DNA of 41,613 nt from a virus. Below are positions 1-41,613 of the stretch, piece by piece (position 1 is the first letter of the stretch; each line of letters starts with the position of its first letter). The stretch lies in the IMG/VR virus record IMGVR_UViG_3300049489_000709, positions 1-41,613 of that record; one strand, written 5' to 3'. The notes beneath the pieces are model-generated. The model saw only the letters and a list, made by a program, of their open reading frames with translations, was not told where the DNA came from and ran no database searches. Made by a program: the position numbers and the translations under genes.

Positions 1-3000
1 GAGGAGCAGCGGCAGCAGCCGGTCGACGCCGCCAAGGTCGCCGCCAAGGAAGAAGAACTGCGCGGGCAGAACCCCGAGATCAGCGACGACGAGGTCGCCC
101 GGCTGCTGAAGGAGTACGCGCAGGACGAGCAGGCGAACCAAGAAGCGGAGCAGTGGGCCGAGAAGAGCGGCGCGCCCGCCCCAACCCTGCTGCCGTTCCC
201 GACCACCGAGGCGGCGCAGGCCGCCGCCGAGTCCGCCAAGAAGCGCACCGGGCAGGACTACGACGTCGTGCCGCATCCGCTGCTGCACGACAAGTACACC
301 TTCGTGCCGAAGAAGGCTACCGGCGAAACGCCGGCCGCACCGGGGCCGGCCGCCCCGCCGGGAGAGGGCAATGCCGTACAAGAGCCAAGCGCAACGGAGG
401 TGGGCGCACAGCCCGCAGGGGACGAAAGCGCTGGGGGGTCGGGCCAAGGTCCGGGAGTGGGACCAAGCATCCAAGGGCCTGTCACTGCCGGCCAAGGCCA
501 AGGCGGCGATCAAGGTCAAGCAGCCCCGGAAGCTGACGGAGCAGTCCCGCCTCTCGGCAACGATCAGGAAGATGCAGCGGCTACGGGAGGAGGCCCGGGG
601 AACCAAGGTCAAGGGCCGCAGGTAATCGGCGGCGCGCGGACGCCGGGCACCCCCACGCCGGTCGACATCGCGGCCGGCGGCGCCGCGACCTCCCCGGACA
701 ACGACCTGCCGACGCCGACGCCGGGCCAGATCGAGGCCGGCAACTACCCGAAGGGCCACCACAAGGTCGGCGCCTTCGACGTGTCGTTCGAGAACCCGGA
801 AGGCTCGCAGCGCTCGAACCTCGACGTCAACCGCCTTCAACAGCTCCACGATCTCCTGCCGACGGACGGGCTGTCCGGCCGCGGCAAGGCCAAGCTCGCC
901 GAAGCGCTTACCGCCGCGCGCAGCGGCGACTACGCTGTCGCGCTGGAGCGAGCGCGCGAGGCGTCGAACCTCGTTCTGTCGCAGCATCAGGCGGTTTCCG
1001 AGACGCTGGACAAGATCGACGCGGAGTCGTGGGCGAGCACCATCACGAGCGCGCACTACGGCTACATCAAGGGCACGATCGGCAACGACAAGGACCACAT
1101 CGACGCCTTCGTGAAGCCCGGCACCGCCGCCGACTACGCTGGCCCGGTGTTCGTGATCGACCAGAAAGGCCCCAATGGCTTCGACGAGCACAAGGTCATG
1201 GTCGGCTACGGCTCCAAGCTGGAGGCGATCGGCGCCTACAAGGCGAACTACCCGAAGGGTTGGCAGGGCATCCAAGCCGTGACGGAGGCCACGCAGGAGG
1301 AGTTCCTGACGTGGGCCAAGTCGCCGGAGAACACGAAGCGCGGGTACGCGGAGCGGGCCGGAGAGACGACCGCCGGACCCACGCCCGAACCAACGCCCGA
1401 GCCGACGCCCGAGCCGACGCCCGAACCGACGCCCGAGCCGACGCCCGAACCGACGCCCGAGCCGACGCCCGAACCGACGCCCGAGCCAACGCCCGAGCCG
1501 ACGCCCGAGCCAACGCCCGAGCCGACGCCGGAACCGACGCCGGAACCGACGCCGACGCCGGAGCCTCCTGCGCCGCAGCCGGAGGAACAGCTTTTTTGGG
1601 AAGAGGTCGACGGCAAGCTGCGCACCAACGCGCCGGAGATCACGCACGTCACGCAGAAAGGGAAGACGCTGCACGGCGTATCGTGGCCGGCGCCGAGCCT
1701 GTTCGCGGCGAAGCGAATCGACAAGTTCACATGGAAGCTGCGCGACGGCGGGTTCTTCATCCGCATGGAGCACGTCACGCGCCCGGACGGCGTCACGACG
1801 CCCCAACCGCAACCGGAGCCGACGCCGGAGCCGACGCCAACGCCGCAACCGGAGCCGACGCCGGAACCCACGCCAACCCCGACGCCGGGGCCAACGCCGG
1901 AGCCGACGCCCGACGAAGAAAAAGCGCTGACCATCGGGCGCGCCAAGAAGGCGTGGAAAACGCTGTTCGAGCAGATGGACGAGGACGAGAAGGCGCTGTT
2001 CGCCAACCCCGAGTGGAAGATGGCGGACGGAATGCCGCACGTCATCGGGTCCGAGGAGGCGGTCTATCACTTCTTCCTGCTCGACCGCCAGATCCTGTGG
2101 AAAGACGGCTACTCGTCCGACAAGGCGAAGCGGCGCATCCTCGGCAAGCAAGAGCGCGAGGACCCGATCGGCGATATGCTGACCAACCTCGATCAGTCGG
2201 GGCTGGCCAAGCTCCTCTATGACGGTCTGGACTATCAGCCGACGTCCGATGATTGGCCGGAGATCCTGCCCGACAACATCGTGCGCATCGCGGTCGACCC
2301 GAAGCACCAGCAGCACATCGAGCAGCGGCTGAAGGCGCACTCCTTCCGCGTGACCGATCGCTTGGTCCCGGCCACGCCCGAGGGCGAGGTCGGCAAGATC
2401 ACCGTCTCGGCGATCTACAAGGCGCAGAAAGCCGACATCGGCGACGTCGGCGGGAAGATGGCGGGCGGGCGCAAGGAGCCGCCCAAGGTGGACGTCGGCG
2501 ACCCCAAGGATTCCGACGAGGAGTTCGTCGACAAGCTGCTCGCGTCGATCTCCCGCTCGAAGCTGCTCGACCCCGACATCAACCACGGCACGTTCGGGTC
2601 GTTCATGTTCCGCGAAGCGATGGGCGAAGCCATCGCCCACGCCACCAACTGGCTCGGCGCGAAGTTCGCCACGTCGCGCACGAGGGGCAAGCCCACCGAA
2701 GCCTTGGTGGAGGCGGTCAAGAACGGCCAGAAGGACGCCATCATCACCTCCGCGCGCCTGTACGCGGAGCGGCTGCAACTGCTGGCGACGACCATGGCCG
2801 GGCCGGAGAACGTCGCCGATCTGGCGGCGGCGCTGCGCGAGGTGTACGTCAAGGACGGGACGCGGACCCCGGCCGGCGTCGAGCTGGAAAGGCTGATGCC
2901 GACGGAATACCCGGAGTCGCTGATCAATCGCTTGGAGGCGCTGTACGCCCCCAACGAAGAATCGACGGACCAGACCAACCGCGCCGTCAAGAAGGACCCG

Positions 3001-6000
3001 CGCATCCCGCCGCGGCTGGAGTCTATCGTTCGGCAAGGACTCCCCGACCGCAGGAGCGGGCGCAACATCGACGCCGAAGCGGACTTCAAGGACACCTTCA
3101 AGTTCCGCGGCGTCGAGTTCGGCAATTGGGTGAATCAGGACGAGCGTCAGGAGAACCTGAACCTCGGCTACGACGCATTCTTGGATCTGGCCGACGTCAT
3201 CGGCGCCCAGCCGGGCGCGATCGGCATCGGCGAAAAGCTCGGCATGGCGTTCGGCGCGCGCGGCCGCGGTCGCGCGTCCGCGCACTACGAGCCGGCCAAC
3301 AACGTCATCAACCTGACCAAGAACAAGGGCAACGGCACCGTAGCGCACGAATGGCACCATGCGCTGGAGGAACGGCTGCGCGGCACTGGCGATGGCAACA
3401 GGCTCACCGAGTCCCTGCGCCGCCGCCTGAAAAGCAAGATCAACATCGGCGCGCTGGACGCGCGCATCCGCTCCATCCTGCAATCGGAGCACGCCAGCCC
3501 CAGCGATCGCAACACCCCGCCCAAGGACGCTGCGCTCAACTTCCTGCTCGAACGCAAGTACATGAGGGGAGTCGATTCGCTGGTGGATGACACCAGCTTC
3601 TACCGCAACGCGCTCGAATTGGACTCCGGCGGGAACAAGGCGTATTGGGCCACGCCGCACGAGCTGGTGGCGCGCGGCGCCGAGTCCGCCGTGTTCGACA
3701 AGGTCAAGGGCGGCTCGCCCTATCTGGTCGGCCCCACCGTGCGCGAAGCGGCGATCTCGAAGAAGAACGGCTATGCCGGCACGGCATACCCGACCGGCAG
3801 CGAACGCAAAGACATCGTCGGCGTGTACGAACAGTTCTGGTCGCAGATCGACTTCGACGCGGCACAGGCGAAAACGTACAAGCCGAAAATCGAAATTCGT
3901 ACCGACGCCCGCGGCCGGTTCCACCTGTTCGACCAGATGGGGCGCAAGTGGAACGACGAACCGATCCTCGACAAGAACAAGGCAAAGATGGCGGCCGGCA
4001 ACGTCGAGAGCGGTTCCATCGGTGTCGGCCCCGAGGTCGCGTTCGGCCCGTGGGAGGCGCACGCTGCCGAGGCCGATCGCATCGCGTGGGACCTGCAACA
4101 GCGCATCGACGAGATCATGAAGGAGCTGGGCATCAGCCAAGCTCCCGAGCTGAAGAACGGCTCCATGGCGGAGTCGATGTTCTATCACATGAGGCTGGGC
4201 TGGTTCCCCAAGAACAACGACGACCTTACCGAATTCGCCAAGACGGCGTTTCGCACCAACGACCTCGATCGCCTGAAGCTCAAGCAGGCGCAGGAAGACT
4301 TCGAGGCTGCGCTGGCGCGCTTCGCCGGGCAAACGATCACCGACATCAAGGGGCGCGGCGGCGACCCGCGGGCGGTGTTCGACGCGATGGTCGAGTTCTA
4401 CAAGAAGCAGCCCAACCTGAACATCCGCACCACGACCTCAATGCAGAATCAGGGGTACTCGACGCCCCTGCCGATTAGCTGGATCACGACGCTCTTGGGG
4501 CGCGTCGACAACAGGACCGTCGGCTACGAGCCGACGGCCGGCAACGGGCTGTTGTCGGTCGGCTTCAACCCGGCCAAGGTGATCATGAACGAGCTGGAGC
4601 CGCATCGGGCTGCCAACCTGCGCCTGATGGAGTGGGCGCGCGTGCATGAGGGCGATGCGCTGACCGCGGAAGAGCGCAAGGTGTTCCTGCCGCAGGAGGC
4701 CGACGTTGTCGTGGCCAACCCGCCGTTCGGCGCGCTGGCGCGCGAGCAGGAGGTCGACGGCTACAGGATCCGGGCGATCGACCAACTGATCGCCGCGAAG
4801 GCGCTGGCCGCGATGAAGGACAACGGGCGGGCGGTGCTGATCTTGGGGGCCAACCGCGACGCCGGAGTGATTTCGGCGCGCGACCGCGTGTTCTTCAACT
4901 GGCTGTACGCGCACTACAACGTCGCCGACCACTTCGAGGTCGACGGGAAGCTCTATCACCGGATGGGCGCGGATTGGCCGATCCGGGTGGTGGTGATCGC
5001 CGGACGGCAGGCCAGCGACAAGCTGTCTCCCGATAGCGGCGTCATCGACCGTGTCAACACGCACGACGAATTGTGGAGCCGTTATGTTCAAGCCTACGAT
5101 CGTAGCGAAAAAATCTTGGTGGGTTCCGTCCGCACGGAGGGTGCTGCTGGCGGTGCCACTGACCAACCCGGAGCTGTACCCGGAGGCGATCAGGGACAAG
5201 GTCCGGTCCTTGGTGGAGAAGGTGCCACTGGCGGAAGCGCAGGAGGCGGCACGGACGGCGCTGGGGGATTGGGCGGACCTCCAATCTCTGGACAGCCCGG
5301 AGGAAGTGGTGGCAGCACTGCTGGGGGACCCGCGGGTGAGCCGCCTGCTGGAGTCGGGGGACCCGGCGCAAGCGGACCCGGCCGACCCGGAGGACGCGCT
5401 GGAGGCCGTGGCGGAGCAGGAGGGCCTGTCGCTGGCGGATCTGGCGGAGGCGGTCCCGGCCTAGGCGGTCTGACCAACGCCGACATCGACAACCTGTTCG
5501 GCGACGGCCCGACCGACAAGCCCAAGAAGAAGGGTGGTGCTGCGACCCCCGGCAAGAAGGGTGGGGCCAAGGGCGAAGGCGCGGCGCCCACCAAGGTCAA
5601 GTTCGAGAAGGGCAAGCCGGCGGAGGTCCCGCCGCCCGCCGAGGCGCCCTACGCATCGCCGCTGCCGGCGCCGGATGCGTGGCGCGCGACGGTGCTCGAC
5701 CTCATCAAGGCGCGGCCGTTCTTCAGCGAGCTGCGCATCGACCCCGCTTACGGCAAGTGGCAGCTCGACGCCGATCGCACCCTGCGCTTCAGCTTCTTCT
5801 CCATCCACGAAGCGCGTCCGGGCATGGCGAAGTGGGTCCCGGGGCGCAAGCCGGAGTACCTGCAACTGCATGGCGTGGAGCACAGCAACGGCACGTTCGA
5901 GACGATCGAGGGCGGGCTGTATCAGGTTGGCGCGCTGCGCCTCGGCGTCACGCAGATCGCCAAGACGCCGCAGGCGCTGAACGACGAGGCCAAGGAGGCC

Positions 6001-9000
6001 AAGGGGGCGCTGCTCGACCTCTTTGGCGCCAAGTTTTCCCTGAACGATCCGGGACTCGACATCGACAATCAGGTCTACCAGAAGGCCAAGCCGCACTTCC
6101 AGAAGGTGTGGGACCGCATCGCCTCCGAGATCGTGGAGGTGGCCGCGCGCATCAAGCAGTTCATCGCGGAAATGGTCGCGGAGTTCTCCGACCGCATCAA
6201 GCCGTACCTCAAGGCGTTCGTGCTGGAAAAACGCGACGAGGCGACCTATCGCCCGCCGTTTGGCAAGTCGGTGATTACGGAGCCTCTGGAGGAGTCCGAT
6301 CTACAGGTGCCATACGAGACGCGCTCGAAGCGCGGCATGGACGGCATCTACTCTCCGCGCGATCAGGCGCGCGCGATCCAGCGCGCGCTCGACAACGTCG
6401 AAATGAAGTACGCCTCCGAGTACCCGGGCGGCATCGACCAGATGGTGCAGAGCGAGCTGGGCTACGATTCAGTCGAGGAAATGTGGTACGGCCCCAGCAA
6501 GGATCCGAATTCACAGGACGGGCTGGGCGCCTACCAGATCGACGCGATCGCTCTGGCGGTCGACAAGATGAAGTCCGGCGAGGGCTTCGTCATCGGCGAC
6601 GACACCGGGGTGGGCAAGGGCCGCACCGCGGCGGCGCTCATTCGCTGGGCCGCGCGCAAGGGGAAGATCCCCATCTTCCTCACGGTGAAGGACGACCTCT
6701 ACACCGACATGGTGCGCGACCTCAACGACATCGGCTCGCGCGAGTTCCCGTTCCACATCACCAACAACGACGTCGACGTCTTCGACAATTCCGAGGTGTC
6801 CAGCAACAGCAAGGGCGAGCTGAAGGCCAAGGTCGTCTACAAGGGCAGCCCGGCCAAGGCGCGCGCGATGCTCGACCACGTCATCGAAAAAGGCGAGCTG
6901 CCGGACGGCGCCCAAGCCCTGTTCACGACGTACTCGCAGTTCAACGACGAGAAGAACTCGGCGCGGCGGCGGGACGCCCTGCGCAAGCTGGTTGCGTCCA
7001 ACAAGGCCGTCTTCATCATGGACGAGTCGCACAACGCTGCCGGCGAATCGAAAACCGGATCGTTCTTCCAATCGCTGTTGACCGGGACGGGCCTTGCGGA
7101 TGCCGGCTTCCCGCTCGCCGACGGCTGGCAGGAGCCGCCGACCGTCTATCTGTCGGCCACCTTCGCCAAGCAGCCGAAGAACTTGATGATCTATCAGCGC
7201 ACCGACATCAAGCACATCGGCCAAACGCAGGACGATCTCCTTGCCACCTTCCTGAATGGCGGGCCGCTGCTACAGCAGGAAGTGTCGAAAATGCTGGTCG
7301 AGTCCGGGCAGATGATCCGGCGCGAGCGCTCGTACCGCAACGTCAAGATCGACTACGAGGTCGACAGCGACCACGCGCCGATCACCAACAGGTACGTCGA
7401 CGAAGTCACGGACGTCCTGCGCGCCATCGTGCGCGCAGACCGCGCGTTCGGCGAGGCGTTGAAAACGCCGGCCTACAAAGCCTATCTCGCCGCCAACGTG
7501 CTGCCGCAGGGCGCCACCGGAGGCATGAAGCCGGCCGAAATCAGCAAGAGCGTGGAGCACGGGCTGTTCACGTCGGTCGTTCACAACTCGATCAGCCAAC
7601 TGCTGTTGTCGGCCAAGCTCGACTTCGCGGTGCAAAAGACCATCGCCTCGTTGAATGCCGGCGAGAAGCCGGTGCTCACCCTCCACAACACCATGGAGGC
7701 GATGCTGAAGGAGTATGCCGAAAACGCGCAACTGGCGAAGGGCGCCGAAATGCCCGACTTCGGTTGGAGGGCCGTAACGCAGCGCGCGCTCGACGGGACG
7801 CGGCACATCAGGTTCACGACCAAGCTCGGCGTTAAGATGAAGGTCAGGGTGCCGATGGAGCATATCGACGCCACGGCGATCCCGGAGTACAAGGCGGCGC
7901 AGGAGAAGATCGAGCGGTTGATGGTGAAGCTGTCGGCGGCGCCGATCGACGAAATGCGCCATCGTCTCGGCCAATACGTCTGGTATCTCGACGACCAGAA
8001 GCGGCGGGTGTTCGTGCTGCCCAAGGACGCGCCGGCCGGAGTCGAGACGCATCCGTTGCAAATGGCGGAACTCACCGGGCGGAGCAATTCCGTCGACCTG
8101 TCCGGCAAGGTTCCCAAGCTGTCCTCGCGCTCCGACCCCAGCAATGTCGACATCGTGCGCGGCTTCAACGACGGCGCCATCGACGTAGTGCTGCTCAACT
8201 CCGCCGGAGCCACCGGGATCTCCCTGCACGCCTCGGTCAAGGCCAAGGATCAGGCGGTTCGGCATATGTTCGTGCTCCAACCGTCGCCGGACATCAGCAT
8301 CTTCAAGCAAACGCTGGGGCGCATCTTCCGCACCGGGCAGGTCGAGTACCCGCTGTTCACCGTGCTGTCGTCGGCAACGCCGGCCGAGCGGCGGCCGATG
8401 GCGATGCTGCGCAAGAAGATGAAGTCGCTGCTCTCCAACACTTCGGCGACCAACCGCGCCGCCACCGACGTCGACTCCTCGGACTTCATCAACATTTACG
8501 GCGACCAGATCGTTCATCAGTGGCTGGCCGAGCATCCCGAGCAACAACAATTCCTGTCGCCAAACTTCGACCCGGGATCCAGCCCGGAAGAGGCGGAGGC
8601 GGACACTGCCCTGAAAATTTCCGGCAAGGCCGGGCTGCTGTCGATCGAGGACCAGCAACTGTTCTTCGATGAGGTGGCCGAGAACTACGACGACGAAATC
8701 GCGCGCCGGAACGCGCTCGGGACCAATCGGCTGGAGCGGCGGGTGCTGCCGCTCGACGCGGTTCCGATCGAACAGTCGCTGCTGGTGGAGGGCATCGACA
8801 ACTCCGGCGCGTACCCGCTGCGCGACGACGCCCTGCTGAACAGGATGGACGTGCAGGTCGTCGGCGTGCCGCCGCGGCCGCAGGAGGTGCGCAAGGCCGT
8901 GGAGGACGCGCTGGCCGGGCGATCGCCGGCCGACGTCATCAAGCAGATCGAAGCGGATCTGAAGCTGGCCTATGACGAGTCGATCAATCAGCTCATCCTG

Positions 9001-12000
9001 AAGCAGCAGGAGTACACGGCCGCCGCGGCCGACGCGGCCCGCACCGAGCGCGAACGCGCCGAGTACGGCAGCAAGCTGATGGCGGTGAACGCGCAGATCG
9101 CCAAGGCCGGCGACATCAAGATGAAGGCGATCGAGCTGCTGCGCCGATTCCCGATCGGCGACGGCGGGATCATGCGCCACAACGACGTCGAGGCGTTCGC
9201 CACGGTGATCGGCTATCGGGTCAAGCCCAGCAAGGCGGGCAACCCCTACGCCCTGTCCAAGATCTCCGTGGACTTCCTGCGCAACATCCCCGACGGGCAC
9301 ATCAACATCCCGCTGTCGCAGATCGAAAAGGCGCACGATCTACAGGGCGGCTCTTGGCGCTCGCCGGTCGACTACGACTTCGAGTACCGCGACCGCGATG
9401 CCGCTGCCGGCCGGCGCGAGGTGATGATCATCACCGGCAACATTCCGGTCGCCATGAACGAGACGGGCGGCTCCGGGGAGATCATCAGCTTTACCACGCG
9501 CGCGCCGCAAGATGGTCCGTCCACCGGCCTGTTGATGCCGCGCAGCTTCAACCCGACCAATCTGGCCAAGCAGGACTACTCCCTGCGCTATGCCCAGCAG
9601 ATCAGCGATCTGCTGCTCGCCGTGCAGCACGCCTTCGCCATGGACGGTGGGCGCGGCAGCGATGCCGACCGCATCAAGGGGGTGCGTGGGGGCAAGGAGG
9701 CGCCCGATCTCGGCAGCAACGAGCAGGAGCGCAAGCCGTACCTGTTCGAGGTGTTCTCGCGCGGGCGCGTGGTGCGGCTGCGCCCCAACACTTGGTCGCC
9801 CAACTTCACGCTGTCGATCGAGGCCGACCGCGGCAAGAAGTTCAAGAGGGACAAGGGCCTGCAAGCCATCGTCGGCGACCTGTCCATGCGGCGCGGCGCG
9901 CGCGACATGGAGGCGATGGTAAGGCCGGAGGATGTCGAGGCGCTGGTGCGCTACCTGCGGCAGCAGATGCCGCTCTACATCATCAACTCGAAGGCCGACT
10001 TCGCGCGGCAATTCGCGCCGGCCACTACCGCGCCCAACACCAAGCTGTCGGTGGCCCCGTCCGCGGGGAAGGGCACCAAGGCGGCCGACCTGAAGAAGGC
10101 GCTGGCGCCCATCGTCACGGGCTGGAAGGGTGGGCCGCGCATCCGCATCGCGCAAAGCGTGCAAGACGTCCCGTTCAAGGTGCCCAATAACACGCGCGGC
10201 GTGTTCTATCTCGGGCAGGTCTGGCTGGTGGCCGACAACATCGCGGACGCCAACATCGCGCAGTTCGTCATGCTGCACGAGGTTGCCGGGCACTACGGGC
10301 TGCGCGGCATCTTGGGCGACCGCCTCGACCAGTGGATGGAGCGCATCTACCGCGACAACGAGCGGGTGCGCACCGTCGCCGACAAGAAGATCGCCGCCTA
10401 CAAGCGTGCCGGGGTCGAGCTGTCGATCGCCGGAGCCGCCGAAGAGGCTCTGGCCGACATGGCCGGGCGAAACGAAACGGCCAACCTCAAGGGCTGGAAG
10501 ATGCTGGTCGCCGCCATCCGGCAGGCCCTGCGGCAGCTCGGGTTCACGCTGCGCCTGAACGACAGCGACATCCTGCTGTTGCTGGCCGAGGCCAAGCGCT
10601 ACGTCGAGAAAGGCGCGCCGCAGCCGCCCGCACAGGCGCCGGCCGGGGCGCCCGCCGCCAAGCTATCGCTGGGGAGCGATCTGGTCAGCCGGGCCATGCA
10701 GGAGATCTACGACAGCGTCTCCTCGGCCAAGCAATTCAACTGGCTCCACCGCAGGGTGGCCACGCAGTACCACAAGGCGCAGATCAACCCGCTGTTCCGC
10801 CCGGTGTTCCGCGCGGCGCAGGACTTCCTGCAAGACGTCGCCGGGATGGCGCACGCCTCGGCCGATGAGGCCGGCGAGGACATCCTGCCCCGCCTCGGCC
10901 GGGTGTCCGACGTGTTCAAGAACATCACCAAGACCAAGCAGATCGACAACGATCTGGCGGCGGCCGGCAAGGCCATTTGGGCGGCCACGCTGGGCGAGGT
11001 GCGCCCGAGCGATCAGGAGCTGCGGCAAGGGTTCTCGGTGACCGCCAAGGATGCGGCCGGCGTGATCGGCGTCATGACCGTGCCGGCGCTCACCGACAAG
11101 CAAGTGGACTACTACAACAACGTGCGCGCGGCGATCGACCTGTCGCTCGATCAGGTGGCGACCTCGGAAATGGTGCGGATGGTGCGCACCAAGAACTACC
11201 CGGGCCTGAACGTCGCCCTGTCCTACGCCAAGGATCACCCGGAGAGCGGCTTCGGCGCGCTCTACCAAGCGCTGCACGACTTGGCCGCCGACCATCGGCT
11301 GGCGGGCCGGATGGACGAGGAGGCCGACGTCAGCAAGACCATCGCCGAGCTGGAGAAGATGAACGATCGCATCGAACAGCTCAAGGCGCAGGGTTACGCG
11401 CCGCTGATGCGCTTCGGCCAGTACACGGTGACGGTCACGGAGGTGCGCAACGGACTAGCCCCGACCACGCTCTACTTCGGGATGTTCGAGTCGAAGCGTG
11501 ACGCGAACCGGATGCACCGCGACATGAAGGACCTGTATCCGAATGCCACGGTCACGCTTGGCACCATGGACGAGGAGAGCTGGAAGCTCTATCGCGGGCT
11601 GTCGCTCGATTCGCTGGAAGCGTTCGGCGCGGCCTCGGGCCTCGGTGCCGACAATATGTTTCAGGATTACCTGAAGCTGGCCGTGTCTTCGCGTTCGGCG
11701 ATGAAGCGGCTGATTCAACGCAAGGGCGTGCAGGGGTACGAAGAGGACCTGCGGCGCGTGCTCGCCGGGTTCATCACCTCGCAGGCCCGGCTGGCGGCGC
11801 GTAACTACCACTTCAAGGAAATGGTCGACGCGCACGAGCGCATCCCCAGCACTGCCGGGGACGTGCGCACCGAGTCGGCCCAGCTCATCGGCTACATCCA
11901 GAACCCGGTCGAGGAGGCGCAGGCGGTCCGCGGCCTGCTGTTCGTCAACTTCCTCGGCGGGTCGGTGGCGTCGGCGCTGACCAACATGACGCAGCCGATC

Positions 12001-13380
12001 ATGATGACCCTGCCGTACCTGTCGCAATTCTCCAACCCGATCAAGGCAGCGGCGGCCCTGAAGGACGCGCTGGCGATTGCCGGCGGCGGCGTGGCCAAGG
12101 ACCCCGATCTGCGGGCGGCCATGGACAAGGCGGCGGCCCAAGGGATCACCGAGCCGCAGGAGCTGCATCAGCTCTACGCGGAGTCGATCCGCGGCCTCGG
12201 CTCCAGCCTGTGGGCGCGCAAGGGCCTGCGCGCGTGGGGTTCCATGTTCGCGCTGGCGGAATCCTTCAACCGGCGCATCACGTTCGCCGCGGCCTATCAG
12301 CTCGCGCGCAGTCCAAACGCGATTCAGGAGATCAACGGTCAGCGGACGGCGCGCGGGTTGCCGCCGTTCGGGACGGCGTTCGATTTCGCCGAGAACGCCG
12401 TCGAGGACACGCAGGGTATCTACAACCGCGGGAATCGCCCGAATTGGGCGCGCGGGCCGATCGGCGCCACCGTGTTCACGTTCAAACAGTTCACCATCGC
12501 GTACTTGGAGTTCCTGACCAGACTGCCGGCGCGCGAGCGCATCTTGGCGGCGTCCATCCTGTTCTTGGCCGCCGGGCTGCAAGGGATGCCGGGCGCCGAC
12601 GATCTGGAGAACCTGATCGACACGATCGGCCAGCTCATGGGGTACAACACCAACAGCAAGAAGGTCTTGCGCGAGGGCGCGGTGAAGATCCTCGGCGAGT
12701 CGCTGGGCGGCCTCGTGACGCACGGAATTTCTGGCATCCCCGGGGTCCCCTTGGACGTCCAAGGCCGTCTCGGCCTGCACCAGATCATCCCCTTCTCCGG
12801 CGCCTTCAAGCCGTCCGACCCGGACAAGAGCGCGCAGTACGCGCACGCCATCGGCCCGGTCGGCGGCCTGCTCACCCAAGCCTCGCGCGCGGTCGAGGCC
12901 GCGCAGGCCGGTGAGTGGGGCAACTTCTTCCGGCAGGGCACGCCGATCGCCATCCAGAACGCCTTGAAGGGTGTCGATATGTGGCAGACCGGCGTCTACC
13001 GCGACCTGCGCGGGCGCAAGGTCATCGACGTGACCGCGGGCGATGCCATCCTCAAGACGCTCGGCATCCAGCCGCAGGACGTCGCCTTCGCCCAGCGGGC
13101 GCAGAACGACGTGCAGCAGGACATCACCATGGTCCGCACGGTCGAGGGCAACATCGCCGACCGCTGGGCGCGCGGCGTCCTGAACCAAGATCAGGAGGAG
13201 GTGCAGGCGGCCATCCGCGAGCTGTTCGCGTGGAACCTGCGCAACCCCGAGGCGAAGATCTCCATCACCCCGCAGCAGATCCGGTCGCGGGTGCAGCAGG
13301 CGCTGCTGGACAGGTCGACCCGGACCATCAAGAGCGCCCCCAAGGAGCTGCGCCCGTTTGTGCGGCAGTCGCTGGAATGA
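1..13380 (+). CDS. Giant polyvalent (DarB-like / PLxRFG) virion protein, 5' end outside window
   Basis: Frame 1 is open from base 1 to the TGA at 13378-13380, giving at least 4,459 residues; the true start lies upstream. Residues counted from base 1: pyrophosphatase-like domain about 247-443; Pro-Thr repeats about 460-528 and 601-637; LPD1-like domain about 1030-1165 with a zincin-like HEWHH at 1116-1120; N6-adenine methyltransferase with YEPTAGNG (1509) and NPPF (1573-1576); Gly-rich linker about 1705-1820; strawberry-notch-type SF2 helicase with Walker A GDDTGVGKGR (2199), DESH (2341), SAT (2385) and motif VI QTLGRIFRTGQ (2770-2780); a second zincin-like HEVAGH (3426-3431); and PLMRFG (3801-3806), the PLxRFG-family signature, within a long helical C terminus. 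Such polyvalent proteins, including P1 DarB, are thought to be packaged and injected with the DNA, where they act against restriction. That role is inferred from the domains. Confidence 0.93.
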   Translation, partial: EEQRQQPVDAAKVAAKEEELRGQNPEISDDEVARLLKEYAQDEQANQEAEQWAEKSGAPAPTLLPFPTTEAAQAAAESAKKRTGQDYDVVPHPLLHDKYTFVPKKATGETPAAPGPAAPPGEGNAVQEPSATEVGAQPAGDESAGGSGQGPGVGPSIQGPVTAGQGQGGDQGQAAPEADGAVPPLGNDQEDAAATGGGPGNQGQGPQVIGGARTPGTPTPVDIAAGGAATSPDNDLPTPTPGQIEAGNYPKGHHKVGAFDVSFENPEGSQRSNLDVNRLQQLHDLLPTDGLSGRGKAKLAEALTAARSGDYAVALERAREASNLVLSQHQAVSETLDKIDAESWASTITSAHYGYIKGTIGNDKDHIDAFVKPGTAADYAGPVFVIDQKGPNGFDEHKVMVGYGSKLEAIGAYKANYPKGWQGIQAVTEATQEEFLTWAKSPENTKRGYAERAGETTAGPTPEPTPEPTPEPTPEPTPEPTPEPTPEPTPEPTPEPTPEPTPEPTPEPTPEPTPEPTPTPEPPAPQPEEQLFWEEVDGKLRTNAPEITHVTQKGKTLHGVSWPAPSLFAAKRIDKFTWKLRDGGFFIRMEHVTRPDGVTTPQPQPEPTPEPTPTPQPEPTPEPTPTPTPGPTPEPTPDEEKALTIGRAKKAWKTLFEQMDEDEKALFANPEWKMADGMPHVIGSEEAVYHFFLLDRQILWKDGYSSDKAKRRILGKQEREDPIGDMLTNLDQSGLAKLLYDGLDYQPTSDDWPEILPDNIVRIAVDPKHQQHIEQRLKAHSFRVTDRLVPATPEGEVGKITVSAIYKAQKADIGDVGGKMAGGRKEPPKVDVGDPKDSDEEFVDKLLASISRSKLLDPDINHGTFGSFMFREAMGEAIAHATNWLGAKFATSRTRGKPTEALVEAVKNGQKDAIITSARLYAERLQLLATTMAGPENVADLAAALREVYVKDGTRTPAGVELERLMPTEYPESLINRLEALYAPNEESTDQTNRAVKKDPRIPPRLESIVRQGLPDRRSGRNIDAEADFKDTFKFRGVEFGNWVNQDERQENLNLGYDAFLDLADVIGAQPGAIGIGEKLGMAFGARGRGRASAHYEPANNVINLTKNKGNGTVAHEWHHALEERLRGTGDGNRLTESLRRRLKSKINIGALDARIRSILQSEHASPSDRNTPPKDAALNFLLERKYMRGVDSLVDDTSFYRNALELDSGGNKAYWATPHELVARGAESAVFDKVKGGSPYLVGPTVREAAISKKNGYAGTAYPTGSERKDIVGVYEQFWSQIDFDAAQAKTYKPKIEIRTDARGRFHLFDQMGRKWNDEPILDKNKAKMAAGNVESGSIGVGPEVAFGPWEAHAAEADRIAWDLQQRIDEIMKELGISQAPELKNGSMAESMFYHMRLGWFPKNNDDLTEFAKTAFRTNDLDRLKLKQAQEDFEAALARFAGQTITDIKGRGGDPRAVFDAMVEFYKKQPNLNIRTTTSMQNQGYSTPLPISWITTLLGRVDNRTVGYEPTAGNGLLSVGFNPAKVIMNELEPHRAANLRLMEWARVHEGDALTAEERKVFLPQEADVVVANPPFGALAREQEVDGYRIRAIDQLIAAKALAAMKDNGRAVLILGANRDAGVISARDRVFFNWLYAHYNVADHFEVDGKLYHRMGADWPIRVVVIAGRQASDKLSPDSGVIDRVNTHDELWSRYVQAYDRSEKILVGSVRTEGAAGGATDQPGAVPGGDQGQGPVLGGEGATGGSAGGGTDGAGGLGGPPISGQPGGSGGSTAGGPAGEPPAGVGGPGASGPGRPGGRAGGRGGAGGPVAGGSGGGGPGLGGLTNADIDNLFGDGPTDKPKKKGGAATPGKKGGAKGEGAAPTKVKFEKGKPAEVPPPAEAPYASPLPAPDAWRATVLDLIKARPFFSELRIDPAYGKWQLDADRTLRFSFFSIHEARPGMAKWVPGRKPEYLQLHGVEHSNGTFETIEGGLYQVGALRLGVTQIAKTPQALNDEAKEAKGALLDLFGAKFSLNDPGLDIDNQVYQKAKPHFQKVWDRIASEIVEVAARIKQFIAEMVAEFSDRIKPYLKAFVLEKRDEATYRPPFGKSVITEPLEESDLQVPYETRSKRGMDGIYSPRDQARAIQRALDNVEMKYASEYPGGIDQMVQSELGYDSVEEMWYGPSKDPNSQDGLGAYQIDAIALAVDKMKSGEGFVIGDDTGVGKGRTAAALIRWAARKGKIPIFLTVKDDLYTDMVRDLNDIGSREFPFHITNNDVDVFDNSEVSSNSKGELKAKVVYKGSPAKARAMLDHVIEKGELPDGAQALFTTYSQFNDEKNSARRRDALRKLVASNKAVFIMDESHNAAGESKTGSFFQSLLTGTGLADAGFPLADGWQEPPTVYLSATFAKQPKNLMIYQRTDIKHIGQTQDDLLATFLNGGPLLQQEVSKMLVESGQMIRRERSYRNVKIDYEVDSDHAPITNRYVDEVTDVLRAIVRADRAFGEALKTPAYKAYLAANVLPQGATGGMKPAEISKSVEHGLFTSVVHNSISQLLLSAKLDFAVQKTIASLNAGEKPVLTLHNTMEAMLKEYAENAQLAKGAEMPDFGWRAVTQRALDGTRHIRFTTKLGVKMKVRVPMEHIDATAIPEYKAAQEKIERLMVKLSAAPIDEMRHRLGQYVWYLDDQKRRVFVLPKDAPAGVETHPLQMAELTGRSNSVDLSGKVPKLSSRSDPSNVDIVRGFNDGAIDVVLLNSAGATGISLHASVKAKDQAVRHMFVLQPSPDISIFKQTLGRIFRTGQVEYPLFTVLSSATPAERRPMAMLRKKMKSLLSNTSATNRAATDVDSSDFINIYGDQIVHQWLAEHPEQQQFLSPNFDPGSSPEEAEADTALKISGKAGLLSIEDQQLFFDEVAENYDDEIARRNALGTNRLERRVLPLDAVPIEQSLLVEGIDNSGAYPLRDDALLNRMDVQVVGVPPRPQEVRKAVEDALAGRSPADVIKQIEADLKLAYDESINQLILKQQEYTAAAADAARTERERAEYGSKLMAVNAQIAKAGDIKMKAIELLRRFPIGDGGIMRHNDVEAFATVIGYRVKPSKAGNPYALSKISVDFLRNIPDGHINIPLSQIEKAHDLQGGSWRSPVDYDFEYRDRDAAAGRREVMIITGNIPVAMNETGGSGEIISFTTRAPQDGPSTGLLMPRSFNPTNLAKQDYSLRYAQQISDLLLAVQHAFAMDGGRGSDADRIKGVRGGKEAPDLGSNEQERKPYLFEVFSRGRVVRLRPNTWSPNFTLSIEADRGKKFKRDKGLQAIVGDLSMRRGARDMEAMVRPEDVEALVRYLRQQMPLYIINSKADFARQFAPATTAPNTKLSVAPSAGKGTKAADLKKALAPIVTGWKGGPRIRIAQSVQDVPFKVPNNTRGVFYLGQVWLVADNIADANIAQFVMLHEVAGHYGLRGILGDRLDQWMERIYRDNERVRTVADKKIAAYKRAGVELSIAGAAEEALADMAGRNETANLKGWKMLVAAIRQALRQLGFTLRLNDSDILLLLAEAKRYVEKGAPQPPAQAPAGAPAAKLSLGSDLVSRAMQEIYDSVSSAKQFNWLHRRVATQYHKAQINPLFRPVFRAAQDFLQDVAGMAHASADEAGEDILPRLGRVSDVFKNITKTKQIDNDLAAAGKAIWAATLGEVRPSDQELRQGFSVTAKDAAGVIGVMTVPALTDKQVDYYNNVRAAIDLSLDQVATSEMVRMVRTKNYPGLNVALSYAKDHPESGFGALYQALHDLAADHRLAGRMDEEADVSKTIAELEKMNDRIEQLKAQGYAPLMRFGQYTVTVTEVRNGLAPTTLYFGMFESKRDANRMHRDMKDLYPNATVTLGTMDEESWKLYRGLSLDSLEAFGAASGLGADNMFQDYLKLAVSSRSAMKRLIQRKGVQGYEEDLRRVLAGFITSQARLAARNYHFKEMVDAHERIPSTAGDVRTESAQLIGYIQNPVEEAQAVRGLLFVNFLGGSVASALTNMTQPIMMTLPYLSQFSNPIKAAAALKDALAIAGGGVAKDPDLRAAMDKAAAQGITEPQELHQLYAESIRGLGSSLWARKGLRAWGSMFALAESFNRRITFAAAYQLARSPNAIQEINGQRTARGLPPFGTAFDFAENAVEDTQGIYNRGNRPNWARGPIGATVFTFKQFTIAYLEFLTRLPARERILAASILFLAAGLQGMPGADDLENLIDTIGQLMGYNTNSKKVLREGAVKILGESLGGLVTHGISGIPGVPLDVQGRLGLHQIIPFSGAFKPSDPDKSAQYAHAIGPVGGLLTQASRAVEAAQAGEWGNFFRQGTPIAIQNALKGVDMWQTGVYRDLRGRKVIDVTAGDAILKTLGIQPQDVAFAQRAQNDVQQDITMVRTVEGNIADRWARGVLNQDQEEVQAAIRELFAWNLRNPEAKISITPQQIRSRVQQALLDRSTRTIKSAPKELRPFVRQSLE
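371..625 (+). CDS. Small basic phage protein (84 aa) nested in the giant ORF
   Basis: It lies wholly inside the giant ORF, one frame forward. The start is supported by GGAG at 361-364, six bases before the ATG. The N terminus MPYKSQAQRRWAH followed by a basic K/R-rich tail matches a recurrent family of tiny phage proteins of unknown role (MPYKS-AQRR type). Codon third positions are G/C-rich in this frame. The giant frame over the same bases uses many A- or T-ending codons and yields a Gly/Gln/Pro-rich linker, so this frame looks like the one shaped by selection. Function unknown. The alternative is a chance ORF, but the codon pattern, RBS and recognisable N terminus argue against that. Confidence 0.7.
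   Translation: MPYKSQAQRRWAHSPQGTKALGGRAKVREWDQASKGLSLPAKAKAAIKVKQPRKLTEQSRLSATIRKMQRLREEARGTKVKGRR
1378..1584 (+). repeat. Pro-Thr-Pro-Glu tandem repeat linker
   Basis: About a dozen or more copies of a 12-base unit of the type ACGCCCGAGCCG encode PTPEP repeats in the giant protein. They separate the pyrophosphatase-like domain from a short domain of unknown type. This is a typical extended linker and prone to copy-number change. Confidence 0.9.
1801..1914 (+). repeat. Second Pro-Thr/Pro-Gln repeat linker
   Basis: A shorter and more degenerate array encodes PQPEPTPEPTPTPQP-type sequence. Together with the first array it brackets a domain of about 70 residues (nt 1585-1800), which therefore hangs between two flexible linkers. 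Confidence 0.85.
5084..5464 (+). CDS. Acidic Leu/Ala-rich small protein (126 aa) nested in the giant ORF
   Basis: This frame-2 ORF lies inside the Gly-rich linker between the methyltransferase and helicase parts of the giant gene. GGAG at 5075-5078 lies five bases before the ATG. The translation starts MFKPTIVAKKSWWV and becomes an acidic, helical-looking protein, ending in LADLAEAVPA before TAG. Codons here end mostly in G or C. The overlapping giant frame uses unusually many GGA, GGT and GCT codons, unlike the rest of that gene. I do not recognise the family. A Gly-rich linker shifted by one base can mimic an Ala/Glu/Leu-rich protein, so doubt remains. Confidence 0.5.
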   Translation: MFKPTIVAKKSWWVPSARRVLLAVPLTNPELYPEAIRDKVRSLVEKVPLAEAQEAARTALGDWADLQSLDSPEEVVAALLGDPRVSRLLESGDPAQADPADPEDALEAVAEQEGLSLADLAEAVPA

Positions 13381-13547
13381 TCCGGTATGTCTATGCCCCG
13401 GCCGCGGTCGGGCTGCTGTTCGTGGAGCCGACGTCGATCGCCAGCGCGCTGGTATTCGTGACGCTGTTCGTGCTGGTCGCGCTGGCGGCCGACGCTTGGG
13501 TGGCTAGATCTCGCCGCGCTCGCGCAGGTAGGCGTGGAGAAGGGTGA
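13377..13547 (+). CDS. Small membrane protein (56 aa)
   Basis: The start overlaps the giant gene's stop (ATGA at 13377), implying translational coupling. A hydrophobic stretch from about residue 6 to 40, long enough for one or two membrane spans, is followed by the Arg-rich tail ARSRRARAGRRGEG, which predicts a cytoplasmic C terminus. Its last 44 bases overlap the 3' end of the convergent gene. No family recognised. It could be a late accessory membrane or holin-type peptide, but nothing beyond topology supports that. Confidence 0.6.
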   Translation: MIRYVYAPAAVGLLFVEPTSIASALVFVTLFVLVALAADAWVARSRRARAGRRGEG

Positions 13548-13770
13548 GCTTCGCGGTTTCCAATACACCGGCCGCGAACGTCTCTTCGATGTTGCCGATC
13601 CCGAATGGAGACGGCGTGCCGAAGTCGCCGCCACCCAGCACGAGGACGGCGTACTCCGGCTCCTTGATTTCCTTGTGGTCGATCGCCCGCGCGATCTTGC
13701 GCAGCACGTCCGCCACCGACTTGCACGAGTCGAACTTGGTGCTGATGAGCTTCAATTCGGCCGACACCAT
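13504..13770 (-). CDS. Hypothetical protein (88 aa), last gene of the recombination operon
   Basis: A strong AAGGAGGA sits directly before the ATG at 13770. The sequence mixes helix-forming and strand-forming segments, with a conspicuous LVLGGGDFGTPSPFG stretch. It begins inside the 3' end of the LuxR-type HTH gene (19-base overlap), so it is probably co-translated. No family recognised and no membrane segment seen. It converges on, and overlaps, the small gene downstream of the giant ORF. Confidence 0.7.
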   Translation of the reverse strand: MVSAELKLISTKFDSCKSVADVLRKIARAIDHKEIKEPEYAVLVLGGGDFGTPSPFGIGNIEETFAAGVLETAKLTLLHAYLRERGEI

Positions 13771-13961
13771 TCCTCCTTGGACAGTTCGACCGCGGCCTGC
13801 GTCCGGTTGTCGACGCCGACAATGTCGAGGATCGCCCGGACGTGCGACTTCACGGTCCCGTACTTGATGTTGAGGGCCGTCCCGATCTGGCGGTTGGACA
13901 TCCCCCTCGCCAGCAAGGCGGCCACAGCCGCCTGCCGCGCCGTGAGTCGTGGGCCGATCAT
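13752..13961 (-). CDS. LuxR/GerE-type helix-turn-helix protein (69 aa)
   Basis: Almost the whole protein is a GerE-type DNA-binding domain. LTARQAAVAALLARG and MSNRQIGTALNIKYGTVKSHV give the scaffold and recognition helices, followed by the fourth helix RAILDIVGVDNRTQAAVEL. There is no receiver or ligand-binding domain, so it is a stand-alone HTH. ATGA overlap with the ParB-like gene upstream indicates coupling. LuxR-type HTH domains bind DNA as dimers, and a phage copy like this probably regulates phage or host promoters; the target is unknown. Confidence 0.85.
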   Translation of the reverse strand: MIGPRLTARQAAVAALLARGMSNRQIGTALNIKYGTVKSHVRAILDIVGVDNRTQAAVELSKEEWCRPN

Positions 13962-14809
13962 GACGCCAGCTCCACGACCTTCTTCTTGTTGGTGGTGCTG
14001 CGCGCCGTGACCCGCTCGTAGCGCATGGCGACCGGCAGCTTGGGGATCGGGAACAGCTCAGATTCCGCGGCCTGCAACTTGGTGATCGCCCGGCGCTCGC
14101 AGAATGCCCGGATGGCCGCCTCTGTCTTCGCGTACTGCTCGCTCGCCAGCACGCCCAGCCGCTTGGTGAGCATGGCGTCCCGCAGCACCAGAGCCGCCCG
14201 GTCGGCGTTGTGGTCGATGACGCCAGACCGCATCGCCACGCCCATCCGTTCGAGCTGTTCGCGGTTCGACTCCGTGTACCACGCCCGCGCGAAAGCGGCC
14301 GCCATGGCGATCGTGATCAGCTTGCCGGACGCCCGGTTGACCGCCCGGAAGTGCCGCGCGTAGTCGATGCCGCCGCGATAGAACTCGTACCACTTGTTGG
14401 CGATCTCCGGCGGGACCATGTGCTTCGCCTGCGTGCCGGTGACCAAGAACTTGGCGAGCGAGGCTGTGACCGGGTCCGTCTCCCAGCCGACATAGTGCGC
14501 GACGTCCTTGTAGTCGCGCGACAGCCCGCTGTCGACCGCGACCACGTCCTCCGGCGACACGCCGCGGCTGACCATGATCAGGACCGTGCAGCCGGACTCG
14601 ACGATCGCCCACATCCGGTGCTGGCCGTCGATCAGGTGCCCGCCGGAGTCGAAGGCGATGCCTTGGTGCGTCGGCCGCCACAGGCCGGCCTTCATCTGCG
14701 CGGCGTAGTAGTCCACCCGGGCCTGTCGCACGGAACGGTTGCCTTCCATGGACTCCAGATACAAGGCCGCCGTCTTCGGGTCGATGTTCTCCCACTTGGA
14801 CGAGATCAT
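13958..14809 (-). CDS. ParB-like (ParB/Srx fold) phage protein
   Basis: The 283-residue protein starts at an ATG preceded by AGGAGG. Residues 55-69 carry GGHLIDGQHRMWAI, the hallmark of the ParB/sulfiredoxin-fold nuclease-like domain, after an N-terminal segment with the usual ParB-like spacing. The C-terminal two thirds are helical and unassigned. Many phages carry such proteins without ParA, and roles range from DNA binding to nuclease or nucleotide hydrolysis. It lies next to recT in an ATGA-coupled operon, suggesting DNA metabolism rather than segregation. Whether it recognises the parS-like site at 38722 cannot be told; no clear HTH is visible. Confidence 0.7.
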   Translation of the reverse strand: MISSKWENIDPKTAALYLESMEGNRSVRQARVDYYAAQMKAGLWRPTHQGIAFDSGGHLIDGQHRMWAIVESGCTVLIMVSRGVSPEDVVAVDSGLSRDYKDVAHYVGWETDPVTASLAKFLVTGTQAKHMVPPEIANKWYEFYRGGIDYARHFRAVNRASGKLITIAMAAAFARAWYTESNREQLERMGVAMRSGVIDHNADRAALVLRDAMLTKRLGVLASEQYAKTEAAIRAFCERRAITKLQAAESELFPIPKLPVAMRYERVTARSTTNKKKVVELAS

Positions 14810-15849
14810 GCGGCCTCCTGCATCTTGGTGCGCAGCGCCGCGGCATCGGCGCGCAGCGCGGCCTTGAGGTCGTCGGCGCAGGTCAGCCCGTTGATCAGGT
14901 CCGTGGCAACGTCGAGCGCGTCGACCGTCTTCGCGCCGGCCAGCGCTGCCTTGACGTAGTCGAACGACAGGCCGGCATCCTTGGCCGGCTCGGCCGGCTG
15001 CTCGGCCGGCGGCGTGGTTGCCGGCTGCTCGACCGGACGCGCCTTCAGCCGGGCCGTGGCGTTCCGGTACGCCTTCTCGGCGTCCTTGCGCTCGCCCTCC
15101 GGGAGCTTGCGCGCCAGCTCGACAGCGGCCGTCAGCTCGGCCTCGGTGGCGGCGGCGTCGAAGGCGGCCACCACCCGCTCGACCGTGGTGGTGGACTTCA
15201 GCCGGTCCAGAACCCGGTCGGACTTGGACGTCTTGGCCGGCTCCTGCACGACCGTGCCGGTCACCTCGATCTCCACGTCGGCCAGCTCCTCGACGCCGGC
15301 CATGCCGCGCAGGATGTCCGCCGCCGCGTCCCGGGCGGCGAACCAGAACGCCCGCCACGCGAGCTGGCGGTACGGGTAGAGCTGCCACGGGCCATCCTTC
15401 TCCCACAGCCGGGCGCGCTTGGCGTCCTCGATCGAGAAGGTCCGGGTCACCGGGACCCGGCCGCGGCGAGCGATGGTGCAGCTCGCAATCCCGGTCTGGC
15501 GGATCTCGTCGATGTCGCGCTCGTCGATCTGGCACCCCTTGTTCAGCAGCATCGCCTTGCCGGCGTCACCGTAGATGCCCGGCTTGCCGTTGATCACGGC
15601 GATGCACTGGATCGCCTGCAAGGGCTTCATTTCCAACTCGGCGCCCCACTGCATGGCGAGAAAGCAGTTCCCCGGGTTGCCCTGAAACGACTTGGGCACC
15701 ATGGTGGAGCTGGCCAGCATCCCGGCCAACTCCATGGCCTCGGCCAGCGTGGTCGGCGCGAAGCTGAAGGTCGTCGGCGCCGGCATCATCGCCGCCGCGC
15801 CCGGCACTGCCGTGGTCGGCAGGTTGGTCACTTCCGTGTGGTCGTTCAC
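14806..15849 (-). CDS. recT: RecT-family single-strand annealing recombinase
   Basis: The 347-residue protein starts at GTG 15849, chosen because GGAGG lies four bases upstream and the preceding gene ends in GTGA at the same place. The N-terminal half has the RecT signature blocks: PKSFQGNPGNCFLAMQWG, MKPLQAIQCIAVINGKPGIYGD and AWRAFWFAARDAAAD. The tail from about residue 200 is Ala/Glu/Lys-rich with a Pro-rich segment and probably flexible. RecT anneals complementary strands after resection by a partner exonuclease, here YqaJ, three genes upstream in the same operon. Together they form a phage homologous-recombination pair used in replication and repair. Confidence 0.92.
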   Translation of the reverse strand: MNDHTEVTNLPTTAVPGAAAMMPAPTTFSFAPTTLAEAMELAGMLASSTMVPKSFQGNPGNCFLAMQWGAELEMKPLQAIQCIAVINGKPGIYGDAGKAMLLNKGCQIDERDIDEIRQTGIASCTIARRGRVPVTRTFSIEDAKRARLWEKDGPWQLYPYRQLAWRAFWFAARDAAADILRGMAGVEELADVEIEVTGTVVQEPAKTSKSDRVLDRLKSTTTVERVVAAFDAAATEAELTAAVELARKLPEGERKDAEKAYRNATARLKARPVEQPATTPPAEQPAEPAKDAGLSFDYVKAALAGAKTVDALDVATDLINGLTCADDLKAALRADAAALRTKMQEAA

Positions 15850-16037
15850 TGGTCCTCCGTGATGGTGAAGCCGCGGGCCTTCGCCCACTCCGAAAGGGTG
15901 TCGTCAGAAAACACTGCGGCGGGTTCGAGGTTGTCCGCGATCCACTCGATGGCCGTAGCCAGCAAGGAATCGGGGTTGAAGATCGAGCGCGCGAAGGCGT
16001 CCTTCGCGTGAGTCCATTCCGGGTCGAGGCGCGGCAT
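15846..16037 (-). CDS. Hypothetical protein (63 aa) between recT and coiled-coil gene
   Basis: ATG at 16037 overlaps the stop of the upstream gene (TGATG) and the gene ends in a GTGA overlap with recT, so all three are coupled. The sequence starts MPRLDPEWTHAKDAFARSIF and ends SEWAKARGFTITEDQ, acidic with no membrane segment. No family recognised. Its position inside the exonuclease-annealase operon suggests a recombination accessory, by context only. Confidence 0.65.
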   Translation of the reverse strand: MPRLDPEWTHAKDAFARSIFNPDSLLATAIEWIADNLEPAAVFSDDTLSEWAKARGFTITEDQ

Positions 16038-16585
16038 CAGCTCTCCTCCTTGGGGGTCTTCGCCGTCAGGAGCTGGCGAAGCGCGGTCAGGGTGTACTCC
16101 CGTGCGGCGGCCGCCTCCTCCGAGAACTCCTCGAAGCCGGCCGGCTTGGTCGCCTCGACGTCGGCGATCACTTGCTTGATCCGCTCCGGCGTCTCGTTGA
16201 CCATCATGACCGCGATCGAGTACAGCTTGGCGATGCGGTCGCGGAAGCCCTTGACGCGCGCGTCGGCGACGGCCTTGCGCTGCTTCCGCGCGGCCTCCTT
16301 CTTGTCCTCCTCCGCCTTGATCACGGCGTCGAGCGGGGCCATCATGCCGGCGATCGCTTCCGCGGCCTCGGCGGCGCCGCCGTCGATCTCGCGCGCACGC
16401 TTGATCACGCTCTCCTTGAGCGACCGCCGCTCGGCCTCGACCCGCGCGAGGATATTGCGGTATGCGGCGCGCGTGCTGACCGCGGCCGCCATGCCCTTCG
16501 CGGTGGCGACGTCGATCCCCGCGTCGGCCGCATCCTTGACCGCCTCGGCTTGCACGCGGAACTTGTAGAATTCGCTGCTCATCAT
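16037..16585 (-). CDS. Coiled-coil protein (DUF1351-like position) in recombination operon
   Basis: The 182-residue protein starts at the first of two adjacent ATGs, behind AAGGGGGA. Residues about 45-130 are strongly charged and heptad-like (KESVIKRAREI, KAEEDKKEAARKQRK), predicting long helices. The start overlaps the yqaJ stop (ATGA). A coiled-coil protein of this size between exonuclease and annealase is common in phages, often DUF1351. I infer the resemblance from position and composition rather than a specific motif. Likely role: partner or scaffold of the recombination pair. Confidence 0.75.
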   Translation of the reverse strand: MMSSEFYKFRVQAEAVKDAADAGIDVATAKGMAAAVSTRAAYRNILARVEAERRSLKESVIKRAREIDGGAAEAAEAIAGMMAPLDAVIKAEEDKKEAARKQRKAVADARVKGFRDRIAKLYSIAVMMVNETPERIKQVIADVEATKPAGFEEFSEEAAAAREYTLTALRQLLTAKTPKEES

Positions 16586-17484
16586 TCCCCCTTCGGTTTG
16601 GTGATGCGGGCCTCGACATATTCGGTGTCGGCAACCGTGTAACCCTTCCGCGTGACCCGCTTCCGCGTCAGCTTGCCGCCGTTGTTCAGCTCCAGAACGG
16701 CGGCCTCCTTCATCTTGTCCAGCAAGTGCGCCTTCGCGGCCGACGCCACGCTCTCGTAGGCGTCCACCTTGCGCTTGGCCTCCAGCAGGACGTAGAACCA
16801 GTGCTCCGCGTCGGCATCGCCCGGGACGATCGTCCCGTCGGTGCCGGGGTAGACCCGCTGCAACACCTGTTGCGCCCGCGGCGCGTCCAGATCCAGCGGC
16901 GGCGGCACGCCCTTGAGCACCTGATAGAACCAGAAGTCGTGCGTGGCCTCGACAATCAGTTCCCGCCAGTCCTTGGACGACTCGATCTCGAACAGCCGCA
17001 GATCGTCGCCGCCGAAGTAGGCCGCCACCGTCCACACCGGATAGTCCTTGACCAGCATATAGGCGTGCGGCTGCGGCAAGTAGTAGTCGGGGATCTCGTC
17101 CGACCCCTCCTCCCCCCAATGCTTGGCGGCGCGCGAGCCGACGTTCTTGCACTCGACGCCGCGGTCCTCGCCGACCACGTCGCGGTCGATGTGGATGGTC
17201 AGCCATTCGTACTTGGGGTTGACCAAGGTCAAGTTCGAGCGCCGCAGCTTCACCTCGCGCCCCCACTTGCGCGTCATCTTGCTCGCCGCGAGCGCCGCGA
17301 TGCCGTCTTCCAGCACGTTGCCCGCCTCGACGGCGAAGTTCTCCGACAGGTCGGGCCTGTCCAGCGTGCCGCGCTTCTCGTGATAGAGTTCGAGAGCCGT
17401 CTTGTAGGGATTGAGGCCGAGGATCGTGGCCACGTCAGAGCCGCCGATCTTGCGTGCCTGCAATTGTTCCTGTGTAAGTGCCAT
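16582..17484 (-). CDS. YqaJ-family viral recombinase / exonuclease
   Basis: The 300-residue protein starts at ATG 17484 behind AAAGGA. RKIGGSDVATILGLNPYKTA is the classic N-terminal motif of the YqaJ (lambda exonuclease-like PD-(D/E)XK) family. It is followed by the conserved glutamate in FAVEAGNVLEDG and by DRDVVGEDRGVECKN, where the D...EXK catalytic residues lie. Length is usual for the family. It degrades one strand of linear duplex DNA to give 3' single strands for RecT. The C-terminal 90 residues are helical and charged, typical of YqaJ proteins. Confidence 0.9.
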   Translation of the reverse strand: MALTQEQLQARKIGGSDVATILGLNPYKTALELYHEKRGTLDRPDLSENFAVEAGNVLEDGIAALAASKMTRKWGREVKLRRSNLTLVNPKYEWLTIHIDRDVVGEDRGVECKNVGSRAAKHWGEEGSDEIPDYYLPQPHAYMLVKDYPVWTVAAYFGGDDLRLFEIESSKDWRELIVEATHDFWFYQVLKGVPPPLDLDAPRAQQVLQRVYPGTDGTIVPGDADAEHWFYVLLEAKRKVDAYESVASAAKAHLLDKMKEAAVLELNNGGKLTRKRVTRKGYTVADTEYVEARITKPKGE

Positions 17485-17498
17485 TCTCGATCCTTTCG

Positions 17499-17570
17499 TT
17501 AGTGCCAGCGCCAGCTTATGGCGATCAGCACAATGAGCAGGAGCAGCCAGAACCACGTCTGCGTTCTCAT
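17499..17570 (-). CDS. Micro-ORF: 23-residue membrane peptide
   Basis: ATG overlaps the stop of the preceding gene (ATGA) and the ORF ends 14 bases before yqaJ. The peptide MRTQTWFWLLLLIVLIAISW plus three residues is almost entirely one transmembrane helix with a basic N terminus. Such tiny peptides are often missed. The coupling and the clean hydrophobic pattern support translation, but a peptide this short could be chance. Confidence 0.4.
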   Translation of the reverse strand: MRTQTWFWLLLLIVLIAISWRWH

Positions 17571-17758
17571 CGCGCCACCCCGGGCGGAGCCGGAAAATCG
17601 ACCTCGACGCGCGCACGCTCGACGTCGGTGAGCCTCGTCTTGGCCTTGCGCAGCTCGGCGCCATAGTGCGCGACCGCGCTTCGGTAGTACGCGACGTCCC
17701 ACTGCGCCTTGCGCAAGCGGTGTCGCCAAACCAGCAACCGGATGAATTGCGTCATCAT
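17567..17758 (-). CDS. Basic small protein (63 aa), first gene of the recombination operon
   Basis: Two adjacent ATGs (17758 and 17755) follow AGAGG; the second has the better spacing. The protein MMTQFIRLLVWRHRLRKAQW continues with helical, Arg-rich sequence and ends FPAPPGVAR. It is the first gene downstream of the presumed leftward promoter in the 17760-17883 control region. No family recognised. A short amphipathic N terminus is possible, but there is no clear membrane span. Confidence 0.6.
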   Translation of the reverse strand: MMTQFIRLLVWRHRLRKAQWDVAYYRSAVAHYGAELRKAKTRLTDVERARVEVDFPAPPGVAR

Positions 17759-17784
17759 GCCTCTGCCAACAGGACTAAGCCTGT

Positions 17785-17883
17785 AGGTTGCCCTAGGGGA
17801 CAAGCGGTGTCAACCCCCTGTGCGAAATATTTTTTGCCCCGGGGGTCTTGACGATGCGCGATTCGTCGCTCATCATGCGAGCC
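17785..17883. promoter_or_regulatory. Divergent control region between recombination and replication operons
   Basis: TTGACA reads leftward at 17808-17813 and TTGACG rightward at 17848-17853. They form the outer ends of an imperfect inverted repeat whose inner arms are CCCCC (17814-17818) and GGGGG (17841-17845), around an AT-rich centre GAAATATTTTTT. The rightward -35 is followed after 17 bases by CATCAT (17871-17876), a weak -10. The leftward -10 is not obvious. The symmetry suggests overlapping promoters controlled by one regulator, presumably the adjacent Cro/YdaS-like protein. Confidence 0.5.
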
Positions 17884-18102
17884 ATGACCCTGCACGACTA
17901 CATCGGCCGGCTGACCCCCGACGAGCGCCGCGCATTCTGCCGCCGCTCGAAGACCAGCACGGACTACCTGTCCAAGATCCTCTCCGGGACCAAGAACCCG
18001 GGGTTGGAGAAGTGCGTTCAGATCGAGAAGGCGAGCGGCGGCGCGGTCAGGTGTGAAAGCCTGAACCCGAGCCTGCCGTGGCGCTACCTGCGCAACCGCT
18101 GA
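17884..18102 (+). CDS. Cro/YdaS-like HTH regulator (72 aa)
   Basis: The start chosen is ATG 17884 (MTLHDYIGRLTPDERRAFC). An upstream in-frame TTG at 17848 overlaps the presumed -35 and is unlikely. The HTH is visible as CRRSKTSTDYLSKILSGTKNPG, and the family-specific tail KCVQIEKASGGAVRCESLNP is typical of Cro/YdaS-type phage regulators. There is no Shine-Dalgarno sequence, and the predicted transcription start falls at the ATG, so the mRNA may be leaderless. It is the first gene of the rightward replication operon and overlaps the next gene (TGATG). Probable role: repressing the divergent promoters. Confidence 0.82.
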   Translation: MTLHDYIGRLTPDERRAFCRRSKTSTDYLSKILSGTKNPGLEKCVQIEKASGGAVRCESLNPSLPWRYLRNR

Positions 18103-18947
18103 TGCCGCGCCGACAGCTCTTCTGGTACGCGCGCGACGTCGAATCGTTCGAGCGCGACACCCAAGGGCTGAACCTGACCGAAGTGGGCGCTTACAACCGC
18201 CTCCTCGATGCGTACTACAGAACGGGCGGCAACCTGCAAGCAAATGCTTGCGACTTGCTTCGCGTTTGCCGCGCCATTTCGCCCGAAGAACAGCAGGCCG
18301 TGGAGAGGGTGGTTAGCGCTTACTTCACGGTCGAGGACGGGATGCTGCGGCAGAAGCGGGCCGACGAGGAGCTGGAAAAGGCGCGCAAAATCAGAGGTAT
18401 GCGCCAAGATTCCGGGAAAAAAGGCGGTCTTGCGAGGATGGCAAATGCTCAAGCAAATGCTACAGCAAATGCTCAAGCAAATGCTCAAGCAAGCGGTGAA
18501 GCAAAATCCAACACAACTACATATACAAGAAGTACAACCCCTGATACCTCACTACGTTCGGTATCAGCCGCTGACGCGGCGAAGCTGACCAAGGATGAGG
18601 TATGGAGCATCGGCAGGGCGATGCTCGCCAAGCAGGGGGCCGGGCCGAAGACGGCCGGCTCGTACCTCGGGCACTTGATCAAGAACCACGGCGAGGGGCA
18701 AGTGCTCGACGCGCTGCGCGCCGCCGCGGTGGAGCAGCCGGCGGAGCTGAAGGGCTGGCTGATCGGCCGCCTGAAGCCGAAGCCCGAGACTCGGACCGCA
18801 ACGCGCGCTGCGATTGGCAGGGCGCTCGAAGGAGGACGCGACGATGGACCCCGCGACATCACCGCCGAAGGTACGCGACTGCCCAGCGAAGGCGATGGAT
18901 GCGCTGTTCCGCAAGCTGGGCAGCTACTACGGGGCGCTGTGGCTTGA
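18102..18947 (+). CDS. DUF1376 (YdaU-like) replication protein
   Basis: The 281-residue protein starts at ATG 18102, overlapping the regulator's TGA. The N terminus WYARDVESFERDTQGLNLTE VGAYNRLLDAYYRTGG is the DUF1376 signature, a winged-helix-like domain found in phage replication initiators that occupy the lambda O position. The middle (about residues 114-135) is an Ala-Asn-Gln repeat caused by a 12-base DNA repeat. The C-terminal third has a helical domain (KDEVWSIGRAMLAKQG...). The gene ends over the start of a lambda P-like gene. Likely role: recognises the origin inside its own coding sequence and recruits a helicase loader. Confidence 0.82.
   Translation: MPRRQLFWYARDVESFERDTQGLNLTEVGAYNRLLDAYYRTGGNLQANACDLLRVCRAISPEEQQAVERVVSAYFTVEDGMLRQKRADEELEKARKIRGMRQDSGKKGGLARMANAQANATANAQANAQASGEAKSNTTTYTRSTTPDTSLRSVSAADAAKLTKDEVWSIGRAMLAKQGAGPKTAGSYLGHLIKNHGEGQVLDALRAAAVEQPAELKGWLIGRLKPKPETRTATRAAIGRALEGGRDDGPRDITAEGTRLPSEGDGCAVPQAGQLLRGAVA
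18441..18500 (+). repeat. Iteron array, candidate replication origin
   Basis: Four direct 12-base repeats GCAAATGCTCAA (the second copy has ACA) run from 18441 to 18488, followed by a degenerate fifth. The core AGCAAATGCT is itself an inverted repeat, and a further copy within CAAGCAAATGCTTG lies at 18237-18250. The array is followed by an AT-rich stretch (about 18500-18560) that is conspicuous in this GC-rich genome. Iterons plus an AT-rich segment inside the initiator gene is the layout of lambdoid ori. Confidence 0.65.
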
Positions 18948-19212
18948 TCGGTTGCAGGGGCAGGATCTGGACCGCGTCAAGTCGGATTGGGCGGAGGCGC
19001 TGGCCGACTGCACGCTGGTGCAGGTCGGGCGGGCGCTCGACGCCATGAAGGGCGAATTCCCGCCCACGCTGCCGGAGTTCCGCGAGCTGTGCCGGCAGTT
19101 CAGGGTCGCCCAGCCGTCGATGCGGCTGGTGTCCGACCAGAGGCGTGGAGTGGCGCCGGAGACGATGCGCCGCATCCACGAGATCATCGGCAAGAACGGA
19201 GGGATGCGATGA
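18844..19212 (+). CDS. Lambda P-like helicase-loader candidate (122 aa)
   Basis: The start at ATG 18844 is backed by GGAGG eight bases upstream; the gene overlaps the 3' end of the DUF1376 gene. The helical core KLGSYYGALWLDRLQG, VKSDWAEALADCTLVQVGRA and FPPTLPEFRELCRQF resembles the short phage replication protein P family: a Trp-containing helix, then a Pro-x-x-Glu-Phe segment. In such phages the protein delivers host DnaB to the origin. Family identity is by pattern and position after the initiator; a search is needed to confirm. Confidence 0.6.
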   Translation: MDPATSPPKVRDCPAKAMDALFRKLGSYYGALWLDRLQGQDLDRVKSDWAEALADCTLVQVGRALDAMKGEFPPTLPEFRELCRQFRVAQPSMRLVSDQRRGVAPETMRRIHEIIGKNGGMR

Positions 19213-19532
19213 GCGAGGCAACAGGGGCAGTGCTGCGCGATGCCGGGATGGCGACGGCGATCGCGCACGCGGAGAAGATCACGGAGAGCTGGGGCGATCG
19301 CGCCGCGGAGCTGGCGCGGAAGTACGCGGCCAGCCACGCCGAGTTCGCCACCGAGGACCTGATCGCGCACGCGCGCGAAGTCGGGTTCCCGGAGCCGCCG
19401 GATCCGCGGGCTTGGGGCGGGGTCATCAAGCGGCTGGCGTCGACCGGCGTGGTCAGGGTGGGGCACTATCGGAAGTCCGTGGTGGCGCGGGCGCACTGCC
19501 GCCCGGTCATGGTGTGGTGGTCGTGCCGATGA
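19209..19532 (+). CDS. Hypothetical phage protein with winged-helix-like C terminus (107 aa)
   Basis: ATGA overlap with the P-like gene. After a helical N terminus, the second half (FATEDLIAHAREVGFPEPPD, then RAWGGVIKRLASTGVV, then VARAHCRPVMVWWSCR) matches a recurrent small phage protein pattern in which a winged-helix-like fold ends in a Trp-rich strand. Its biochemical role is unknown. It sits in the replication operon, so a DNA-metabolism accessory role is likely. Confidence 0.7.
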   Translation: MSEATGAVLRDAGMATAIAHAEKITESWGDRAAELARKYAASHAEFATEDLIAHAREVGFPEPPDPRAWGGVIKRLASTGVVRVGHYRKSVVARAHCRPVMVWWSCR

Positions 19533-20008
19533 GCGACGAGATCTCGGCGGTGTACGGCGTTGTCTCGCAGGTTCGGGACTACCCGTCGCAGCAGGTCAGC
19601 CGGGTGGTGGTCGAGGTGCCGATCGAGCACCACGTTTCGGTGACGCAGCTCCTGTACGGGGCGAAGGTGCTCATCACGCTGGCCCCCGAAGCGCTCGGAG
19701 ACCGCCCCTACGGGCTGCTGGGGCCGCCGCCGCAGCCGCGCCGGCCCAAGGGTGGGCCGCTATCGGAGCTGGCCGGGCAGTGGTGCAGGGACCCGCGCTT
19801 CCACCGTTGGGTGCGCGCGCAGTTCCCGGATGTCGCGCGAGCGCTGCCTGACTCGACCCCGGGGGAAACGCTTTGTCGTGAAGCCATCCTCACCGTATGC
19901 GGCATCACCTCAAGACGGGAGCTTGACCACGACGCCTCCGCCAAGGGCGATTTCGACCGCCTCTTCCGGCGCCCTTTCATGAGTGCCGTCGGTAATAACG
20001 ACGAGTGA
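19529..20008 (+). CDS. Hypothetical replication-operon protein (159 aa)
   Basis: ATGA overlap with the previous gene. The N-terminal 75 residues look like a beta-rich domain (VVVEVPIEHHVSVTQLLYGA KVLITLAP). The C terminus has QWCRDPRFHRWVRAQF, CREAILTVCGITSRRELDHD and DRLFRRPF, a pattern common at the end of beta-proteobacterial phage proteins and often described as a domain associated with NinB or recombination genes. I cannot assign a function. It is translationally coupled to the Ref-like nuclease downstream. Confidence 0.65.
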   Translation: MSDEISAVYGVVSQVRDYPSQQVSRVVVEVPIEHHVSVTQLLYGAKVLITLAPEALGDRPYGLLGPPPQPRRPKGGPLSELAGQWCRDPRFHRWVRAQFPDVARALPDSTPGETLCREAILTVCGITSRRELDHDASAKGDFDRLFRRPFMSAVGNNDE

Positions 20009-20286
20009 AATCGCCACTGAAAAGGCATATGGACCGCGTCGTGTCGCTTGGGTGCGTGGTCTGCCGGAACTTGGGCTACGGCGAATCGCCGGCCGAGTAC
20101 CACCACATCCGCGAGGGCGCCGGGGCCGGCGAAAAGTCGGGTGATTTTCTCGGGATTCCGCTTTGCCCGATGCACCATCGCAGCGGTGGCCACGGGGTGG
20201 CGTTCCACGCCGGGCAGCGGCAATTCGAGGCCGTGTACGGGTCGGAGCTGGACCTTTTGAACCAGACGATAGGCGAGCTGGCCTAG
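20005..20286 (+). CDS. Ref-like HNH-type nuclease (RecA-dependent nuclease family)
   Basis: The 93-residue protein starts at GTG 20005, overlapping the preceding TGA. HMDRVVSLGCVVCRNLGYG, then YHHIREG, LCPMHHRSGGHGVAFHAG and FEAVYGSE are the ordered motifs of the Ref family, named for the P1 recombination enhancement function. They include a Cys pair and His residues for zinc and metal binding. P1 Ref cuts DNA at RecA-bound displacement loops. It closes the replication operon; the terminator lies about 120 bases downstream. Confidence 0.85.
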   Translation: MKSPLKRHMDRVVSLGCVVCRNLGYGESPAEYHHIREGAGAGEKSGDFLGIPLCPMHHRSGGHGVAFHAGQRQFEAVYGSELDLLNQTIGELA

Positions 20287-20403
20287 GGGCTGGGCCGGTG
20301 GTATCGTGGGGGCATGGAACAGAGGGTAAACTGTGGCCCGTACCGAGGCGTGCAACCCCCTGCGGTCACCCTGCATGAGTCTTCCTCCGACTCAAGCACT
20401 TCG
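20287..20403 (+). other. Intergenic leader upstream of the lysis genes
   Basis: This stretch lies between the nuclease stop and the terminator. It holds a weak -10-like TAAACT (20327-20332) without a good -35, and a 5-bp hairpin GAGTC/GACTC around 20384-20400. A 42-codon ORF starts at ATG 20314, runs through the terminator and ends in an ATGA overlap with the first lysis gene. No tRNA fold was found. A late leader RNA is possible. Confidence 0.35.
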
Positions 20404-20428
20404 AGGGCGCTTCGGCGCCCTTCTTTTT
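20404..20428 (+). terminator. Rho-independent terminator before the lysis cassette
   Basis: GGGCGC-TTCG-GCGCCC (20405-20420) forms a perfect 6-bp stem with a stable TTCG tetraloop and is followed by TTCTTTTT. It stops rightward transcription leaving the replication operon, just 11 bases before the first lysis gene start. Lysis genes must therefore be read by antitermination or from a promoter overlapping this site. Confidence 0.85.
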
Positions 20429-20438
20429 GGCGGACGAC

Positions 20439-20945
20439 ATGACCCTGAAAGACCGTGTTTTCAACCATCCGTACCTCTACAGTTCGTCGGTGGTTGCCAA
20501 AGCCTGCACGATCTTTGCGACCGTGATTTGGGCGCTGGTGGTGGTGTCCCGGGACGACGCCCTGTCCACCAACAAGAACTACGTCTACCTGCTCGACATC
20601 ATCCCCAACGAGAATGTGTGGGGCGGCATCGCGCTGGCGGTGTCGGCGCCGCTGCTGTGGCGGCTGCTCTCTTGCGGCAGGCCGCGCGTGCTCGGGGTCA
20701 TCGGCTACGCCGTGCTGGCCCTGCTGTGGACTTACCTGTGGTGGGGCATCGTCATCAACGGGAAGCCATGGCCCACCGGGGCGGCGGCGTCGAGCGTGGT
20801 GGCCGCGCTCTCCCTGTACGCCTTCATCAGCAACCCGCGCGACCGGACCGTTGCGCATCCGCCGTTGCGCAAGGATGGCGCGTGCCCGCTAACGGGTAAG
20901 CCGTGCGGGCGCGCGGAAGCCTATGACCACGGCAAGGCTGCATAA
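20439..20945 (+). CDS. Four-span membrane protein (168 aa), lysis region
   Basis: Hydrophobic spans are visible at about residues 18-40 (AKACTIFATVIWALVVV), 60-78, 85-108 (VIGYAVLALLWTYLWWGIVI) and 115-135. The C terminus is hydrophilic with two cysteines (ACPLTGKPCGRAEA). The start follows the terminator closely and has only a weak Shine-Dalgarno sequence. It heads a cassette of membrane and cell-wall proteins. It could be a holin-type or regulatory membrane protein, but no family is recognised. Confidence 0.7.
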   Translation: MTLKDRVFNHPYLYSSSVVAKACTIFATVIWALVVVSRDDALSTNKNYVYLLDIIPNENVWGGIALAVSAPLLWRLLSCGRPRVLGVIGYAVLALLWTYLWWGIVINGKPWPTGAAASSVVAALSLYAFISNPRDRTVAHPPLRKDGACPLTGKPCGRAEAYDHGKAA

Positions 20946-20946
20946 A

Positions 20947-21270
20947 ATGCAAGACTTCGGGGTGGAGGACCCGGCCGGGAAATTGGCCTTGGTCACGGTT
21001 GCCGCGGCCGCCGCCTATCGGTTGTGGCTGCGCCTGCGCCACGACAACCGCACCGATCGCGCCGAAGCGCGCGAACACGCCGCCGAGGGCGACGTCATCG
21101 ACGTGCTCCGGGAGGAGGTCGAGCGGATCTTGGGTCGGGTGCGGGCCTTGGAGGACGAGCTGAAGGACGAGCGGGTTGCCCGCTACGCGGCGGAGCGGCG
21201 CGGCGCCGAGCTTCAGATGCGGGTGGAGACGCTGGAACGCCGGCTGCGTGACCTCGGCCACGACCCCTGA
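20947..21270 (+). CDS. Membrane-anchored coiled-coil protein (107 aa), lysis region
   Basis: One N-terminal span (LALVTVAAAAAYRLWLRL) is followed by a long charged helix (DVLREEVERILGRVRALEDE LKDERVARY...) ending in a leucine-heptad segment. This single-span plus coiled-coil layout is shared by inner-membrane spanins and by small phage holin-associated proteins. ATG 20947 was chosen because it just follows the upstream stop; an in-frame ATG at 20923 would add eight residues. The gene overlaps the next one (TGATG). Confidence 0.7.
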   Translation: MQDFGVEDPAGKLALVTVAAAAAYRLWLRLRHDNRTDRAEAREHAAEGDVIDVLREEVERILGRVRALEDELKDERVARYAAERRGAELQMRVETLERRLRDLGHDP

Positions 21271-21668
21271 TGCCAGCCCGCCCGCACCCGCTGATCGCTG
21301 CCGGCAAGATTCTGGCCTCCGCGGTGGCCATCCTTGGCGCTGCCTTTGTAGTGCTGGACTACTTCGAGACGGCCAAGCACGCCCGGGAGGTCAACGAGGC
21401 GCAGGATCGGGCCGCCGCCGACCGCGCCAGCGCCGCGAAGGTGGAGTTCGAGCTGGCCCGCTTGCGTTCCGACCTGCGGGTCTATAGGCTACGGGCTGCG
21501 GCCTTGGAGAAAAGCATCTACGATGCCGGGGTCCGCCAGCAGGTTGTTGGGACGCGAGATCCGGTGTTGCAACAGACGCTGTTGCGCGACCAGATCGAGC
21601 TGGAGGCGGTGAACCGGGAGATCGCGGAGACGCGAGCGGCGATTCAGAGGCTGCGCAACGGGGGGTAG
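21270..21668 (+). CDS. Single-span coiled-coil protein, i-spanin-like (132 aa)
   Basis: A short basic N terminus precedes one membrane span (ILASAVAILGAAFVVLDYF). A long, almost continuous helical domain with heptads follows (EFELARLRSDLRVYRLRAAALE and IELEAVNREIAETRAAIQRL). Topology and position, just before the endolysin gene, fit an inner-membrane spanin. No lipobox-bearing outer-membrane partner was found nested or downstream, so the assignment is tentative. ATG overlaps the preceding TGA. Confidence 0.6.
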   Translation: MPARPHPLIAAGKILASAVAILGAAFVVLDYFETAKHAREVNEAQDRAAADRASAAKVEFELARLRSDLRVYRLRAAALEKSIYDAGVRQQVVGTRDPVLQQTLLRDQIELEAVNREIAETRAAIQRLRNGG

Positions 21669-21671
21669 TGC

Positions 21672-22901
21672 ATGAGGCTGGCGTGGGGGGCGCGGGTTTC
21701 CCAGCAGTTCCGACAACGGGCCGTGGCCGTGGCCATGGCGGTCGGCTGCGACCCGAATCACCTGATGGCGGCAATGGGCTTCGAGACGGGGCGCACGTTC
21801 TCGCCGTCGGTCCGAAACCCCAAGAGCAGCGCGGTCGGCCTGATCCAGTTCATGACCGGCCCAAGGTCGTGGGCGGTCGCGCACGGCTACACGCGCGAGC
21901 GTCTGGAGCAGATGACGCCGGAGGAGCAGCTTGGCGTCGTCGCCGAGTATCTGGCGCCGTACAAGGGGCGGCTCAACACCCTGTCCGACGTCTACATGGC
22001 GATCCTCTGGCCGGCCGCCGTTGGCTTGCCGGAAGACCACGTCATGTGGGACGCGGACGACCCCGAGTATTTCGCCAACCGGGGCCTCGACGTCGACGCC
22101 GACGGCAAGGTCACCAAGGCCGAGGCGGCCGGCAAGGTTCAGCGCGTGCTGGACGAGGGCTTGCAACCGGGCAACGTGTTCGACGATGACGCGGCCGCGC
22201 AGGCCGCCCCGAAGGAGGGACGCATGGGAATCGCACTCCCGCTGCTCGCGCAGCTCATCCCGCAAGTGCTCGGTCAGTTCAGCGGCCGCGCGCAGGCGAC
22301 CATCGCCGAGAAGACCGGCGCCGACCCGAAGGTCGCCGCCGACTTCATGCAGGCGCTCATTGCGCAGGTCGGGCACGCGGTAGGCGTGCCGGTCGTCAGC
22401 GATGCCACTGCCACGCAGGCAGTGGGGGCGTTCACCGCGGCGCCGCCGGAGGACCGGGCCGCGAAGGCGGCCGCGCTGGAGAAGCAGGCGCTCGCCACGC
22501 TCGACGCGCTCCTGAAGTCCGGCGACAAGATGGCGGAATGGGACGCGGCGATGTGGGCGGCCAGAATCGCCGGCCGCGCTTCGGCGTCGAGCGTGGCCAT
22601 CGCGGAGAAGGCGGCCGGGCTGTGGGACATGACGCCGTTCCTCGTCAAGAGCCTGCTGATCATGCTGTGGGGCATCGCGTGGGGCCTGCTGGGGGCGATC
22701 ATCTACCTCATCATCGACCGCGAGACGCCCGATCCCGTGGTGCTGACCGCGCTGTTCAGCATGGCCGGCCCGATCTGGACCGGGGCGATCGTCGCCAGCG
22801 TGGTCGCCATCGTGGCCTACCGCTTCGATGGCACCAAAGAAAGCACGGAACAGAGCAAGGCCGTGGCCGACGCCATCCGACAGAGAGGTGGGCAGCAATG
22901 A
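21672..22901 (+). CDS. Endolysin (lytic transglycosylase-like) fused to a holin-like membrane domain
   Basis: The 409-residue ORF starts at ATG 21672. Residues 1-130 form a lysozyme-fold transglycosylase: catalytic Glu38 in MGFETGRTFSPS, then SSAVGLIQFMTGP. Residues 140-151 (DVDADGKVTKAE) match a canonical EF-hand loop. From M185 the sequence becomes a separate module, MGIALPLLAQLIPQVLGQF..., ending in two or three membrane spans (FLVKSLLIMLWGIAWGLLGA and WTGAIVASVVAIVAYRF), as in 3TM-type phage holins. No stop separates the modules, yet a perfect AGGAGG precedes M185. The product cleaves peptidoglycan; the fused form would be membrane-tethered. Confidence 0.85.
   Translation: MRLAWGARVSQQFRQRAVAVAMAVGCDPNHLMAAMGFETGRTFSPSVRNPKSSAVGLIQFMTGPRSWAVAHGYTRERLEQMTPEEQLGVVAEYLAPYKGRLNTLSDVYMAILWPAAVGLPEDHVMWDADDPEYFANRGLDVDADGKVTKAEAAGKVQRVLDEGLQPGNVFDDDAAAQAAPKEGRMGIALPLLAQLIPQVLGQFSGRAQATIAEKTGADPKVAADFMQALIAQVGHAVGVPVVSDATATQAVGAFTAAPPEDRAAKAAALEKQALATLDALLKSGDKMAEWDAAMWAARIAGRASASSVAIAEKAAGLWDMTPFLVKSLLIMLWGIAWGLLGAIIYLIIDRETPDPVVLTALFSMAGPIWTGAIVASVVAIVAYRFDGTKESTEQSKAVADAIRQRGGQQ
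22224..22901 (+). CDS. Internal in-frame start: stand-alone holin-like protein (225 aa)
   Basis: ATG 22224 lies in frame within the endolysin ORF and is preceded by AAGGAGG at optimal spacing (GACGC between), as good an RBS as any in the window. The product begins MGIALPLLAQLIPQ and carries the C-terminal membrane spans described for the fusion. It looks like a normal 3TM-holin gene whose upstream neighbour lost its stop codon. Both products are probably made. Confidence 0.6.
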   Translation: MGIALPLLAQLIPQVLGQFSGRAQATIAEKTGADPKVAADFMQALIAQVGHAVGVPVVSDATATQAVGAFTAAPPEDRAAKAAALEKQALATLDALLKSGDKMAEWDAAMWAARIAGRASASSVAIAEKAAGLWDMTPFLVKSLLIMLWGIAWGLLGAIIYLIIDRETPDPVVLTALFSMAGPIWTGAIVASVVAIVAYRFDGTKESTEQSKAVADAIRQRGGQQ

Positions 22902-23449
22902 AAATCACCATCGACATCCCCGATCACGGAACGCCGCAGTATGCTCTGCGGGCGCTGGCCGATGCGCTGCTGGCCGCGCTTGAGGCGCCCGCGCCGCAGC
23001 CGCCGGCCCCGCAGCCGCCAGCCCCGCCCGCGCCGCAGCCGCCGGCCCCGCCACCTTCGGGCAAGCTGAATTGGCACGACGAAATTCTGCGCGGCGACTA
23101 CGGGCGCAAGCTGTTCGTCGCCGAGCACGGCGTCGTGGACGTGTTCCCGTTCGTGGTCAACGGCCCGCCCTACGCGCCTCGCGGGCCGCTGATCCAGACC
23201 AGTGTGTCCGAGAATCAGGGGCACCCGTGGCTGCGCATCGTCGCCATTTCGCGCACGCCGGGCGACGTCACCTACAGCAACGCGCTCGCTTGGGTGCGCG
23301 GCAAGGAGACGATGGCCACGATTCTGGCCGGGGTGGACGCGGCGGTCGGCGAACGGCTCTACATCAACACTCTCATCGACGAGCAGGGCGACCCCGACCT
23401 TTCGACTGCCAGCGGGATGTCCATCGTCTGGTCGCAGGCGGTCGAGTGA
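22898..23449 (+). CDS. Hypothetical protein with Pro-rich linker (183 aa)
   Basis: ATGA overlap with the endolysin-holin gene. A 28-residue N-terminal segment (MKITIDIPDHGTPQYALRAL) is joined by a Pro-Ala-Gln linker (about residues 29-52) to a globular domain with DEILRGDYGRKLFVAEHGVV, HPWLRIVAISRTPGDVTYSN and DAAVGERLYINTLIDEQGDP. I do not recognise the family. The arrangement of a short strand-forming head, linker and domain occurs in small virion decoration or tail-associated proteins, but context here is the lysis cassette. Confidence 0.6.
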   Translation: MKITIDIPDHGTPQYALRALADALLAALEAPAPQPPAPQPPAPPAPQPPAPPPSGKLNWHDEILRGDYGRKLFVAEHGVVDVFPFVVNGPPYAPRGPLIQTSVSENQGHPWLRIVAISRTPGDVTYSNALAWVRGKETMATILAGVDAAVGERLYINTLIDEQGDPDLSTASGMSIVWSQAVE

Positions 23450-23739
23450 CAGCGGGAGGCATCGGCGCGGATGCCGACTTCGGCCGCGGCGGCGGCGACC
23501 CGCTGGGCGGGCCGGACGCGCCCGGCGCGGGCGGGCCGGAGACGCCGGACTTCTCGGCGGTGCTGATGCAGTTCAAGGTGCGCGATCGCTACTACGGCAC
23601 GCGCACCGTTCACATCAACTGGATCGACCCGCAAGGCGAGGCCGAGGAGCTTCTGCTGCGCCTGTGGCGCCTCTGGCACGCGGGCGAGGTCGAGCGCATC
23701 AACCTCGCGGGAGGCGCCAAGGAGCTGGGGGCGTGGTGA
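23446..23739 (+). CDS. Hypothetical protein (97 aa), end of the lysis operon
   Basis: Starts at GTG 23446 (GTGA overlap with the preceding stop). A Gly/Asp/Pro-rich N terminus of about 38 residues leads to a compact domain, FKVRDRYYGTRTVHINWIDP then EELLLRLWRLWHAGEVERI. It ends three bases from the convergent early operon. A GGTGAC-C-GTCACC inverted repeat (23735-23747) spans the junction and may act as a weak bidirectional stop. No family recognised. Confidence 0.6.
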   Translation: MTAGGIGADADFGRGGGDPLGGPDAPGAGGPETPDFSAVLMQFKVRDRYYGTRTVHINWIDPQGEAEELLLRLWRLWHAGEVERINLAGGAKELGAW

Positions 23740-23742
23740 CCG

Positions 23743-24285
23743 TCACCCCGCCACCGCCGTGACGAATCCCTTGCCCCTCCCTGCCAGCGCCCGCCGCACC
23801 TTCGCCAGCGGGATCAGTTCGCGGATGATGTCGCGCTGGGCGCGACGGTCGGCAGCGTGGTGCCCACCGAGGGCGCGGGCGGCGGCGAAGGCGGCTGCGG
23901 CGGCGGAGTCTGCGCCGGGGTCGGCGGCGGCGTCGGCGGCGAAGGCGGCTGCGGCTGTGGCGTCGGCGTAGACGGCAAAGGCGGCAAGGGCGGCGGCGAA
24001 GGCGGCACCGGCGGCGGCGTCTGACTCTTCCTTGTCCGCCCCGCGCAGCGCGCAGTCGATTGCCCACGCGCACGCGAGTTTCGACTCCTCTGACACCAGA
24101 TGCCAGACGCGCAGCGCGAAGCGCCCAGCGCATTCGCGTGCGTCGATGCCCAATTCGTGCAGTAACCACAGCATCCAGTCGCTACGCTTACACTCGCGCC
24201 ACGCCTGCTCTAGCGTGCGGTCGCCCACCCACTTGACGGCCTCTCGGCACGCGTCCATCGCCTTCAACTGCTCGCTGAATTTCAC
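23743..24285 (-). CDS. Ala-rich phage protein with Imm5-like features (180 aa)
   Basis: GTG start at 24285 with AGGGAGGAA just upstream; overlaps the previous stop (GTGA). The N terminus DACREAVKWVGDRTLEQAWR ECKRSDWMLWLL and the C terminus AQRDIIRELIPLAKVRRAL are the ends of a recurrent phage protein related to the putative immunity protein Imm5 family. The middle is a run of Ala/Asp helical repeats encoded by GGCGGC-rich DNA. It is the last gene of the leftward early operon. Function unknown; the Imm5 name is from toxin-immunity analogies only. Confidence 0.65.
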   Translation of the reverse strand: MKFSEQLKAMDACREAVKWVGDRTLEQAWRECKRSDWMLWLLHELGIDARECAGRFALRVWHLVSEESKLACAWAIDCALRGADKEESDAAAGAAFAAALAAFAVYADATAAAAFAADAAADPGADSAAAAAFAAARALGGHHAADRRAQRDIIRELIPLAKVRRALAGRGKGFVTAVAG

Positions 24286-25367
24286 GGGTTCCTCCCTGCG
24301 TCGATGGCGGCGCGAGCAGTGTCGTATTCGTCTATGTAGCGTGACAGGTACGATCCGCGCATCGCATCGGCCGCCTCCACGCACGCCCGCAGCCGCTCGA
24401 CCTCGGCTTGCGCGGCCTCAAGCTCTCCTGCGTGCTTGGCACAAATCTGTAGCGACTCGCGCGCTAGTGAGACTTCTGTGACCTGTTCATCCCGCTCCCG
24501 CGTGCGCTCCGCCAGTTCAGCGGTCAGGCGTTCGATGGTGGCGATGACGGGCAGCGCGCCGTGCCAGTTCCCCGGCTCGCCCTTGCCGCCAGTGCAGGCG
24601 CGGTAGATTTCCGCAATTGTGGCGTTCGCGGTGCGCGCTTCTTGCGCGTGTGCCTGCGCCTCGTTGCGGAGCGTTTTGCACAGATTGCGCGCCACGTTAA
24701 GCTCGCGCTCGATCCCGGCGCAATAGGCTGCGTGGTCGTCCCGCTCGCGCCGCGCCTCCGCCAGTTCGGCGGTCAGGCGTTCGATGGCGTCGGCAATTTC
24801 GACTCGGTGCATATGCGGGGACTCGCCCCACAAGAGCGAGAGGGCGCGCTTCGTATCCGGCGCGGGCGCATCGGGTGAGGGCGTGGTGTCGTCGGAGTTA
24901 CCCGACGCAAAGGGGGTGGCAGCGCGCGTCCCACCGCTCCGTTGATTGGGTGAAGGCGGGGCAGGAATCGTCGCAGTGTCTCGCGCTGATTCGCTGGCCG
25001 GCTCGGAGCCGGGCACCCGATCCTGCCAGCCCTCGTTGATCGGAATCGCGCGTAGCGCAGCGGTAGCGGCGACGTTCTTGGCGTGCTGCCACGCCTGCCG
25101 CTCGGGCGTGCCGATGCGCGGCTCCCTCGGCGGGCAGCGCAGCCCCGCCTCGGCGACCCTGCTATTCCACTCCTTGATCACCACGCCCCGCGCCTCCTCC
25201 TCCCACTGCTCTTTGGTGCCGCTGCCGAGAGTTTGGATGCGAACTTCGCCACACTGCGCGCCGCACTCATCGCATTGCGCAACGCGCCAGCGAAACGAGC
25301 CGCCCTCGACAACCGAGACGCGGCTGCCGCCGCAGAACGGGCACGGCAACGCGAGGATGCCGGTCAT
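24282..25367 (-). CDS. Lar-like zinc protein with coiled-coil repeats (361 aa)
   Basis: ATG 25367 follows GGAGGAA. The N terminus LPCPFCGGSRVSVVEGG with CDECGAQCGE and IKEWNSR is the Lar-type zinc-ribbon module; Lar-family proteins alleviate host restriction. Then follow an INEGWQDRV-type segment, a low-complexity Ser/Pro stretch, and coiled coils with IERLTAELAEARRERD and IERLTAELAERTRERD. It shares these modules with the next gene upstream, so both look like mosaics of the same parts, as in lambdoid Ead/Ea22 proteins. Coupled to neighbours by ATGA and GTGA overlaps. Confidence 0.7.
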   Translation of the reverse strand: MTGILALPCPFCGGSRVSVVEGGSFRWRVAQCDECGAQCGEVRIQTLGSGTKEQWEEEARGVVIKEWNSRVAEAGLRCPPREPRIGTPERQAWQHAKNVAATAALRAIPINEGWQDRVPGSEPASESARDTATIPAPPSPNQRSGGTRAATPFASGNSDDTTPSPDAPAPDTKRALSLLWGESPHMHRVEIADAIERLTAELAEARRERDDHAAYCAGIERELNVARNLCKTLRNEAQAHAQEARTANATIAEIYRACTGGKGEPGNWHGALPVIATIERLTAELAERTRERDEQVTEVSLARESLQICAKHAGELEAAQAEVERLRACVEAADAMRGSYLSRYIDEYDTARAAIDAGRNP

Positions 25368-26749
25368 GGCTGTTTCCTCCCTGCGCCGATGGCGGCGCGC
25401 ATCCGTCCGCGTTCCATTTCCATTGCGTCCAGAATATCGTTGCTGCTCGGGTATCGCCCCCTTGCTACCATTTCCACAAAGGGCCAATACCGCTCCGCAT
25501 CGGCTTCGGCTTGCTCGGCGCGAGAACTCAGCACCGCGGTGTCATAGGTGAGGTCATCGTGTTTGTTCAGCAACGCCCGCAGCCGCTCGCACTCGGCCCG
25601 CGCGTCGTCTAACTCTGCCAGTAGTGCGATAGGCTCGCCGCCGTGCTTGGCAACGAGCGTGTCGTGGTATTGATCGCGCTGCTGTCGCGCCTCCGCCAGT
25701 TCGGCGGTCAGGCGGGTGATGGCGGCGGCGGCGTCCTTCAAGGTGGCGCAGATCAGCAAGTCCTCGTCGTAGTCTGGTCGCGCTGGTATCGACATCTTGG
25801 GCGGGCGCCCAAGCGCGCACATTTCACCTATCATGTCCTGTGCTGCGCGCAGCCGCTCCACCAGTGCAGCATCGGGTGAGGGCGTGCTGCGGTTCACCGT
25901 GCGTGCGGCGCAGGTTCCTTCGTCCGTATCGTCATGGGGAGAGGGTGATAGCGTTGCTCGCGGTTTCCCACAGTTGACGACACAGCCAGCGTTGCGTGCG
26001 TCGTATTTCCATGCGTGCCAGCAGTAGCGATCATCCGGCAGTGGCGAAGCGGGCGAGGGCGGGACAGGCACATTGCGTTCCGGGTTATCCACCGTAGACC
26101 GCTCCTGCCCGCCCTCGTTGATCTGACACTCCGGGCAGGACCCGGCCATGATTCCGTGCGGGCAGGACGGCGGATCATCGTGCTTATCTACCAGCGCGCG
26201 CCAATCGGCCGAAGCCAAGCGTTCGCGCAGCCCGCCCCCGTTGATCGGTGCGGCGTTCGTTCCGACGGCCAACGCCTCAAATTCCTCGGCGTTGTCGGCG
26301 GTCTTGAAGCGACGGCGCAGCATTTCTATCGCTCGCGAGAGTCGCAGGTAGTCGGCAAGACCCTCTATCTGCCCACCCTGCTCCCTCGACGCGCAGCGCA
26401 GGCCCGCCTTCTCGCGCGCCCACTCCTCTAGCGTGATCGTGAGGTTGATGCGCGGGTCGTCGGCCGCTGCGGTGACCGCGCGTAATTCGTCGCAGCAGCG
26501 TCGCTCGCGCTCGATCCGCGCCACGGCGCAGGCGTGGTGGTACCGCCAGCAGCCGTCGTAGTGCGTCGCGCCCTCACCGGGCTTCTCCGCGCGCAGCCCC
26601 GCCTCGGCGGCGTCGCAGAGGGCGATGACGTGCGCGGGCAGTATCTCGATGGCTTCTTGCAGCGACAGCACCGCCGCCGTTGCTGTCGCCCGTTGTCGCA
26701 GCGCGTCAATCGCCTGCGCGATGCCGTGATTTTGACTGTCGCCCCCCAT
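25364..26749 (-). CDS. Ead/Ea22-like mosaic protein (461 aa)
   Basis: ATG 26749 has AGGAGG ten bases upstream. The N terminus is a helical domain (AIDALRQRATATAAVLSLQE) with a Cys/His-bearing segment (HYDGCWRYHHACAVARIERE). Two further Cys/His motifs follow, SCPHGIMAGSCPEC and CWHAWKYDARNAGCVVNC, then TPSPDA and the coiled-coil unit ITRLTAELAEARQQRD. Such long early phage proteins assembled from exchangeable segments resemble Ead/Ea22. No enzymatic motif is evident. Its role is presumably early takeover of, or interference with, the host. Confidence 0.6.
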   Translation of the reverse strand: MGGDSQNHGIAQAIDALRQRATATAAVLSLQEAIEILPAHVIALCDAAEAGLRAEKPGEGATHYDGCWRYHHACAVARIERERRCCDELRAVTAAADDPRINLTITLEEWAREKAGLRCASREQGGQIEGLADYLRLSRAIEMLRRRFKTADNAEEFEALAVGTNAAPINGGGLRERLASADWRALVDKHDDPPSCPHGIMAGSCPECQINEGGQERSTVDNPERNVPVPPSPASPLPDDRYCWHAWKYDARNAGCVVNCGKPRATLSPSPHDDTDEGTCAARTVNRSTPSPDAALVERLRAAQDMIGEMCALGRPPKMSIPARPDYDEDLLICATLKDAAAAITRLTAELAEARQQRDQYHDTLVAKHGGEPIALLAELDDARAECERLRALLNKHDDLTYDTAVLSSRAEQAEADAERYWPFVEMVARGRYPSSNDILDAMEMERGRMRAAIGAGRKQP

Positions 26750-26831
26750 GGTGTACCCTCCTCGGTAGTGGTCCCCTGCAAGTGGGGATGGCGCGGTGCC
26801 CATGGCACGGACACCCCTCCTCGCTCGTGTC

Positions 26832-26862
26832 GGCGCCCCCGGTATCCCCTGCCGGGGGCGCC
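26832..26862 (-). other. Perfect 11-bp GC hairpin in a 143-bp intergenic gap
   Basis: GGCGCCCCCGG and CCGGGGGCGCC (26832-26842, 26852-26862) form a perfect stem around a 9-base loop. There is no T-tract on either side, so it is not a standard terminator. It sits between two early genes, where translational coupling is interrupted, and may be an mRNA stability, processing or attenuation element. A second palindrome GTGCC-CAT-GGCAC lies nearby (about 26799-26811). Confidence 0.7.
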
Positions 26863-26892
26863 CGCCGGCCTTCATCATGAAGTATAGGCCAG

Positions 26893-27252
26893 CTACTCCG
26901 CGGCGTCCATTTCTTCCGACAGGATGTGGAGCACGGCGATCTTGATGGCGGCCGTGATCGACCTTTCGTCGCCCAGCGACACGATGTCGACGTCGTCTGG
27001 CGCGTGCGGGTAGTTGGAGAACATACGGAAGGTGTAGACCTCCCAGCCCGGCACGGTCTTGGTGCCGAGAATGGTGCTGACCGCGATCTGGCACGGGGCG
27101 ATGTAGACGCTGTCGTCGATCACGACGGCGCCGAAGCCGGATCCGTCCTGCCATTCTTCTTCGGCGTCGAAGCGGACCCGCAGGTCTTCCCGCTTGATCG
27201 CCTTCAGCTTGGACTCCGTGATCTCGATCGCCGCCTCGAACTGCTGGTTCAT
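26893..27252 (-). CDS. Hypothetical early phage protein (119 aa)
   Basis: AAGGAGG precedes the ATG. The protein begins MNQQFEAAIEITESKLKAIK and has an alternating strand/helix pattern (VVIDDSVYIAPCQIAVSTIL, WEVYTFRMFSNYPHAPDDVD, ITAAIKIAVLHIL), acidic overall. It has the look of a small single-domain phage protein of unknown role. It overlaps the XRE gene upstream by ATGA. Confidence 0.7.
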   Translation of the reverse strand: MNQQFEAAIEITESKLKAIKREDLRVRFDAEEEWQDGSGFGAVVIDDSVYIAPCQIAVSTILGTKTVPGWEVYTFRMFSNYPHAPDDVDIVSLGDERSITAAIKIAVLHILSEEMDAAE

Positions 27253-27500
27253 GTGGCCTCCTTGGCTGGGATGACAATCATCCCATTGATGAGCTGTGCT
27301 TTGGGGTGTTGCCCGGTCAGCAGCAGGAACAGGCGCCAGCGCGCATAGTCCATGTTGCGCCGCCCGGATTCGTACTCGGCCCAGCGCGGCGCGGCGGACA
27401 GGTTCACCAGTGCCGCCGCTTGCGCGAGAGACAACTTGGCGCGGCGCCGCGCCGCCTTGATCTGCTCCGGCGTCGGCGGCTTGCCTTTCGGATCGGTCAT
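27249..27500 (-). CDS. XRE-type HTH protein (83 aa)
   Basis: PEQIKAARRRAKLSLAQAAA LVNLSAAPRWAEYESGRRNM reads as an XRE-type helix-turn-helix in which the usual second and third helices are clear; the C terminus WRLFLLLTGQHPKAQ resembles the DUF3653-type phage regulators. ATGA overlaps on both sides. It probably binds DNA and tunes early or middle transcription. Confidence 0.8.
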   Translation of the reverse strand: MTDPKGKPPTPEQIKAARRRAKLSLAQAAALVNLSAAPRWAEYESGRRNMDYARWRLFLLLTGQHPKAQLINGMIVIPAKEAT

Positions 27501-27670
27501 GAGGCGGCTCCCTTGTTATGCGCGGGGATGGTGACCTCCTCGCGCCCGGCCCCGTGGCAGCGCGCGCACTGGATCGCGCGCGTGTCGCCGTCGGCGGTCG
27601 GGATGTCGATGTACCCGTGCCAGCAGGCTGGACACGGGACCCACTTGGTTTCCATGGGCCCCGGTTCCAT
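27497..27670 (-). CDS. Small zinc-ribbon protein (57 aa)
   Basis: CPACWHG and CARCHGAG form a DnaJ-like pair of Cys motifs for one zinc ion in a 57-residue protein. The start at 27670 is chosen because ATG overlaps the preceding stop (TGATG); an in-frame ATG at 27655 would shorten it by five residues. Ends in ATGA with the XRE gene. Probably a nucleic-acid or protein binding adaptor. Confidence 0.7.
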   Translation of the reverse strand: MEPGPMETKWVPCPACWHGYIDIPTADGDTRAIQCARCHGAGREEVTIPAHNKGAAS

Positions 27671-28062
27671 CAGCCGTACACGATCGCGTTCAGGAGGCCG
27701 GCCTGCACGATGCAGTCGGCGGCCTCGGAGTCGATGTCCGCATCATCGTTGGCGGGAGCGGTGGCCACTTGGGCGAGCAGGTCCGGGCGCAGGCGGATCT
27801 GCCCGCCCAAGATGCGCTCGATGCCCTTGCGGATGGTGTCGTAGGTCACCGTGCCCACGAACCCGGCCTTCGATTCCGGGTCGTCGCGGTCGACTTCCTC
27901 GTCGTCGTAGGCGTCGAACGACACATAGCCCCAATCGGTGCCCTCCGTGCGCTTGATGTCGCCGGCACAGCACCAGTAGCCGATGCCGCCTTCGAGCGCG
28001 GTACACATGATGTCGGCGCAGGTCTGGTCGGTGATCTCTGCCTTGATGGTGATCGTGCTCAT
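27670..28062 (-). CDS. Hypothetical early phage protein (130 aa)
   Basis: MSTITIKAEITDQTCADIMC followed by ALEGGIGYWC is a pattern seen in many phage early proteins, with an acidic middle (DAYDDEEVDRDDPE) and a helical segment (YDTIRKGIERILGGQI). Cysteines in the first 35 residues could bind metal but have no standard spacing. Function unknown. ATGA overlap with the next gene upstream. Confidence 0.7.
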   Translation of the reverse strand: MSTITIKAEITDQTCADIMCTALEGGIGYWCCAGDIKRTEGTDWGYVSFDAYDDEEVDRDDPESKAGFVGTVTYDTIRKGIERILGGQIRLRPDLLAQVATAPANDDADIDSEAADCIVQAGLLNAIVYG

Positions 28063-28244
28063 TGGTTCACCTTGTCGCAGAGACGTTCGATCTCGGCGTC
28101 CAGCAGCGGGACGAGCACGCCGCAGTCGGTGGCGATCTCGGCGAATTCGTCCGCCGGGTCATAGGGGCGCACTTGCCACGCGCGCAGGGCGGCGAGGATG
28201 GTGGCCAGCTCGCGGCGGTTGACTCGGATGATGATCGTTTCCAT
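28059..28244 (-). CDS. Hypothetical early protein (61 aa)
   Basis: Start at ATG 28244 with AAAGGAGA six bases upstream. Beginning METIIIRVNRRELATILAAL, it is a short strand followed by two predicted helices (FAEIATDCGVLVPLLDAEIE). No motif recognised. The frame extends further upstream without a stop, but the RBS decides this start. Confidence 0.65.
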   Translation of the reverse strand: METIIIRVNRRELATILAALRAWQVRPYDPADEFAEIATDCGVLVPLLDAEIERLCDKVNQ

Positions 28245-28255
28245 TGGCTCTCCTT

Positions 28256-28795
28256 TCATTCGTAGCGGGGGATGACGTCGGGGTACGGGCGCGGCGGGTG
28301 CTGGGTCAGCATCGCCTCCAGCGCGTAGTCGCAGAGCACGCTGCCGATCTGCCCGTAGGGGCCGCGGGCCTCGTTGTCCGCGCGGCACGCATCGTTGAGC
28401 GTGTTCACCAGCTCTCGGGCGTGATGGCCGTTGAAGAACGTGGTGTGGCGCCCGACGGGGTAGCCGCAGTCGTACCACCAGCCCCCCTCCTCGGGGCCGC
28501 CGAAGGCGCGGTTGGTGGAGTACACGGCGACGTAGAGCATCCGCGCGGCCTTGCGCTCGCGGCGCGTCTTGGGCGCGCGCGGCGCCTTGGGCGCCGGCTC
28601 GGGGCGGTACTTCGCCTCCTGCTCTAGCCGCTGCCGCTCCAACCCGGTGAGCTGCCCGGCCTGCTGGGCCTTCGACAGCATGGTGGAGAACAGGTCGCCC
28701 AGCGGCGCCAGCTCGCGCCGCCGCAACCCTGCGTCGTGCCGCTCGCGCCAGATGATCTGCGCGAAGCAGCGCAGCCGTTGGTATTCGGTGTTCAT
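28256..28795 (-). CDS. Hypothetical early protein (179 aa)
   Basis: AAGGAGG lies before ATG 28795. The N-terminal 65 residues are helical, a Pro/Lys/Arg-rich hinge follows (PEPAPKAPRAPKTRRERKAA), and the C-terminal domain has aromatic strands (MLYVAVYSTNRAFGGPEEGG, WWYDCGYPVGRHTTFF). The two-domain layout with a basic hinge is clear, but I recognise no family. Confidence 0.65.
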   Translation of the reverse strand: MNTEYQRLRCFAQIIWRERHDAGLRRRELAPLGDLFSTMLSKAQQAGQLTGLERQRLEQEAKYRPEPAPKAPRAPKTRRERKAARMLYVAVYSTNRAFGGPEEGGWWYDCGYPVGRHTTFFNGHHARELVNTLNDACRADNEARGPYGQIGSVLCDYALEAMLTQHPPRPYPDVIPRYE

Positions 28796-28796
28796 G

Positions 28797-29105
28797 TCAG
28801 CCCTCCTTCCTTACGAACGGGGTCGAATCATTCAGCTTCGAGAGGAGCGCGCGGCCTTCGTATTGCACGCCGGCCAGCCCCTCCGCGATGTCGGCCACGC
28901 TCCCGTTGATCTTCAGCACGCGCAGCAGGAAGGCGGCCAGCTCGGGCGCCGCCGCGATCAGGACGGCATTGGCCGCCGTCTCGTAAACGTCCCGCTTCAT
29001 GCTGCTCGGGAACGAGGCCACGCTGCGCCCGTTGCTGTCGTTGACGCCGAAGCCGGCGTAGCCTGCCTTGCTGCGCACCAACCACGGACCGGGGGTGTGG
29101 ATCAC
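28797..29105 (-). CDS. Conserved phage protein of the HTPGPW type (102 aa)
   Basis: The N terminus IHTPGPWLVRSKAGYAGFGV and the later block ETAANAVLIAAAPELAAFLL are the two hallmarks of a widespread phage and prophage hypothetical family (HTPGPW ... NA-LIAAAPELL). Its molecular role is unknown. Overlaps the upstream gene (ATGA) and ends one base before the downstream RBS region. Confidence 0.8.
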   Translation of the reverse strand: MIHTPGPWLVRSKAGYAGFGVNDSNGRSVASFPSSMKRDVYETAANAVLIAAAPELAAFLLRVLKINGSVADIAEGLAGVQYEGRALLSKLNDSTPFVRKEG

Positions 29106-29272
29106 GACTCCACCTCCTCGCGGTGGTTGTCCGCGATGCGCACGCAGATCTTGATAAGCCGGCGCCGGGCGGCCACCTCCTCGTCGGACTCCAGCGAATC
29201 GTTCATGTGCTCCCAGCAGTCGCGCAGGTCGGACAGGGTGTTCTGGAAACGGCAGTAACCCATGTTGCTCAT
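29102..29272 (-). CDS. Small MGYCRF-type phage protein (56 aa)
   Basis: MSNMGYCRFQNTLSDLRDCW followed by an acidic helix (SLESDEEVAARRRLIKICVR) matches a common tiny phage protein type beginning MGYCRFENT. It has ATGA overlaps on both sides and may alternatively start at the second Met. The Cys at 7, 19 and 43 are conserved-looking. Role unknown. Confidence 0.75.
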   Translation of the reverse strand: MSNMGYCRFQNTLSDLRDCWEHMNDSLESDEEVAARRRLIKICVRIADNHREEVES

Positions 29273-29511
29273 TTGGCCCTCCTCTTGGCGTTGAGTTTGG
29301 TCATGCGCTCGGCCAGCACGCGGCTGCGGAGCGCGATGTCGTACACGTCGGACAGGCGGATGTACTCCGCCCGCTGGGTCCGCGCCGGGCGCAGCATCAG
29401 CATATCGCCGGGGAGCAGCGACACGACGAGCTTGCGCCCGCGCGCGTCCGCGTATCGCCCGACGTACTCTCGGGCGGTGACGCGGGTGGTCTTGCGGGTG
29501 ATCGGGGTCAT
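29269..29511 (-). CDS. Hypothetical basic early protein (80 aa)
   Basis: MTPITRKTTRVTAREYVGRY then KLVVSLLPGDMLMLRPARTQ is a small beta-rich, strongly basic protein of a recurrent phage type (a PGD-L-RPAR motif). The C terminus is a basic helix ending KLNAKRRAK. It may bind nucleic acid, judging by charge only. ATGA-coupled to its neighbours. Confidence 0.65.
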   Translation of the reverse strand: MTPITRKTTRVTAREYVGRYADARGRKLVVSLLPGDMLMLRPARTQRAEYIRLSDVYDIALRSRVLAERMTKLNAKRRAK

Positions 29512-30041
29512 TTGGCCTCCGGCTTGGCGCCGTGCGGGCGCCAGCTATCGCGCAACCACGACAACGGCCCCGCCTCGAAGACCTTGCTCTCCGTGCCGTC
29601 TTTCTTGAGCAGGCGGATGATGATGTCCCCCGGATCGGGGCGTTGCTGCCAACGAAGGCGATTCGGGCGCACCGATTGATCCGACCACACCTCGATCTTG
29701 CCGAGCCGCCCGGTGGGGCGCGCTTCCCGTTCCATGCCGTATTTGTAGGGGCGCGTCCATTCCGCCACGACGGTCCCGGCCGGCAGCCAGCCAGCGTTCG
29801 AGATTGCGGCGGCCACCCGGGCTGCGTCGAGCGCCAGCCTCGCGTCGCTTTTGGCTTTGTCTGCGGCGGTGATCGCGGCGCCGAAATTCGCGTCAGCCTC
29901 GGCGTACAGCTTGCGCAAGGCGTCGGCGCGGGCCGCTTCGATGGCCTCCTTGCGCGGGAGGATGAATTCGTCCCTCGCTTGGCGCGCCTTGGCGAGTTCC
30001 TCGCGCGCGGTGGCGAGTGCCTCCTTGAGTGAGTCGATCAT
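29508..30041 (-). CDS. Coiled-coil early protein (177 aa)
   Basis: ATG 30041 follows GGAGG. The first 75 residues are a charged helix (LKEALATAREELAKARQARD ... FGAAITAADKAKSDARLALD); a C-terminal domain of about 95 residues contains VVAEWTRPYKYGMER, GKIEVWSDQSVRPN and IIIRLLKKDGTE, which looks beta-rich. Probably an oligomer through the helix. No family recognised. Confidence 0.65.
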   Translation of the reverse strand: MIDSLKEALATAREELAKARQARDEFILPRKEAIEAARADALRKLYAEADANFGAAITAADKAKSDARLALDAARVAAAISNAGWLPAGTVVAEWTRPYKYGMEREARPTGRLGKIEVWSDQSVRPNRLRWQQRPDPGDIIIRLLKKDGTESKVFEAGPLSWLRDSWRPHGAKPEAK

Positions 30042-30388
30042 GCCACCTCCTTCAATCCGTTGAGTCGATCGAACTGGCGCACATAGGCGCGCAGGTCCGT
30101 CTCGCTGGGGATCTGGAGCACGACCGGCGCTTGCCGGGTCGGCTTGCACCAGCTCGGGTACACGTTGGCGGGGGGCTTCTCCAGCATCTTGCGGAAGCGC
30201 TCCCGGGCCAGATATTCGGCGTGCATGGTCAGGTGGACGGCCGCCTTCTTGGCCAGCCTATCGCCGTCCAACCGCACGAACTCGCGGAAGGTGCGGCGAG
30301 CCTTGTCGGCCGGGGAGGCGAACAGGGCGCGCATGATGGCGAGGCGTTCCTCCTCCTCCTTCTGCGCGGCTTCGTACCGGCGGCTCAT
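30038..30388 (-). CDS. Hypothetical early protein (116 aa)
   Basis: ATGA overlap with the gene upstream. Mostly helical and basic: MSRRYEAAQKEEEERLAIMR, then FREFVRLDGDRLAKKAAVHL TMHAEYLARERFRKML; the C terminus has SWCKPTRQAPVVLQIPSETD. No recognisable catalytic motif. Its place in a run of coupled genes suggests joint expression with the coiled-coil protein downstream. Confidence 0.65.
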   Translation of the reverse strand: MSRRYEAAQKEEEERLAIMRALFASPADKARRTFREFVRLDGDRLAKKAAVHLTMHAEYLARERFRKMLEKPPANVYPSWCKPTRQAPVVLQIPSETDLRAYVRQFDRLNGLKEVA

Positions 30389-30558
30389 AGCCACGCCCCG
30401 GAGGAGAGGAAGCGCACCGCCTCGTCCATCGTCACCGGGCCGTACAGCACCTCGGCGATGGTGTCCGTGTTGGGCAGGAACTCGACCACGGCGAAGCCGG
30501 TAGCCGGCGGCGGCAGGGGCGCGCGCTCGGCGCTGACGATTCCGATGTCGCGGCTCAC
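30385..30558 (-). CDS. Small hypothetical early protein (57 aa)
   Basis: Starts at GTG 30558 (GTGA overlap; GAGGTGGG just upstream). MSRDIGIVSAERAPLPPPAT is followed by a compact strand/helix segment (GFAVVEFLPNTDTIAEVLYG, VTMDEAVRFLSSGAWL). No family recognised; the Pro-rich N terminus is probably disordered. Confidence 0.6.
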   Translation of the reverse strand: MSRDIGIVSAERAPLPPPATGFAVVEFLPNTDTIAEVLYGPVTMDEAVRFLSSGAWL

Positions 30559-30749
30559 TTGCCCACCTCGCGCGCCTTGATGGTCGTCGGCGCGTTGGTG
30601 CGCAGGCCGGCATAGTTGCCGTCTGGCCACTGCGCCGGGCAGATGCCATCCAGCACCAGTTCGATCGCGTCCTGCTCGCTTTCCGCGGTGACCTCGACGA
30701 AAACGTGGTCGGTCTTCGTGCGGGTCAGGTGTACCTCGTACTTTCGCAT
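30555..30749 (-). CDS. Small hypothetical early protein (64 aa)
   Basis: AGGAGG precedes ATG 30749. MRKYEVHLTRTKTDHVFVEV followed by TAESEQDAIELVLDG is a strand-strand-helix pattern found in many tiny phage proteins whose A-E-S-x-x-D-A-I-E block follows a hairpin. Role unknown. Confidence 0.65.
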   Translation of the reverse strand: MRKYEVHLTRTKTDHVFVEVTAESEQDAIELVLDGICPAQWPDGNYAGLRTNAPTTIKAREVGK

Positions 30750-30760
30750 AGCCCCTCCTT

Positions 30761-30937
30761 TCAGCCGTACTTCACGACGACGAGGATGGCGCCCGATCCG
30801 CCCCGGTCGTCCATGACCTTGATGGACGTGGCGAGGCCGCGTTCCAGCTCGGCTCGCACGATGCTCAAGACGGATTCGACCGAGACGACCTCGCGCGTGT
30901 AGTCGCGGAGGACGGGCTGCGCATTCAGCGGTTGCAT
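30761..30937 (-). CDS. Small hypothetical early protein (58 aa)
   Basis: ATG 30937 with AAAGGA upstream. MQPLNAQPVLRDYTREVVSV then a helix (SVLSIVRAELERGLATSIKV) and strand (GAILVVVKYG) form a compact alpha/beta protein. It is the first gene after a break in coupling that contains a GC hairpin (30978-30993). Confidence 0.6.
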   Translation of the reverse strand: MQPLNAQPVLRDYTREVVSVESVLSIVRAELERGLATSIKVMDDRGGSGAILVVVKYG

Positions 30938-30977
30938 GGCTATCCTTTCCGGTTGTGGGCCAAGTCGGCACCCCACT

Positions 30978-30993
30978 GCCCCGCACGCGGGGC
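30978..30993 (-). other. GC hairpin in the early operon
   Basis: GCCCCG-CACG-CGGGGC forms a 6-bp stem with a tetraloop between two early genes (gap 30938-31006). No T-tract follows. It is one of three GC hairpins found at interruptions in the otherwise overlapping gene string. Confidence 0.55.
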
Positions 30994-31006
30994 GGCAGGC
31001 TGGCGG

Positions 31007-31270
31007 CTAGGCGAGCGGCGGGCCGAGAAGGTCGCCGATGGTGGTCGGGGCGTTGATGAGGCGTTCCATGTTGGTGATCGCCTCGTCCAGAGCGGCGCGC
31101 TGCCTCATCGCCAGAGTCAGCCGGTCGATCAGCTCGCCGCGCGTCAACAGGACCGGCCCGGGCGGGATGACGGACCGCGTGGCCGGGCACCAACCGTGTT
31201 CCATGTCGTGCAAGATCAGCACGCCGGCCACGTTGATTTTGTCCTTCAGGGTTGTGCGGTTGATCTCCAT
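31007..31270 (-). CDS. Hypothetical early protein (87 aa)
   Basis: AGGAGTG lies just before ATG 31270, which overlaps the upstream stop by one base. MEINRTTLKDKINVAGVLIL then HDMEHGWCPATRSVIPPG, and a helical second half (TRGELIDRLTLAMRQRAALD EAITNMERLI). No family recognised. Confidence 0.65.
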   Translation of the reverse strand: MEINRTTLKDKINVAGVLILHDMEHGWCPATRSVIPPGPVLLTRGELIDRLTLAMRQRAALDEAITNMERLINAPTTIGDLLGPPLA

Positions 31271-31653
31271 CACTCCTCCTTGAAAACGGCCAAGATGAGG
31301 TGGCCGGGGTTGGCGTCGATGGTCTGCTCGACGGCGTGCGACCGGCTTTCGGCCGCGCACGCGAAGAACTCGGATTCGTCGAGGCCGGCTTGGTGTTCCA
31401 CGATGTAGCGGAACAGCTCCTCGTTGTTGTTGACGTCCTCCGGGTGCGGCACGGCCGGCCCGCGGTAATGCGGGTTGCGGTGCCACACGTCGCGGTCGGA
31501 GAGGAGCCACGGCAGGTCTTGGCGCATGGCGCCGACGTTATGCACCCACTCCTGCTCGGCCTCGTCCATCGTGGCCGGGCGGTCGGCCCCGGCCGCCTCG
31601 AAGGCGTCCCGGCCGTCGTAGCCGTCGTCGTATTCGTTCGGGAAGCGGCTCAC
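31270..31653 (-). CDS. Acidic hypothetical early protein (127 aa)
   Basis: Starts at GTG 31653 (GTGA overlap; TTGAGGA upstream). Very acidic N-terminal half (MSRFPNEYDDGYDGRDAFEA) and a helical C-terminal half with NNNEELFRYIVEHQAGLDES EFFACAAESR. An acidic small early protein could mimic DNA or bind basic partners, but this is speculation from charge alone. Confidence 0.6.
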   Translation of the reverse strand: MSRFPNEYDDGYDGRDAFEAAGADRPATMDEAEQEWVHNVGAMRQDLPWLLSDRDVWHRNPHYRGPAVPHPEDVNNNEELFRYIVEHQAGLDESEFFACAAESRSHAVEQTIDANPGHLILAVFKEE

Positions 31654-32036
31654 TTGGCGTTCCTCAAGGCGCCGATGGTCCGCGGCGTCCAATGCAGGTC
31701 GAGTTCCACGAGCGGGTGCCGGCACAACTCGGCCACGTCGATGTAGCCCAGCTCGCGTTCGCCCAAGTCGGCCAGCCCGAAGCAGTCATCCGGGCCGTTG
31801 GACTCGGTGATCCACCAATCGCCGTTGGGGGCGAAGTAGTGGAGCAGCGCGAGGGCATCGTCACCCTGCTTGTCCGTCTGGTAGAGCTTGGGCATCCCGG
31901 TGATCGTGCTGGCCAGCTCGGCCAGCTTCGAGAAGAACCATGCCCCCTCCTCGCCGGCCAGCGCGCTGGCGATATGGCGGTGCTGGGCCAGCGGGATGAA
32001 GGGGGTAGCCGCAGCGATGTTGGTGCGCTTGTCCAT
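31650..32036 (-). CDS. DUF2958-like protein (128 aa)
   Basis: The ordered pattern FFSKLAELASTITGMPKLYQ TDKQGDDALALLHYF, then APNGDWWITESNGPDDCFGL and GERELGYIDVAELC, then VELDLHWTPRTI, matches the DUF2958 domain (W-x-x-TE, G-LGY-x-x-xEL). That domain is found in phages, plasmids and large polyvalent proteins. Its role is unknown, though it often occurs near anti-restriction genes. Starts one base after the preceding gene ends; GTGA overlap downstream. Confidence 0.75.
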   Translation of the reverse strand: MDKRTNIAAATPFIPLAQHRHIASALAGEEGAWFFSKLAELASTITGMPKLYQTDKQGDDALALLHYFAPNGDWWITESNGPDDCFGLADLGERELGYIDVAELCRHPLVELDLHWTPRTIGALRNAK

Positions 32037-32246
32037 TCAGTCTCCTTTCGTGAGGGTGGCGCGGCGGGCCAGCTTGGTGCTGATCTGGCCGTCGCGGTGC
32101 ATGGCGTCGATCCATTCGACAAAGGCCACGCGGGTGTCGGTCGGGTACATCAGCCCGGTGCCGGTGTAGTCGCGGATGCGGCGGCGGGGCAGCCCCGGGT
32201 TGCCCTGCCAGAACTGCGCGCGCAGGGCGCGGAGGCTGGTGATCAT
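32037..32246 (-). CDS. Small basic early protein (69 aa)
   Basis: MITSLRALRAQFWQGNPGLP RRRIRDYTG and VAFVEWIDAMHRDGQISTKL belong to a recurrent tiny phage protein type (AFVDWVDALHRDGQIS). This resembles the helical hairpin proteins often encoded near DNA-metabolism genes. Function unknown. ATGA overlap upstream. Confidence 0.65.
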   Translation of the reverse strand: MITSLRALRAQFWQGNPGLPRRRIRDYTGTGLMYPTDTRVAFVEWIDAMHRDGQISTKLARRATLTKGD

Positions 32247-32446
32247 CGCCGGTCGGCCGACACGAAGGTCTTGGGCGTCACGACGACGGGGGTTCCGTAC
32301 ATCCCGCCCATGTTCAGGACGACGGTCCCGGCCTCGGGGTTGCAGAGCAGCGGCTGCGCGCGCCCGCGGCGCAGGATGCCGAAGCGGTCGCGGAACGACA
32401 CCATGTCGCCGCCGCGGACCGCGCCGAAGGTGTTGATCTTGGTCAT
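32243..32446 (-). CDS. Small beta-rich early protein (67 aa)
   Basis: ATG 32446 with CGGAGGA upstream. MTKINTFGAVRGGDMVSFRD RFGILRRGRAQPLLCN, then TVVLNMGGMYGTPVVVTPKT, predicts a small beta barrel, a shape common in phage nucleic-acid binding proteins. No specific family recognised. Confidence 0.6.
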   Translation of the reverse strand: MTKINTFGAVRGGDMVSFRDRFGILRRGRAQPLLCNPEAGTVVLNMGGMYGTPVVVTPKTFVSADRR

Positions 32447-32483
32447 GCTGTGGTCCTCCGTTGTGGGTTGGTGGGGCACTTCT

Positions 32484-32507
32484 CCCGGCCCGCTGCGACG
32501 AGCCGGG
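32484..32507 (-). other. GC hairpin in the early operon
   Basis: CCCGGC (32484-32489) and GCCGGG (32502-32507) form a 6-bp stem around a 12-base loop in the 32447-32516 gap. No T-tract. It is the third hairpin at a break in the coupled early gene string. Confidence 0.45.
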
Positions 32508-32516
32508 GGCAGGGTC

Positions 32517-32678
32517 CTACCTCACGATGGAGTAGCGGTAGCCGCCGTAGCCGTGCAGTTGCATCGCGGCGAGGGCGTCCACCTCGGTGGGGTCGTACCC
32601 GCTGGCGGCGCCGGCCATGGCGGCGAGGGGGCGGCCGTCCTTCACGAACAGGCGCCCGGCTTCGAGGGTGTAGGGCAT
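32517..32678 (-). CDS. Small hypothetical early protein (53 aa)
   Basis: ATG overlaps the preceding stop (TGATG). MPYTLEAGRLFVKDGRPLAA, then YDPTEVDALAAMQLHGYGGY RYSIVR. The N-terminal hairpin followed by D-P-T-E-V-D-A-L-A is a familiar layout of tiny phage proteins beginning with a strand-turn-strand. Function unknown. Confidence 0.6.
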   Translation of the reverse strand: MPYTLEAGRLFVKDGRPLAAMAGAASGYDPTEVDALAAMQLHGYGGYRYSIVR

Positions 32679-33055
32679 CAGTAGTCTCCGTGAATGTTGA
32701 GGGCTTCGCGCTCGCTGGCTTCCCAGCGGGCGAGGGTGGCGGCTGCCGCGCGCTCCTCTTGGGCGGCGCGCTCGGCGCGCTCGGCGGCGCGTTTCCCGGC
32801 CGCGCGGGCGATCCGAAACAGCGGGTGCAGGTGCCACGGCAGGGGGGCGTCGAGCCACGGCGTGCGGCGCTCGCCGCAGGCGACGAGGGCGTCCACCGCC
32901 ACGCCGTCGTCATGGTCGATGCGGCCGTCGGGGGAGCCGAAGCCCGGGCGCAGCCACGCTTTGGCGCGGCCGGCCCGGGCGGCGGCCACCAGCACCGCGA
33001 TGACGCGCGGGTGCGCGGGGTTGAGGGGGGAGCCGAAGGTCGAGCGGAGCTTCAT
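32678..33055 (-). CDS. Hypothetical early protein (125 aa)
   Basis: Overlaps its neighbours by one base on each side. The first half is mixed (MKLRSTFGSPLNPAHPRVIA, WLRPGFGSPDGRIDHDDGVA VDALVACGERRTP); the second half is an Ala/Glu/Arg-rich helix (AAGKRAAERAERAAQEERAA). Probably a small domain plus coiled coil. No family recognised. Confidence 0.6.
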   Translation of the reverse strand: MKLRSTFGSPLNPAHPRVIAVLVAAARAGRAKAWLRPGFGSPDGRIDHDDGVAVDALVACGERRTPWLDAPLPWHLHPLFRIARAAGKRAAERAERAAQEERAAAATLARWEASEREALNIHGDY

Positions 33056-33300
33056 CAGACCCTCCGGGTGCCCGGGTTGACGAGGGTGACCCACAGCCGG
33101 GCGCTGATCTCGTGCGCCTCGGCGGGGAGCGCCACGCCGCTGGCGGCGGTGACCTGCTCTGCCATGGCGCGGGCATGGGTCAGCTCGGCGAGGGCGAACA
33201 GGGCTGCGTCGAGGGCCGCCTTCCCCTCCGCGGAGAGGGGGAGATTGGCCAGCCTGCGCAGCAGGGACTCCGAGAGCCGCAGGGGGTCGTGAGCGCTCAC
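33055..33300 (-). CDS. Helical early protein (81 aa)
   Basis: Starts at GTG 33300 (GTGA overlap). MSAHDPLRLSESLLRRLANL PLSAEGKAALDAALFALAEL is predicted to be nearly all helical with a short C-terminal strand (ARLWVTLVNPGT). No motif recognised. Confidence 0.6.
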   Translation of the reverse strand: MSAHDPLRLSESLLRRLANLPLSAEGKAALDAALFALAELTHARAMAEQVTAASGVALPAEAHEISARLWVTLVNPGTRRV

Positions 33301-33521
33301 GCGAGCCTCCCGATGTTGTGCTTCACCCACGCCCGGTTCCGGTAGGCGTCGCTCCGGGTCTGCTTCCCCTTCCCACCGCAGGCGTAGCACTTCCCCACCT
33401 TGCCGGTGAAGCGCCCATTCTCGATGCTGCCGTGCCCGTAGAACAGCCCCGACCCACCGCACTTCGCGCAGGTCTTGGTGTCCGCGTTGCCCTTGTACGA
33501 CGACGGTTCGCAGTAGTACAT
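33297..33521 (-). CDS. DnaJ-type zinc-finger protein (74 aa), first gene of the early operon
   Basis: CAKCGGSG and CYACGGKG form a DnaJ-like zinc-binding pair separated by 18 residues, after MYYCEPSSYKGNADTKT. The C terminus is basic (RSDAYRNRAWVKHNIGRLA). It is the first gene behind the strong leftward promoter, so it should be among the earliest phage proteins made. Likely a nucleic-acid or chaperone-type binding module; target unknown. Confidence 0.75.
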   Translation of the reverse strand: MYYCEPSSYKGNADTKTCAKCGGSGLFYGHGSIENGRFTGKVGKCYACGGKGKQTRSDAYRNRAWVKHNIGRLA

Positions 33522-33561
33522 TGTGGCTCCGTAGTTTGGTTCGCAGAGCGGAATTGCCCTA

Positions 33562-33597
33562 CACCTTCACTATACGCATAGCGTAGTACCCTGGCAA
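33562..33597 (-). promoter_or_regulatory. Strong leftward sigma-70-like early promoter
   Basis: Read on the minus strand, TTGCCA (33597-33592) is separated by exactly 17 bases from TATAGT (33574-33569), with the expected start near 33562, about 40 bases before the first gene. The spacer contains CGCTATGCGTATAG, partly self-complementary and possibly an operator. This is the best promoter match in the window and would drive the whole 33521-23743 gene string. Confidence 0.8.
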
Positions 33598-33650
33598 GGA
33601 ATTTATATTCATGATGAAGGCGCCTACCATAGCCTGCGGATATAAGCCGA

Positions 33651-34427
33651 ATGACTGATCCACTAGGCAAGACTACGGCCAAAGACGTCCCGGCCGGAAA
33701 GCGCGCAAAGCCCGGAATTGATTGGGAAACCATCGAACGGGAATACCGCGCCGGCATCCTCTCCCTGCGCGACATTGCCGCCAAGCATGGGCTATCGGAA
33801 ACCGCTATCCGCAAGCGGGCCAAGAAGCACGAGTGGGAACGGGATCTGACCCAGCGGGTGCATGAGAGGGTTCGCACGGCCCTAGTTCGCAGTGTCGAGG
33901 CCAGAGGGGATAATGCGCACCAAACCAAGACCGAGCGGGAGATCGTCGAGCAGGCCGCCGCCACCGTCGTGGAGGTAGTACGCCAGCACCGGGAGGACAT
34001 CCGGAGGACGGCCGCACTGGTGGCCCGCCTCACCGAGCAACTGTCGGATGCCGCCGACTGCCGGGAGCGGTTGCGGGACCTGATCGAGGAGGAGACGGCC
34101 AAGGATCGGTCGCCCAACCGGCGGGTGGCCATGCTGCGAGCAGTGGCAATCCCAGCCCATGCCGGGACGGCGAAGGACCTATCCATCGCCATGAAGAATC
34201 TGGTCGGGCTGGAGCGGCAAGCCTTCAACGTGCCGGCCATAGATCCGGATCCGCCGCCGGCCGGGGACGACAAGGATGCCGGGGACGACCCGGGCTTGAT
34301 GGCGGTGCTGACCCGGCTATCGACGCTGACCGGGGCGCCCATCGTGACCGAGGGCGGCGAGCAGGCGGTCGAGCAGACGCCAGAGGACGACGGGGGGGGC
34401 GATGGCGGCGAAGCGGCGCAAGCGTAA
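33651..34427 (+). CDS. terS: Terminase small subunit (258 aa)
   Basis: It opens the packaging operon and overlaps the large subunit by 26 bases. The N-terminal third carries an HTH: IDWETIEREYRAGILSLRDI AAKHGLSETAIRKRAKKHEW, a common small-terminase DNA-recognition domain. A central helical region (residues 75-150, IVEQAAATVVEVVRQHREDI) would form the oligomerisation core, and an acidic tail follows. It recognises the packaging site and assembles with TerL. The upstream 129-bp gap is AT-rich (TTTATATT, ATATAAG) and probably holds its promoter. Confidence 0.85.
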   Translation: MTDPLGKTTAKDVPAGKRAKPGIDWETIEREYRAGILSLRDIAAKHGLSETAIRKRAKKHEWERDLTQRVHERVRTALVRSVEARGDNAHQTKTEREIVEQAAATVVEVVRQHREDIRRTAALVARLTEQLSDAADCRERLRDLIEEETAKDRSPNRRVAMLRAVAIPAHAGTAKDLSIAMKNLVGLERQAFNVPAIDPDPPPAGDDKDAGDDPGLMAVLTRLSTLTGAPIVTEGGEQAVEQTPEDDGGGDGGEAAQA

Positions 34428-36087
34428 CCGTCACCTCGAAGCCCTGCTACAGGTCCAGTGCCGGGCCTGCCCATTCGACAAGATCGGCGGGGTCTACCAT
34501 TACGTCATCGAGCAATACGGGGACTACGGCCGGGCGATGCTGGGGCGGGTGGATCGGTTCTACCTGCTGACGGTCCTGCTGCACCGGCCTGACGCCATCC
34601 ATCCGTGGCTCTATGCGCGCTGCCGGGAAGTCGAGGCGGCCACGGACGGCCATCTGGACCTGTGGGCGCGGGAACACTACAAGTCGACCATCATCACCTT
34701 CGCCGGGGCGGTGCAGGAGATCATCCGGGACCCCGAGATCACGATCGGCATCTTCAGCCACACCAAGCCGACGGCCAAGAAGTTCCTGTTGCAGCTCAAG
34801 AGCGAGTTCGAGAGCAACGAAGACCTGAAGCGGGTGTACCCGGACGTGTTCTACGCCAACCCGCGGCGCGAGTCGCCGGCATGGTCCGAGGAGAAGGGGA
34901 TCACCGTTCGCCGGGCTGGGAACCCGCGCGAGGCGACCGTCGAGGCGCACGGGCTGGTGGACGGCCAGCCGACCGGCAGCCACTTCCGCCTGCGCATCTA
35001 TGATGACGTGGTGACGCTGGAGAGTGTGAGCACGCCCGAGCAGGTACAGAAGACCACGGCCGCCCACGACATGAGCGACAACCTCGGCGCGCGGGGACCG
35101 GACGGTCGCAAGCGGGCGTGGCGCGTGGGCACCCGCTACAAGTTCGGGGACTCGTACCAGACCATGATCGACCGGAGGACCGTGAAGGTCCGCCTGCATC
35201 CGGCCACGGAGGACGGCACGCCGAAGGGCAAGCCGGTGTTTCTGTCGCAGGAGGCGCTGGACACCATCCGCCGTGACCAGCCGAGCGCCATCTTCGCGGC
35301 CCAACAGCTCATGAACCCGGCCGCGGGCGTCGAGGCGATGTTCCAGCAGGGCTGGCTCCGGTTCGCCGACATCCGGCCCGCGACCCTGACCGTCTACATC
35401 ATGTGCGACCCGGCATCGAGCCGGAAGAAGGGCCGGGACAACACCGCGATCATGGTCGTCGGCATCGACGCGACCCGCAACAAGTACCTGCTGGACGGCT
35501 ACAGCCACAAGATGGGCCTGTCCGAGCGCTGGACCAAGCTCAAACAGCTCTATGGGACGTGGAGCAGCGCGCCCGGGGTCCAGTTCGTGAAGGTCGGCTA
35601 CGAGCGCTATGGGCTGCTGGATGCGCTGGAGCACTTCGAGGAGCGGATGCTGCTGGAGCGAGTGGGCTTCGAGATCGTGGAGTTGGCGTGGCCCAGCGAA
35701 GGCGGGAACGCGAAGTACGACCGGATCCAGCGGCTGGAACCTGACTTCCGGGGCGGGCGGTTCTACCTCGCCGCCGAGCCGTTCCGCGTGGTGAAGGACG
35801 CCGACGGGACCGAGCGGCAGGAGCGGATCGACGAGACGCGCAACCAGAGGATGGTGCGCGAGGCCGGACAGGCGTATCGTGTCTTCCAGCCGACCGTGCG
35901 CATGGACCACGAGGGCAATCTGTACAGCCTGAACAAGGCGTTGCTGGACCAGTACCTGCGCTATCCCTACGTCAATCACGACGACAATCTGGACTGCCTG
36001 TCCCGGATCTACGACATGGACCCCGAGCCGCCGATCATCGTGAACCCGAGCGTGCTGGAACCGGAGGTTTACACCGATGGCGCCTGA
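34402..36087 (+). CDS. terL: Terminase large subunit (561 aa)
   Basis: The ATPase half has a Walker A variant AREHYKST (residues 89-96), the coupling-type segment IGIFSHTKPTAKKFL, and a Walker B IYDDVV (about 199-204). The nuclease half has the first catalytic Asp in YIMCDPASSRKKG (D336) and a late HDDNLDCL motif. It powers DNA translocation into the procapsid and cuts the concatemer. The start lies in the terS 3' end; the length is standard. The ATG at 34402 is preceded by GGGGGGGC, a G-rich but unusual RBS. Confidence 0.93.
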   Translation: MAAKRRKRNRHLEALLQVQCRACPFDKIGGVYHYVIEQYGDYGRAMLGRVDRFYLLTVLLHRPDAIHPWLYARCREVEAATDGHLDLWAREHYKSTIITFAGAVQEIIRDPEITIGIFSHTKPTAKKFLLQLKSEFESNEDLKRVYPDVFYANPRRESPAWSEEKGITVRRAGNPREATVEAHGLVDGQPTGSHFRLRIYDDVVTLESVSTPEQVQKTTAAHDMSDNLGARGPDGRKRAWRVGTRYKFGDSYQTMIDRRTVKVRLHPATEDGTPKGKPVFLSQEALDTIRRDQPSAIFAAQQLMNPAAGVEAMFQQGWLRFADIRPATLTVYIMCDPASSRKKGRDNTAIMVVGIDATRNKYLLDGYSHKMGLSERWTKLKQLYGTWSSAPGVQFVKVGYERYGLLDALEHFEERMLLERVGFEIVELAWPSEGGNAKYDRIQRLEPDFRGGRFYLAAEPFRVVKDADGTERQERIDETRNQRMVREAGQAYRVFQPTVRMDHEGNLYSLNKALLDQYLRYPYVNHDDNLDCLSRIYDMDPEPPIIVNPSVLEPEVYTDGA

Positions 36088-36271
36088 CAACCGACACGCG
36101 CGGCTGGCGCGGCGCTGCGGCTACTGGAGCGCAGCGCGGCGCATGGCCAAGAGCGGCTATCCGCTGGAGACGGCGCTGCGGCGCCTGCTGGGCGTGCGGC
36201 CGATCCCGGTGCTGACCGAGCGCGCGCCGCTGCTGATCCGCTGGTGGTTCCGATGGAAGATGCGGGCTTGA
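36077..36271 (+). CDS. Small basic protein (64 aa) after terL
   Basis: Overlaps the end of terL by 11 bases, with GGAGG upstream at 36063. The translation MAPDNRHARLARRCGYWSAA is Arg-rich with a Trp-containing C terminus (LLIRWWFRWKMRA). No family recognised. Codon third positions are G/C-rich, supporting it as a real gene. Confidence 0.5.
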   Translation: MAPDNRHARLARRCGYWSAARRMAKSGYPLETALRRLLGVRPIPVLTERAPLLIRWWFRWKMRA

Positions 36272-36759
36272 CGCTGGGCGTTGATGCCGTCATCATGGCG
36301 GGAGCCATCCTGCTGTGGGTGGGTGGCCTGTGGTTGGTCCTGATCCGCATGGGGGTGAACGATGGCGACGAAGAAGGTCAAGGCAGTGGTGGCGACCAAG
36401 CCGCCGAAGGCAGTGGTGGCCACGAAGAAGGTGGCGCCGCCGAAGAAGGTCGTGGCGCCGCAGGATGGGATGGCGGGCAGCTCGAACAAGCTGCCGCGGC
36501 AGGCGCTGCACGCACGCGGTCGGAACCGCGGGATGGGGAAGTGCTGACGGAGGGGTCCATGGCGCTCAAGGGGAAGCGGAAGACGGTGGTGTTGCGGGTG
36601 TACCGCGCGGTGGACGGCTGGCGCTGGCGTCTGATCGCGGGGAACGGGAAGATCGTGGCGGACTCCGGCGAGGCTTACGTCAAGCGGGCGACGGCCGTGG
36701 CGCGGGCGAAGGCGCTGGAGTCGCTGGTCGCGGCGGCGCGGCTGGAGGTGGACGAGTGA
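36253..36759 (+). CDS. Composite ORF: membrane segment + Gly/Glu linker + YegP-like domain (168 aa)
   Basis: Frame 1 is open from ATG 36253. Residues 1-35 contain one membrane span (AVIMAGAILLWVGGLWLVLI). Residues 37-100 are Gly/Glu/Gln/Ala-rich with atypical wobble bases. The C terminus is a DUF1508/YegP-like domain that has its own start (next entry). The middle overlaps a better-supported gene in frame 2. It is uncertain whether the full-length product is made in quantity or is just readthrough of a membrane-peptide gene that lacks its stop. Confidence 0.45.
   Translation: MEDAGLTLGVDAVIMAGAILLWVGGLWLVLIRMGVNDGDEEGQGSGGDQAAEGSGGHEEGGAAEEGRGAAGWDGGQLEQAAAAGAARTRSEPRDGEVLTEGSMALKGKRKTVVLRVYRAVDGWRWRLIAGNGKIVADSGEAYVKRATAVARAKALESLVAAARLEVDE
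36362..36547 (+). CDS. Lys/Val/Pro-rich histone-like small protein (61 aa), nested
   Basis: Frame 2 within the composite ORF. GGGGGTG lies four bases before ATG 36362. The protein is built from repeats of the type VVATKKV/APPKKVV, followed by DGMAGSSNKLPRQALHARGR. Nearly every codon ends in G or C, whereas the overlapping frame does not, so this is the coding frame. The composition suggests a flexible DNA- or protein-binding tail. No family recognised. Confidence 0.6.
   Translation: MATKKVKAVVATKPPKAVVATKKVAPPKKVVAPQDGMAGSSNKLPRQALHARGRNRGMGKC
36559..36759 (+). CDS. YegP/DUF1508-like small protein (66 aa), internal start
   Basis: ATG 36559 is preceded by GGAGGGG with three bases between. 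The product MALKGKRKTVVLRVYRAVDG WRWRLIAGNGKIVADSGEAY VKRATAVARAKALE has the strand-turn-strand pattern W-x-W-R-L-I-A-x-N-G-K-I-V-A-x-S-x-E typical of the DUF1508/YegP domain. This is usually a stand-alone protein of similar size, so the internal start is probably the natural one. Role unknown. Confidence 0.7.
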   Translation: MALKGKRKTVVLRVYRAVDGWRWRLIAGNGKIVADSGEAYVKRATAVARAKALESLVAAARLEVDE

Positions 36760-36947
36760 AGCCGTGGATGCGTTGGGTGCAGTTCGAGATCCTGCTGGGG
36801 GTGGCCGGGCGGTATCTCGGCTTCCAGCTTGGGATCAGCGACTACGCCCGGGCCTACACGCTGAACTTGGTGGCGGGTCGGTGGCGACGAGGCTGGGTGC
36901 TGGCGGACGCGCAGAACGGCTGGTCGCCGCGGCGCGCGTGGTCATGA
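36756..36947 (+). CDS. Small hypothetical protein (63 aa)
   Basis: Starts at GTG 36756, overlapping the preceding stop (GTGA). MKPWMRWVQFEILLGVAGRY LGFQLGISDYARAYTLNLVA predicts an amphipathic or weakly hydrophobic N terminus and a C terminus ending WSPRRAWS. No family recognised. Confidence 0.55.
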   Translation: MKPWMRWVQFEILLGVAGRYLGFQLGISDYARAYTLNLVAGRWRRGWVLADAQNGWSPRRAWS

Positions 36948-37258
36948 GCTGGCCGAATCCGGCGGCTCTGGTCTGCCGCGCCGACGTCAGGCGCGGCCTG
37001 CACAGCTACCGCTGCCAGAACGAGGCGAAGAAGGACGGCTACTGCCTCGTCCATCACCCGGAGCGGCAGCGGCAGCGGCAAGCCAAGCGGGAGGCCAAGA
37101 TCGAAGCGTGGCGGGCGTCGTGCGCCGCGGAGGCGCGGACCAAGCTCTACGCCGAGCGCTACGCCTTCCTGCGGGAGCAGGGGGCGCGGCAGTTCAACAT
37201 CACGCCCGAGCAGTACGACGAGGGGGTCGAGCGGGCGATGCGAGAGGAGGGGCGATGA
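36944..37258 (+). CDS. Cys/His-bearing helical protein (104 aa)
   Basis: ATGA overlap. C-x9-C...C-x2-HH type residues (LVCRADVRRGLHSYRCQNEA KKDGYCLVHHPER) could bind one zinc. A long basic helix follows (RQRQAKREAKIEAWRASCAA), and the C terminus is RQFNITPEQYDEGVERAMRE. Zinc knuckle plus helix suggests nucleic-acid or protein binding. No family recognised. Confidence 0.65.
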   Translation: MSWPNPAALVCRADVRRGLHSYRCQNEAKKDGYCLVHHPERQRQRQAKREAKIEAWRASCAAEARTKLYAERYAFLREQGARQFNITPEQYDEGVERAMREEGR

Positions 37259-37461
37259 ACATTCTGGCGACGTTCGGGTTGCCGCCGGCCGTGATCCGCA
37301 TGAAGGCGCGGCAGGCCGAGCGGGAGGAGCGGGTCATCCTGCGCGAGCGACTGACGTTCATGGAGAGCGTGGCCGCCCAGCACCGCGCGGACATGGAGGC
37401 CATGATGAAGCGGGTCCGGGTGGACGAGGTGGTGGGTCCGCCCACGGAGATCCTGCAATGA
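37255..37461 (+). CDS. Helical small protein (68 aa)
   Basis: ATGA overlap with AGGAGG just upstream. MNILATFGLPPAVIRMKARQ continues as a charged helix (AEREERVILRERLTFMESVA AQHRADMEAMMKRVRVDE). Likely coiled coil. Unknown role. Confidence 0.6.
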   Translation: MNILATFGLPPAVIRMKARQAEREERVILRERLTFMESVAAQHRADMEAMMKRVRVDEVVGPPTEILQ

Positions 37462-37868
37462 ACCGGCGCGGGTTCCTGAAGTCCATCGCGGCGGCGCCGC
37501 TGGTGGCGTTCGTGCCGGGGGTCCTGTGGATCCCCGACCAGAAGCTGGCAGTGCCGGAGCTGAAGACCGCGCTGGCCCCGCTGGCCGAGGCGATCGGGGA
37601 GGAGGCCGGGATCTACGGCTTCGCGGTCCCGGCGCACTGGTGGGCCTTCGAGCGCTACCGCCAGCAGATCTGGTGGGACGCCCACTACCACTTCCCGGCC
37701 CGCAAGCCGGTGGTCATCATCACCGGGGACGCGGCCGGCCTGAAGGCCCTGCCGTTCCGCTTCGCGTGGCACGGGGCCGGGCTGCCCCGGGACGGCGGAC
37801 AGGAGCTGCCGGTCGTGCAGACGTGGGCCAACGGGGAGGAGCTGGAACCCCAGCTATGGCTGGCATGA
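37458..37868 (+). CDS. Protein with Tat-type N terminus (136 aa)
   Basis: MNRRGFLKSIAAAPLVAFVPG has the twin-arginine R-R-x-F-L-K motif, a hydrophobic stretch and a possible cleavage region, all features of a Tat signal. The remaining domain has VPAHWWAFERYRQQIWWDAH YHFPARKPVVIITGDAAG and LKALPFRFAWHGAG, rich in aromatic residues. If exported, it would fold in the cytoplasm first and act in the periplasm. ATGA overlaps both neighbours. No family recognised; an accidental resemblance is possible because the signal is short. Confidence 0.65.
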   Translation: MNRRGFLKSIAAAPLVAFVPGVLWIPDQKLAVPELKTALAPLAEAIGEEAGIYGFAVPAHWWAFERYRQQIWWDAHYHFPARKPVVIITGDAAGLKALPFRFAWHGAGLPRDGGQELPVVQTWANGEELEPQLWLA

Positions 37869-38026
37869 CCAAGCGCGGCGATATGCGCTGGGACGAAACC
37901 GAGCTGGCCGAGTACGCGGCGCGCCGGCAGCGCTGGAAGAAGGCCAGCCAGATCGACGAACCGCAGCAGGAAGAACAGGAGGGGGAATGGCCGGTTGGAT
38001 TGGAGTCGACCTCGACGGCACCCTAG
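37865..38026 (+). CDS. Small protein, MRW-EL-AEYxARR type (53 aa)
   Basis: ATG overlaps the previous stop (ATGA). MTKRGDMRWDETELAEYAAR RQRWKKASQIDEPQQEEQEG resembles the short N-terminal peptide of some phage nuclease genes, but the ORF ends after 53 residues. It overlaps the HAD gene by 40 bases in another frame. A nearby ATG at 37856 would lengthen it by three residues. Confidence 0.5.
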   Translation: MTKRGDMRWDETELAEYAARRQRWKKASQIDEPQQEEQEGEWPVGLESTSTAP

Positions 38027-38301
38027 CCCGTTACGAGGGCTGGCTGGGTCCGGAGATCATCGGGGAGCCGGTCGCCCCCATGCTGGAGCTGGTCCGGCAG
38101 TGGCTGGACTGCGGGCGGGAGGTGCGCATCTTCACCGCCCGGGCCAGCGTGCCGGCGCAGATCCCGCCGATCGAGGAGTGGTGCCTGCGCCACCTCGGCC
38201 GGGTGCTGCCGGTGACCAACGTCAAGGACTTCGGCATGATCGAGCTGTGGGACGACCGCTGCGTCCGGGTCATCACCAACAAGGGGAGGCCCTGCTGTTG
38301 A
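37987..38301 (+). CDS. HAD-superfamily phosphatase (104 aa)
   Basis: AGGAGGGGG precedes ATG 37987. GVDLDGTLA (residues 6-14) is HAD motif I with the nucleophilic and acid/base Asp pair (D8, D10). VRIFTARAS supplies the motif II Thr, and VTNVKDFGMIELWDDRC the Lys and acidic residues of motifs III and IV. The protein is a minimal cap-less HAD, as in phage 5'-nucleotidase or polynucleotide 3'-phosphatase-like enzymes. Substrate unknown; nucleotides or DNA ends are plausible in a phage. Confidence 0.85.
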   Translation: MAGWIGVDLDGTLARYEGWLGPEIIGEPVAPMLELVRQWLDCGREVRIFTARASVPAQIPPIEEWCLRHLGRVLPVTNVKDFGMIELWDDRCVRVITNKGRPCC

Positions 38302-38501
38302 GCGCCCCCGCCGAAAGCGACCAAGACGTGGCCGACCGCCTGCGCGCCCTGCGCCAGAAGATGGGGGTGTCACAGCAGGAGTTCTGCCGCCAGAGCGGGG
38401 CTTCGCTCTCCACCTTGCAACGCTGGGAGCGGGGGGATAAAGTGACCCCTGCGGCCAAGTGGCTGATCGAGCTGATGGAGCTGCGATGGACCAAAAGGTG
38501 A
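38298..38501 (+). CDS. XRE-family HTH protein with TTG start (67 aa)
   Basis: TTG 38298 overlaps the preceding TGA (TTGA) and lies behind GGGGAGG, making it the likely start. DVADRLRALRQKMGVSQQEF CRQSGASLSTLQRWERGDKV is a complete XRE helix-turn-helix. It sits in a structural operon, unusual for a repressor, so it may act as a late regulator or adaptor. Confidence 0.75.
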   Translation: MSAPAESDQDVADRLRALRQKMGVSQQEFCRQSGASLSTLQRWERGDKVTPAAKWLIELMELRWTKR

Positions 38502-38668
38502 AAAGCAGCGTGCGCCTGTGGTCGACCGAGGTCGCCATGGCCGACGCCGCGGACATCGCCGACACGGGGCAGCAAGGGGTGGTGGCGCTGGTCGAGCGCG
38601 CGCCGTACCCGGCCGCCTACGAATTCTCCAACGGGAGGAAGTTCCGTGACGGCCCCAAGCCAAGCTGA
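38486..38668 (+). CDS. Small hypothetical protein (60 aa)
   Basis: Start chosen at ATG 38486 (GGAG five bases upstream), overlapping the XRE gene by 16 bases. MDQKVKSSVRLWSTEVAMAD continues AADIADTGQQGVVALVERAP and ends KFRDGPKPS. No family recognised. Confidence 0.55.
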   Translation: MDQKVKSSVRLWSTEVAMADAADIADTGQQGVVALVERAPYPAAYEFSNGRKFRDGPKPS

Positions 38669-38813
38669 CAACTTCGAGTCCGTGGATATGTTCAGGACCG
38701 CGGCAGCGTTCCCGGCCCCGGTGTTTCACGTGAAACAGCCCGGCGTCGTGGTGCCGTTCCCCAACCCCCTCGGCTTCGACTACATCGCCGGCCTGATCAG
38801 CGAGAACCCGTGA
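38646..38813 (+). CDS. Small hypothetical protein (55 aa) carrying the parS sequence
   Basis: GTG 38646 is preceded by GGGAGGAA. MTAPSQADNFESVDMFRTAA, then FPAPVFHVKQPGVVVPFPNP. The codons for VFHVKQ are GTG TTT CAC GTG AAA CAG; TTT and AAA are against the G/C-ending preference seen all around, consistent with selection on the DNA sequence rather than the peptide. The stop overlaps the next GTG (GTGA). Function unknown. Confidence 0.55.
   Translation: MTAPSQADNFESVDMFRTAAAFPAPVFHVKQPGVVVPFPNPLGFDYIAGLISENP
38722..38737. promoter_or_regulatory. parS: Perfect chromosomal-type parS site
   Basis: TGTTTCACGTGAAACA is an exact match to the 16-bp palindromic ParB-binding consensus known from bacterial chromosomes. 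A chance occurrence in a 42-kb GC-rich sequence is very unlikely. It lies between terminase and portal genes. No second copy was noticed in the window and no ParA gene is visible. Confidence 0.85.
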
Positions 38814-38974
38814 ACCCCGCCCTGCGCGAGGCCACCTCCGGCCACGAGGAATACGACGCCCTGCCGGCGGCGGTGCGCATGGCCTACTCGGTCACCGAAT
38901 GGCTCTGGCTGACCGACCGGCAGAAGGCCGAGCTGGTGCGCGGCGAGTGCGAACCCGAGCACTACGTCGACTGA
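38810..38974 (+). CDS. Small acidic hypothetical protein (54 aa)
   Basis: Starts at GTG 38810, overlapping the stop of the previous gene. MNPALREATSGHEEYDALPA AVRMAYSVTEWLWLTDRQKA ELVRGECEPEHYVD. The segment VTEWLWLTDRQKAELV is typical of short phage proteins downstream of portal-proximal gene clusters. Function unknown. Confidence 0.6.
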   Translation: MNPALREATSGHEEYDALPAAVRMAYSVTEWLWLTDRQKAELVRGECEPEHYVD

Positions 38975-39138
38975 TGAAGCTCAAGCTGACCTCCATCATG
39001 GCGGCCGTCGGCGCCCTGTTCGGGCCGGTCCCGCCGCCGCGCCTCACCGCCAAGCAGCGGCGCTCCTACAAGCACCCGCCGCCCGGGCAGGGCGAGCGCG
39101 AGAAGGCCCGGCGCGTACGCCAGCGCCAGAAGACATGA
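38974..39138 (+). CDS. Small basic protein (54 aa)
   Basis: TGATG overlap with the preceding gene. MKLKLTSIMAAVGALFGPVP has a hydrophobic stretch; the rest is basic and Pro-rich (TAKQRRSYKHPPPGQGEREK). May be a short membrane-associated peptide. No family recognised. Confidence 0.5.
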   Translation: MKLKLTSIMAAVGALFGPVPPPRLTAKQRRSYKHPPPGQGEREKARRVRQRQKT

Positions 39139-39485
39139 ACCTCATCATCGCCACCGACCCCGGCTTCGAGCTGGACGCGCGCGCCCTGTCGGAGCCGGTC
39201 GGCCAGCTCTTGGCCAGCACCTACCCCGGCTACCGCTGGCGGGTCGAACCCCATCCGCACCCCACCAAGCCGTTCGTGGACATCCGCTTGGAGGCCGGCC
39301 ATGCTATGTTCGGGGCCACGATCAAGCCGTGGCAGTTCTACTCCGCGTCGAGCTACCGCGCCAAGATCGTCGAGATCGGCGGCGAGCTGCTGGAACGCTT
39401 CCACCTGAACCGGCGCGCCTTCGACGAAACCGAGTTCGTGGCCAGAAAAAAGAACTTCGCCGGCATCATCCTCCCGGACCTGTAA
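39135..39485 (+). CDS. Hypothetical protein upstream of portal (116 aa)
   Basis: ATGA overlap with the previous gene; it ends at the base before the portal start. MNLIIATDPGFELDARALSE, YPGYRWRVEPHPHPTKPFVD IRLEAGHAMFGATIKPWQFY and GGELLERFHLNRRAFDETEF describe a compact alpha/beta protein. Conserved-looking but unassigned; its position suggests a head-assembly accessory role. Confidence 0.7.
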   Translation: MNLIIATDPGFELDARALSEPVGQLLASTYPGYRWRVEPHPHPTKPFVDIRLEAGHAMFGATIKPWQFYSASSYRAKIVEIGGELLERFHLNRRAFDETEFVARKKNFAGIILPDL

Positions 39486-41613
39486 ATGCTGACCTCCGCC
39501 CCGCTCGACAATCAGGACCAGACGAACGGGGCAGTCGTCACTGCCGGCGCGGTCGATTGGCTGGCGCTGTCGCGGGCCGCGTGGCGGTCCTCGACCAACT
39601 ACTTCGACACCGCGGTGCGCAAGACGGTGATCGACAACCTGCGCCAGTTCCAAGGCCAGTTCCCGCAAGGCTCGAAGTACCTCTCCGACGCCTACCGCGC
39701 GCGCTCCCGCTTCTTCCGGCCGAAAACCCGGTCGGTGGTGCGCAAGAACGAAGCCATCGCGGCCGAGGCGTTCTTCTCCTCGGAGGACGTGATTTCGATC
39801 AAGGCGCAGGACGAGGACGACCCGATCCAGCGCGCCTCGGCAGAGGTCAACAAGGCCCTGCTCCAGTACCGGCTCACCAAGAAGGGCAAGGTCGGCATCC
39901 CGTGGTTCTCGCTGGTCATGGGCGCCTATCAGGACGCCCAAGTGCAGGGCATCGTCTGCTCGTACCAGTATTGGGAGAAGAACGACGCCAAGGGCATCGA
40001 CCGCCCGCAGTGCGCCCTGAAGCCGATCGAGAACATCCGCTTCGACCCGTCCGCAGATTGGTGCGACCCGGTCAACACCTCGCCGTACTTCATCGAAATG
40101 ATCCCGATGTACGCCAAGGACGTGAAGGCGCGCGCGACCATCGTGGATCCGGTCACCCGGCAGCCGCGCTGGAAGAAGATGAGCGACAGCGACCTGCTCA
40201 AGGCGTCGGCGCACAACTCGGAGGTGGTGCGCCTCCAGCGCGAGCACGGGCGGATCGATCCGCGCACCGCGTCCAACGCGATCACCGACTTCACGATCGT
40301 GTGGGTCCACCGGAACATCATCGAGGTCGACGGCCGCGATTACGTCTGGCACACCCTCGCCGACATCGAAATGCTCGACGAGGCGCGCCCCATCGAGAGC
40401 GTGTGGTTCCACGGGCGCCGCCCCTACGTCATCGGCTTCTCCGTGCTGGAGACGCACCGGCCCTATCCCCCCGGCACCGTGGGGCTGGTGGCGCCCGTGC
40501 AGGCCGAGCTGAACGAGAACGCGAACCAACGTCTGGACAACGTCAAGTTCGCCATGAACAAGCGCTACTTCGTGAAGCGCACCGCGGCCGTGGACCTGCG
40601 CAGCCTCCAGCGCAACGTGCCGTCGTCGACCACGATGATGAACGACCCCGACAAGGACGTGCGGATCGTCGAGACGAACGACGTCACCGGCTCCGCGTAT
40701 CAGGAGCAGGACCGGCTGGCGCTCGACTTCGACGACCTCGCCGGGTCCTTCTCGCAGTCGTCGGTGCAGAGCAACCGCAAGCTCAACGAAACCGTCGGCG
40801 GCATGAACATCCTGACCAAGGATGCCTCGCAGGTCACCGGCTACCAACTGCGCACCTTCGCCGAGACGTGGGTCGAACCCGTGCTCGAACAGCTCCTGAT
40901 GCTGGAGCAGCGCTACGAAACCGACATGGTCGTGCTCGCGCTGGCCGGGAAGAAGGCCGACATCTACCAACGCTTCGGCGTCGACCAGATCACCGACGAG
41001 CTGCTGATGCAGGAGCTGACGGTGAACGTGAACGTCGGCATCGGCGCCACCAACCCGCACGACCAGCTCCAGAACTTCATCAACGGGATGACGGCGCTCC
41101 AGAGCCTGCTGGCCTCCGGGGTGTTCGACCGCTACGGCGCCGACATCAAGGAGATCATCAAGGAGGTCTTCTCCAAGCTGGGCTACAAGGACGGCAAGCG
41201 GTTCTTCCCGGACGAGACGGACCCGCGGATCTCCGCCATGCAGGCCACGATTCAGGAACTCCAGAAGGCGATCGAGGCGAAGATGCCGCCCGAGGTCATC
41301 GCCGCCACGGTCAAGAAGCTCGAAGCGCAGTCGAAGAAGGAGCAGCAGGCGGCGGTCAAGCTCGGCGTCGAGGCCATGTACTCGGCCATCCAGACCGCCG
41401 AGGTCATTTCCGCGGTGCCCCAAGTGGCCCCGGTCGGCGACAAGGTCATGCAGGCGTCCGGCTACCAGCCGCCGCAACCGGCCGGCGTCGACCCCAACCT
41501 GCCGATCCCCGGCGGCCCGGCCGCGGGCCTCATGGTCGAGCCGGTGGCCAACCGCCGGACGGGGATCTCGTTCCAGCCCGGCGCACCGGGCGCGGCGGAC
41601 GCGGGCGACACCT
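39486..41613 (+). CDS. Portal (head-tail connector) protein, 3' end outside window
   Basis: Open from ATG 39486 to the window edge (709 full codons). Features typical of long podoviral portals: an N-terminal LSRAAWRSSTNYFDTAVRKT VIDNLRQFQGQFP, the wing segment VRKNEAAIAAEAFFSSEDVI, FTIVWVHRNIIEVDG, then PGTVGLVAPVQAELNENANQ RLDNVKFAMNKRYFVKR before the stem. A late long helix follows (ATIQELQKAIEAKMPPEVIA), and the end is Pro/Gly-rich. It forms the dodecameric ring for DNA entry and tail attachment. Assignment rests on this pattern plus position after terminase. Confidence 0.85.
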   Translation, partial: MLTSAPLDNQDQTNGAVVTAGAVDWLALSRAAWRSSTNYFDTAVRKTVIDNLRQFQGQFPQGSKYLSDAYRARSRFFRPKTRSVVRKNEAIAAEAFFSSEDVISIKAQDEDDPIQRASAEVNKALLQYRLTKKGKVGIPWFSLVMGAYQDAQVQGIVCSYQYWEKNDAKGIDRPQCALKPIENIRFDPSADWCDPVNTSPYFIEMIPMYAKDVKARATIVDPVTRQPRWKKMSDSDLLKASAHNSEVVRLQREHGRIDPRTASNAITDFTIVWVHRNIIEVDGRDYVWHTLADIEMLDEARPIESVWFHGRRPYVIGFSVLETHRPYPPGTVGLVAPVQAELNENANQRLDNVKFAMNKRYFVKRTAAVDLRSLQRNVPSSTTMMNDPDKDVRIVETNDVTGSAYQEQDRLALDFDDLAGSFSQSSVQSNRKLNETVGGMNILTKDASQVTGYQLRTFAETWVEPVLEQLLMLEQRYETDMVVLALAGKKADIYQRFGVDQITDELLMQELTVNVNVGIGATNPHDQLQNFINGMTALQSLLASGVFDRYGADIKEIIKEVFSKLGYKDGKRFFPDETDPRISAMQATIQELQKAIEAKMPPEVIAATVKKLEAQSKKEQQAAVKLGVEAMYSAIQTAEVISAVPQVAPVGDKVMQASGYQPPQPAGVDPNLPIPGGPAAGLMVEPVANRRTGISFQPGAPGAADAGDT

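Follow-up and report, generated by a model that had tools for sequence, protein, structure and literature searches.

The window, the whole stretch of DNA that was analyzed, covers positions 1 to 41,613 of the virus record IMGVR_UViG_3300049489_000709. The record is a linear 41.6-kb viral fragment, shorter than its named relatives (50–62 kb), so genes missing from it could lie outside. The features around the site of interest are the following:

33651–34427, plus strand, terminase small subunit (phrog_1206, E 4e-51)
34402–36087, plus strand, terminase large subunit, terL (phrog_38, E 2e-45)
38299–38501, plus strand, small XRE-type helix-turn-helix protein (PF13560, E 7e-9)
38646–38813, plus strand, 55-aa ORF enclosing parS, with a GTG start and overlapping the ORFs on both sides
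38722–38737, no strand, parS, the chromosomal ParB consensus palindrome, exact match (consensus from PMC5450999 and PMC7022226)
38810–38974, plus strand, conserved 54-aa protein (orf54) just downstream, with homologues in relatives
39486–41613, plus strand, portal/head-tail connector (phrog_332, E 6e-16, plus relatives), running off the record

The parS entry, TGTTTCACGTGAAACA, is a perfect 16-bp palindrome and matches the 16-bp consensus of chromosomal-type parS, TGTTNCACGTGAAACA (PMC7022226, PMC5450999), at 16 of 16 positions with no mismatch, as the original prediction had claimed. The identical 16-mer is bound by Burkholderia ParBc1, and changes are tolerated only at positions 1/16 and 5/12 (PMC5450999). 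Markov models of order 0–4 built from the window give 1.6e-7 to 1.6e-6 expected exact copies. Furthermore, a scan of the window for additional sites, which had been suggested together with the prediction, returned this copy as the sole match with three or fewer mismatches, and shuffles yield 0.06 such matches. Chromosomal-type sites lie near oriC/parAB, whereas the window site is surrounded by TerS, TerL and portal, with no ParB_N. Its predicted location in a packaging region is thus borne out, with terL on one side and the portal gene on the other, the latter starting ~750 bp downstream of parS.

Within the 55-aa ORF the site is read as ...PVFHVKQP..., and the claim that it forces codons rare in this genome agrees with the codon use in ten clear genes of the window, where Phe is encoded by TTT in 5% of cases and Lys by AAA in 7%. 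The ORF has no PHROG match and no homologue among relatives; since this ORFan has no detectable homologue, a conserved protein as the cause of the 16-mer was rejected. A hairpin or intrinsic terminator was likewise rejected as the reason for the palindrome, because no terminator-like site was found in 36050–39600, the fold z-score is only −1.7, and palindromes with the same core and equal composition are rare. A promoter-like CTGACA-16-TATGTT at 38665..38692 (plus strand), which is a consensus match only, ends 29 bp before parS.

Elsewhere in the record, 268–13380 at the edge codes for a polyvalent protein of 4370 aa whose domains are of DarB-like antirestriction, helicase and InPase-like type, and a pair consisting of a RecT-like annealing protein and a RecE-like exonuclease lies on the minus strand at 14806–15888 and 16582–17664. 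A small gene with a match of polynucleotide-kinase type shows, over part of its length (38101–38271), 73–76% DNA identity to three large Rhizobium phages, perhaps through exchange between unrelated phages.

Could the phage itself encode a reader of this site? Neither ParB_N (PF02195) nor a tyrosine integrase (PF00589) was matched at E≤1 anywhere in the 41.6-kb record, itself a fragment, and a phage-borne ParB in the record was therefore rejected. The XRE-type protein ~220 bp upstream of parS is the only phage DNA-binding candidate nearby. With ParB missing from the record, the site is likely read by the ParB of the host, and the original prediction is supported on this point. The same pattern extends to other parS-bearing viral records. 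ParB models match 3 of 49 (weakly) and 1 of 50, so that ~96% of the 99 have no ParB match, although many of these contigs are fragments and absence is not proven contig by contig. Among the 50 large records (49 with exact parS, plus the portal relative L122), ParA was found in one and a tyrosine integrase in three. Judging by the large records, a canonical ParB is unlikely in most parS phages. Phage-plasmids of the P1/N15 type encode both ParA and ParB; here PF02195 finds none in the window, and elsewhere the counts are 4/99 for ParB and 1/50 for ParA. The parS loci have TerL or portal homologues in common, but no shared regulator could be recognized in their largest ORF clusters.

We then consider the window's own phage family. 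Portal relatives are found in viral contigs, in Vibrio and Escherichia phages, and in prophage-like loci of Aromatoleum, Pseudothauera, Pseudomethylobacillus, Polaromonas and others. The consensus site occurs in only 2 of about 85 portal relatives, L122 and L293 (14-bp core exact; ~1.05 Mb from 83 relatives scanned), and the reversed control palindrome has no match in the same ~1.05 Mb. In L122, parS ends 14 bp before the small-terminase ATG, and in L293 it is enclosed by a small ORF, 2.5 kb upstream of the portal gene. In L128, a 66% relative, the 55-aa ORF is missing, and there is only a near-site with two mismatches, TGATCCACGTGGAACG, which lies elsewhere between terL and portal, at a stop codon. 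In L235–L239, the 3' end of the orf54 homologue encodes a terminal VSRET through the parS-like TGTTTCACGGGAAACA or GGTTTCACGGGAAACA, with codons that are rare for a G+C-rich phage and common to two subclades. According to published binding data, a change at position 3 should abolish binding by Burkholderia ParBc1, and changes at positions 7/10 are partly tolerated in some species (PMC5450999), so these near-sites may or may not work. Matches to GTTCCACGGGAAAC in L242 and L245 were not counted, since they fall within the portal coding sequence, where they are consistent with the peptide FHGK. Three isolated phages that are portal relatives (Vibrio 1.232.O, Vibrio 431E45.1 and E. coli Bas95) have no parS, and it is absent from the closest relative by TerL.

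The original prediction had named conservation of the 16-mer in relatives as the check on itself, and here it did not hold: the sequence differs in L128, and nearly all of the about 85 relatives are without parS. Its interpretation as a whole thus stands in part, for the exact parS, the packaging block and the lack of ParB in the record, and falls short on conservation in close relatives. On family evidence alone, this self-imposed comparison included, the case for the window site would be weak. The idea is saved by the strong enrichment of exact parS in ParB-less phages, its match to the host, and an exact-or-absent pattern upstream of terL in another clade.

A motif scan of IMG/VR found exact TGTTTCACGTGAAACA in at least 119 contigs and the C5/G12 variant TGTTCCACGTGGAACA in at least 120, compared with one contig for the reversed palindrome and five for a permuted palindrome keeping CACGTG. 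Similarly, among 50,697 named phage records, 286 have the exact 16-mer, 58 have TGTTCCACGTGGAACA and none has the reversed control; many of the 286 are near copies and do not amount to 286 independent events. Because the N-padded 30-mer query used for this search reports exact 16-base matches at E=8, it is the control count, not the E-value, that carries meaning. Exact parS is strongly over-represented in viruses, and the window phage is not unique in having it.

Several phages carry the site in unusual numbers or forms. The densest case seen is bajarodino virus 6 (L443, PQ006149.1), a 5.9-kb filamentous virus with six exact copies (635, 662, 1414, 2857, 4096 and 5628), of which five are intergenic in the annotation. 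Upstream of a second TerL group (TerL 82–88% identical), arrays of 3–5 exact copies resemble chromosomal parS clusters:

L044, parS at 10535, 11013, 11144, 11298 and 11447
L017, parS array within 2657–3444
L053, parS at 240, 682 and 946

Both canonical variants stand in tandem, 24 bp apart, upstream of terL in L096 (310–325 and 334–349), and likewise in L386, L423 and L424. In a related subclade, L196, L198 (CTTTTCACGTGAAAAG) and L215 (CCTTTCACGTGAAATC) have parS-like palindromes with changed outer bases 150–200 bp before terL, perhaps a variant suited to another ParB. Around parS, upstream of terL, GGGGCCCC/GGGTCCC motifs are seen repeatedly, as are palindromes of the form TTGCCTAAT-ATTAGGCA (L027, L042, L100, L118 and others); these may be signals for regulation or packaging. 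In Gordonia phage Woes (L439, 71012–71041), parS centers a 30-bp perfect palindrome, AGGGCAGTGTTTCACGTGAAACACTGCCCT, which is possibly also a terminator hairpin.

The site often lies near the terminase genes. Among loci with TerL of one broad family (L096 being in both sets), exact parS lies ≤600 bp upstream of TerL in 16 of 36 (permutation mean 3.6, maximum 10; 2000 permutations), and TGTTCCACGTGGAACA does so in 8 of 18 (mean 1.4, maximum 7; 2000 permutations). If only ORFs of 150 aa or longer are counted, the one closest to parS is TerL (phrog_38) in 17 of 117 cases, compared with 2 of 115 for the farthest ORF. In a marine TerL clade, parS is found 30–150 bp before terL. When 70 loci were instead collected through TerL similarity, independently of the motif, the best site in the 300 bp upstream had no mismatch in seven and one mismatch in one; no sites with 2–3 mismatches were seen upstream in these 70, the rest being at background. 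On the TerL tree, parS was gained or lost at least six times. This exact-or-absent pattern, together with the repeated turnover, fits what would be expected of an easily gained site under selection. The isolated SAR11 phage HTVC027P (L437) has CGTTTCACGTGAAACA at 16412–16427, in an intergenic gap (16208–16498) ~630 bp from the small-terminase gene. Since parS sits elsewhere in many phages, often between genes, the packaging region is one favored place and not a rule, as the following placements show:

DSS3P8, parS in the intergenic gap 831–949
Gordonia phage Woes, parS in the intergenic gap 70950–71062
Arthrobacter phage Nubia, intergenic parS between polA and purA
Vibrio phi 3, parS between A1 and A2, in the terminal repeat
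Listeria P100, parS over the start of gp159
Microbacterium phages, parS inside a DNA-binding-protein gene

Does the phage site match the host? The names leading the list of 286 records are Listeria, Microbacterium, Arthrobacter, Gordonia, Bacillus and Lactobacillus. Escherichia and Klebsiella are outside its ten commonest names, and enterobacteria, to our knowledge, have no chromosomal ParABS. The variant TGTTCCACGTGGAACA is commonest in Pseudomonas phages (17 of the 58 named records), and Pseudomonas chromosomes use this same variant (PMC5450999). Judged from these names and variants, hosts of parS phages appear mostly to have ParB, phages of ParB-less hosts appear rarely to carry parS, and the parS variant seems to follow the host. 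One exception is a group of Klebsiella jumbo phages (RaK2, K64-1 and relatives) that carry TGTTCCACGTGGAACA in a baseplate wedge gene. As for the window phage, all seven of the genomes holding its portal relatives carry 1–3 chromosomal-type parS each (within one mismatch of the consensus), which implies ParB and makes a host reader plausible.

Several other explanations of the site have to be weighed. Host ParB might read it for transcription, its clamp silencing or blocking in a KorB-like manner and delaying terL and portal expression. The close spacing to terL in the marine clade would suit this, as would promoter-like matches in 14 of the 24 parS regions examined (4.7 expected) and the one just ahead of parS in the window. 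However, a fixed promoter–parS geometry was sought and not found, as spacing and order vary, and some sites are inside genes, 1–4 kb from terL, or distant from late genes in other phages; we regard this explanation as rather unlikely. It is improbable that the site serves as a packaging aid, with ParB/SMC near the terminase genes organizing the concatemer or marking the packaging start. The preference for TerL as the nearest ORF and the positions near the small-terminase gene in L122 and HTVC027P are what such a role would predict, but many phages have the site elsewhere (before purA in Nubia, in the terminal repeat of Vibrio phi 3), and filamentous phages, which have no terminase, carry up to six copies. 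Little credence can be given to a decoy, in which replicated phage copies would outnumber the host sites and draw ParB, together with SMC, off the chromosome, upsetting the host cell cycle. Virulent phages and small high-copy phages do carry sites, and the checked host genomes have only 1–3, yet most phages have a single site, a lytic phage has no obvious need of host disruption, and such an effect may be a by-product of any other reading.

An alternative reader is a protein of the phage itself, such as the XRE-type protein at 38299–38501 or TerS, which could use the palindrome as its operator, the likeness to parS being incidental. The small helix-turn-helix protein upstream is in favor of this, but all 16 bases are common to unrelated phages with different genes, the host-typical C5/G12 variant included, and palindromes with the same core are rare, which makes an operator very improbable indeed. 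Finally, the 16-mer of the window might be a product of chance or hitch-hiking, functionless here even if parS matters in other phages. Because its own family is mostly without the site and the exact position is not conserved, parS could be neutral in the window phage alone; it also lies inside an ORFan, and the windows had been screened for oddities. On the other hand, about 1e-6 copies are expected, rare codons are used, and L122, L128 and L235–L239 have consensus or near-sites in the same packaging block, so we consider chance doubtful.

The explanation that we favor, with slightly better than an even chance of being right, is that the window holds a true chromosomal-type parS, which selection maintains for host ParB and which would let the DNA of a ParB-less phage engage the host ParABS/SMC. 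ParB dimers are loaded at parS and clamp shut when CTP binds; they slide along the DNA, interact with ParA and load SMC. Furthermore, Lin and Grossman reportedly found in 1998 that an unstable plasmid carrying parS can be stabilized by chromosomal Spo0J/Soj. It is on this established behavior of the ParB clamp and on plasmid stabilization by a bare parS that our commitment to loading of host ParB rests. Host ParB likely binds and loads at parS in phages at large and, with slightly less confidence, at the window parS.

In the proposed mechanism, host ParB dimers would load at the 16-mer on phage DNA, close into CTP clamps and spread by sliding along the neighboring terL–portal DNA. The sliding clamps would build a partition complex on the phage genome and couple the non-integrated phage DNA to the host ParA/SMC machinery. 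The most likely benefit would be that phage DNA is placed on the nucleoid and passed to both daughters with no par genes of its own. Here we infer the binding and spreading of ParB on the window phage, and the benefit would be the least certain part. The parS-bearing Listeria P100 and phi29-like Bacillus phages belong to groups known as strictly virulent, and because sharing DNA is no obvious need of such phages, pure daughter-cell partition is disfavored. More generally, there is an even chance that this is a convergent strategy, in which dsDNA tailed phages, gokushoviruses/microviruses and filamentous inoviruses would independently gain the exact parS variant of the host, so that host ParB-CTP clamps, and then ParA and SMC, would act on viral DNA, the site being wired to the packaging module in some tailed phages.

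How does this compare with known systems? The phage sites have the same 16-bp palindrome as the chromosomal ParABS centromeres of Bacillus subtilis, Burkholderia chromosome 1 and Pseudomonas, occur like them singly or in small clusters, and include both canonical variants, but they lie away from oriC/parAB, often beside terminase genes, in genomes that encode no ParB. KorB of plasmid RK2 is a ParB-family repressor, a clamp that regulates promoters at a distance, although it is plasmid-encoded and has a different operator. Test plasmids stabilized by chromosomal Spo0J/Soj reportedly show that parS by itself can suffice for host-driven partition of a replicon that lacks ParB; those plasmids are artificial, whereas here the replicon is a natural viral genome. 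ParABS phage-plasmids (P1, N15 and the cyanophage Mic1, PMC7156551) also have a partition site on phage DNA, but they encode their own ParA and ParB and have their own, different parS, whereas here the site is that of the host chromosome and the genes are missing. The Staphylococcus phage Lacachita genus (PMC10286716), with an incomplete partition set and presumed help from the host, is the inverse case, having parB without parA where the phages described here have the DNA site only. In the open-access papers searched we found no description of a host-type parS on ParB-less phages; the original prediction likewise knew of no well-described phage system using one in this position.

As such, parS is textbook knowledge. 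If phages do borrow the host machinery in this way, the bacterial centromere would be a shared resource into which viruses, including virulent and very small par-less phages, plug with 16 bases. Phage biology would then be tied to how bacteria segregate their chromosomes and load SMC, and the parS variant would serve as a new sequence clue to phage hosts.
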